DNA from: Sorghum bicolor
Lineage: Eukaryota > Streptophyta > Magnoliopsida > Poales > Poaceae
Direction: 5' to 3'
Length of the DNA stretch: 64,000 bases
Assembly (NCBI RefSeq): GCF_000003195.3
Contig: NC_012873.2
Coordinates: 2,813,894 to 2,877,893 of the forward strand
A program made the translations under genes and the position numbers. Below the pieces are notes generated by a model. The model ran no database searches, had not been told where the DNA came from, and saw only the letters and a list, made by a program, of their open reading frames with translations. Numbering within the stretch: position 1 is the first letter of the stretch; each line of letters starts with the position of its first letter. This document shows, piece by piece, positions 1 to 64,000 of this stretch.

Positions 1-3000
1 GACAACTCATCTGCATATGGTTTATCAGATGGACACATGAATGGTGGAATAGGAGTGCATGGGTCAAATATGCAGCTAACAAATAGGAATACAGCACCGG
101 AAGCATATATGAACATATCCCCTTATGGCAATTCGCCCAAACCTTTGCAGCAGCAATTCAATCAGCACCCTCAGCAGAGAATACCGAGTAAGCTTGCTGC
201 CTTTTGACGCTGCGTCCTCTTTTTCACTGCCATCTTATGGGTGTTTTTTTTCCTATAAGCCATAACATGAGGTTATGCTTGTAAAGGACACCAATCAGAA
301 AGTCTCAATGATTATATCTGAAGCTTGAGCCTGTATATATTTATTTATATTGTTGCCCAAACTGACCGGTTCGATTATTATTTGACAGTTAGCAAACTCA
401 GAAAAATAAAACCTTAAGCTTCTTATAGTTCCTTGCTGCTGGAATTGCCAGTCTTATAAGTAATGTGTTGCTATCCAGGGTGGTGATGCTTTTACCAATC
501 TATCTAGTATTTAGCACCAGTCTGGATATCTTCAGATGGAGCCTTGTAGGCGTGTATGGTTTTGCTGTTGATACTTCAACGATGATAGATGAAATGTTAT
601 TAATGAATAGTGATTCTAAATAAATAGTGGCAACATGACATCCCTCTTCTTTCTGCAGTACATAATTGAGGGGGTCTAAAGTTCTCTTAAGCATACACCT
701 ATATGATCTTTGCTTGGGGAGGCGGTACAGCTTGGCATGTTACTGTTTCGAATTGACTGATTTTTCTTGCGTTTAGTTTTCTTCATATAATTGAAAAAAA
801 CTGTGGCATTGTAATGAAATAAATTCAATTTCTTTTTGTGTGCAGCATCAGTTGATATGGCTGGTTCCGGCAGCTTTTATGCTACTGGCTCTACCCCTTT
901 AACCACAGCAAATAGTCAGAGCATGAATGTTGCAAATTTGCAGTCTAGATCAAGAATGAATCAGATGTTGGTTTCCAATCAGTTAAACATTCAGTCTATT
1001 CAGCAACAGCCCCAGATAAAAAGTGAGGTTTTGGATCAAACAGAAAAGGTGAATTTTCAGTCACCACAGTTGACTCATGATCAACTACTACGCCAGCACC
1101 CAATGCCGCAGCATCAGGTGCAACCTAATTCCCAGTTTGTTCAAAATCAGTATCATATAAATCAACAGCAGCCAAATCCACAGCATCAGCAGGCTATGCT
1201 AAGGAACAATTCCTTTAAACAGTCTCAAATGGTTTCCACCCATTCAATGCAACTACCAGAACAGGGGACTCTGCCACAAACTGAACTGGTATCTTCACAA
1301 GCTAGTGATCCTGGTGACCTTCCAAGCTTCCAGGGTCAATACCAGCAAAGAAATGCTCTTGACAATGTTAAAGGAGGGCAGATGCTTGGTCATCTATCTA
1401 GCTCTCAAAATTTTCATCCTTCTGCCTCACATGTTTCTCAGCAATTGTTGCCCTCTAATCCACATCTTGATGACGGTTCCAATGCTGTAAGCTATGTGCT
1501 GAAAGGGTCGCAGACAGAGCAAATGCTACGTCCTCAATGGCAGCCTCAAACAATGGAAAAGGCTCCTGTCACTACTAATTCAACACTCGAAAAGCAAATA
1601 CAGGAAGATTTTTGTCAAAGCACAATGGCACAAGATGGAGCACAACAACCATTTTCATCAGATTGGCGTCTTTCTAATGGCACTGCAACTTCTATTGATC
1701 CTGCAGTGCCGAAGCCCGCAGCTGAACAGGTTACTGGAAATATCCATTACTTCCGTCAGATAAAGTGGTTGCTGTTACTGTTTCATGCAAAAACATGCAC
1801 ATATCCTGTTGGAAGTTGTAAGTTCCATGGTTGTGTTCAGGTGCAGGAGCTTTTGAAGCATTTTCAGAACTGTCAAAGGAAAGATTGTTCATACAGGAGC
1901 TGCAGTAAGTCAAAAACGATGTCTCACCATTATAAAACTTGTGTTGATGAGCAATGTCCTGTGTGCAGCGTTGTAAGGAAGTTTTTGCGGCAATCAACTG
2001 AACAGGCATCTAAGCAAAAAGCTCTTGAGTCTAGAAAACTTGCTCAACAAAATGTGCCTCAGAGAATCATGAACGGGATAGAAGGTGATAGAATGGACGT
2101 TGACCCAGTGTCAGCTGAAGCATTTGATGATCAACCATCTGTCCCAAAACGTTTAAAGATGCATCCTCCATCACCCAGTGGCCCAGAGAATGATATCTCT
2201 GTAGTCTCCAATCATCATGTAAACTCAGGCTTTGCATTGCAGGAAACACAGCCTGAGCAGTTTGAGCACAATAACAGGACAGCATATCTGAAACGAGAGG
2301 TAGATGCAAAGGCTGACATACGAGCTCCTCAAAAGCCCATAAAAAATAGTTATGGTATTGATGGAAATGCGACTACATCAAGGCACAATGTGATTCCTGG
2401 TGTTCCCACTGAGATGAACTCTCATATCAAGCAAGAAAACTTGTCGGTTGACAAAGAGACAAGTGAAACCGCCCTTGAGGTTAAGAACGAAACAAATGAT
2501 CCAACTGATGCGACCGTGTCTAAATCAGGAAAACCAAAAATAAAGGGCGTTTCTATGACTGAATTATTCACTCCAGAACAAATAAGGGAACATATTGACA
2601 GTCTAAGGCTGTGGGTTGGTCAGGTATGATTTTCTTAACTGAAAGTACCCACTTGCATAGTTGCATTTCATTTCCTTTGACAAAATCACAAAATTGCTGG
2701 ACCACTTATAAACTGTAGGCTATAGACAACTGAGCATTGCCCTTAGAAAGATGTGGTTCATGCTTGCCTGTTAGCAATTGGGGTAGGCTAGAGGTGAAAC
2801 CCAACATGATTCTTGGTCATGAAAGGCTTTTACCAATGGGTAATGAATTCGTCTCCTCCTTGTGCCTTCACTACTTTATTAACTAGACTATAATATAATA
2901 TAATTAAAGAATGGGGTTACAATATAGTATTGCCAAGCTGGCAAGCTCTATTTTAGTTACTTTAGAGAAAACTCTTTTCCTGCCAGGGACTAAATGAGAT

Positions 3001-6000
3001 TTAGTCAACTCCTTGTTTTCTCAGATGGATGGGACTTGCGGGAATTTATTCTTAGCATGTAAGACATTGTAACTTGTGTTACTGTATCTTAGCAAATAAA
3101 GTATTTTACCCTCTCTTCGTCAGAAATTAGGAATGATCTTTATCCTGTACTGTTTTGCAAATACAGCATTTTTTTATTAGCTAAAACTGCTGTTCGTACT
3201 TCTGTTTTATAATGCTTCTGGTGGAACTTGTGCCTTAACCATACAATGTATTTTTGAGAGGAGCTAATTTTTACATGTTCCACTTTTGACAGAGTAAGGC
3301 TAAAGCTGAAAAGAATCAAGCTATTGGTCATTCTGAGAATGAGAACTCTTGCCAGCTCTGTAGAGTAGAAAAACTTACTTTTGAACCTCCACCAATATAT
3401 TGTTCTCCTTGTGGAGCTCGGATAAAGCGAAACGCACCATACTACACTGTGGGTACTGGCGATACACGCCATTATTTCTGTATCCCTTGTTACAATGAGT
3501 CTCGTGGTGAGACTATTGAGGTTGAAGGCCAAACATTTCCGAAGGCAAAGTTAGAAAAGAAAAGAAATGATGAGGAAACGGAAGAATGGGTAAGTTGTGC
3601 AGTTCCATTGATACGGTGGTGTCATAAAAGCTCAAAAGTTTCTGATATGTTTCTTTTGTGCTAAACATTTTCAAATCATGCATTCTGCAGTGGGTTCAAT
3701 GTGACAAATGTGAATGCTGGCAACATCAAATTTGTGCTCTATTTAATGGAAGAAGGAACGATGGAGGACAAGCTGAATATACTTGCCCCAATTGCTATGT
3801 TGAGGAGGTCAAACGCGGGCTGCGCAAACCTTTACCACAGAGTGCTGTTCTTGGGGCAAAAGATTTGCCGAGAACTGTTCTTAGTGATCATATAGAAGAT
3901 CGGCTATTTAAACGACTTAAGCAGGAGAAACAGGACCGTGCAGCTGCTGCTGGCAAAAATATTGATGAGGTTAGTAGACTAGATCTTCTTTGAGGAAACA
4001 ATGCCAAATAAATCAATCTGAACACATGATCCATATATTTATGGTTATTCTGCTAAAAAAACTCGGATTTACCTTAAGAGGATGTACCAGGATTCGAACG
4101 CGGACTGACAAGGGGAGAACCCCCCTGAGCACACTGCTCTTACCAGTATAACTCGCGAGAAGTTGGTGTTTATTCTGCAAGTTGTCCTAGATTTGTAATA
4201 TGAAGAACTACAAGTCGGACACCAAATCAACAAGTAGTTTCTTTGTTGCAGTTTGGATACTCAAGCACAACGAGCTTTGTTTATTTACCTGATTTTTTAG
4301 TTCTTGACAAAACATAATATGGCAAGGAAGTTTTTTTAGTGTAGTTTGGACGCTCAAGCACAACGGGCTTTGCTCATTAAGATAAAAGTTTTATGAATCA
4401 AGAAAGCATTAGTTTTATATTTTTGTCGGTACATTCTTTCTCATTTATTTACAAAGATAGTAATAGCCTTTGGTTTGGAGGTGGGACTGCTGCCTATCAA
4501 TAAGAGAATATAAGTCAACTGCAGATAGCAAATAGGCTGGCGGCTTCCAACATCACCATAGGTGAAGTGGACAAGAACCATTGCACATAACAGGTTTTCC
4601 TCTGTATTGATGCAGAGCATGCTTTTGTGAAGTGGTTGGGTTTCTTATTTGGGCTAAATAGGATGACACGTTAGATAGCAGGCTAAGTTACCTTGGTATA
4701 AAATTATGTATTTACTTTTGTGCTAGTTTTCCTTGTATACATACTGTCAGGTACTTCTTTTTTTCCATGTATGAAGCATTATGGCACACTTATTCTTTTT
4801 GCCATCAAGTTTGATCCCTGGTATGATTTTGTTTCATTCCATCAAGTTCACTTCTAATTATGCCTTGTTAGATTCCTGGAGCGGAAGGACTTGTGGTCAG
4901 AGTTGTTTCATCAGTGGATAAGAAGCTGGAGGTTAAACCACGCTTTTTGGAAATTTTTCAAGAAGACAACTACCCTACAGAGTTCCCTTACAAGTCCAAG
5001 GTAAGAATTCATTCTTGTCATTTGAAGCATGAAATCTAGTCACACTCACTAATTTCTGCAACTGTATGTTTATGAAATATTGGACAGGCTGTTCTCTTGT
5101 TCCAGAAAATAGAAGGTGTGGAAGTATGTCTATTTGGAATGTATGTTCAAGAATTTGGTGCAGAATGCTCTTTCCCGAACCAGCGCCGTGTTTACTTGTC
5201 GTACTTGGATTCTGTTAAGTATTTCAGACCTGAGATTAGAACAGTATCTGGAGAGGCCTTGCGTACATTTGTGTATCATGAAATTCTGGTAATTTACCAT
5301 CCATGCTGACCTTTTGTGACTAATACGAATTATTGCCTTACCAGGTTTTGGTCAAAACTGTGTAGGAAACCATATGACAGGAAACTTTTTTTTTTCTTAT
5401 TTAGCTAGCACTTGTTCTTGGTCTAATCTGTCCCCATTGTGTACAGATAGGATATCTTGAATACTGTAAGCTACGGGGATTCACAAGTTGTTACATATGG
5501 GCTTGCCCACCTTTGAAGGGTGAAGATTACATCTTATATTGCCATCCTGAGATTCAAAAGACTCCGAAATCTGACAAACTGCGTGAGTGGTAAGCTTTAG
5601 ATGTCCAATTGGTCTTGTTGCTTTTAGATTGTCCACCAGTTCTAATGTCTTTTACACCCAGGTACTTATCTATGCTTCGGAAGGCTTCTAAGGAGGAAAT
5701 TGTTGTTGAGCTGACAAATCTATATGACCATTTCTTCATTACTATGGGGGAATGCAAGGCTAAGGTGACTGCTTCTCGCTTGCCGTACTTTGATGGAGAT
5801 TATTGGCCAGGAGCTGCAGAAGATATGATCAATCAACTCCGACAAGAAGAAGATGATCGCAAACTTCAGAAAAAGAGTAAGACAAAGAAAATTATTACAA
5901 AAAGAGCTCTTAAAGCTGCTGGCCACACTGATCTCAGTGGGAATGCTTCCAAGGATGCTATGTTGATGCAAAAGGTAAGCTTCTTTGATTTGTGTACTTC

Positions 6001-9000
6001 CTGCTCTCATAAATACTCTAAAGTATACTCCTGTTTCACCACCCACCCTAAGTCTCTCTTCTACGTACTTCAATTTTGTATTAATTGAGCGACACACTTA
6101 CCATGCTCCATTTTGTGTATGCAGCTTGGGGAAACTATATATCCTATGAAGGAAGATTTCATTATGGTCCATTTACAGTATTCATGTAGTCACTGTTGTG
6201 TTCTTATGGTGTCTGGAAGACGTTGGGTTTGTCATCAATGCAGAAGCTTTCACATCTGTGACAAGTAAGTTGATTTCTTTGGCATAATTGGACCATGCTG
6301 CACTGCACATGTTTGATTTATGATTTATCCATCCTGCTATATAATTTTCCACCAGTTTATAATTATCTTCTTTTGTTACATATGATCACTAAATACGTAT
6401 GTGAGTTAGCTCCAATAATTTAATCATGATTCCATGGAATATTTTATTTTCATCCAGACACTTCTGTCTTGCGCATATTTTATTTGCTTGTAAACTTACT
6501 ATTTGTGCTCAATTAATCATTATTTCATCAAAACGTTTTCCCTTGATCAGTTCTGGTGATCAGACAGTTTCTGTTTTTTGGTTAGAACTTTTTTTTTCTT
6601 TCTCAGAACATTTCTCTTTGCTTGGAACAATATTTTTTTTATCGAAACAGTTTTTTTCTTTGCTCAGATCAATTTCTTGGTGCTTATCACAATTTCTGCT
6701 GCGGGTATACAAATTTTTGTTTGAGGTGTAAAATTTTATGTTCCACTTCCACATGTACAAACTTCGACCCAATATGTTATTTGTTCCACTTACAAAATCT
6801 TCTTGTTTTAGGTATATAATTTTGTGTTCAGCTGTAAATTGTTTTGTTTCACAAATTTACATATATATATATTTTTCCCCATGTGTACAAACTTTTCATT
6901 CCAGCTGTAGAGACATTTATTTGAAATTCAAAGTGTACAAAGTTTTTTTTTCTTCACAATGACCATTTCCAAACAGCTTGACATTGAGCCATATGTGGTT
7001 TTTAATATTATAGTCCCTCTGTCCCTAAATAAATGTCGCTTTTGGTTTCCGTACTAAGTTTGACAGGATTTGGAGAAAATGTGTGCAACATTTGTATCTC
7101 CAAATAAATTTATTATGAAAATAGATTCATCGATCTATCTATTGATATCAATTTTTTACCATAAATATTAATATTGTTTTTTATATATTTAGTCAAACTT
7201 TTTTTCTAGGGAAGCAAAAAGACAATTATTTAGGGATGGATGGAGTATTTTATATAGAAATATTAGTGATCATTATTTTGTTACTTTTTCTCGGCACAAA
7301 GTCTTAGCAAATAGAATAAATGACCAGACACCCAAAGTCAAGTCTTCAAAAAATTGGGCCACAACTGTATAAGGGCTGGATAACGAACCAGCCCAGCTCC
7401 GCTTGGCTCGTTAGCTCGCTAGCCAGGCAATAAAATCACAGAAAACATAATCTCTACATTTATTTAACTTAGGAATAATAATAATGCAAAAACAACTCAT
7501 CCATAAGCCTTAAATCAAACAAATAGATTAAAACATACTGACATATATAAATACAACAATGCACTAAAGCACTAATCCGTACATTCATGGTTCATGCTCC
7601 ATACCATACATGATGCATCCTTTAATGATTATCTATACATCCATTTAAAATAAAGTGATAACATCATAGTAAGTACATATCTCCAAGGTCCAGGTCCAAC
7701 TATCAACCAACTGCAGAGTGCAAGACATCAAGTTATACAGAACTGATATAAGTTCAAGGCCAAAAACTTTGCCTTGTTAGGCTCACGAGCCAGCACGCGA
7801 GCTAGCTCGTTAACTACATGAGCTGGAATGCTGGCTCAGCTCATTGAAAAATGTAAACAAGCCGAGTCGAACCAAGCCACTAACAAGCCAAGTCGAGGGA
7901 GCTGTTGAGCTGGTAGCTTTTTTTCCAGCCCTAACAGTATTCCCCTTGTCAACTTGTCCTCACCATTTAATTTTCTTTCACTAATTACTAGTTTTGTATA
8001 CAGTTTTTCAAGACAGATAAACTATATAATTCTTGCTTGAGTTCTTTTGGTGAAATTGAATATTTTGTTGGTCCAGGTGTTATGATGCAGAACAACAACT
8101 TGAAGACAGGGAGAGGCACCCGAGTAATAGTAGAGACACACATATGCTTCATCCGGTACTATACCCTTTTGTTCTCAGTATAGAACTAGAGCAAATAGAT
8201 TCTCAAGATATGACTTGATTCTCTCTGTTTTAGGTTGATATTGTCGGGGTGCCCAAAGATACCAAAGATAGAGATGACATCTTAGAAAGTGAGTTTTTTG
8301 ACACCAGGCAGGCATTCCTTAGTCTTTGCCAAGGAAATCATTATCAGTATGACACACTTCGCCGCGCAAAGCATTCGTCAATGATGGTGTTGTACCACCT
8401 ACACAATCCAACTGCACCAGCATTTGTCACTACGTGCAATGTCTGCTGTCATGATATTGAAACTGGTCAAGGCTGGCGGTGTGAGATTTGTCCAGATTTT
8501 GATGTGTGCAATGCTTGTTTCCAAAAAGGAGCGGTTACTCATCCTCACAATTTAACAAACCATCCATCAGCTGCTGACCGTGATGCTCAAAACGCAGAAG
8601 CTCGGCAAATGCGTGTTCAGCAGGTAAGCCTTCTTTTAGTTGTTGCCCACTAAGTTTATGCTCTTGTTCCACCATTGCTAAGAGATGTGATTTAAGTTCG
8701 GTTATATGTGTCGCAATTCCACTTTCTAGAACCATACCAGTAAACCGTAATGCCTAAATCTATTTTCTTTTTCATGATGCTGCAGCTAAGAAAGATGCTT
8801 GATCTTCTGGTACATGCGTCGACATGCCGCTCTGGTAGTTGCCAGTATCCTAACTGCCGAAAAGTCAAGGGACTATTCCGTCATGGGATGCAGTGCAAAA
8901 CGCGTGCTTCAGGAGGGTGTGTCCTTTGCAAGAAAATGTGGTACATGCTTCAACTCCATGCCCGAGCTTGCAAAGATTCAGATTGCAATGTGCCGCGGTG

Positions 9001-9223
9001 CAGGTTTGTTGAAGCCCTCCTCTTTTGTGCATATACATACCGTTTCTGTGTTTACTTGTATAGCATTGCCATCTGCAATAGACCTGACTACTTGTGGTAA
9101 ACTATGCACAGAGATCTGAAGGAGCATCTTAGAAGGTTGCAACAGCAGTCTGATTCCAGGAGGAGGGCTGCTGTAAATGAAATGATGAGGCAAAGAGCGG
9201 CGGAAGTCGCCGCAAATGAATAG
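1..9223 (+). CDS. HAC1: p300/CBP-type histone acetyltransferase, 5' end outside window
   Basis: Nuclear lysine acetyltransferase and transcription coactivator of the plant HAC family. Inferred exons: <1-187, 846-2623, 3293-3589, 3691-3969, 4872-5000, 5088-5288, 5447-5589, 5662-5974, 6125-6264, 8077-8155, 8234-8623, 8786-9003, 9112-9223. All junctions are GT-AG and phases agree, giving 1421 residues in the window. Domains in window numbering: Gln-rich N-terminal region to about 350; TAZ1 zinc finger about 359-445 with His/Cys ligands; PHD-like double zinc region about 665-830; KAT11 catalytic domain about 848-1075, with conserved stretches such as [14 protein letters not shown] and [19 protein letters not shown]; first ZZ finger about 1128-1165; second ZZ about 1249-1285; TAZ2 about 1313-1395. 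This order is that of plant HACs. The true start lies upstream of the window. The paralogue (HAC1 versus HAC4/5/12) cannot be settled from sequence alone. Confidence 0.95.
4054..4169 (-). mobile_element. short tRNA-derived SINE in HAC intron 4
   Basis: Read on the minus strand, this holds a degenerate Pol III box A (TGGTAAGAGCA) followed by a box B (GTTCGAATCC) and ends in a run of T, a Pol III-type terminator. It is flanked by direct repeats TTATTCTGC at 4045-4053 and 4170-4178, the expected target-site duplication. The length of about 116 bp fits a short or truncated plant SINE. The insertion is intronic and leaves the HAC reading frame intact. Confidence 0.7.
4226..4380. repeat. two imperfect direct repeats in HAC intron 4
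   Basis: The phrase AGTTTGGA-(TA/CG)-CTCAAGCACAACG occurs twice, near 4250 and near 4343, with similar flanks (GAGCTTTGTTTA and GGGCTTTGCTCA). It is a local duplication in the intron, with no coding content. Confidence 0.5.
7013..7245. mobile_element. Stowaway-type MITE
   Basis: The terminal inverted repeats start GTCCCTCTGTCCCTAAATAA and end with the matching TTATTTAGGGATGGATGGAG. They are flanked by TA dinucleotides (7011-7012 and 7246-7247), the Stowaway (Tc1/mariner) target duplication. The element lies in the large HAC intron. Confidence 0.8.
7371..7932. mobile_element. hAT-like MITE with 8-bp target duplication
   Basis: The ends AAGGGCTGG and CCAGCCCT form inverted repeats. GC-rich subterminal repeats of the AGCTCG/GCTAGC type sit on both sides. 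Flanking 8-mers AACTGTAT (7363-7370) and AACAGTAT (7933-7940) differ at one position, as expected for an aged 8-bp hAT duplication. The AT-rich core has no open frame. Confidence 0.65.
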
Positions 9224-9845
9224 TTGCCTCTGTACAGGTATACTTTATGGAAAGAGGATAGGAAGTATGAAGGGTTGCACTCCTCACTCCCACACCGAGA
9301 AAGCTTGGGATGGTTGAATTATAGGATTGGTAGGTAAAGAACAGCCGCTTCACATGTATTTCTTATGACGAAGGTCTCGGTCGCCCTTTGCCTATGGTTA
9401 ACAACAGATAGGTTCGGGAGCCGCCCGCCTTCCTCCAAAGAGCTGAAGCAGCAGGGTGCACCGTAGGCTGTAACTGTTCGTTTGCACCCTCTCCAGTGCT
9501 AACCAGCTACACCCTGCTTACTGCACTGATGTTGTCGTCGACTGGGCGCGTTACAACCCTTGGGTGTGGTGAATTCTTTGATTTGACCTGTACTAGCTGA
9601 ACTGATCTTCTCGCTGCTGCTTGCTGATGGTGTATAATAGGTGTCTCTGGACAGTTGTCAGTCGTGTATTGCAGAAAATTTGGTGTAGCTGTTGTTCCCC
9701 CCTCTCCAGTCTCTTCTTGTCTCAGTTCAGGAGAGGGTATAGGTTAAAAAAGGGTAAAAAGGGCTGGGCGTTATTGGACAAGTATTTGTTTATTTCTGCC
9801 CCCCATTTTGTAGGACTCATCTTTGTTAAAATATAAAGCAAAGTA
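9224..9845 (+). other. probable HAC 3' UTR
   Basis: This sequence follows the TAG stop and is non-coding in all frames beyond short open stretches. AATAAA-like signals and T-rich stretches lie near 9830-9900, so the transcript probably ends there. The exact cleavage site cannot be read from the sequence. Confidence 0.45.
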
Positions 9846-10176
9846 AATCCTCCATGTCTTCTCTTGTAGCTGTACTGCTCCATAGGTTTTTTTTTTCCTC
9901 TTCCTAGTGCAGGTGGCCCATCTTTGTTAAAGTATAAGGCGTGGTATGTGCAGTCTTGTGCTCTCAGATTTTTGTGTTTTTTTTTGACGAAATGATTTTT
10001 GTAGTATCTCGCAAATGGAGTTCGGTTTGGTTGTTCGGAGGATGGAGGATGAAGTTGAAAGGGTGGGTTAATCCTGTTTTTATTAGGGGATGAGATACCT
10101 GGTAAGAAAAAAAAAAGGAAAAAGTTTGAGAGGATGACCGAACAAACCCCATGCAGGGGCCGCCTATTAACAGGGA

Positions 10177-10603
10177 CTCCTTGTTTAGATCCAAAAAGTT
10201 TTTGGATTTTGATACTGTAGCACTTTTGTTTTTATTTGACAAACATTGTCCAATCATAGAGTAACTAGACTTAAAAGATTCGTTTCGTGATTTACAGGTA
10301 AACTGTGCAATTAGTATTCTTTTTATTTATATTTAATACTTCATGCATGTGCCACAAGATTCGATGTAATAGGGAATCTTGTAAGTTCGCAAAAATTTTC
10401 AAGATTTCCCGTCACATCGAATCTTTAGTCGCATGCATGGAGCATTAAATATAGACGAAAATAAAAACTAATTGCACAGTTTAACTGTAATTTGTGAGAT
10501 GAATGTTTTGAGCCTAGTTACTTCGTGATTGGACAATGTTTATCAAATAAAAACGAAATGCTACAGTACCAAAAACGAAAAATTTTGCGAACTAAACAAG
10601 GCC
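10177..10603. mobile_element. palindromic GGCCTTGTTTAG-family MITE
   Basis: Two half-elements of the GGCCTTGTTTAG family meet head to head near 10387, so the 427-bp unit is one long imperfect inverted repeat. Each half carries the family's signature blocks: GTAGCACTTT(C/T)GTTT, the CATGCATG(T/G) block and the TCGATGTGA/GTCACATCGA block. The right end is CTAAACAAGGCC. Confidence 0.7.
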
Positions 10604-10663
10604 TAAGTAAACTGCAACCTTTGGTTTAGATTCATGTCACATAGAAACTCACCTAGACCTTGT

Positions 10664-11245
10664 TTAGTTACACTCGAAAATCAAAAACTTTTTAAGATTA
10701 TTCATCACATTGAATTTTGTGGCACATACATAAAATATTAAATATAAATAAAAAAATAATTTGCAAGATGAATTTTTTAAGCCTAGTTAGAGCAACTCCA
10801 ACAGTTTTGCAAATAGGTTTGACATTCTTGTTTTTTGTCAAAACTCTCAAAATCTCCTATCCAACGGTTTGGCAATTGGGTTTGACATTTATAGCAGGTT
10901 GACAAATTCTCCTCCTTTCTTGGTATTTATGCACACCTAGAATAGGCTTGGCATTCTGCATGCGCGTGCTTTTATAGCAAGCTGACAACCTGATGCTTCT
11001 TCGTTGATCTTCAGAACCAGTAGAATTTTGTTTTTGCCAAGTCAAAATTGTCAAACATTTGGAGATGTCCTTTTTGTTCCCTTCCCATATTGTTTTGTGA
11101 GTTGACAAATAACAACATTTGCCAAACAAAATTTGCAAAACTGTTAGAGTTGCTCTTAGTCTATGCTTGAACAATAATTATCAAATACAAACAAAAATAT
11201 TATAATGTCAAAGGACTTTTCACCCAGGGTACTAACACAAGGCCC
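10664..11245. mobile_element. GGCC-family MITE interrupted by a Tourist element
   Basis: Left part 10664-10789 and right part 11156-about 11245 align end to end with intact family copies such as 51687-51934. The break falls inside the block GCCTAGTTAGTC. The interrupting element at 10790-11155 is listed separately. The right terminus is degraded. Confidence 0.65.
10790..11155. mobile_element. Tourist (PIF/Harbinger) MITE nested in another MITE
   Basis: The ends GAGCAACTCCAACAG...CTGTTAGAGTTGCTC form terminal inverted repeats. TTA duplications sit at 10787-10789 and 11156-11158, the PIF/Harbinger hallmark. Removing the element plus one TTA restores the host MITE block. Confidence 0.8.
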
Positions 11246-11837
11246 TAGTTCACAAGTTCACTTCTCACAAAAACGTACTCTCTCCGTATAGGATTTAGAA
11301 GTTGTTTTGGACAACGTTTAATTCAAACATCAGGAATATAAATCATCAATAATTTTTAAATTATTGAGTTTGTAAATATGAAAATTATATTAAATAGAAT
11401 TGTCTTGAAAAAAATTTCATAAAAATATACATATATCATTTTTTCTTACATATTTTTTTTAAAAATAAGTTGTTGAAGTTGTGTTTTGTAGACCGTATTG
11501 CTGTCCTAAACGATTTCTAAATCCTGACATAACACTAGTTCACATTGCACAACATTAAACTATAGTGGATGTTCATCAAACATAATCTACAGATATGGGC
11601 ATTTAAACTTTCAGTGACTTATCTTCTTTGCCCTTTGGATCGTGGTTTGACGACGTATCAGCCTAGCGGCAGAGGGAGTATGATTTTTGCTGAAGCCGGC
11701 AATTGAGTGCGAGTGACCAGTTCTGCCTATCCAGACCATCCGTCCTGCATCGGACGGCGGACGGCCACACTGCCGCGGTCCCGCTTCCTGCGTGTTTATC
11801 CACGCCTCGCGCCGCGCTCGCTTCGGCCACGGCGGCA

Positions 11838-14690
11838 ATGGCGGTGGCGGCGGCCCGACGCCTCTTCTCCTTCCACCTCCACGCGCGCCCTCTCGCCGCC
11901 GGTGTTGCCGTCGCGACACCACACCGCCGCGGAAAGCATGATGCGGTCTCGTGCAAGGCCACGGGGAAAACCAAGCCCAAGCCCAAGCCCAAGTCCAAGG
12001 CGAAGGCGGTCAAGGGCGGCGAGCGGCAGCAGAGGCGGGCGCTGGAGGAGCACCTCAAACGGCGCACCCGTTCCGCGGCTTCCTTCGACGCCGACCTGTA
12101 CGGTCGGCGCGCCCACGAGCACCACGTCCCCGTCTTGCTTGGCGAGGTCCTCGCCGCCTTCCGCCGGCCCCGCCCACTCCGTTCCTTCGTCGACTGCACC
12201 CTCGGCGCCGCGGGACACTCCCTCGCCGTGCGTATCCACTCACTCGTTCTCGTGCTCCATTGCTTTTGTTCTACTGCCCACGACGTCTTCGATGCGATGT
12301 TGTTGAGTGCTCTTGCCCGCTTGCTGCTTGACGAAATGCCTCTCGGGCTTTGTGGTTTAGATGATGGAGGCGCACCCGGAGTTGGAGCTGTACATTGGCA
12401 TGGACGTCGACCCATCTGCCCTGGAGATTGGCCGTGGGCACATTGAGACCTTCCTTGCTGGTAGGGAAAGGGAAGCGAATGGAAGGGAAGAGGATGTCTT
12501 GCAGGAGACTCTGCGTGCCTACACTCATGTCAAGAACTTCAAGTACATCAAGCAAGTTCTCGGTAGTGTGGATGAGAGTCTGGCGGTTGGCTCTTCTGGA
12601 GTTGATGGTATCCTCATTGACCTTGGCATGTCATCCATGCAGGTCAGTCATCAAGTTAAAAATATGAATAGTGATTGCAAGGTTTCTGCATTTCCCATTT
12701 GCTGATTCACATTTCATCTTGTTACTACTTCATCAGGTGAATAGATCAAATAGGGGATTCAGTGTACTCCAGGATGGCCCTCTTGATATGCGCATGGACC
12801 CTAAGGTCAGTGTTACTTTGCTCGTCTTTTCTGGTCTAATCTTCATTCTACTCCTATGATAATGTGTGTTCAAAGAGTATTTCTTCCTGCAATACTGAGG
12901 TGTTTTTTAAAAGTTTTAGGGCCAACCCCAGTCTTTTACCTGAAGTCAAATGACGGTTTAAACCACTGCAGCACAGGGGATTAGCCTACCAATCTGAAAG
13001 TTAAGCACAAATCCATCTCAAAACTCAAAACCGACCAAACACATGCTTAAGCAGCAACCGAAACTGTAGAGACTTCAGATATTGATGCCCTCTGCAACAG
13101 CTGACATCGCCACATCGGAGCCAGGAGCTCTCATCGTGAGGGTCTTCTCCATCTTGTAGCTGCGAAATGTCTGCGCCGTCACTTGACTCCAGGAACAGTC
13201 CCATTGATGCATCAGTTCTGAAGCCACAACACTAAATCTGCCAGATTCTTGATATCCTTTATCTTCTTCAACAGCGAATCTTTTTCCTCTGCCTGGCACA
13301 AAATTAGCCAATTCTGTACCATAGCCACTACCTTCAAGAAGAGCAAATCCAAATCCATACCTTTCCACCTAGTTCTCTGGAAGCATAAATCATTTCTAAG
13401 TTTCCAGATACACCAAAGTGCTGCAGAAGTTACCATGTTAAGAACCCCATGCTTTTTATTGCTAAACCAGAACTTTCCTATATTTTCAAGTTTGCTCCCT
13501 ACCTATACTTTTAGAACTTGAGATAATATATGCCAAAGCTGTTGCGCCACTACGCAGTCAAAGAAAAGATGTTGAACATACTCTGTGTATCATTTTTGTC
13601 GAATTAATCAATTTAGAACTTTATATGCTACACTTCCAATGTCCGTGGTTCAATTTTAAAACTGATTTTACAACAAAGAATGATCGTGTCAATTCATGTT
13701 TTTAGTCACTAAACAGTTGCTATGTCCAAAAGGTTCAGATCAACTTTGGTCTTGTCTTCAAGTTGTATCACTCTTACCTATACATGAAATTATACAGGCA
13801 ACTTTAAGAGCAGAGGACATTTTGAATTCTTGGCCGGAGATTGAACTTGGGCGTATCCTGCGTGAATATGGGGAGGAAAGCAACTGGCAATCAGTTCAGA
13901 AGCAAATTGTTAAAGCCCGAGCTACGGGCGGTTTGCACTCTACTGGGGATCTTGTCAAACTAATCCAAAGGATGTGTAGCATCTCAAGCGGTAGGTGTAA
14001 TCTTTCGACGATGTTGCCACTAAAGGTGTTTTTTTTTCCTGTCAATGTATGCATAGGTTCATTTCTTTTGGTTTTGAATGCCAAATTCAGTGTTCTAAAA
14101 TAGTAACGATTTACAGAAGTGCCATGTGGTGTTTTCATTTCAGTGTATTTCTCCTTTCTGCTTGCAGTTTCTCAAGTTTTATTACTATTGTTTTTATGTA
14201 GCAAGTAGCATATAGTAGAATGTATTTCGAAAGAAGCAAAACGAAGATAATTTTGCAAGACATTTGATATAGTTGATAAACTACAGGGCGGCAAGGCTGG
14301 ATTAAGACTGCAACAAGAGTGTTTCAGGCCCTCAGGATTGCAGTTAATGATGAACTCCGGGTTCTAGAAGATTCACTCCATTCATGCTTTGACTGCCTAG
14401 CGACAGGTGGCCGTCTTGCTGTAATCTCATTCCACAGTCTGGAGGACAGAATTGTGAAGAAGACTTTCTTGGAGCTCATCCATGGGGGTGAAGCAGATGA
14501 TGAAGAAGACGACAAAGATGACCTGGCGCTCACTGACATCGTAAATGAAGATGAACCATGGTTTGGCCAGAGAGTGCAAGGAAGGAATGGAACTGTCCTC
14601 ACAAAAAGACCAATAACCCCCTCGCAAGAGGAGGAAAAACTAAATCAGAGGTGCAGAAGCGCAAAGCTTAGAGTTATTCAGAAGAACTGA
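11838..14690 (+). CDS. CMAL: organellar 16S rRNA m4C methyltransferase (RsmH/MraW family)
   Basis: SAM-dependent enzyme that N4-methylates a cytidine in the decoding region of bacterial-type 16S rRNA; the plant version is organellar. Exons: 11838-12227, 12361-12642, 12737-12805, 13798-13990, 14287-14690; 445 aa. Hallmarks: SAM motif I as [12 protein letters not shown] (about residues 115-127), [48 protein letters not shown], and the C-terminal [18 protein letters not shown]. The first 45 or so residues are Ala/Arg-rich without acidic residues, consistent with a transit peptide. An acidic loop (about residues 375-395) is inserted before the C-terminal stretch. ATG 11838 has a good context (GGCAATGG); an in-frame ATG at 11703 would add 45 residues and is less likely. 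The symbol follows Arabidopsis CMAL, a plastid protein; a mitochondrial paralogue cannot be excluded. Confidence 0.92.
12960..13580 (-). mobile_element. LINE 3'-end relic in RsmH intron 3
   Basis: On the minus strand the sequence decodes to the zf-RVT and post-zinc-finger region typical of plant LINEs: [17 protein letters not shown] near 13530-13580, then [17 protein letters not shown] near 13380-13430. It is broken by a stop between these blocks. The relic is antisense to the host gene and inflates this intron to about 1 kb. Confidence 0.65.
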
Positions 14691-15986
14691 ATAATTTGGG
14701 ATAAATTTTGAAGGATTCCTGAGCACATTGGTGTGTAATTTTTTATAGCCAGAGAAATGTGAATGGATTCTCACTTGTGTGCACAGCCAGCTGCAGTCTG
14801 GATCAACAGAAAAATTGCCTCAGTCGGATGTGGTGCTATTTATCCTCGACAAGAAATCTAGAGGCTTAGGTTAGTCAAAAATCTCACTGTATCTGCATCA
14901 GTTTCTGAACTCCATTCACGTATATCGGCTCATGTACTCTGTAAACCATTCACTTGCAAGACACGATAATCACTTTAGGCCCCATTTAGATCCTTGGAAT
15001 TGAAATATATTAATAGTTATAATTTAGATATAGATTAATTAAGCTAATATGGTTGTATACTATTGTCGGCCATGCGATATTTGTATACTATTGTCCGCCA
15101 TGCGAGGGAGATACTTATGTGCTGTATGTGTTGTACTTGTACATGATTAATATACTATTTAACTGGTTTAACTCGCATGCCATTTTTACAGTTGAACTTC
15201 TTATACTTGTAGTACCTTGGTCCCCCAAAAGATAACATTCTAGATTTAGTCAAAGTCAAACTATAAGCTTGAGTAAGGTTACAGAAAAAATGTTGACATA
15301 TATGACTTCATATAGGTATTACTGGAATCTAGTGATAGTTATTTGTATTGATAAATATTAAAATTGTTTTAAAAAATTCAGTCATATTTCAAATCATTTG
15401 ACTTAGCAGCATTTCTTTTGGGGTGGAAGAAGTATTAAGATGGATTGTCTTGCATATCACATAGCAATTTTTTTTTAAAAAAAACATTTTTCTGTTACTG
15501 AGAAGACAACTGAAGGCGTGAACGAGAAGTGACGTCGGTGAGGCCACGTCATCCCATCGCGACGCACACAGGCGGCCACGTCTCCTGGCAGCACCACCAC
15601 TCTTCCCCTCCCAAAAATTTCTCCTCGCCTTCGTCAAACGATCGCGCCCGCTTCGTCGTCGCTGTCGAGTTTGGTGTCCGCCTCTGCCGCGAGAGCTCCA
15701 GCCCCACACGGCCCCGCAGCAATGGCAGCCACAACCTGAGCTGCCACTGCCAGCCGGCGCAGCTGCCACGCGAGCGCTTCCCACTCCACACGTGATTTCA
15801 TTTCAAGCCGGCGGGAATGGTGGTGGATCGGAGGGCTCCGTAGATTCTTCTTCCCGACCTCCTCCAGGCGCTTGATAAAGCCGGCGCCGAGCAGCCAAGA
15901 ATCTCTTGGGACAGAACCGTACGCTCCTCCCTGCTCGCTCCGATCGGCTGGTCTCCCGACTCACGAGAGCGAGCTCGCGGTGGATA
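14691..15986. other. RsmH 3' UTR, Stowaway element and HCF173 promoter
   Basis: The first 250 bp or so are a plausible RsmH 3' UTR. An AT-rich spacer with a TA-flanked MITE at 15215-15432 follows. From about 15500 the sequence becomes GC-rich and CT-rich, consistent with the HCF173 promoter and 5' UTR. No convincing gene lies here. Confidence 0.6.
15215..15432. mobile_element. Stowaway-like MITE
   Basis: The ends CCTTGGTCCCCCAAAAGA and TTCTTTTGGGGTGGAAGAAG are imperfect inverted repeats. TA dinucleotides flank both sides (15213-15214 and 15433-15434). There is no coding content. Confidence 0.6.
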
Positions 15987-18900
15987 ATGGCCGCCATGTC
16001 GGCGCCCCACTGCGCGTCCTCCTCCTCCTCTGCATTCCTCAGCCTCCCGCGCAGCGACGGCGGGCGGCGCTACGGCAACTCATGCCACTTCGCTGCCAAC
16101 GCTAGGCTGGCGACGGTGTCCGCCACGCTCGACAAGGAGACCGCGGCGGCGAAGCCCCGGAGGTCCCGCCGGCCCAGGAAGGCGACCAAGTCCGGCTCCA
16201 CGGCGCTGCTCGCCCCCGACGAGCCCACGGAGGCCAAGAACGGTGTGGCCACCGAGGCACCGAACGGCGGCCTCGGCGGTAGGGGTATGGTGGCGCTGGA
16301 CGATGTGATCGTGAACCCGGTGGGGCTGGGCCGCCGGTCCCGGCAGGTGTTCGACGAGGTGTGGCGCAAGTTCTCGCGGCTCGGCCAGATGTCCAGCGCC
16401 TCCTCCGCCGCGGTGGCAGAGCAGGACCCAGCCATCCTCTTCCGCGGCGGACCCATGTGCGACTTCACCGTGCCCGGCGCGCAGGACACCACCGTCCTCG
16501 TCGTTGGCGCCACCAGCCGCATTGGCCGCATAGTTGTCCGCAAGCTCATGCTCCGCGGATACAACGTCAAGGTACTTTTATTCTCTTCTCCCAATTGGCT
16601 CATCTTCAGTTACAAATTCTCTTCTCCCAATTGGCTCATCTTCAGTTACAAAATTTCAATGGCTGTCATTGCAACCGATGAAATGGGTCCATTGGCGTTC
16701 ATCTTCTTGTGCTTGGTTTTGATCAGTTCCTTCTGTGCTATCTTACAACAGGCATTAGTTAGGAGGAATGACCCAGAAGTGATCGACATGCTTCCGAGGT
16801 CTGTGGATATTGTGGTTGGAGATGTTGGCGACCCTTCTTCAGTTCAAGCTGCTGTGTCAGGTTGCAACAAGGTAATTTACTGTGCAACCGCGCGGTCCAC
16901 TATCACGGGGGACCTCAACAGGGTTGATAACCAAGGAGTGAGGAATGTTACCAAGGCCTTCCAGGTACTCTGACCTAAACCTCATCTGATTCTTTCATGT
17001 TATTAATGTACTATATGGTCTATGATATCCTGTTGCTGCTAAATATACACTGAACTGTGTGAGCTATCAACTATTGTTTGCAGGATTACTACAATCAGCT
17101 GGCCCAGTCAAGGGCTGGTAAGAGCAGCAAGAGCAAACTGTTGATTGCTAAATTCAAATCTGCCAAATCTGTGAAAGGATGGGAGGTGCGGCAGGGATCA
17201 TACTTTCAGGATATCTACCCTTCTACTTCTAGATTCGAAGGTGGCACCGATGCGTCATTTGAATTTGCAGAAAGTGGACAGGCTGTTTTCTCAGGTATCA
17301 CTCTCAGAAATGTACACAGTACACAGCCATTTGATTTGTTTAATTCTTTATTGAAATATTCTATTCTCAGGGTTTGTTTTCACAAGGGGTGGGTACGTTG
17401 AAATCTCTAAACGACTTTCACTTCCTCTAGGTTCCACCCTAGACAGGTATCATAAGCTTTTTTTTTTAATTTCTGCTTTTTTATATGTGCATGATGTCAT
17501 AAGGTTTTGACTTGTATACACTGCATATTCTATCTGAAGGTATGATGGCTTGCTTCTTTCGGTGGGTGGAAATGGAAGATCATATGTTATCATTCTTGAG
17601 ACTGGTCCGCTGGCTGACACCTCACAGAGCAAGAAGTATTTTGCCCGGATGAACACAAAAGTTGGGTTTTGTAGGGTAAGTAAGTGAAGTTTGATGATAT
17701 ATCCTTTGTATGTGGTTCTACATTGGCCAGAAATAAATGAAGAAATGTCTTGTTTGTGCAGGTAAGAGTGCCGTTTTCATCTTTCCGGCCAGTAAACCCA
17801 CAGGATCCTCCACTGGACCCGTTTCTTGTCCACACACTAACCATTAGGTTTGAACCAAAGAAGCAGGTCAGTACAAGCAATTCACCATTATGAATAGAAA
17901 CTAATTCTGCTGAAGTATTGGCCTACCGGTTACTAACCAAATCCTTGTGCAGAGACCTGGTGATTCATCTGAAGGAGCTAGTGACCAAAGAAACTTTGAG
18001 CTCAAAATGGAGTTCATAAAAGCCTTGCCGGTAAGGATTTGCTTTGTGCAACCTGTTGATATAATCATTGTTCGTTAGACTTTCCTTTGATTTCCTTATG
18101 TTTGTTGCGATTATTTTGCAGAGTGGTCAAGAAACAGAAATTGTACTGGTCTCATGCACAGGCTCAGGAATTGAAGCTAATAGGAGAGAACAAGTCCTGA
18201 AAGCAAAGAAGGTACTTGACGCACATAAACGTCTAAACTATTGTTGATGCACACCTGACGCAAACATTAATCAGCTTTGTATGGATTTTTCTAGGCTGGA
18301 GAAGATGCATTGAGGAGATCTGGCCTTGGATATACAATTGTACGGCCAGGTCCACTGCAGGTACGACAACATGAGATAGGATAGGAGCACTGATTCCTTT
18401 TCGTAGGGCTGATCAAACAGCATGCGAATTGCTTTAATCCATGCCGTATTGTAACTTGGCATTCGTTTTGCTATTCCAGGAAGAACCTGGCGGTCAGCGT
18501 GCCTTGATCTTCGACCAAGGGAACAGGATCTCTCAGGTGATTGAGCATGAATGAAGTTTTACTGCGCTATTATATTGTAAGAGTCTCCGGATAGTGGCAT
18601 GCCGTTCGATGTGTATGCTATAACCGCTGCTACCGTCCAATTTGTGGTTGATGCAGGGCATCAGCTGCGCCGATGTAGCAGACATCTGCGTCAAAGCGTT
18701 GCACGATTCGACCGCGAGGAACAAGAGCTTCGATGTAAGATCCTCTAGTCGTCTCCCCTGTGATTTCTCTTGTGAGTTCGTTGGTGGTGCAGCAAGCAAC
18801 TAACCTGGACGCATGCATCATCTTGTTTGTTCAGGTGTGCTATGAGCATGTTTCAGAGCAAGGGAGCGAGCTATATGAACTTGTAAGCCTACTGTCTCAT

Positions 18901-19068
18901 GTGCTCATGCCATGCTGTGTGATGTCATGTGGTTTAATTTCTGATATGGATTTGGTTAACCAATGTGTGACCTGTGTGAGCTTGTTGCTGCTGCAGGTGG
19001 CTCATCTGCCAGACAAGGCCAACAACTACCTGGCGCCGGCGCTCTCGGTCCTGGAGAAGAACACCTGA
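15987..19068 (+). CDS. HCF173: HCF173-like plastid psbA translation factor (SDR fold plus CIA30 domain)
   Basis: HCF173 binds the psbA mRNA leader and is needed to translate the D1 protein of photosystem II. Exons: 15987-16571, 16752-16964, 17084-17294, 17371-17446, 17540-17675, 17762-17866, 17953-18030, 18122-18211, 18295-18360, 18480-18536, 18657-18734, 18835-18882, 18997-19068; 604 aa. A Ser/Ala/Arg-rich N-terminus fits a chloroplast transit peptide. The Rossmann start is TTVLVVGATSRIGRIVVRKLM (about residues 170-190), so an NAD(P)-binding-like GATSRIG motif is present. The CIA30 insertion follows (KGWEVRQGSYFQD to TIRFEPKKQ, about residues 295-440). The SDR part resumes with GYTIVRPGPL. 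ATG 15987 is preferred; an in-frame upstream ATG at 15906 would add 27 residues. Intron 1 is unusual: 180 nt, no in-frame stop (see findings). Confidence 0.93.
16581..16652 (+). repeat. perfect 36-bp tandem duplication in HCF173 intron 1
   Basis: Two identical 36-nt units, 16581-16616 and 16617-16652, begin TTCTCTTCTCCCAATTGG. They lie just after the intron donor. The unit is a multiple of three and keeps the intron open in the reading frame of exon 1. Confidence 0.95.
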
Positions 19069-19560
19069 TCTCATCAGTGAGCCAGTGACCTGTGAGGTGC
19101 ACTAGGAATTATCCATGTACACGGTGCTGTGTAATGTGAATATTGCATACCACCGACTCCTCTTGTACGCATAGGAACACTACATTAATATACACACACA
19201 GCATTGTGTTGGGTTATTTGGAGAGAGTAGGTGAGGTAGGAATTTCCTATGTCCATACATGTCAGTTTTTTCCTCGCAATGTGAAGTCAAGTCATCAACA
19301 CATCGCAGCAGCTGGGCAGTGACAAGGCTGATGACCAGATGGAGTTCCCTGCCTAGTGCCTAGTGGCCAGGCCGGGCATGAAATACAAGTTGTGATGATG
19401 TATTAGTACTACTATTAGGTACAAGTTGTGATGATGTACTATTAGGTAGAGATGCATAGCCTTTGTGAACGCATCATGTGAAAATTTGAAACATGTAAAT
19501 GCTCTTGCAATATTCGTCCTCTAATTAAAATATGTGATTGTTTTTTTTTAATTTCACAAG
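19069..19560 (+). other. HCF173 3' UTR and short spacer
   Basis: Sequence after the TGA stop, with a likely 3' end near 19190-19210 (AT-rich, ACACACA stretch). Around 19390-19445 the phrase ACAAGTTGTGATGATGTA is duplicated next to CTATTAGGTA, a small local tandem duplication. No coding potential is seen. Confidence 0.5.
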
Positions 19561-21135
19561 ACTTTATAAACCAAGAGCTCTGGACAAATCGCCGGAGACC
19601 ATATCGTTTACAAAGCTTGGTGCCTAGCACCGGAACGATTGCCCTCCATCAGGAAAAGCAGCAACACCATGGTTGTCCATAGAATCAGCCACCCTATTAC
19701 ATCCTCTAGGATAGACTGAGACAGAGACACTACATGAAACAAAGTTTCTCACCATTGCTAAATGAATTTCTCTAAAAAGAGCTCCTTCTGGACTACAGTC
19801 CATCTAACTTGTCGTCAAGGCTCTCCCAAGGTTTGAGGCATGTGTCTTCAAAATAATCTTGTCATGTGCCTAGTTGTTCAGCTCTGTCTAACCCGTGCGG
19901 GGCTGCTAGTGCTTCAGCATGCAGAGCACTTCCTTCTCTTTGGATGCTGCCTTCCCCAATGTCCAGCACCTCCCCTGTGTTGTTCCTCACACATCCCCAT
20001 CCTCCCTTCAATGTCAGAGCAGAGAAGGTTGCATCAACATTCAACTTATATTGGTCATTTGGTGGAGGCTTCCACCCCACTTTTTGTACCTGATCTCGTT
20101 GTTTCCCCGGGATTTTCAGTTTTGCAAATTCGTTGAGGTGGTAATGGACTGAGCTGCATACCTCCCCAGCACCTTCACTCTTTCACCCGCATTTGCCTTA
20201 TTTCTTGTTGTCCACCATCTCCACATCCATACAATAACTTTCAATTGTTGATCAGCCGACATTGTCCATATCTTTTCAGCTACTTCCTTTCCTGATTTGC
20301 AGCGTGCCAAGCAGCAATGTGCCTCTTCCATTTGCAGTTCCCCCAACATTCGCGGACCTTTTTACATTGTAAGAATAAATGTCCACAATCTTCATCTAAC
20401 CTTTTACACATCGGGCAGACAATTTCGGTCTTAACTTTCCTCCTCTTCAGATTGTTTCTCACCGGAAGGCTATTATGAATCAGCCGTCATAGAAACATTT
20501 GTACCTTATTGTGCACCTTTTTTTTTTGACGATTTTATTGTGCACCTTCAGTTGCCAGATTTTATACCACGGGAATTGGGCATACGTTGTTCCACCCCTT
20601 GTCGATGCCTCAGCAGCTCTTCCCGCCTCATTGTCCCTGTCCTGCACCGCAATCTTGTATGCTGATTCCACAGAAAACAGGCTCTTTGAGTCAAAATGCC
20701 ATGCTGGCCAATCCGGTGATTCCACCCCAATTGGGATCGTCAAAATCAACTCTGCATCCTCAGCCCAAAAAGTGTACCACACCAAATGTTCGTCCCAGCC
20801 TCCGTCTATCGGGTCCATCAACTCCTCCACCCTTGTTAGCAGGGAATTCCCCCTTGGAGTAGCGAGACAACGTGTCACTCCTTGGGGTATCCATGGGTCA
20901 ATCTAGATTTTTATAATGCTTTCATCACCAACCCTCCAAATGATTCCCTTCTTCATCAACTCCACCCCTTGTAAGATGCTTATCCAGGAGTAAGAAATGC
21001 CACCTTTTACTTGGCACTCTAGAATGCTGTTGTTTGGGAAGTATTTTGCTTTTGAGTTGTTGTGAGAACGTTTCCAATGGTAAGCATGTTAGCTTGTATA
21101 ATACAAATAAATTGTCCACGTCTTGAATCAATAGA
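19560..21135 (-). mobile_element. decayed LINE: RT tail, zf-RVT and RNase H
   Basis: Minus-strand translation shows, in 5'-3' order of the element, a post-RT linker with the plant LINE signatures ELMDPIDGGWDE and FSVESAYKIA (20878-20480), a zinc-knuckle zf-RVT region CPMCKRLDEDCGHLFLQC (about 20390-20440), and an RNase H start of the form KLNVDATFS...GWGCVRNNTGEVL (20080-19862). The frame is interrupted by frameshifts and by a small insertion at 20520-20534. The reverse-transcriptase core is not recognisable, so this is a truncated copy. Confidence 0.8.
20506..20548 (-). mobile_element. minimal retroposed insertion with 14-bp target duplication
   Basis: A 14-bp direct repeat TTATTGTGCACCTT (20506-20519 and 20535-20548) brackets 15 nt that read, on the minus strand, AATCGTC followed by a run of A. 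This looks like an extremely 5'-truncated poly(A)-tailed retroposon inserted into the older LINE relic. Confidence 0.55.
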
Positions 21136-21567
21136 CAACAAATGGATACTTCTCTCTGTCTAACTACAACACCATCTTAATGAAAACTACCAAGAGTCCA
21201 CATTTCATGAGACACTTCTTCTATCCGTCAGGTGGCTGATTTTTCATTGTTACTTAGACAACAGGTAATCTTTTCAGCAAACTCCATCATTGCTCTCTTT
21301 AGATCTTATTCTTCCATCCCCAGAAACTACTCTCTTCATTCTAAACCAATGTATATCGCCATGATATCATCTTCCACTTCACTCTAGCCTAACTCTTATT
21401 TCAATGGACGCCTCTAATAGGGTGACTACGTCATTGGCTTACATTATTTTTTGTTTAGCATGAGCGATGGGGAAAATCATCTCTCTAGCGAGCATGCAAA
21501 GTTTAGCTTATAATTTGGAACAGAGAGAACATCTTCATTGCCGGTTTAAAAAATATTAATAAAATAT

Positions 21568-21735
21568 GAAAGATTCAAATTCAGGTCACACCAACTCAAA
21601 AATCAAATTGAAAATGCCAAAATAGGGAGATAGAGAATACTTATGCAGCGAAGAATGTGCATGAGTAGAATCAAACTCAAGCGTATCTGGGTTTCATGGA
21701 GTATGAACAACAAACCATTATGTCACCACTTGATT
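21568..21735 (+). repeat. dispersed repeat, also found at 29366-29535
   Basis: The segment contains AATTCAGGTCACACCAAC and GGGTTTCATGGAGTATGAAC, and aligns over about 170 bp in the same strand with 29366-29535 inside RecQ intron 20. No ends typical of a known transposon class were seen. Confidence 0.7.
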
Positions 21736-22157
21736 TATTAAAATAATAATGTTCCCTGTATCCTAAAATAAGTCCTCATTTTATACTACAAGGAGTCAAA
21801 CAATCTCAACTTAGACCAAATAAAAAATACTAATATTTATGATAACACATAGACATTATCATTAGATTAACCACGTCATATGTTTTTATATTATTAAATC
21901 TTTTAGAACATAGGGGTATTACAAGACGAGTACTAGAAACACGAGCCCAGACACTAAGCGTGGATACAAACTGTGAGGATGAGTGCAATGCAATATTGAT
22001 GATTTTATCATAAGCAGGTCCACGAGTGTTTGCTACATCTACATCACATCTGTCCCTCGAGTCATTTGCCATCTCTAATCTAACAAAAGCAAACCTATAA
22101 GAATTAGCCAGACGACCACACAATTAGGATCATAGTATCAAATCGTACGACCTAGAT

Positions 22158-22401
22158 AAATCTAACGTCTCGTTTAGTTCACCTAAAAACCAAAAAGTTT
22201 TTAAGATTTCTTGTCACATCGAATCTTGCTGACATACATGAAGCATTAAATGTAGACGAAAACAAAAATTGATTACACACTGTAAATCGCGAGACAAATA
22301 TTTTGACCCTAGTTAGTCTATATAATCGAACAATATTTGGCATAAACAAACGAAAGTGCTACACTAAACAAAATCTAAATTTTCACATCTAAACAAGGCC
22401 T
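22158..22401. mobile_element. GGCC-family MITE copy
   Basis: The left end is degraded (CGTTTAGTTCACC) and the right end is CTAAACAAGGCC followed by TAA. It shares the GTCACATCGAATCTT, ATTAAATGTAGACGAAAA and GCGAGACAAAT blocks with the other copies. Confidence 0.65.
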
Positions 22402-22448
22402 AAGTAAATTTATTCTGCTGGTCGTAAAAGCAGGTATCATAAAATTTT

Positions 22449-22697
22449 AGCTGTTTAGTTCACCCAAAAACTAAAAACTTTTCAAGATTCTTCGTCACAT
22501 CAAATCTTGCGGCATATACATAAAGCACTAAATATAGACGAAAATAAAAACTAATTACACAATTTACCTGTAAAATCATGAGATAAATTTTTTAAATCTA
22601 GTTACTTTATAATTGGATAATGTTTATCAAATAAAAACGAAAGTGTTACTGTTCTTGTTCTCAGAAACTAAAATATTTTCGAAACGCCTCAGTTCAA
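22449..22697. mobile_element. GGCC-family MITE copy, degenerate ends
   Basis: It starts TGTTTAGTTCACCC and retains the TTCGTCACATCAAATC, TATAGACGAAAATAAAAAC and CAAATAAAAACGAAAGTG blocks. The right terminus has drifted. Confidence 0.55.
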
Positions 22698-22930
22698 CGA
22701 CGAGAACCGAGGGTACGTGGAGAAACGACAAACTGTTGGTCACCGTGACAATCGATTGACCGCTACTGCCTCACAGCGTTGACCGGTCAAACTGGCCCCT
22801 CACCCCGATCCCTTCTTCGACCACTGGTTCAGCAGCGGCTCCCCTGTTGCAGCTGCTGCGCCGCGTGAGGTGGCAGCACCGCAGCAGGCACAGGCACAGG
22901 CAGAGGCAGAGAGAGGCCAGTCCCAGTCGG

Positions 22931-23163
22931 ACTTGTTTAGTTCACCTGAAAACAAAAAATTTTCAAGATTTTTCGTCACATCGAATTTTGTAATACATGC
23001 ATGAAATATTAAATATAAACGAAAATAAAAATTAATTACACAGTTTAGTTGTAAATCGCGAGACGAATCTTTTGATCCTAGTTAGTCCATAATTAGATAA
23101 AATTTGTCACAAACAAACGAAATTGCTACAGTACTGAAAACTTTTTACTTTTCAGAACTAAAA
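22931..23163. mobile_element. GGCC-family MITE copy upstream of G-gamma gene
   Basis: It starts CTTGTTTAGTTCACCTG and ends CAGAACTAAAACAAAG, with the conserved TTCGTCACATCGAATTTT and CGCGAGACGAATCTTTTGA blocks. It lies about 500 bp upstream of the G-gamma start codon and so in or near its promoter. Confidence 0.65.
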
Positions 23164-23200
23164 CAAAGCTCTCCCCTGCCAGCAGCTCGGCCTGCCTTTT

Positions 23201-23688
23201 GACTGCCTGCCTGTGTGCCTGCGCTGTGCGAGCACGCTGCACTGCCCGTCGTTGCCATCGATTCCTCCCCCACCTCTTGCCTTCGCTGCCGCTGCCTGCC
23301 TGCAGCCTGCCGACTTCTCTCTCTCTCTCTCTATAGTTGGTTGCAGCCACCAGGCACCACCAGCCATTGACCCACTCACCCACCACCCACTCGCGCGCCG
23401 CCGCCGCCGTCGCCATCACCGTCGCCGTCGCACGCGCGCCGCTCCCAGCCGGCCCCTTCCCTTCCCTGGCTGCGGCTTGGTTGGTTAGTTGATTGGATTG
23501 GCTCAGTAACGGGCACGGGCAGCACGGCACGTCGGCACGACAGCACCCACTCCCGTCTCTCCCTATCCACCCAAGTACTCCTCGCGCTCGCACGCGGATC
23601 CACCCACCCCACCCCACCCCACCCATCGCTCCTTCCGTCCGTTCCTCCACTTGCCGGCCACAACCCCCTCCCGGCGGAGTGCGGCGGG
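23201..23688 (+). promoter_or_regulatory. probable G-gamma promoter and 5' UTR
   Basis: A GC- and pyrimidine-rich stretch directly precedes the start codon. It includes a (CT)n microsatellite near 23313-23331 and a CCCA/CCCCA tandem run near 23598-23625, both typical of grass 5' UTRs. A defined TATA box cannot be assigned with confidence. Confidence 0.45.
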
Positions 23689-26600
23689 ATGAGGGGGCAA
23701 GCCAACGGAGTGGAGGACCGCCGGCCGCGGGGCGACGACCACGAGGCGGACGACGACGAGGAGGACAGCGAGGAGGAGGAGGAGGAGGAGGGCCGACACC
23801 GGGGTCAGGGTCAGGGTCAGGGCCAGGGACAGGGCCCGCCGCCGCAGCAGAGGCGGCACCAGCAGACACAGAGACCTTCCTCCGGCCCGCAGCAGCAGCA
23901 GCAGCAGCACCAGCCGCCGCCGCTCACCAGGAACGTCGGCTACGTCGGCAAGCACCGCCTCTCCGCCGCCATCGCCCGCCTCGACCAGGAGCTCCAGTCC
24001 CTCCAGGTACCTGCACGACTTGCTCCCCGCCCCGCCCCGCCCTCCTCTCTCTCTCACCTTTGCTCGATCAACAGCAACCGCGGCCGGTCGGCCTGCCCGG
24101 GCGACTCCTAGCTCGTCCGTAGAGTCAACCACCTGACACCCACCTGCTGCCGGAGCTGTGCGCGATCCAGATCTTGCCTGCGTGCTGCATACTACGTAGT
24201 ACCAAGCTGCACGATTCTAAGCATCGAGCATTCGAGCCCAGTGCCCCAACTGTGCCCTGCGCAGCGCGTGTTGCTGCACGACTAGTTATGCGCTTTACCT
24301 CTATGAAAGTAATAAACAAGCAAAGAGGGAATATCTTGATGTCTGTTGCTGGAGTGGAAAACTGGAAATGGAGGCCCAACACTTTATTACCTATATATAT
24401 ATGTAGTATGCAATAAGCTAATTGTGAAGATATACCATAAGATTGCCTTTCACAGCATAGGTGTGTATTTGCCATTTATAGCTCGATTTGCATGATAGAC
24501 AATCTTGAGCCGTCTGCAAGCTGAAATGCTTAAAAATTGTTCTTATTGATCCTCGCTGCACCAGAGTAACTCTATTGGAAAGGAAACATTTGAAAGAAAC
24601 TGACAGCCTTATTACTCGCCATTCGCACCTATCTCCTGTTACTCTGTCACTCCATCTAAACAAACACCGAGCCGTTTCTGGGTGGAGGATCATCTAGAAC
24701 TTGTTATTGAGGCTTCATTTTTTTGAAGTAACACTTTACAGGAGCTTATAACTAGTGGTTACGATTTCCCATTCCGTTCTTTGATTGCTGGCATCTACAA
24801 ATGGTGAACTCATTCTTTTGAGTATCTGCCTATCTGGTTATGTTCCAGGAGCAGACAGTTTCTTTGCAAAAGATGAGTAGAACACTAATCTAAAAACAAT
24901 TCTGTTCCTCTTTAATCAACTGAGTGTTTGTGTTTAAAAGGAATATTGATGATCGATACTTGTGCTGACTAATTGTGTTCCCCATTAGTGAATTTATCAC
25001 GTTCCAGTGTTTCAAAAATTCATCAAAAAAGTCATGTATGTAGTGCGTATAACCTACATGTCGAGAATCAAAAGGGGCAAGGAGTCAATCTGGTACTATC
25101 CGTCATGTGCTCATAGTACACGTGAAGTCAAATAAAAGCTGAAGAGGTGGTCAAGTCGGGGAAGTGGATCAATCTGGTGGCTTTGGATCTTTCTGGAGTC
25201 TAGAGAGTTTTTCCTTGTAGCTGGTTTTAGGGCTGTGCTTCTGGCTCTTATTTCTGGTACGAGTTGAGAGTGGTGTCTTTTGGTGCTACACTTGTTTGGA
25301 CATTGTAAACGTTGATGCTCTTCGGCTTTGCTAAAGCTGTGGTTAATCCCTTAGGCTCTAAAAACTAGTAACACTTACGTTTTTTATGAATCTCAACATC
25401 AAAGATGAATTTGAGATTGATTTTTTGCAGGCTCATTTAACTTTTTGTGTGCTACATACATACATGATTTTAGTGATGTTTTTTTTTTAAGTTTTGCAAC
25501 GCGTTGGGTCAACTTTATTTTGGCTAAAGATGGGCTCCCTGAACCCAGAGACTAACGGATTATAGACAAAACTAGTACAGATTTTGTGAAACAAGGAAAC
25601 TAGAAGAAAGGATTGTAATTTCTTAGCTATCTTGTCAGCAATTATACATCGTACACTTTTGTTATTCGAGCACTGATGATGGTAAATTGGTAACGTGACT
25701 TGTTTAGAGGGCTGCATGGTGTTTGTTTTAGGCCTCATGTAATCGGATCACGCCGTTATTGAATATGGCCGTTCACAAAAGTGGCCTCATGTAATCGGAT
25801 CACGCCGTTATTGAATATGGCCGTTCACAAAAGTGACAATGCTCCCACCATGACACTATCCAATACTGAGTATTGTCTCCGCTAGCCTGGACACTCTCAG
25901 GCCTTGTAGTTTGCTCACGCTATCATCGGGTCAAGTGAATGAAGGAAGCACGAAACAACAAGTTGCATGTAAAAAGTGACTCTGCTTTGCTGTCTAGTAG
26001 CTTCTGTGTTGACGTTACCGAAGCTAACCAAAGAAACCAAGTAATTACGTTAGCGCTGTTTATCCAACCCCTTTGTGTTGACGTTTCCTTATCCCAACCA
26101 AACACTACTTACATGTAGAACTAGAGCTGTGAAACTGAAATCTCACAGGACTGGCCTGTGCTTTTTGGCACTTGTTTCTCAGCGAAAATTACATAATTAC
26201 ATTGAATATTTCTGTGACTTGATACAGATGTGAGTACACAAAATTGCAGTGATTTGACTTACGTTTGTGTTGCCCTTTCAGTCTTTTACAAAGACCAAAA
26301 AACTTGAATTCATAACATCCATTGAAAATATTTTAAAAAGGGTTTAGAGTCACAGAACTTGCTCTTTTGTTCTGTGTATGTCCAAAACCCTGTGTCTACA
26401 GACAGGCTCGTTTGGAAGGTTAGGCAACCTGTATGGCTGTATCCTTCAGAATGTAGGATAGAGTGGAAATCAGAACTTGTACCCCGCAAAAAAAAGAAAA
26501 AAAAAGAGAGGAAATCAGAACTTGTGACTAGTACCTAAATCCTATAGAGTGCCTGTGGAATGATCTATTTGTATGACTGCTCTGGACCAACAATTCATTC

Positions 26601-27099
26601 ATATTTGGGGTCAAAGTTTTACCTCTTTTTTTCTTTTTGTGAAGGCAAAGTTTTGCCGACTTCAATAGATAGCATGGTAATACAATATCAACTCTCAGTG
26701 TGTGTATATTCATGCAGGAAGAACTGGACGAGCTTGAAACCATGGAATCTGCATCCGCGGCATGCCAGGAGTAAGCAGATTTGAGTGTAGCATTGTGTTT
26801 TCCACATCATCATTTGCTGTTTCTTCTCGTTGTTGATATATTCCTTGTGAACAAAACAGAGTGATCACGAGTACACAAGGGAAACCTGACCCTCTTCTTC
26901 CTATGTAAGTGCTGCTGCTACACCTCCTTATTTTCAACTACCACTACCATACCCTGCAAAATCCTTACAGAACCAGTGGTCTCTCAATCTTATTTACAGT
27001 ACCAGTGGTCCAGAGAACTCTTCATGGGACAGATGGTTTCAGCGGGTCCGCTCCCGCAGCAACAAATGGTGGGCATCAAAAGGCTCTGACTTCTCGTAG
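23689..27099 (+). CDS. RGG2: heterotrimeric G-protein gamma subunit, RGG2-like (type B)
   Basis: The gamma subunit pairs with G-beta at the plasma membrane. Exons: 23689-24006, 26718-26770, 26860-26904, 27000-27099; 171 aa, phases agree. The N-terminus is acidic (DDDEEDSEEEEEEE) and is followed by a GQ repeat and a Gln-rich run. The coiled-coil gamma core is NVGYVGKHRLSAAIARLDQELQ plus EELDELETMES, followed by the plant DPLL motif (KPDPLLP) and GPENSSWDRWFQ. The C-terminus ends GSDFS with no Cys-containing CaaX box. This matches type B plant gammas (rice RGG2) rather than the prenylated RGG1. The start at 23689 is the first ATG of the open frame after the GC-rich leader. The N-terminal extension before the core is longer than I would expect. 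Confidence 0.93.
24007..26717 (+). other. G-gamma intron 1
   Basis: A 2.7-kb intron splits the coiled coil (LQSLQ|EELDEL). It is AT-rich, with no further exon recognised. It carries a perfect 52-bp tandem duplication at 25731-25834. No transposon with clear ends was identified. Confidence 0.75.
25731..25834. repeat. perfect 52-bp tandem duplication
   Basis: The 52-nt unit beginning GGCCTCATGTAATCGGATCA occurs at 25731-25782 and again at 25783-25834 with no mismatch, so the duplication is recent. Confidence 0.95.
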
Positions 27100-28236
27100 C
27101 TTCTGCAAAGCTGAGATCATCCTCATCAGTGTGTGCAGATTAAATTGAAACCTGTTGAAATGTATCATCCATTGGTGTCCTGGGAAACAGAATAGGTGGT
27201 GTGACTGCGGTGTGGCACTCAAACACCTCTGATAGTTTTTGGAGAGAATCATCGTGTATGTAGTAATCCCTAACAAGGCTGAACATCGATGTATCCAAAT
27301 CAGGCCTGATTGTTGCTCGCGAGATAGTCTTGAGATCATTTTCCTACAGATTCTGACTCACTAGGTCGGATTTCTGATGGTCATGTAATCTTGCTGTTCT
27401 TTTTCCCCCCTCCTGCAAACGTGAAGATCCACATTGTCTTTGGAAAGTTTCAGAAAAGAGAATCAGATTGAACATTGTGCTGTGCTGCTTGTGAGCGCTG
27501 TTCATTGAACCACAGGTTTTAAAAAGTCCGAGGCATCTCTCCGTGATCCTCCAAAATTACTATTGCATCGTGTTTCTGCATCGACACATCATCTGTACCA
27601 ATATTGTGTTTTGAGACCCTTTAGGATACCATATCTTGTAATATATTCCACTCCTGTTTTTTTTAAGGAGGCACTTACTGAGGCATAATGCAGGTCTTCC
27701 GAAATCGTGGAAACACAAGTTAAACTTGCTAAACCTGTACACAGCCAAGGACAGCTGGATGCAAGAGAAGTTAAGTTCATATCACAGTCCAACATCAACA
27801 TACAACATTACATTAGCCATCGGAAGGTGACGGTGATTTTAATTCTAACTTTACCGTCAATCGTCATACACCAAACAGTTGCTTGATGGTACACGCGGCA
27901 CATGTTTAGTGCGTGCGCAAAAGATAACGGCCACGCAGTACTCGCGTCGAAGAGATGTTACGAGTAACAGGTTGCCGACACTGCAACTACCGCGATGCTG
28001 TCCACAGAAGCAAGTGGAACTCTTGCTCCTCCTCTCGTATATCTTGACGCGTGCTACACACCTACACTACACTACCAGCTGGGCGTACATTCGACGCCAC
28101 AGTTCCAATGTACATCTGCATCACAAAAACCGTTCACACCCCACTGCCTCGCTGCATGTGCTCGACGACCTATCCCTAGACGACCACATACATATGTGCA
28201 AGCCTACATTCCTATTCCCTACTGGTACAGTGTACT
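27100..28236. other. convergent 3' UTRs of G-gamma (+) and RecQ (-)
   Basis: The region lies between two stop codons facing each other and has no credible independent gene. The G-gamma 3' UTR probably runs through at least 27450. The RecQ 3' UTR would occupy roughly the last 300-400 bp. A tail-to-tail overlap of the two transcripts is possible but not shown. Confidence 0.5.
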
Positions 28237-36990
<8,754 letters not shown>

Positions 36991-37560
36991 TGGTGTTCAT
37001 AAGAGCTCAGGACCTGATCCACACACGTCCACGCCCGATAATTTTTGCAAAATAAATAAATAAATAAATAAATAATAAAGTCGGAGTTGGTAGTAGGCGT
37101 GATACACGTGTAAATTCAGTAATCAGATGAGATCCGAATGCAAATAGCCAAACAGCATACCGCATACGCTAGGGTTTGGGTGCTCGGTTTCGCGCAGCAG
37201 GAAGGGAAGAGAAGGGGTGGGCATACCTGGTGGGGCGCTCGTCGCCGGAGAAGGTCCCGTCGAAGGCCTGGGCGCCCGGCGTAGAGCGGCGGCGGCGCGC
37301 TGCTCGCCCAGTCGTCGTTGTCGTCGTCGCCGCGCTCGGGGATGCGGAAAAGCAGAGGTGAAAGCAGAGAGAGATCCCCGAGCTGTTGTCGACGCAGCTG
37401 GTTGCTAATGCGGCGGCGGCGGCGGGGGAGGAGTGGGCGGAGGCGGCGGTGGGATTCGGCGGAAATGGCTGCGGCCGGAGAAGAAAACAGAAGGGGCAGG
37501 GCGGGGCGGGGCGCGGAATGCGAAATCGAAAACCTCACTCACCGGCTCACCGTGTGTTGT
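36991..37560 (-). promoter_or_regulatory. probable RecQ 5' UTR and promoter
   Basis: The sequence upstream of the helicase start is GC-rich from about 37170 to 37500, as expected for a grass 5' UTR. A strong donor on the minus strand (CACCAG|GTATGC near 37227) and an acceptor (GGATCAG near 37007) suggest a 5' UTR intron. An (AAAT)n microsatellite at about 37049-37075 would lie inside it. The open frame starting near 37538 does not continue in frame into the helicase. Confidence 0.45.
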
Positions 37561-37717
37561 GGAGGGAAAGTGCCAAAGAGGGAAACCAATCGGGCCGCCT
37601 GTTTTAATCGGATCTCTCTGATTAGCGCTGGTGGCCGTCGGATGGAAGCCGAGATTCGCACCATCCTCGGGGTCGCCAACGGATAGAATAGACATGCCAA
37701 CTTTTCCCTTTTTAAGG

Positions 37718-38130
37718 TCCTGTTTAGTTTCCAAAAAATTTTACAAAAATTTTTAAATTTCTCATCAAATCGAATCTTTAGACACATGCATGAAGTATTA
37801 AATATAGACGAAAATAAAAACTAATTGCATAGTTTAGTCGTAATTGACGAGACGAATCTTTTGAACCTAGTTAGTCCATAATTGGACAATCTATGTTTTA
37901 AATAGCGAGCTAAGGCCATGGTATTTAGCGTTTTATAAACCGTAATTAGTGTATTTTAGTGGTAAAATTGTGCATGAACGCAAATAGCGGCATAATTTTT
38001 TTCAAGCTATTTTGGGCTATAGCGGCAAAAATAGCGGGCTATTTTTTTTCCATGTAAACAATATTTATCAAATGCAAATGAAAATGCTGCCGTGTCGATT
38101 TCTTAAAATTTTTTAGAACTAAACAAGGGC
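37718..38130. mobile_element. GGCC-family MITE carrying a nested insertion
   Basis: The outer ends are GGTCCTGTTTAGTTTCC and AACTAAACAAGGGCC. The family sequence runs normally to ATTGGACAAT (37889) and resumes at ACAATATTTATCAAATG (about 38057), so 37890-38056 is foreign. Confidence 0.7.
37890..38056. mobile_element. nested AAATAGCG-type MITE
   Basis: The inner ends AAATAGCGAGCT and AGCGGGCTATTT form imperfect inverted repeats rich in TAGCGG motifs. A 5-bp repeat ACAAT is found at both junctions. The superfamily is not assigned. Confidence 0.55.
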
Positions 38131-39171
38131 CAGTGATGAACAGTGTGGTTTTAAAAAAATGGTGAACAGTGGGCAGTGCCCTGTGGTGTGGCAAACTGGC
38201 GCACGTGCGTCGCGGTGCGGTTTGGTCTGGCGAATGGGCCACGCTGTCAGTGTACGTATACTCCTGTCAAGGCCCAGGCAGAAACAGACACCGGCCATGC
38301 GGATGCGGTGGTACTGGGCCGGGGCCTAATAGAAATCTGGGGTCCATTTTTACTGAGACGCGTTTGGTTTCCAGTTTTTTTTTCTCCGCCGGGTGTTCAT
38401 TCCATTTTTGGTTAAACAGAAAGGTAACTAGATGTTACGAAGACGATATATAGAACTCACAAATAATTCTTAGATTACAAACAAAATCTCACATGCATAA
38501 ACAAACAGCAAGAAAACTCAAGGAGGGAGACCCTCCACCTCACTACCCAACCGACCGAGTCTAATATATAATACAACACATTGGTAGACTGGTAGTCACT
38601 AGTGTAGTGAAACCGAAGAGTCAACAAAGCAAGCTCGACTTCGACGGCAAAGTATCTACCAAGAATGCAAATACGACAACAGCGGCAAAACATTCGCTAG
38701 AGACAACTACCATCAAAACAACAAAACGTTCGAGGGGGAGGAGGGGCATCACGCTCACATCAGCAAAGTATAGGGCAGACCGAAGCGATCGCCGGTATCT
38801 CATCTAGCCTCACCTTGTCCTGCTGACAGAAATAATGAAAAGTTTGCCCAAACAGGTAGCTCAGGCCTTGTTTAGTTTCTAAAAATTTTCAATATTTTCG
38901 TCATATCGAATATTTAGATATACGCAGAGCACTAAATATAGATAAAACATCAGTATTTGGTGGCCAAATCAACAACGATGGTAGCTCTGCAGAGGTTCAG
39001 AGAAGCCTGCCGAGGATACATTAGCTTTACCTGACACGAATTAGAAGCACTCATTCCCACCCGCGTTGCAGGATTGAAGTCAAGTTGATGTTTTTTGCAA
39101 TAAAAGTAAATGCGGCTTTTTAGAAGAGAGGACAAAGTGACGACACTTATGAGAAAGTAAAGCATTATAGC

Positions 39172-39283
39172 TTGTTCGCTTGAGCTTATCAATTTAATCA
39201 GCCAGTTATTCAACAGTGTTTTTTTTTCTCATAACAAATCAGTCAACAATATTTTCTACCACGGCTTATCAACCAAACAAACA
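39172..39283. mobile_element. short hairpin element, copy 1
   Basis: An imperfect palindrome starts GCTTGTTCGCTTGAGCTTATC and ends GGCTTATCAACCAAACAAAC. Related copies lie at 40780-40885 and 52372-52476. Confidence 0.55.
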
Positions 39284-39662
39284 ATGTTGCCTACATATAA
39301 CACAACTTTTAGCTGCCTTAGAAAACTTTAGCTGCTTAAATCTTTGTTGCCTACGTGTAACACAACTTTTAGCTAAGATCATTACTCTTGTTAGCCTGCA
39401 TAGGGGCTGCCCTAACAAACCCAGACAGTTGTGCTAAGGCCTTCTACAACACACCAGGCTAGAGTGCTGCCCCAACATCCATATAAGCATCAAGTGGTTA
39501 TGTCACATTCAACAACAGCCTCGCAGGGGCCAGAGATGCCTGCAGAGGCTACGGTGGTTCCGTCTGATAAAAGATGGAGGCACCTACTCAACATGCGTTG
39601 TAAAGAAGGAGCAACTTCAAGATGACGTCTGTTTGCTTAGGACCACATCTCGTATACAATTA

Positions 39663-39898
39663 AGGCCTTGTTTAGATGGGAAAACTTTTTGGATTTCGCT
39701 ACTGCAGCACTTTCGTTTGTTTGTGGCAAAAATTTTCCAATCATGGACTAACTAGGATCAAAAGCGATTTACAGGTAAACTATGCAATTAGTTTTTGTTT
39801 TCGTCTATATTTAATACTTCATGCATGTGTCGCAAGATTCGATGTGATGGAAAATCTTGAAAACTTTTTGATTTTTGAGGTGAACTAAACAAGGCCTA
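39663..39898. mobile_element. GGCC-family MITE, full-length, TAA flanks
   Basis: It starts GGCCTTGTTTAGATGGG and ends GAACTAAACAAGGCC. TAA is found directly outside each end, supporting a 3-bp target duplication of the PIF/Harbinger type. Confidence 0.75.
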
Positions 39899-40506
39899 AA
39901 ATATGGAATAGGCTATAGAGTATGGATCCTACAAGATTAGGATCTGTTGTGGCTTGCGTTGTAGCAATAACATCTTTGGTTGTAGCTTAGTCTAGATGGC
40001 ATATTACTTTTATGTGAGGCTAATACTCTTATTAGCTTGCGTTGGGGCTGCCCTAAAAAGGTGTGGCAGCCTTATGTTGGTGGTGGCATGTCATGACGGG
40101 CAAACAAACACACAGGAATGTTAACCAACACCTATGTGTTTTTTAGCATTTTAACACATGATTTTTTCTATGTCTATGACTTTGGGGCCCACACCTCATT
40201 CCTCTCTCACTCTCTTCCTCTTCCTCCCCTCCTTTCCTCCCAACGCCTGCCCTGCCCCTGACGCGCACCTCAGCTGCCATGCCCGCGCACCCCTGCTGCC
40301 ATGCCCACGCACTGGTGCACACCCATGCGTCGTCGCGCCCACGCCTCCCTCCCCAATGCGTCTCCCTCAGCGCAGCCCTCGACGGCGTCCATGATCGCAC
40401 CCTCGTGTCGGCCATGGCAGCGGCGGCACTGTCGGGTAGGCTTCTCCTTTCGATCTATGATATGTGATTGTACTTTGCTTAGAAAAAAATTGTGATTTGT
40501 CCTTCT

Positions 40507-40663
40507 ATAGGCTCAAAAGATTCGTCTCGTCAATTCTGACCAAACTGTACAATTAGTTTTTATTTTCATCTATATTTAATACTCCATGCATGCATCTAAA
40601 GATTCGATGTGACGGGGAATCTTAAAAAACTTTGCGTTTTTAGGTGGAAGTAAACAAGGCCTG
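40507..40663. mobile_element. GGCC-family MITE, truncated
   Basis: It retains the GATTCGTCTCGTCAATTCTGAC, TCTATATTTAATAC and GATTCGATGTGACGGGGAATC blocks and a right end AAACAAGGCC. The left third is missing. Confidence 0.6.
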
Positions 40664-40779
40664 TGTCGCGGAGTGCAAAAAACGCCGTGCGTGCTGGGCT
40701 GGGATGATCTGGAGTCGCTCTCGAGCTCGACCATGGCTAATTGGCTTGCGCCGGCATGAAAACTTATCAACCAAATTTG

Positions 40780-40885
40780 CTTGTTCGTTTAAGCTTATCA
40801 GCTCAATTTATTAATCATTAAGTGATATTTTTCTTTTATAACAATACTTTCTGTCATGGCTTATTAGTCAAAGGAACAACGACGC
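40780..40885. mobile_element. short hairpin element, copy 2
   Basis: It starts GCTTGTTCGTTTAAGCTTATCAG and ends GGCTTATTAGTCAAAGGAAC; same family as 39172-39283, more diverged. Confidence 0.5.
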
Positions 40886-41170
40886 GCCTATTGGACGTCT
40901 GTAAGATGCTGAGATGCTCCGGCTAGGCACACAAAGCTGGCAGAGCGGGGCGCTCGAGTAGGATAGAGTTGCATGATGATGAGATGCGCCCGGCTCCTGC
41001 GCTCTTGCCCACCAAGACCTACCATGTGCTACCATGTGTTACATTACATATACCATTCCCGATCATTCAATTTAACCTTGTCAGGATGACAAGAACGTGA
41101 GAAGCAATGCCAACTTGTTTAATTATATATCCGCATTTCCGAGATGTAGGAAAGCTGACTTGTGTATATT

Positions 41171-41414
41171 GGCCTTGTTTAGTTCCGAAAAGTGAAAACT
41201 TTTCGGAACTGTAGCACTTTCGTTTGTTTGTGACCAATATTATCTAATTATAGACTAACTAGGATCAAAAGATTCGTCTTGTGATTTACAGCTAAACTGT
41301 GTAATTAGTTTTTATTTTCGTCTATATTTAATGTTTAATGCATGTGCCACAAGATTCGATGTGACGGGGAATCTTGAAAACTTTTTGGTTTTTGGGGTGA
41401 ACTAAACAAGGCCA
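41171..41414. mobile_element. GGCC-family MITE, full-length
   Basis: The 244-bp element has near-perfect terminal repeats GGCCTTGTTTAGTTCC and GTGAACTAAACAAGGCC, flanked by ATT on both sides. It is the cleanest copy for defining family ends in this window. Confidence 0.8.
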
Positions 41415-42439
41415 TTGTATATGTACATGAGAAAGTTACGCCGTGACGAACGTTGAATCTGCGTATGATATAGCCGAGGCTGCGATCCAAAAGTTTCCAA
41501 ACACTCTCCTCCCAGGTCAAACGGCAAACACTTAGCTTGCTTGGATCCTAATAACCTGGCGCGAGCGCCGGCGGTGGCGCGGCTCCTGGCAGCTGGGCGC
41601 CTTCGTGCCTAGGCGGCTGACTGCCCTGGGCCCAGGGCCCGAGGGACGACACCGCGGCGGGCCGGCGGCAGCCAGGACCCGAGTCAGGGGAGGCCGGACG
41701 GGCTGAGCGGCGGCGCCCCGGCAGCCAGTACACCGGATTCAGTGATTCGGTGAGGATTCAGTCATTCAGTTTAAACACTAGATCACCGGCATCCCTAGCG
41801 TGAAAGAAGAGTACGTTGCTGCCCATTTGCATGTTCCATTGCTTTTTCAAGAGCTAGCAGGTCTAATGGAAAAAGAAATCACTAATAATGGTGAAAAGGG
41901 ATCCCTCACACTCATCTCCCTTTCCCTTCTTCTACCCTCAATCAATGTTTAGGAATTTCCACTTTTCCGCTTCTTCAGTCGGCTCACTTGTCTTCTTTTT
42001 CTTTTGCTTGGCTTCAGGGGTCTATGGTTTACCTTCTCGCCTTCTCTTGGTTCGTCCCATGGATCCTTGCATTTGATAATGAAACAATCAGAATTTGTTG
42101 AATTGAAATATGTGAATTCTCATTTCTTTACGTGGTTTTGGCAACTATCAATTATTTCTTTCCTCGGCTTCTTACACGGGCCCTAAATGATATCTAGTAG
42201 GCAACCTGGGAACTACATTAGCTTAGGGGATCGGGTAGCGAGTGCTCTCCTCGGCAAAGCACATGATTGAGATTGGAATTATTGTATTGTGAATAAAGGC
42301 ATGAAAGAAATTCTATAGTAGTTAGGTATTCAAAAAGATATAAAGATCTATGATTCAGTTGGCTTTTTATTTATAGTGTTATATTGCTATTAGCTAGTGA
42401 TTGTAGTAAACAAATTTTCCGATAAGGGATAATCGGAGG

Positions 42440-42790
42440 TAAGCCTCGACGCTTCATGGCTAGTTTTTAGTTTGATGAAGTTAGATGGCTTGAATATAGT
42501 GTGGAAGAAGATGGTCAAGATGCTGCGTTCTGTTTTATTTGCTATTTGTTCAAGCACAAAATTAATGCTGATGAAGATGCTTTTGCGAAAGAGGATTTAG
42601 AAATTGGCACATGAGAACGAAGATTACTAAAAATTGTTTGTTCTATGACTAGTTTTAACAATATGGCTCAAGAGAGAGACAGTTCCTAAAGCATCAACTG
42701 TTGAGAAGTTTGCTGCAGTGATTGATAAGGAGAAGGTTTTTTGCTTGGAAGGTGGGAATACCCAAGTTTAAAATTTTGGCTCCGACAGTG
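42440..42790 (+). pseudogene. hAT-type transposase/TTF zinc-finger relic
   Basis: One frame gives DEVRWLEYSVEEDG followed by DAAFCFICYLFKHK, the signature of the TTF-type zinc finger found in hAT-derived proteins and ZMYM1-like proteins. It ends at a TGA after about 45 further codons. A second piece (SVKASTVEKFAAVIDK-like) appears near 42690-42730 in another frame. It is a fragment, not a working gene. Confidence 0.55.
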
Positions 42791-43015
42791 TATAAATTTC
42801 AGCCTTGCCTCGACCTCGAGGTGACAGGCTCGCTCAAGCTTGGTTGGTTTACATCCATAGAATGAGTCTAACTACACAAGAACCATACTTAATTTAAGTA
42901 AATAAAGAAAAGTACAACTATTTTGTTGTTGGTTACCACAAAACTACAACTTTATAGTCAGCATATCAATCCTGGCTCTTGTTTGAATGGTACATTTACA
43001 GATACGTGATTACAA

Positions 43016-44607
43016 ATGGATTTCGAAGCTACTAAGCACAATCTCTTGGAACGCATGCTACTTGATGCAAGTGCAAAACCTACAGACTTGCCGCTATCAC
43101 TTCTAAAAAGTATCACAAATGGTTTCTCTGACGATAATCGAGTTGGTAGTGGTGGCTTTGCAGTTGTGTACAAGGTAAATATATAAATCTATATACTGCC
43201 CTGAATCTCAGTTTCGATTGATCTCAGAACTTATGTGCATGCTCACAAGGCAATGCCCTTGCTTGCCACTGCAGGCAAAACTTCAGAACGGGGAAGTAGC
43301 CGTGAAGAAACTGTCACAAGCGCTTGATCTGGACGAGAAGAATTTCAAAAAAGAGGTTAGTTGTCTGATGACGGTAAGGCACAAGAATATAGTGCGTTTC
43401 CTGGGATATTGTGCTGATACACAAGGGAAAATCTCTAACTACGCGGGCAAGATGGTCATGGCAGACGAACGGGAAAGGTTGCTCTGCTTTGAGTTTGTGC
43501 CAAATGGGAATCTTGAACGGTATATCGCTGGTATGTTTCTCTACATCTTATTTATATTGGAAAAATCCATAAACCACAAAAATGTTGGATGCTTTTGCAC
43601 TTTGACTTTTGCATCCAGGATTAAAGAAGTTACAATCTCATTCCATTTATCTTTTCCTTTTTTATTAATGTATAAATAAACTACTAATAATCCTAAAAAG
43701 GACTTCAGTTACCTATTTACAAACATTAAAACTGGAATCTCAATTTGCAGATGCATCCCAAGGACCCGAATGGAGTATACGCTACCAATTAATCAAGGGA
43801 ATTTGTGAGGGTTTGCATTATCTTCACCAGAACAAAATTCTGCATTTGGATCTCAAACCTGCAAATGTATTAATTGATCACAACATGGTGCCGAAAATTG
43901 CTGATTTTGGTCTCTCAAGGCGCTTTGATGAAAACCAAAGCCATGCTATAGCTTCAAATCTAGTTGGAACAACGTAAGTTACCTAAGGGTCCCCATAGCA
44001 CATCTGTTTTTGCCAGGCACGATCAATGCTGCCTTCTTTTTGCTCTTGAATTATTGCTCGTACCATAAAATTTTCTTTGCAGGGGATATTTGGCACCAGA
44101 ATTCTATGGACGAGAAATAAGATCAGAGTTAGACATATACAGTCTTGGGGTTATAATCATAGAGATGTTGACAGGACGGAAGGGGTACTTTGAGATCAAG
44201 AATGTAAGAATTAAGTATATAAAGTTGACAATTATGATATCCACCACCCCCACCCCACACACACCCTTTTTGTTTGTCTTTTTTCCCCTGAGCCAGTTTT
44301 ATAATATTTTTCTGATTTTCTATCTTTTCTTGAATTGATTATTACAGTGCTAGTTCTTTATTTGACCCTAACTCATGATCACATTTTCGATTATTAGGTA
44401 CTTGAAAGTTGGAGTGGTAGGTTTGGGACATCACAAGGAGACACACGGTTGGAACAGGTACGAGTATGCGCTGAAATAGGCTTACAATGCATTGACTCCG
44501 ACCCAAGGAAGAGAAAAACTACACGGTGTATACTTCAGAAGCTTGATGAAATGGAAAGTAGGTGCGGTTTTATTTTAAATGGCATCAGTACTTCGCCGGT
44601 GACACAT
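43016..44607 (+). CDS. RLCK-type serine/threonine protein kinase
   Basis: Cytoplasmic kinase domain of the large grass-expanded RLK/RLCK group; the partner is unknown. Exons: 43016-43174, 43275-43530, 43751-43973, 44083-44203, 44398-44607; 323 codons, all GT-AG, phases consistent. Motifs: [10 protein letters not shown] (glycine loop, missing its last Gly), EVAVKKL (ATP-anchoring Lys), [11 protein letters not shown] (catalytic loop), IADFGLSRR (DFG) and GYLAPEF (APE), then C-lobe ILQKLDEME. The Arg of the usual HRD triad is Leu, so this is a non-RD loop; [10 protein letters not shown] is common in this group. There is no signal peptide or membrane segment. An in-frame TGA six bases upstream of ATG 43016 supports the start. 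No stop follows the last exon before a good donor (CAT|GTAAGT), so the protein must continue or read into the intron (see 45783-49361). Confidence 0.85.
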
Positions 44608-45782
44608 GTAAGTTTACTCTGGCACATAGTAGCGTGCTCTCATGAACATCATTTTTTGAGCTTACCATTTCCGCTATTATTGTTCTTCGAGTTGGCGGAT
44701 AAGTGAAAATGATTAGTTATTAAGAATACTAAAAAAGGTTTCAAAAAAAAAAGAATACTAAAAAAGGTTCTACCGAGCTAGAGCAAGGTGAACCTAAGGT
44801 GCCAAAAGCCCTGTCTTAGTTATTTTTTAAGTACTTGGTATTCTGGCATTTAGAGACTAATAAATTAGATAAAATTTAATACAGGATAAAAGAAATGAAC
44901 CTTTCTGAAAATTAAATACAAAATAACTACATATGTGATTTTGCAAAACTCTATCTGATAACAACCTAAATGACTGACAGGTCGTGCGCTAGCCAAGTGC
45001 ACGACCTCTTCTCGTACATGTGCCACGCCAGAAGAGGTACGCCTAATTAGAGTTCCAAGGTTTCGGAAGAAGTACGCCAGTCAATAGTAATCATAGCAGG
45101 GATTTAGGGCGGTAGCCACGACATAATGCGTGAGAGAGCTGTGGGTGGAGAAAGGCAGATGTGGATGGAGATTGGGAGAAAGAGTAGAAAGTTATTTCCC
45201 TCCATTTATTAGTGACCCAGTACAAGAAATTATGCACTGTGGAATGAAGTTTCTATCTACAGTGTCTTACTGCTTTGACAACTATATATGTAAATTTTTA
45301 CCACATACAATGCATGGTTAAAGTAATTTGAGTAGGTTTCTTCAACAATGAACGGAAAGTGTAGTTTTGTGATAGTTGTAATGTGTACTATTCTGCCTAG
45401 TTTTGGTAATCTTTACTTAATAGGATAACCAAGTGTAATTTCAAATTTTTACGCTAGTTGCCTTTATCAACACTGCTGCAAAAACCACACCTTGACCCCC
45501 GGATCAACCCCTGCAGCCTACACCTAACACCCTTTGCCCTAAAAAGAGTATAATTATAGGTTTGAACTAAGTCAAACATTTTTTAGTTTGACTATATAAT
45601 TATAGAAAATGGAATCAACTTTGTGTCTCCTAACATGTATTACTATAAAAATAAATTTAATGATTTGATCTATTTATACTATTTTTTGCATCATAAATAC
45701 TATCACTTTTTATGTATACTTCTCGTAATTCCTCCTGTTTGTTTTTTCATTCTAATAATTACTTTGCAATTATTATTTTTAG
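44608..45782 (+). other. junction interval between kinase and MED25-like exons
   Basis: This 1175-bp interval begins with a good donor (CAT|GTAAGT) and ends with a T-rich tract and acceptor (TTTTTAG|GAACC), so it can be a single intron. Read-through of the donor would add 32 codons to a TGA at about 44704. No clear poly(A) signal cluster or new promoter is recognisable, but neither can be ruled out. Confidence 0.6.
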
Positions 45783-48700
45783 GAACCAGTAATGATATCG
45801 CCCAATGTTTCTGCACCTGCTTTATCGCACATAACACCTATTTCAAATGTGGCTTCTGAAGGAGTATCAGCACTGCAAACTTCATCACCATATCTTATTC
45901 CACAAGAAGCAAATTTTGCAAATGATACTGTGCAAGAACACAAACCTGTAAAAAATCCTGTTCAACTGCCAGTACGAACTGGTAGTCATGGTAGCCTCAA
46001 CAATCTGCCACAGGTCAGCCTGACGAACTCAACTTCTTTAGGAGGACCACCTCGATGGCTCGATGGGACTGTCTAACATGGGCAACCATACAGGTTCACA
46101 TGTCAAACACAGAATTGAATTCCATTGATTTGACTAACAAGTCTTCCATGAATATGCCTATTGGGCAGCATCCCCATGCCCAACAGCAGCCACCAAACTA
46201 TGTCAAAATTTGGCAGGTAAGGATTTCCTCTTGTATTTTAGCGTTTGCGTATACACAATCAGCGCACAATCACAATTTTCAACTTCTCCTAGTGATATGA
46301 GTTTTTCTTAGTATTTTAGCATTCAAAATTTAGTATAAACTTTTCCTACTAAATGTCCCTTAGTGAGAATTTTCTAGTACTATGACTAGTGGTAGTATTT
46401 TATTATTAATTAAAAACACTAGGATAACTTCACTATTTTGGTAGTGACGTGCCTGCTCCGTGGCAGTGACAACTTAGAAATGGGCAGACAGATTTTTAAA
46501 ACTCAGTACTACTCCGTAAATCGTAAGAGAAGTGCACAACACTTGACTAATACGAGCCTTATTAGGGCCTGCTTGCCATGTTACTGGATATATAGGGTAT
46601 AAGAGTATCTCCAAGAGTTCCCAATAAAGACTTCTAATCTAGGATTTTTGGCAAGAATAGAAAAAATCCATCTCCAAGAGTTTTCAATACCACATTTCAA
46701 TCTTTTAGCACTTGGAAAAGAAATCAGCCAACGCGCGTAAAGATCTGCGCATCTACCGTGCGCATATCGGTCTCACAATCTAAATGCGAAAGGGTGTGAA
46801 AAATAATAAAGAGTAGGAAAGAGTTCTTAATGCAAATGGATAAGAGAAAGAATATATAAAAGTGGTTGAAATAATTTAGAAATAGTATAGGATTTCAAAT
46901 ATAAAATTGTCTTTTATATTTTTTAGGAGTGAATTATATTGGAAACCCTTGGAGATGGTCTTATCTATTCCTCCCAATATTTCTTTAGGATTTGGAAAAT
47001 GCCATGTTTTTTTGAAATGAATTATTAGGTACTCGTGGAGATGCTCTTATATTGCATAGGTTATTTTGTACATTGGTCATAGAGGTTTTGAACAAATGTT
47101 TATCATATGTTAGGGAACTTTATCTGGGCGAAGGAGAGGAGAACGTGTTCACATTTGTCATCTCGAAGTAAGTACTTTTTTGCATTATTTCACTCCCAAA
47201 ACATTATGCAATATTTTGTAAAAAAAAGGATTCCACTATCTTTTTTTAAGCTGCAATGTTACTAGCTAATTGAATGATTTGACATTTCTTTGCTCTATGT
47301 ATGCTTGTATGAAATTGAAAGAAAATAACTTTTTCCTTAAAAAAAGCTTGCATGGCTATTTTTCTATTGAACAGGCAAGCTATATTTCAGGTGCCTGAAT
47401 TTTAAGGTGATTTGAGTCAACACTTTTGTACAACTAACTAGTATAAGTAAATTATTACTTTTGTGATTCATTACTTGTCTTTGTGTCATAACATACCAAA
47501 TTTTTGTCCTTATCCAACTATAGAAATGATTATATTGTTAATTGTCTCTGTGTCAGCAGATGTCAGATTTTATAGGTTTTATGATTTTGTTTAACATGTA
47601 TTTTTATTCTTCGAACAAAAAATTACAGATTACGCCTACAGAAATTGTAACTGACTAAAGCTACAATTTTAATATAAAATATATACAATAACCATTGCAT
47701 GAAAGGAAGCTAACATTCAGGCACCTGAATCTTAGCAAGTCCCTTATATAATAATTATATTGAGAAGAAACACAAGGGGCAAGAGTCCTTACAGTTAGAA
47801 ACATAGACCGACCCACTTCTTAATTTGTATAACTAAATCTTGTGTTATCTTTGACACATTAACTTGCTAGACCATTAATGGAGATAAATTAGCTTCCAAG
47901 AAACTCCTAAACGCTCAATCATGATTTCTTAAAGTTGAGGTAGAAAAATTAAGGCCGTTAAAACATGGGTTGCATCAATTGCTGCCAGTGCAAATTTTCA
48001 GTCATGGTTATTTTCCACCTTCAAAACTTGAATCTAATCCTCAGTTTGGTTGTATTTAGTGTTCTCCATTGCTAGGTTCTTTTACTATTCATAGTATGAA
48101 CACATATATTCATTGAATTATTTGTCTTTTTATTAATTCTCACATTAGCATATGTCTGACAGGCTTATAGGAGAGGAACAATGCCTGAAATGTAAGTGTT
48201 TGAATTATTGCAATAATCCTTGCATTTAATTGAATTTGCATTTTTCATTAGCATTATTGTTTGTTGATTACTTTGATCGAGATCTGTAATCTTGCCATTA
48301 GCCGTTGGTGTTATCCTTGTGTTAAAAGAAATGACTTGTGATAAGATTTTTCATAGTATATATCGTGTTGAGGGTTTTGTAACCCACTATGCCATGCACG
48401 ATGTGCATGATGCACTCAATAGATATACTAAAGAGCCATGCACAATGTTGAGGATTATTCTTTTTCAAATGGGACCCTTTTTCTGATATTATTGAATTGT
48501 GCTTCCTAAGTAGGAAATTGAAAACTCTACTTTCTATATGCAGACATGTAGCGGACTGGCCAGAAATTATGGAGATTAGTCGCATGATAGATGAGAAGCA
48601 TATGGACATGTTTGTATCTCAAGCTCGCCCTTTTTAATGCGATCTTGTTGCATTATCACACTTGCGAAATGTTGTGAACAATGTCTTTTCTGTGCAGAGA

Positions 48701-49361
48701 TTATTGTGAAGTTGCAGACTTTTTAACATTCGGGGTTTCAAAACAGCATGGGTTTCTTGGACAACTACAAGAGAAAAAGCTGGTCAGTGATTGGTTCTAA
48801 TCTTTTGATACCTGTGTTATTCAGCTATCTTTCATCTACAGTCATTTAATTCTTTGCAGACATTTTGTACAATTCTAATGCCTAGTTGGTCCTCTGTTTC
48901 AGTGTACTGTGATAATATTACCTTCACAAACTTTGCTGCTAAAATGGTCTGAAAAAGTAGGCCGCCTGATTGGCATGCTCTTCCCTGGGGTAATCTTGAT
49001 TGTGGCTAAATGAATATATATACTTCATCTCAGAGGTCAATATAATCATCTGCATTTACTGAAATATTGCCTTTTTCTGCAGGACATAGAGGTATTGAAA
49101 ACACCGATCTCAAAGTCAGCAGCTAGTAATATATCAGCAGCAGCTGCTGCTGCAGTGCTGCTACACCAACAACAGCAGCTGTTGCTCCAGCAGCAACACA
49201 TGTATATGCAGCAAGGCCTCCTTCACCAGCCGGAGATGCAACCAATGAAACACCAGCATGAAAGTAGACGTGCCGCTCCAGCAATAGCAGCTACAGCAGA
49301 TGATGCAAGGGAAATTTTGGCTGAAAAGGGCCGGGCCAAAGTCGCCAAACAGGATGCCTGA
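45783..49361 (+). CDS. MED25 (PFT1) C-terminal part with ACID domain, probably fused to the kinase
   Basis: MED25 is the Mediator subunit that binds transcription activators; only its C-terminal half is present here, without the N-terminal von Willebrand A domain. Exons: 45783-46013, 46094-46216, 47114-47167, 48163-48191, 48544-48609, 48698-48782, 48903-48989, 49083-49361; 318 codons including TGA. Recognisable MED25 blocks: NVSAPALSHITPISNVASEG, YVKIWQGTLSGRRRGE, DWPEIMEISRMI, HGFLGQLQEKKLC and LPSQTLLLKWSEKVGRLIGMLFPGD, then an Ala/Gln-rich tail. The first exon opens in phase 0, the phase in which the kinase exon ends. Sequence at 46014-46093 looks like former MED25 coding sequence, carries an 8-bp duplication and an in-frame stop, and must be spliced out to keep the frame. 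Either part of a chimeric gene of about 640 aa or a transduplicated pseudogene. Confidence 0.75.
46599..47055. mobile_element. Tourist-like MITE in MED25-like intron
   Basis: The ends GAGTATCTCCAAGAG and GTGGAGATGCTC are imperfect inverted repeats of the Tourist consensus, bordered by TAA and TTA. An internal CATCTCCAAGAG/CTTGGAGATGG pair suggests a smaller nested or duplicated copy. Confidence 0.5.
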
Positions 49362-49760
49362 GGAAGGCTTCCTATTCCTACCGTCAAAGGGTTAGAGATG
49401 TCACCTTTAATTGGCAGTTTTAGAGAGGGGACTTGTGTAAACTTACATGATGGATAATACAATCTATTCCAAAGTGATAACATATCATTCTACATTTCTA
49501 CTGGATTGATCTAAATCGACTGGAAGCGTAGTTAATACTTGCATTTCGCATGTCATACTAGAACTTGCTCTATCAAATTCACACATCAGATTTCGTCAGT
49601 CGCAACATGGTGATATCTATAAACTCAAGTAAATATCTTAAGATATTGTCTTGATGCATGTCCGTCTCATAGCATATGGGTGCCAACATTCTGTGTAATG
49701 CTAAGTAGAGTAGTAGCAAACAACCAAATTGTTTGTGTTGAGATTGAGATTCCCAATCTT

Positions 49761-50495
49761 GAGCATCTCCAACAGTTTGTCAAAAACTGTTTGGCAAATC
49801 TTGACTTTTGACAAGTTGATAAAAAGGATGGCAAGTCAAATATTTGATGATCTCCAATAGTTTGCCAAAATGACTTAACAAACGTAAAAAACGGGCCCAT
49901 AGTTACCTGTTTGCAACCGACAGACTCTCCTTCTCCCTTCCACCGGATCGCGCAAGAAGACCGGTGGAAACCCTCTTGTGCGCTAATAGAAAGTTTCTTG
50001 TATACCGGTGGAAAGGAACCTGTGCGCTAGGAGAAAGTTTTCTGTAGACCGGTGGAAAACCTCTTGTGTGCTAATAGAAAGTTTCTTGTATACCGGTGGA
50101 AAGTTTATTGTTTACCAGTGGAAAGTTTCCTGTGCACTAGTGGAAAGTTTTCCTGTGCGGCGGGGCACACCTTCAGATCGAGATCTCCGGCTGGAGCACC
50201 TGGTCTCGCGACGGTCCTTCAAACGACGCCGGTCTGGGAGGAACAACGAGAGCGACCTGAAAGACGACGGGCCAGAAGTTTCACTTGCCGTGCGGGAAAG
50301 GGAAAGAAGAAGAGGGATCGCGCGTTGCCAAGCGAGTCCGCGCGGCGGATAGCTACCAGCGCGGCTCATGAATTTGCCAAGCGTGTCAATTTGCCAAATG
50401 TGTTTGCCAAACTGTTGGAGATGCATTTTTGCCCCTTTTGCTAATTTTTCAAGGATGCAAAGTGTTTTTTGCCAAATGTTGGAGATGCTCTGGTA
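49761..50495. mobile_element. Tourist-like element enclosing non-MITE sequence
   Basis: The ends GAGCATCTCCAACAGTTTG and CCAAATGTTGGAGATGCTC are inverted repeats. Secondary inner copies of the ends (GATCTCCAATAGTTTGCC near 49850 and TTGCCAAACTGTTGGAGATGC near 50404) suggest duplication of the termini. The middle holds a 22-bp minisatellite and a GC-rich segment, so it may be a MITE that captured foreign DNA. Confidence 0.55.
49961..50158. repeat. 22-bp minisatellite, nine units with higher-order order
   Basis: Units start at 49961, 49983, 50005, 50027, 50049, 50071, 50093, 50115 and 50137, exactly 22 bp apart. The general form is C(C/T)(G/A)(G/A)TGGAAA...CTTGT. Units alternate between CCGGTGG-type and CTAATAG-type, and units 1-2 resemble units 5-6, giving 44- and 88-bp higher-order periods. 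Confidence 0.9.
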
Positions 50496-51079
50496 GAAAT
50501 CAGGGTGGACAAGATCTCTCTATCTACCTGACCAGGAATGCGGGGGATAAGAGGTGCATGCGGTGCGAGCCTTTCTGGTGGTTGGCGCAGAGAGAAAGAG
50601 TGTCGCTTAGCGAAGATCAACAAAGACCACAAACCACAGCAGATGGCAGGTAAACCTTGTTTTAGTAAATGGAAAAGTTCCGACCTCTACTATCGCACAC
50701 AGCCAAGATTGTAGGTAAACCTGTTGGTCTAATAAAATATTTAGAAGCTTGGGTTTGGAGCAGCACCAGTCCAAGGGTCGACCTCCTAGCCCTAAAAGGA
50801 CTGAGGACAAACAAGGGGAAAGGATGAATGGGATAGGGGAGAGACAGGACTGACATATAGAAATCAGATTCGAAGATTTACAAAGAACAAGACTCTACTC
50901 ATGGCGACAGTTACGATGCATGGAAGAAGAAATAGACAACGAAAAAGGTACTAAACAACAAGTTGATACCTAGTGTTGCTTATTGTTGTGAATGACAGTA
51001 GATAAACGACGAAGACCAAAAGATCAAATCACAGCGGAGACACAAGATTTAACGTGGAAGTCGCTTTGCTTTGCTCCGT

Positions 51080-51579
51080 CAGAAGACGGCCTTTATAATA
51101 TGCAACTAAATTTGGAACATATTCAATAGACTCCACCTTGAGACAAATTCATCTTGTAGCATAAATCAACACCTTCGTCCTGAACATAACAAGAAAATAC
51201 CACTGGCGCCAAATAGCCTCTTGGGCTAATCTACTAAACCAACTAAGCTTGAGCATAGCTCAAACTTAGCAATAGGAATAGGTTTAGTCATCATATCAGC
51301 AGGATTATCATGAGTATTGATCTTACATACCTTTAACTTACCATCATCGATAACATCATGAACAAAAATGGTACTTGATGTCAATATGTTTAGTTCTCTC
51401 ATGAACATCCGATCTTTGGTAAGGTAAATAGCACTTTGACTGTCACAGAATAAGTTAATGCAAGAATCAACTCTACACAGCTCAACGCACAGACCTTTTA
51501 GCCAAATTAATTCCTTGTACGCCTCAGAAATAGCCATATACTCTGCTTCAGTTGTTGACAAAGCAATAACAGATTGCAA
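51080..51579 (-). pseudogene. Ty1/Copia retrotransposon 3' relic (RNase H)
   Basis: The minus strand decodes the Copia RNase H end: [22 protein letters not shown], then [13 protein letters not shown], a frameshift inside the usual FHERTKHI block, then [13 protein letters not shown] and NPADMMTKP (51579 down to 51226). The sequence below 51226 may be the start of the 3' LTR, whose end I cannot place. Confidence 0.8.
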
Positions 51580-51686
51580 TGTAGGCCTCGAACTTACACA
51601 CTCTCCTAAGTTGTATGGTTTTTGAGTTCGGTTTTCATTTAAAAAACTAAGCGTACACTTGCCTTTTTTTTTTCTTTTCTTCGTCT

Positions 51687-51934
51687 AAGGCCTTGTTTAG
51701 TTCCCAAAAAATTTTGCAAAATTTTTCAGATTTTTCGTCACATCGAATCTTTAGACACATGCATGAAGTATTAAATATAGACAAAAATAAAAACTAATTG
51801 CACAGTTTGGTCGGAATTGACGAGACGAATCTTTTGAGCCTAGTTAGTCCATGATTGAACAATATTTGTCAAATACAAACGAAAAAGCTACAGTGTCGAT
51901 TTTGCAAAATATTTTAGAACTAAACAAGGCCTAA
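51687..51934. mobile_element. GGCC-family MITE, full-length, TAA flanks
   Basis: It starts GGCCTTGTTTAGTTCCC and ends GAACTAAACAAGGCC, with TAA on both sides (TCTAA before, TAATA after). It holds all family blocks in order and serves as the reference copy for the interrupted element at 10664-11245. Confidence 0.8.
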
Positions 51935-52094
51935 TAGAAATCGTGACAAAGCTTTTGCCATCCTTTCTAAAAAAGCCTTACCTTCCATGAGTTGGAAATC
52001 AACAGGACCTATGGAAATAAAGAGGGTTTAGTACTCAAGAAGAAGACCTGGTGGATAATGCCTCTATCCAGAGCCTGAAGAGTTTTTTCTGGCA

Positions 52095-52300
52095 GTGAAG
52101 AGCAATAAGAATGGGAAGCATCAGTTAGAAAGAAGCAAAGGGAAAAAAAGAGGTGGCAAAGTGGCGGTTGCAACTAGAGCCAGCTCAAGAATCCCAAAGG
52201 ATGGGAGAACAGTGATGGATAGATGCTGCATGCATCGCTCTACCACGGCGCTGCATATCAACACACAGGTACCTCCCACACTAACCCTTTTACTGTGCTG
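52095..52300 (+). pseudogene. possible LINE linker fragment
   Basis: A short open frame contains KKRGGKVAVATRASSRIPKDG, which resembles the basic linker of plant LINE polyproteins (VATR.SSR..RDG). It runs into unrelated sequence and has no neighbouring LINE domains. The assignment is weak. Confidence 0.3.
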
Positions 52301-52371
52301 AATACTATTGATTCTAACAATGTCACTAATGAGCATTAATGAGCACTAGCTAGCGATGGTACTCCTAAGAG

Positions 52372-52476
52372 CCTGTTCGTTTGGTTAAAAATGTTGTTCA
52401 TCAATTCATAGTGAGCGACAAATATTGCTGAATGGTTGATAAATTTGGCAGATAAGCTCAAGTGAACATGCTCCTT
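52372..52476. mobile_element. short hairpin element, copy 3
   Basis: It starts GCCTGTTCGTTTGGTTAAAA and ends GATAAGCTCAAGTGAACATGC, opposite in orientation to the copies at 39172 and 40780. Confidence 0.45.
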
Positions 52477-53099
52477 ATTTGCTGCTCACGAGCCAGCTCG
52501 TTAAGGAAAACGACCTAAAACTTTGATACATGTAATTTGAAGAATAATAAATAGGTTATTTTAAACCTATTCATTTGCCAACGTTGATATGCATAGAAAT
52601 CACTTAGGCAAGTATAGATATAGCCCCAATTATGCAAGCAATAAAAATTTATACTGCAAGCACATAATAATTGAGAGGACAAAAAGATACATGTTAAAAA
52701 GGTTAATATTTCAAGTCCTCCAGATACTACGTCATGTCATAGAAACCAACGTTATGCAAGTATGGACGAGAGTACGTAGAAACCAGTCGCTCAGTCTTCG
52801 GGGCGTCTTAGCGTCCGGCCGCTCGGACGGCAATCGTGGGCCGATAAATTTTCCCGCGTAGTCACTTTCCCGCCCACCAGACTATGGCGCACGAGAGGAT
52901 GGTACGCGCGGAACAGATCACGGATCACCAGTATGCATGTAGTGCTGACGTCATACGTTTTTACCAACTAAAAAAAGTTATAGATGCTAAATCAAACATT
53001 CAAATTAAATTTTGATTACACCATTAGATTTCTTATAATAAATCCTTTAAAACAAGATCTCACATGAATATATTTAGATAAAATTTTATTGGCGAACAT

Positions 53100-55190
53100 T
53101 TGTCTTATGAAGATAGAATTTTTTTTATTAAATAGAGACGATGTTCTAGATTTAGAAAACAATGTTCCGTCTTTGAAACAAAAATGTTCTCAATTTAGAA
53201 AAACAATGTTCTAATTTTAGATGCGTAAAAAAACAAATAAATAAATGCATATCATAAATAAAAAAAATAAAATGTAGACCAAAGCATGAAAACAAAAATG
53301 TAAGAAAACGCAATAGAGAAAATTAAAAAGAATATCACGTGGATAATTTTCAAACATCCTAAAATAGACTATAGAATATCATATGTATAACATTAGGGTA
53401 AGTAAACTATTAAATATATTATAAATGTGAACATTAGTAAATACACTATAAAACATCACGGGTATACTTGAACATCACAAAAAACACTATAAAACATCAC
53501 ATGTATACTACAAGAACATCACATATAGATTACGCGAACATTACAAAATACATCATAGAACATTACACATATACCACGTGAATATAAAAAAACACATATA
53601 TAACACATGAACATAAAAAAAGCACATATAAACTATATAAAATATTAAAAATCCAACATAGAACATAAAAAAAGAAAAAGAAAAGAAATAAATGAAAAAA
53701 AATATAACAATGAAAATAATTGTAAACAAATAAGAAAGAAGTAGAAAAATATAAAAGGTATAGAATATGAAAAAAGACATATATAACACATGAACATAAA
53801 AAAAAGCACATATAAACTATATAAAATATTAAAAATCCAACATAGAACATAAAAAAAGAAAAAAGAAATAAAAGAAAAGAAAAGAAAAAAATATACAATG
53901 AAAATAATTGTAAACAAATAAGAAAGAAGTAGAAAAATATAAAAGGTATAGAATATGAAAAAAGAAAAATAAAAAAGAAAAGAAAAAATACCAAGAAAAG
54001 AAAATAAAAAATATCAAGAAAAGAAAAGAAAACTAAACAACAGCGATCAGGAGGGGAAAAGAAAAGGAAAACAAAAAGAAACAAAATAAGAAGAAAAGAA
54101 AAAAAATATATTATAGAACATTAGTAATACACCATAGAACATCACTACATATATTATAGAACATCACATATATATTAAACGAACATCACTAAATATATCA
54201 TAGAACACCACATGTATACTAAAGTGAACATCACTAATACATCGTAGAACATCACATGTATACTGCAAGAACATCCCATATATATTACATAGACATCGCA
54301 AAATAGATCACAGAATATTACATGTATACCACATGAACATAAAAAAGCATCATAGAACATCAAATATATATCATGTAAACATAAAAACATCGCATTATGT
54401 ATACTATATAAACATAGAAAATAACATATAATATCGAAAAAATATATAAAAATAATAGTAAAAAAATAAAAAGTATGAAAATAATAATAATAATAATAAA
54501 CACATAAAAATAAATAAACAAACCTAAAAGACAAGAAAACATGAATCAAAGAAAAATATTTTAAAAAGAAAACAAATAAAGAAAAATAAAATGATAAAAA
54601 CATGATTAACAAATGATGAATATATAGAACAAATAAAATAAATGATTAACTTAAATAAGAACCAAAAAAGGAAATTAAAAAGAAAGAAAGATTAAAATAA
54701 GAATGAAAGCATAGAATACTCAAAAAGAAAAGAAAAGGTAGAATAAATAGAGGCAAGCAAAAACAACAAAAAATCAAAAGAAAAATAAAAAGTAAAAATA
54801 AATAGGAAAAGAATAAAAAAAGAAAACGTAATACAATAAAAATAAAAACATAGAAAACAAAAAAGAATAAAATAAAAAATAAATAGAAGCAATGAAAAAA
54901 TAATAAAGAGAGAAAAAAGAAAGAGAAGAGAAAACAAATGTGAAAAGAAAATTGAAAAAAAGAAAGAATACATATGAAACAAAAGTAAAAAAATTGATGC
55001 ATGGAAAGAATAGTAATAGTAAGAAAAAGAAAAGGAAAAAAGAAAAGAAAAGAATAATAAAAAGTCACAGAAATCAAAAAGAAAATAAAAATAAAAATAA
55101 ATGAAGCATGGAAAGAAAAAGAAAAAGAAAAAAGAAAAGAAAGTAAATGGAAAGAATAATAAAAAAGAAAAAAAAAAGAGAAGCTTACCT
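53100..55190. repeat. A/G-rich strand-asymmetric region with local duplications
   Basis: From 53100 to about 53600 and 54110 to 54420, AT-rich units of the form GAACATCAC.TATA repeat loosely. From about 53640 to 54110 and 54420 to 55190 the plus strand is mostly A and G, in AAAAG/AAAGAA runs, with very few C. A 183-bp unit is duplicated in tandem (copy 1 from 53594, copy 2 from 53777). An (AAT)n run sits at about 54480-54500. The Phe-rich minus-strand open frames here are composition artefacts. Confidence 0.85.
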
Positions 55191-56382
55191 ACCTGGCTCG
55201 TCGCTTCCCGCCGCGTGGGTCGTGGCTTGGGCGGGAATTGCCTTGCGCTCGCGTTGTGGGTTGGGCGGGAATCATCGGACCGTGGTTTCTGTCCGATCGT
55301 TCGGACGGAAAGATTCCCGTCAGTCTTCAGCGTCTACATGGAAAAAGAGAACGATAGTGTTAGCGCCTGAACGTGTGGACAGACGCCCGCGTGCTGCACT
55401 ACATTTCGGGCTCCACATGGGGCCCGTGGCGTTTGAGCGACAAGAAAGGATGGGTGCATGGCGCCTACAATTCAGATGGACCCAGCCACAGTGTCATACG
55501 GATGCCTTGCCGGCACCGAGACACAATGCAACAGAAGGTGGATCGGAGAGGAAAGATGCAACACCTAATCTACTTCTGAATCATCTATAGATACAACAGT
55601 TGCAACATATTATGAAGACAGTTGAAATACTTGAAAAAACACCTATAAACACTTGAACCCCATTGAAACATACGCAACATTTCAAATAAAACACATGCAA
55701 CATATTTGTGAACATATACAATATCCCGATAAACACACTTGTAACATATGTTCAGAAAACACGGATGAAACATAAACATTTCAAACACTCGAAATATACG
55801 GTTGTAATATGCCTCTGAAACAATTGCAACATATACAATATCTCCTGATCTACTTTTGCAGCACCCATATAAACACAATATGGATCTATGCCCGTTTCTT
55901 TAAGACTTTGTATGACATTAGCACTGTCTGAAGCTAAACCGGATGGACTTGGAGCGTTAGATCAGATGCCAACGCTAAACTTTCCCTATATGCAATCGTC
56001 TCGGGCTGTTTCAATATAAGTAATACCTCCAAAGAACCACACCCGGAACTCCCAAGAACTTCCTTGCCTGATCACGAGCAACAGCTGCCACAGACGCTTG
56101 ACCCAAGTTCTTGAAGATATATTGCTACACATCAACATTTAACCTTTATACATATCCCGCTGGAGGTGGTAACCACTTCGGTCACCTGGTCTGGATCGAA
56201 CCCTTCACCGCCTTATTAGACACTCTAGAAGATCAGCCATGTAGTTGTTAACAAAGCTATATGTTGATAGCGAAGATATTCTCGTGTATAGCTTTTCTTC
56301 TCGCTTACTTACCTTACCAGATAGCTCATATCCTCACCACCACTCGAACCAGATCGCCATGGGATGATTTGATCAAGGCAGC

Positions 56383-56414
56383 CACACACACACACACACA
56401 CGGGGGGGGGGGGG
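56383..56414. repeat. compound microsatellite (CA)9-C-(G)13
   Basis: Nine CA units at 56383-56400, one C at 56401, then thirteen G at 56402-56414. It lies about 300 bp upstream of the DiT2 start codon, so inside or near its promoter. Confidence 0.95.
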
Positions 56415-56714
56415 ACATGGTCTGGTGGTACCGTAATTGGCAAGTCAATACCCTTTGTGCGACGGACCACCCAATGCAAGGCACCAACGGCGGCCCAGCG
56501 GCCCAGGCCTGTGCCTGCCGCTCATCTCATCTGTATCGTAACCCACACGCATCGACACTGTCAAGTTAGCCCAAAAAGCTTTCTAACTTTGCTTCTTCAA
56601 TCCTCGGCCACTCCCGCCACTTTCCGCCCGATTACGCGCTTCAAAAATGGTCGCTCTCCCGTCCGGGGACTTGAACCAACACCCAGCCACTCGCCACTTT
56701 CCGCGGCCGCGCCC

Positions 56715-59700
56715 ATGGAGAGCAGCATCCGCCTCGCCGACACCCTCCGGCCGTCGTCTCTCCCGGCACCGGCGTCCGCCCACCTCCGCCGCCGCCACCT
56801 CTACCTCCACCGCCTCCCCCGCACCTCCTCCTCCTCCTCCCTCTTCTTCTCCCCGTCGCACCATCATCGCCTCTGCCCCACGCCTCGGCATGACCTCCTG
56901 CAGCCTCTCGCCGCCGCCGCCTCCGGCGCCGCGAAGCTCGTGCCCGCCTCCCCGGCGCCAGCTGATTCTAGCCCCGAGCCAAAGCCCTCGGGCGCGAAGC
57001 TCGTGCCGCTCGTCATCTCCCTCGCGGTCGGCCTCGCCGTGCGGTTCCTGGCGCCGCGGCCCGCCGAGGTGAGCCCGCGGGCGTGGCAGCTGCTCTCCAT
57101 CTTCCTCTCCACCATCGCGGGGCTCGTGCTGGGCCCGCTCCCCGTCGGCGCCTGGGCTTTCCTCGGCCTCACGGCCGCCGTCGCCACGCACACGCTCCCC
57201 TTCGCCGCCGCCTTCGCCGCCTTCACCAACGAGATCATCTGGCTCATCGTCATCTCCTTCTTCTTCGCGCGCGGCTTCGTCAAGACGGGCCTCGGCGACC
57301 GCGTCGCCACCTACTTCGTCAAGTGGCTCGGCAAGAGCACGCTGGGGCTGTCCTACGGGCTCGCCCTCGGCGAGGCCTGCATAGCGCCGGCCATGCCCAG
57401 CACCGCCGCCAGGGCAGGGGGCATTTTCCTGCCCATCATCAAGTCACTCTCCCTCTCGGCTGGGAGCAAGCCCAACCATCCGTCTTCACGGAAGCTCGGA
57501 ACATATCTGGTCATGTCGCAATTCCAGGTAACATAATAGTGTTTTTATTTCCCAAAACAAAAAAAGGTAATCAAGTAGCGCAGTTCGTCAGATATCAATT
57601 GATGAACTTGCTGTTTGATTTTAAATTTATTAAAATCATGGCTGTTGGATTCGCCACCATTGGCATGTGACTCTTACTAGGATCTCCAAAATCCTCAAAA
57701 TCAAACTTAGCAAAATTTCAAATGTTGAAATGTGGTTCTTGGGGGTGAATATTATTAGATCAGTTTCTGTGTACGCATGATTGGTGAATGTTCATATATA
57801 CTTCTTCTGGTATGTTATACATCTTGATGTTTTATTTTGCTTGACAGGCAGCTAGTAGCTCAAGTGCTTTGTTCCTGACTGCTGGGGCACAAAATCTGTT
57901 GTGCTTGAATCTAGCAGAAAAGTTTGGTGTTATTATCGCAAATCCATGGGTAACATGGTTTAAAGCTGCTAGTTTGCCAGCTATTGTTTCTCTCCTAGCA
58001 ACGCCATACTTGCTATACAAAATCTTTCCCCCTGAAATAAAGGACACCCCTGAGGCCCCGGCATTGGCTGCAGAGAAGCAGAAGCAGATGGGTCCGGTGA
58101 CTAAAAATGAATGGGCTATGATTGGCACAATGATTCTTGCAGTCGCGCTATGGATTTTTGGGTAAGATTATCTGTCTGAAGAAGATCATCTCATAATGTT
58201 GACTCGTGATCTCAATACCACCCCTGCAGCCTGCCACCTATTTTACTATATGGTTCTTTTATAAATAAAAGATCTGCATGGACTTTCGCAAGCTGCTCCA
58301 GAAAGCCTCATTACACTTATCTTGGAATGATCCAATTAATCTGAAAGCAAATAATTGGTTGATTCTCTCATCCTTAAGTTGCCATAGTGCACTGTCCCAT
58401 TCATATAGTCTGTTTCCCACTCTTTGTTTGCCTTTCCTTGCTCCTTGCTCACTTCTAATATGAACGAAACGAAACTTGGTGGTCCATATGCATCCTGTTA
58501 TTGATGACACATGTTTTCTTTTTATTTATCTCTGATGATCGTATTCATCTATATCCATCACTACATGTTTAAATACTTGAGAGACCCATCGTAGATCTTT
58601 AATCCCTAATTTCAGATATTGGTAGCTACTACAAATTAGGCAGAATGCTTTAGAACACTATTTATGAGATCTATGCATTGTGCCCTAGAAATTGTACTCT
58701 GGTGTGCTTTTTTGTGTCCCATGGTCATGATGGATATGTTTATTTTTAAAAATAAAGGTCACGATGGATATGTAACCTGTTGCAATTTCTGTTCAGGGAT
58801 GCTATTGGTGTGTCTAGTGTTGTGGCTGCAATGCTTGGGCTCTCCATTCTTCTCCTGCTTGGTGTGCTGGACTGGGCTGATATCTTGAATGAGAAATCCG
58901 CATGGGATACATTGGCTTGGTTTTCAGTTCTGGTTGGGATGGCAGCACAACTCACAAGCCTGGGGATTGTTTCTTGGATGTCAAGCTGTATTGCTAACCT
59001 GCTTCAGTCTTTCTCATTGAGTTGGCCTGCAGCATTTTGTGTTCTTCAGGCCTCCTACCTTGTGATCCATTATCTATTCGCAAGTCAAACTGGGCATGTT
59101 GGAGCCTTGTACTCTGCATTCCTGGCTATGCATGTAGCAGCAGGCGTTCCTAGTGTGCTTTCAGCACTTGCTTTGGCGTTCAACACAGATTTGTTTGGGG
59201 GAATAACTCACTACAGTAGTGGGCAGGCAGCGGTATACTTTGGAGGTAATTTCATTAGTCCAGCTTCTGTTCTGAACCTAGTTTCCTTATTGGTTATGTT
59301 AGATATGTGTCAAAATACATGTACAGTTTCGATTAGGTTGGATTTGTGTTGTATTAGAGGCTAAGATAGAGTTGGAGTCGAACTCTAAGTCCTATGCGAT
59401 CATAAATATGAGGCCACCCTCAGGGGCGGATCTAGGATAAGAACAAAGGGGAGGAGGCTAAACAATGAAGATTTAGTGCTAAAGTTAGAGATTAGTGATG
59501 ATTTTGAGGCTAAGTAACAGTGATTAAGGTAGAAAATCATGCTCATAGGGGGGCTGCAGCCCACCTATCCCCCCCTTGTGGATCCACCATGGTCATCCTC
59601 TTATATCCGTGAGACGACTTGGCGGCTGGTTTGGGCGACGGTGAGTGAGATCACCCAAACACTGGTGCGTAGGAGCACCCACAGTCATGCCCCGAGGATG

Positions 59701-60095
59701 TAGGTAGATCACCGAACCTCATTAAAAAATATTGTGCCTTGGTGTCATTCTTGTTTGTGTATTTTCTTCTATGGTGGTTATGTTTTCGTCGGTTAATAGA
59801 TTTGTTTGGGTCTAAATCTAACTGTGCACTCTAACAGGTTATTCTTGGCCTCACGTTTTTTTGTTGTTTATTGTTTTTGTGTAGAATGAGAAGCTCTATC
59901 ATTTGAGCGTCCCTTCTTTTCTATCTATGCGGTCCCTTGAGATTGCTTTCTCAATTAACATGTTGCTTTCCTTTTGCAGCTGGGTATCTTGACCTTCCTG
60001 ATGTTTTCAGGATTGGTTTTATATCAACCTTGATTAACACATTGATCTGGGGAGGTATTGGGACCTTTTGGTGGAAATTTTTAGGGCTCTACTGA
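56715..60095 (+). CDS. DiT2: plastid dicarboxylate transporter, DiT2 type (glutamate/malate)
   Basis: Inner-envelope transporter of the DASS family that exchanges dicarboxylates for malate; DiT2 carries glutamate out of plastids in photorespiratory ammonia recycling. Exons: 56715-57527, 57848-58161, 58797-59245, 59980-60095; 563 aa. A Ser/Arg/Leu-rich transit peptide covers about residues 1-70. Hydrophobic segments follow, such as [41 protein letters not shown] and [15 protein letters not shown]. Family blocks: [64 protein letters not shown] and the end [12 protein letters not shown]. These match DiT2 rather than DiT1. ATG 56715 is in strong context (CCCATGG); the frame is open upstream to 56457. 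Intron 3 holds a solo LTR, and the stop codon lies in an insertion target duplication. Confidence 0.93.
59297..59836. mobile_element. solo LTR in DiT2 intron 3
   Basis: A 540-bp unit starts TGTTAGATATGTG and ends GCACTCTAACA, with TGTTAGA/TCTAACA terminal inverted repeats. The 5-bp duplication GGTTA is on both sides (59292-59296 and 59837-59841). No internal retroviral domains or second LTR are present, so the element has recombined to a solo LTR. The 5-bp duplication and small LTR fit Ty1/Copia. Confidence 0.8.
59421..59591. mobile_element. hAT-type MITE nested in the solo LTR
   Basis: The ends CAGGGGCGGATC and GATCCACCATG are imperfect inverted repeats of the hAT (C/T)AGGG type. Flanking 8-mers GCCACCCT (59413-59420) and GTCATCCT (59592-59599) differ by two C-to-T changes, as expected of methylated DNA after insertion. 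Confidence 0.6.
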
Positions 60096-60100
60096 CAGCA

Positions 60101-60515
60101 GGCGCCGTGTAAGTTGAGCAAATTTTCTTTTGTCGAGCAAAATTTTCCTTTGTGCAGCAATTTTTTTCTTGTTCGGTGTGCGTACAAAACGTGTCTGGTT
60201 TGAACTGGATAGTATAAAGCGACCTTAGGACAAAAATCAAAACCCCTATCAAATGGTATCCAAAAATTATAAAATTGTAACCATAGACGCCTTAGGAAAG
60301 GTCTCAACAAAATTTCAGCTCTAAACTCGAAAGTTTGACCTACTGGATGTCCAAACATTCACACCGGACATGTCTGCTATGTATGAGCGGAAAAAACTAA
60401 TTTCAGCCCTCTCTTTTTAAGTGAGTTTGAGTACTTAAGAGAATTACCCGTGCTAAGATTCATCTCTATTTTTCTTATTTTTGCCAATCTAATTTTGCTA
60501 CTACAATTTTTGCTG
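60101..60515. mobile_element. insertion with 9-bp target duplication spanning the DiT2 stop codon
   Basis: The 9-mer CTGACAGCA occurs at 60092-60100 and 60516-60524, bracketing 415 bp. The left copy contains the TGA stop of DiT2. A 9-bp duplication is typical of Mutator-like elements, and the ends (GTAAGTTGAGCAAATT and AATTTTGCTACTACAA) are weakly inverted. The core has T-rich GAGCAAATTTT-type repeats. Confidence 0.65.
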
Positions 60516-60524
60516 CTGACAGCA

Positions 60525-60868
60525 ACGTACCGGTGGTGTTGGAAGTGATGACAGCAGCTGGATTAAGTGGAGGCAGGACAACATTGAATTGGATAATTCA
60601 GTTGAGATGTGATTCTGGGGAGATGAGATGGTGCCATTGTATTGTTACTCCCAAAACCGTTTCCCCGGTCAGAGGGAAGTCTTGCAAATGTGAAATGGAA
60701 GAAAAATGCGCTGCTGGTAGTTGCACTTGCACGGAGTTGGAGCTGGGCTCGGGGGCTGTTTGGAAGCTCAGTATTTATCCTAAAACCCTTGTAAATTACA
60801 GGTTTACGCGCGACTGTCACAATATAGTAGAGAAAAGCGCGACCAATCTCTACGCGCATGATGCCTTA
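60525..60868 (+). other. displaced DiT2 3' UTR
   Basis: If the insertion at 60101-60515 is removed, this sequence joins directly to the stop codon, so it is the likely ancestral 3' UTR. It contains a modest open frame (from 60533) that shows no recognisable domain. Confidence 0.45.
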
Positions 60869-61074
60869 GAGCACTCACAATGCAGACTCTATCATAGAGT
60901 CTAAAGTTATTTATTATCTCGAACAATGTGGACTTAGAGTCTAAATAAGACTTGGAGTTTTATTTTTTTTATCTCTTTCTTAAATAAATATGCTATCACA
61001 TCAGTAAAATACCTTTAATAATATGTAATTAATTATCTTGGACTCTGTAATAGAGTCTTACATTTTAAGTGCTC
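60869..61074. mobile_element. Tourist (PIF/Harbinger) MITE
   Basis: The ends GAGCACTCACAATGCAGACTC and GAGTCTTACATTTTAAGTGCTC are inverted repeats. TTA duplications flank at 60866-60868 and 61075-61077. Confidence 0.78.
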
Positions 61075-61077
61075 TTA

Positions 61078-61624
61078 GCGTTGACTCCACTCCTCTGTCC
61101 GTCCGTCCCTGTCCGTTTTCGACTGACACAAGTATCCGTTCGAGCTGGTCAACCGCCGCCGCCGCCATCTCCCTTACGTCAGGCTCACAAAGCCTTAAAA
61201 AAAATAAAAAATTTACTTTAATTTCTATAATTTTTAAATGGTGTATCTATTTTCAATTCTGTTTGTACCGGTGTGTTCCTACCTAACGAGACGAACAAAA
61301 CTAGACCACATTTAAATAGTTTTATTTTAGTAGCAATTTATGTATAATACGTGCTAAGAGATTTATTTAAGGAGTTACTACCATGTAATGCTAAAGTTGG
61401 TACTCCAAGTTGTTACATAAAACTTGAGAGGTATATTATTAAAATAAGCATAAAACAAGCTGTCAATTGGGATCAAGTTATTATACAACACAATCTACGA
61501 CCCCTTAAACCTAATACATGCCGCAACCTCTAATCTAATACTTGTTGAACCCCTAATCCCAACCAAATCTATCAGCATGTATGTGCTTTTTTAGCAACTT
61601 ATGTATGCAATGACTACCCTTTTA
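61078..61624. other. spacer without recognisable feature
   Basis: A short GC-rich patch (about 61130-61180) is followed by AT-rich sequence. I see no gene, no element ends and no repeat. Confidence 0.5.
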
Positions 61625-61917
61625 GACTATCTCCAACAATCGTCACCCAAAATACAACACCCATTTGTCCTTTGGGTAGCGCTACAGGTAAAAGGTTCCA
61701 TACCTATTTTTAGTCTTCTCCAACAACAACAAGACCTAAAAGACAACACTCTCTGCAAATGGGTCTCGAGGAGAGAGGATACCCAAATTTGGGTTATGCC
61801 TCTCCTGATACCCAAAATAGGTCTTCTGTATGGATACTCTGTTGGAGGCTATAGGTATTGTGTTGGAGACCCATTTTAGGTTTGGGTTCCCAAATGGGTC
61901 TCCTGTTGGAGATAGCC
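61625..61917. mobile_element. Tourist (PIF/Harbinger) MITE
   Basis: The ends GACTATCTCCAACAA and TGTTGGAGATAGCC are inverted repeats, with TTA at 61622-61624 and 61918-61920. Confidence 0.75.
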
Positions 61918-64000
61918 TTACAACAACTCATATATTGTAGATACATTAAAAGACATTTCAACCTAAAAGGGTGACTGAAAACTGAAACTTAAAAAATATT
62001 AAAAAAAAACTTGACTGAAAACTAAAACTAAAAAAACAAGACTAAAAACTAAAATAAACGCTACCAAAAACCAAAACTGAAATTTATAACCAGAAAATGG
62101 AATGAATTTGACAAATAGCTGCAAACTGAAGTAGATATAGTGGGAAAAAACATATTATTGTAAATAAAATTACCAAAAAATAAAATAGCAAAAAAATAAA
62201 CTAAAACTAAAAGATGACAACATAGCTAAAAAATGAAGCTATAATTGACAAGCAAACATAAACTAAAAAATACCAAAAGGAACATTGAAACAAAAAACTA
62301 AAATATTTAAAAGTAAAAATATTGAAGAACAACTAATACAAAGGATTTAGAAAGACATTCGAACATGAAAGGAACAAAAATAAACTCATAACTCATTTGA
62401 ATTAAAACTAAAAGAAACAACGAAACAAAAATAAATTTAACTAAAAAGTACATTGAAAGAAAACTAAACTATTTAAAAGCAGGAAATATTGAAGAACAAC
62501 TAATAATAACGGTTTGGGAAGGCATTCGAACCTGAAAGGATGAGTGAAAAAAAAATGAAAAATCACAGCTCAATGAACCAAAACTAAAAGAAATAATTTA
62601 GAAAAAAATGAAATATTCTAAGCAAATTATGTGGCAAGTTATATTCTAAGCAACTAGTAAGTTATATTCTAATCAAGTGACAAGATATCATGAAAATGAC
62701 AAATTGTGAGTATTATGACTTCCAAACGCTACAAACCGCATGACCATCACAACAACTTCTCAGGGTCAAATGTAAGTGACAACAACATAAAGTAGGAAAC
62801 ACCATAGGTTCTTCAACTACATGATAAATGTTGCTTGCCTAAATAGTCATGAAACAAAACAACTACAACCTGATAGGAGAGGACAAATGATTAGAACAAG
62901 CATTGCATAAGCTACAAACTAGAAAGCAAGTTATTATACCCATTACAACAATCGGAATACCTGCCTAGCTGACTATACTGGTTGCCGCCCCTAATCTCAA
63001 CCAAAGCAACAAACACTAATCCTAACCCAATTTGTGATCCCTAATCCTTAACCTATGTTGCGGACCCTAATCCTAGTACTTACCTTTGGCGGGTAATCCT
63101 AGTACTTACCTTTGGCGGGTTGGTCAACACCCTATTATGAGTCAAGTGACATGGTGGTGATGCCTCGTTATTGGTTCGAGTGGTAGAAACCGAATACGGT
63201 CTGTACGTGACAATAGAAGAGTGATGCTAATCACCCCCTAATCAGTATGTTTACTGCAAATATAATTGGTATGTGTATTGTAGCGCTCCTAATCAGGATA
63301 TGTGAATGACCATGTGTAGCTGAACTATCAACATAAATAGTTACGCACCCAATACATAACTAGCTACTTCTAGATAACATAAGTTGTCAGTATATAAAAA
63401 CTGTTATAAAGAATATGCATTATGGGTCTACTTTTGTAGATCTCATTGTAAGAAACGCAATGATGTAAATAAAATTAAAAATAAACATTTCATAAGAAAG
63501 TTATCCTATTTTAAATAGTTGAATGACCATGTGTAGCTGAACTATCAACATAAATTCATGTTTGAAAACCAAGTTCAATGCCACCATCATAAATTCATGT
63601 TGAGCTTTTGCATTTTAGTATGACTGACTAATGGAAAAAAATTCAAATTTGTGCAGGAGATTTTGTGCAAGTAAAGTGCCAGGAAAGGTAATTGTTGTTG
63701 TCCTGATGCTGAACCATTTATCATCCGAGTTCTCAACATGTGCATGCGAGTCCATGAATTGTTTCTGTGCACAGCTTATTCTTCGTTTGTGCAGAAGCAG
63801 AGAAGCTTGCAAGCGCACCTGAGCTTGCATTAATTGTTTTTCATACCCATGGACCAACAATAGACATAAAACTTGTCCTATTTACGGCAAGGCTGTATCA
63901 TACCGAGCAAGCATGAAGCTTGTAATTGTGGGGAAAGAACCCCTAACTTCAAATGAGGGATTGTTATCTCCATGTAATGTTTGCATGGTAATACAAGTTC
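61918..64000. other. A-rich repeat region and unassigned end of window
   Basis: From 61950 to 62600 the plus strand is A-rich with degenerate AAAACTAAAA units. A block containing ACATT(C/T)(C/G)AACxTGAAAGG recurs near 61952, 62351 and 62523. A 26-bp unit is perfectly duplicated at 63068-63093/63094-63119. A 34-bp phrase starting GAATGACCATGTGTAGCTGA occurs near 63304 and 63522. Near 63650-63830 two short stretches have splice-like borders, and 63830-64000 resembles a 3' UTR, but no gene can be supported. Confidence 0.5.

Follow-up and report, generated by a model that had tools for sequence, protein, structure and literature searches.

A possible kinase–MED25 chimeric gene of the kinase-fusion-protein type in sorghum

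In the available parts of the Sr43 and Lr9 papers, kinase fusion proteins are described as kinases carrying varied domains and are proposed to combine a signalling kinase with an integrated decoy, and the Sr43 paper regards resistance genes of this kind as apparently confined to the Triticeae (PMC10260397; PMC10260399); the Pm4 paper, in the text available, describes them as specific to cereals (PMC12830362). By that same text, exons 1–5 of Pm4 encode the kinase and a foreign domain required for activity comes after it, a kinase-only construct being inactive; Pm4 also binds its effector and phosphorylates it, with phosphorylation alone insufficient (PMC12830362). For MED25, the published excerpts at hand report that the ACID domain binds MYC and ERF factors whereas the VWA domain binds other partners (PMC5467580), that ACID binds DREB2A (PMC10796322) and that the rice immune factor OsNPR1 does not bind OsMED25 (PMC10213043). 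Across the literature excerpts searched, we came across no grass example of a pathogen protein binding to plant MED25. Neither a MED25–kinase or MED25–ARIADNE chimera nor a sorghum kinase fusion was found among the papers listed in searches of a mainly non-subscription collection. Kinase fusions are a known class; the ACID partner and the sorghum setting described here appear to be new.

Within a window of 64,000 nucleotides of Sorghum bicolor DNA (the whole stretch analysed, C4:2813894-2877893), 13 exons on the forward strand, from 43016 to 49361, can be joined without a frame break to give 640 codons followed by a stop, with GT...AG at all internal borders (Table 1). As a preliminary description of the locus had claimed, five kinase exons and eight MED25-derived exons lie on one strand with canonical borders, and exon 5 of the kinase ends in phase 0 without a stop, at 44607|GTAAGT, with the first MED25 exon opening in phase 0 at AG|45783. 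Its further claim of about 640 codons ending in the Ala/Gln tail of MED25 stood for the frame and length, but the extreme end is out of the MED25 frame. Likewise, every MED25-derived exon has GT–AG borders, as it had said, but one 80-nt intron among them is an exon in intact MED25. Poly(A)-like hexamers are present in 44608–45782, between the kinase and MED25 exons.

Table 1. Features of the candidate chimeric gene, in positions of the window.
Feature	Positions	Strand	Basis or remark
Kinase part	43016..44607	+	323 aa, receptor-like cytoplasmic kinase; PF00069 E 9e-49
Kinase exons 1–5	43016-43174, 43275-43530, 43751-43973, 44083-44203, 44398-44607	+	Exon join, GT–AG borders
Splice donor GTAAGT	44608..44613	+	Val-Ser kinase end in relatives; next in-frame stop 44704-44706
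Genomic copy of MED25 3' half, introns included	45720..49439	+	blastn against L008
MED25-derived exons (8)	45783-46013, 46094-46216, 47114-47167, 48163-48191, 48544-48609, 48698-48782, 48903-48989, 49083-49361	+	Exon join, GT–AG borders
MED25-derived linker exon	45783..46013	+	85% identical to MED25 DNA
Proposed 80-nt intron	46014..46093	+	Exon in intact MED25; +4 and -5 nt indels
MED25-derived exon with deletion junction	46094..46216	+	In-frame 354-nt deletion at 46108/46109
ACID-coding exons (107 codons)	47114..48989: 47114-47167, 48163-48191, 48544-48609, 48698-48782, 48903-48989	+	PDB 8y4l_A match, model fold
Last exon, Ala/Gln-rich tail	49083..49361	+	End read in non-MED25 frame

A second sorghum assembly carries the kinase–MED25 join in its annotation, and the in-frame model of a kinase joined to an ACID domain without VWA, as first put forward, recurs there. 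This protein (P0001; BDA96_04G039500, 640 aa) came first when the MED25 half was searched against proteins and is 99% identical to the window protein (3 differences in 640 residues, at 9, 483 and 566); its entry holds six member sequences on three contigs, and it is named as a kinase-domain protein, the displayed part of the name being without MED25. Because the join is annotated in a second assembly, we rejected a chance joining of open frames. Disabling mutations in sister genomes, named at the outset as a sign against the chimera, were not seen in P0001, the sole sister protein at hand. Inspected by eye, P0001 alone carried a kinase Pfam domain among the 120 matches listed of 421 in the MED25-half search; the same join had been suggested for a search in related grasses, and no kinase–MED25 protein from another genus was found among those matches.

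The kinase half matches PF00069 at residues 39–300 (E 9e-49), has the lysine, HLD, DFG and APE motifs and deviates at 4 of 91 near-invariant columns in a comparison with 22 chosen relatives. By the Pfam match, motifs and conservation, it is one apparently functional kinase domain, and no second kinase copy was found in the 64-kb window. Its nearest relatives are grass receptor-like cytoplasmic kinases (best 120 of 2,317 matches), and in the tree it adjoins Digitaria P0123 (329 aa, 70% identity), on a branch of 0.26 as against 0.16 for P0123 and inside the range of other relatives. Counted by eye, 17 of the 120 kinase matches listed of 2,317 have an extra non-kinase Pfam domain, including Rmg8 splicing variant 1 (P0199; 58% identity over 93%); from their accessions, we take these extra domains to include C2, MSP, NB-ARC, winged helix and cullin, among others. 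On sequence grounds the kinase thus falls in the grass family of wheat Rmg8, whose members carry diverse extra domains.

The locus shares with wheat Pm4/Rmg8 (kinase plus C2 domains) its kinase family and, as far as the available text describes Pm4, a kinase on exons 1–5 followed by a foreign domain (PMC12830362). It differs in its partner, which is C2/transmembrane there and MED25 ACID in sorghum, in lying outside the Triticeae and in that a role in race-specific disease resistance, one mark of a kinase fusion protein, would here be a prediction. Sr43 and Lr9 of wheat resemble the predicted sorghum join in that genome rearrangement brought a kinase together with a domain unrelated to it; according to the accessible portions of their papers, the partners there are DUFs and vWA, and both genes were proven by mutants (PMC10260397; PMC10260399).

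Digitaria P0123 ends in ...LIHVSS and Miscanthus P0161 in ...TTHVS, the only ends fitting that pattern among the 120 kinase matches listed of 2,317. The window reads ...VTH and then GTA AGT TTA CTC, and the usual kinase stop is absent. Aligned with the window, the two ends thus place the Val-Ser site at the donor GTAAGT and point to loss of the stop that followed; judging from this alignment, the fusion donor is the former Val-Ser codons of the kinase.

In this genome the intact MED25 gene (L008) lies on C2, and MED25-like places in the genome comprise seven matches, three on C2, three on C5 and one at the window locus. By blastn against L008, the homologous stretch starts at about 45720, in an intron past the VWA-coding part, and extends to about 49439 in the 3' UTR, and the window protein has no PF11265 match, which bears out the earlier statement that the MED25 piece lacks its N-terminal VWA domain. 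The copy has the linker, ACID domain, intron positions and 3' UTR of grass MED25, but differs in its missing VWA half, a 354-nt deletion, a frameshifted 80-nt former exon and fast amino-acid change. Relative to L008, the 354 nt were lost from a long MED25 exon with the frame kept, and the intron at 46014–46093 is a former exon with +4 and -5 nt indels. Because this intron excises exactly the frameshifted piece, the argument from splice sites is weak there.

At its extreme end the tail departs from the MED25 reading frame, and the C-terminal motif of MED25 can be made out when this DNA is read in a different frame. An alternate-frame, DDARED-like ending is also found in the predicted proteins P0013, P0021, P0070, P0075 and P0081, so the frame of the tail need not be new damage. 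P0013, P0021 and P0070, all MED25 proteins from a second lineage of panicoids, end in an Ala-rich stretch whose frame differs from the Gln-rich one, perhaps by mis-annotation.

Introns homologous to those of MED25 led us to reject an RNA-derived copy. The MED25 part had also been described as a transduplicated fragment; it is a DNA copy of a gene that is intact elsewhere, but no flanking terminal inverted repeats were found. A search of 42000–51500 for such repeats of at least 16 nt, which old decayed ends could escape, gave no convincing pair around 45720–49439, and a Pack-MULE or other TIR element as carrier was set aside. MITE-like elements lie at 46668–46958, inside the intron 46217–47113, and at 49761–50490, downstream of the gene, with inverted repeats of 91% over 22 nt and 82% over 33 nt, respectively; the downstream element contains a tandem repeat with 44-nt spacing (49958–50155). 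A dispersed repeat occurs at 41171–41413 and 51670–51893, and also at about 1547–1805 of a C5 locus, L010 (77%).

Elsewhere in the window, open frames on the forward strand at 818–2626 and 8234–8650 carry TAZ (E 6.9e-16) and ZZ (E 4e-9) zinc fingers, which we take to be those of CBP/p300-type (HAC) acetyltransferases; HAC acetyltransferases have a known link with MED25. A reverse-strand frame at 51229–51684 presumably encodes the final part of a copia-type retrotransposon polyprotein, judged by motif. Ordinary forward-strand genes encode an MraW-type methyltransferase (13684–14687), an NAD(P)-binding protein (15879–16970) and a sodium:sulfate/dicarboxylate-type transporter (56373–59361).

That this locus is a chimeric gene of the kinase-fusion-protein type, a class to which the preliminary description had given no name, is a tentative reading, which we put at somewhat below even, and we rate the rival of an annotation-only join as equally likely. 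According to that rival, a kinase ending alone at 44704–44706 (355 aa) merely neighbours a decaying, 5'-truncated MED25 copy, and gene-finding software joined the two because the frame happens to stay open. Substitution rates favour it. In a codon model of three sequences (the window copy, L008 and L010), dN/dS on the copy's branch was 1.01 for ACID (107 codons) and 0.95 over 220 codons, neither value distinguishable from 1 (p 0.97 and 0.86); the other branches, at 0.26 and 0.41, differed from the copy's branch (p 0.009 and 0.02). The preliminary description had treated a ratio near 1 for these exons, compared with the intact MED25 of the same genome, as a sign against the chimera; values of 0.95–1.01 fit the pattern of a pseudogene, or else of relaxed or diversifying change, as read from the codon alignment. 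The frameshifted former exon excised by an otherwise unknown 80-nt intron, the alternate-frame tail, a last exon with 16 gaps relative to MED25 (11 of them not multiples of 3, in Gln-rich repeats), the missing promoter-proximal half and VWA, and the unfused ends of P0123 and P0161 also suit two neighbours. Further points that weigh against the chimera are the poly(A)-like hexamers between the two parts, the lack of such a protein from other genera among the 120 matches listed and, as regards a bait, the OsNPR1 result and the absence of a MED25-binding pathogen protein from the excerpts searched for grasses.

Against this, the proposed exons are depleted in indels and stops, and their decay does not equal that of the introns except in 46014–46093 and the last exon. 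In an alignment to L008, with the in-frame 354-nt deletion kept out of the counts, two 3-nt indels are the whole tally for the seven proposed MED25 exons that precede the last, as against 28 indels in five aligned introns, 20 of these changing the frame; the longest MED25 introns, 46217–47113 and 47168–48162, and the last exon were omitted. About 23 exon indels would be expected on the copy's branch, its share being estimated from the three-sequence codon model, and the resulting probabilities (Fisher p 8e-7; Poisson P 3e-8), like that for the absence of stops in 220 codons (P 0.01–0.03 under random substitution), are rough because exon borders were chosen with the open frame known and intron counts mix both branches. 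When 46014–46093 and four possible compensating gaps, which reflect aligner placement in exon 48698–48782, were added, 8 indels stood against about 26, a weaker contrast that nevertheless persists (Fisher 0.0005, Poisson 5e-5). The intact join in the second assembly and the retention of all inherited splice sites likewise speak against mere neighbours. As read from sequence, the evidence on function is split: dN/dS is pseudogene-like, but the exons are indel-poor and stop-free and ACID is kept.

The window ACID aligns over 120 of 121 residues with the MED25 chain in PDB 8y4l_A (E 2.9e-38), and Pfam gave no match in the ACID half at E 0.001. Its 65% identity to the canonical ACID is unevenly spread, with 14 of 14 residues kept in QHGFLGQLQEKKLC, 5 of 12 in GYRSGTASETLA and 3 of 13 in AQEHMNNKQYVGK. 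An AlphaFold model of P0001 (48 rows, mean pLDDT 66, pTM 0.53) has the kinase, a stretch with pLDDT below 50 at 315–436 and a folded unit of seven strands and three short helices at 438–547, which indicates that the ACID sequence and predicted fold survive. A Foldseek search with the whole model was uninformative on the ACID half because only IRAK4 kinases stood in the best 50 of 1,999 rows.

A different use of this ACID, which we consider unlikely, is that the chimera is made and acts in the plant's own signalling, its ACID competing with MED25 for MYC/ERF factors or recruiting the kinase to such factors, without any role as pathogen bait. The full retention of QHGFLGQLQEKKLC suits this idea, as does the combination of an ACID domain, the ERF- and MYC-binding part of MED25, with the absence of VWA, which binds other partners in MED25 according to the text available (PMC5467580); however, the strong change in the other two segments and a dN/dS near 1 sit poorly with a conserved activator-binding site.

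A 19-row protein tree grouped the MED25 of sorghum with that of maize (98% support) and left the window copy outside this pair. Topology tests on 18 of the 19 rows (a misannotated Digitaria row was dropped, and the maize row stops early in ACID) rejected a recent copy of sorghum MED25, sister to it alone, by AU at p 0.002, the stricter SH test giving 0.086; a position as sister to sorghum plus maize MED25 was borderline (AU 0.06), and one inside a clade of ARI8–MED25 fusions was compatible with the data (AU p 0.35). On the AU test (p 0.002; SH 0.086), the copy appears to be older than the sorghum–maize split, yet its frame is still open.

In these ARI8–MED25 fusions, almost the same half of MED25 sits behind a signalling enzyme unrelated to it, an ARI8-like RBR E3 ligase rather than a kinase; the fusions occur in several genera, and their MED25 part starts at least one exon further upstream. 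One lies in the same genome (L010, G000:C5:69678001-69688000, at about 2447–7684), and similar predicted proteins occur in Panicum (P0036), Paspalum (P0045), Urochloa (P0075) and Miscanthus (P0081). Two predicted proteins of Paspalum vaginatum, P0002 and P0003, have an RBR-like N-terminus and two tandem ACID domains. Descent of the window's MED25 part from such an older panicoid fusion and not from MED25 directly, an origin compatible with the other readings, is improbable: the fusions' distribution, the AU placement and the alternate-frame tail common to P0075 and P0081, which raises its odds, stand against ACID DNA closer to canonical MED25 (77% vs 75%), better blastn pieces with canonical MED25, a sorghum ARI copy without linker residues present in the window, and the same tail in the MED25 proteins P0013 and P0021. 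Together with the E3 ligase fusions, the kinase–MED25 join suggests that the MED25 3' half was placed behind signalling enzymes more than once.

The presence of a five-exon kinase of the Rmg8/Pm4 family ahead of a foreign domain is what favours a kinase fusion protein whose bait resembles MED25. We infer the steps from transcript to function. The last Val-Ser codons of the kinase (GTAAGT) would serve as splice donor, and the MED25 copy would provide the linker, the ACID domain and the 3' end, giving an active-looking kinase, about 120 disordered residues and a fast-changing ACID. The kinase would then signal and the fused ACID act as bait, as proposed for Sr43 and Lr9 and in a manner related to Pm4/Rmg8. 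Because ACID binds MYC/ERF activation domains in jasmonate and defence signalling, an ACID-binding protein, whether a pathogen protein or a MYC/ERF-type factor, would reach the kinase and could be phosphorylated there. The idea of a non-Triticeae kinase fusion protein with a Mediator ACID module that is free in its amino acids but kept in frame, as bait in an arms race over MED25, is more doubtful than the chimeric gene as such.

If the chimeric gene is real, kinase fusion proteins, a young class of plant immune receptors known mainly in wheat and its relatives, would extend to another grass subfamily, MED25, a jasmonate hub, would be a possible pathogen target, and a natural kinase–ACID construct would be available for testing.
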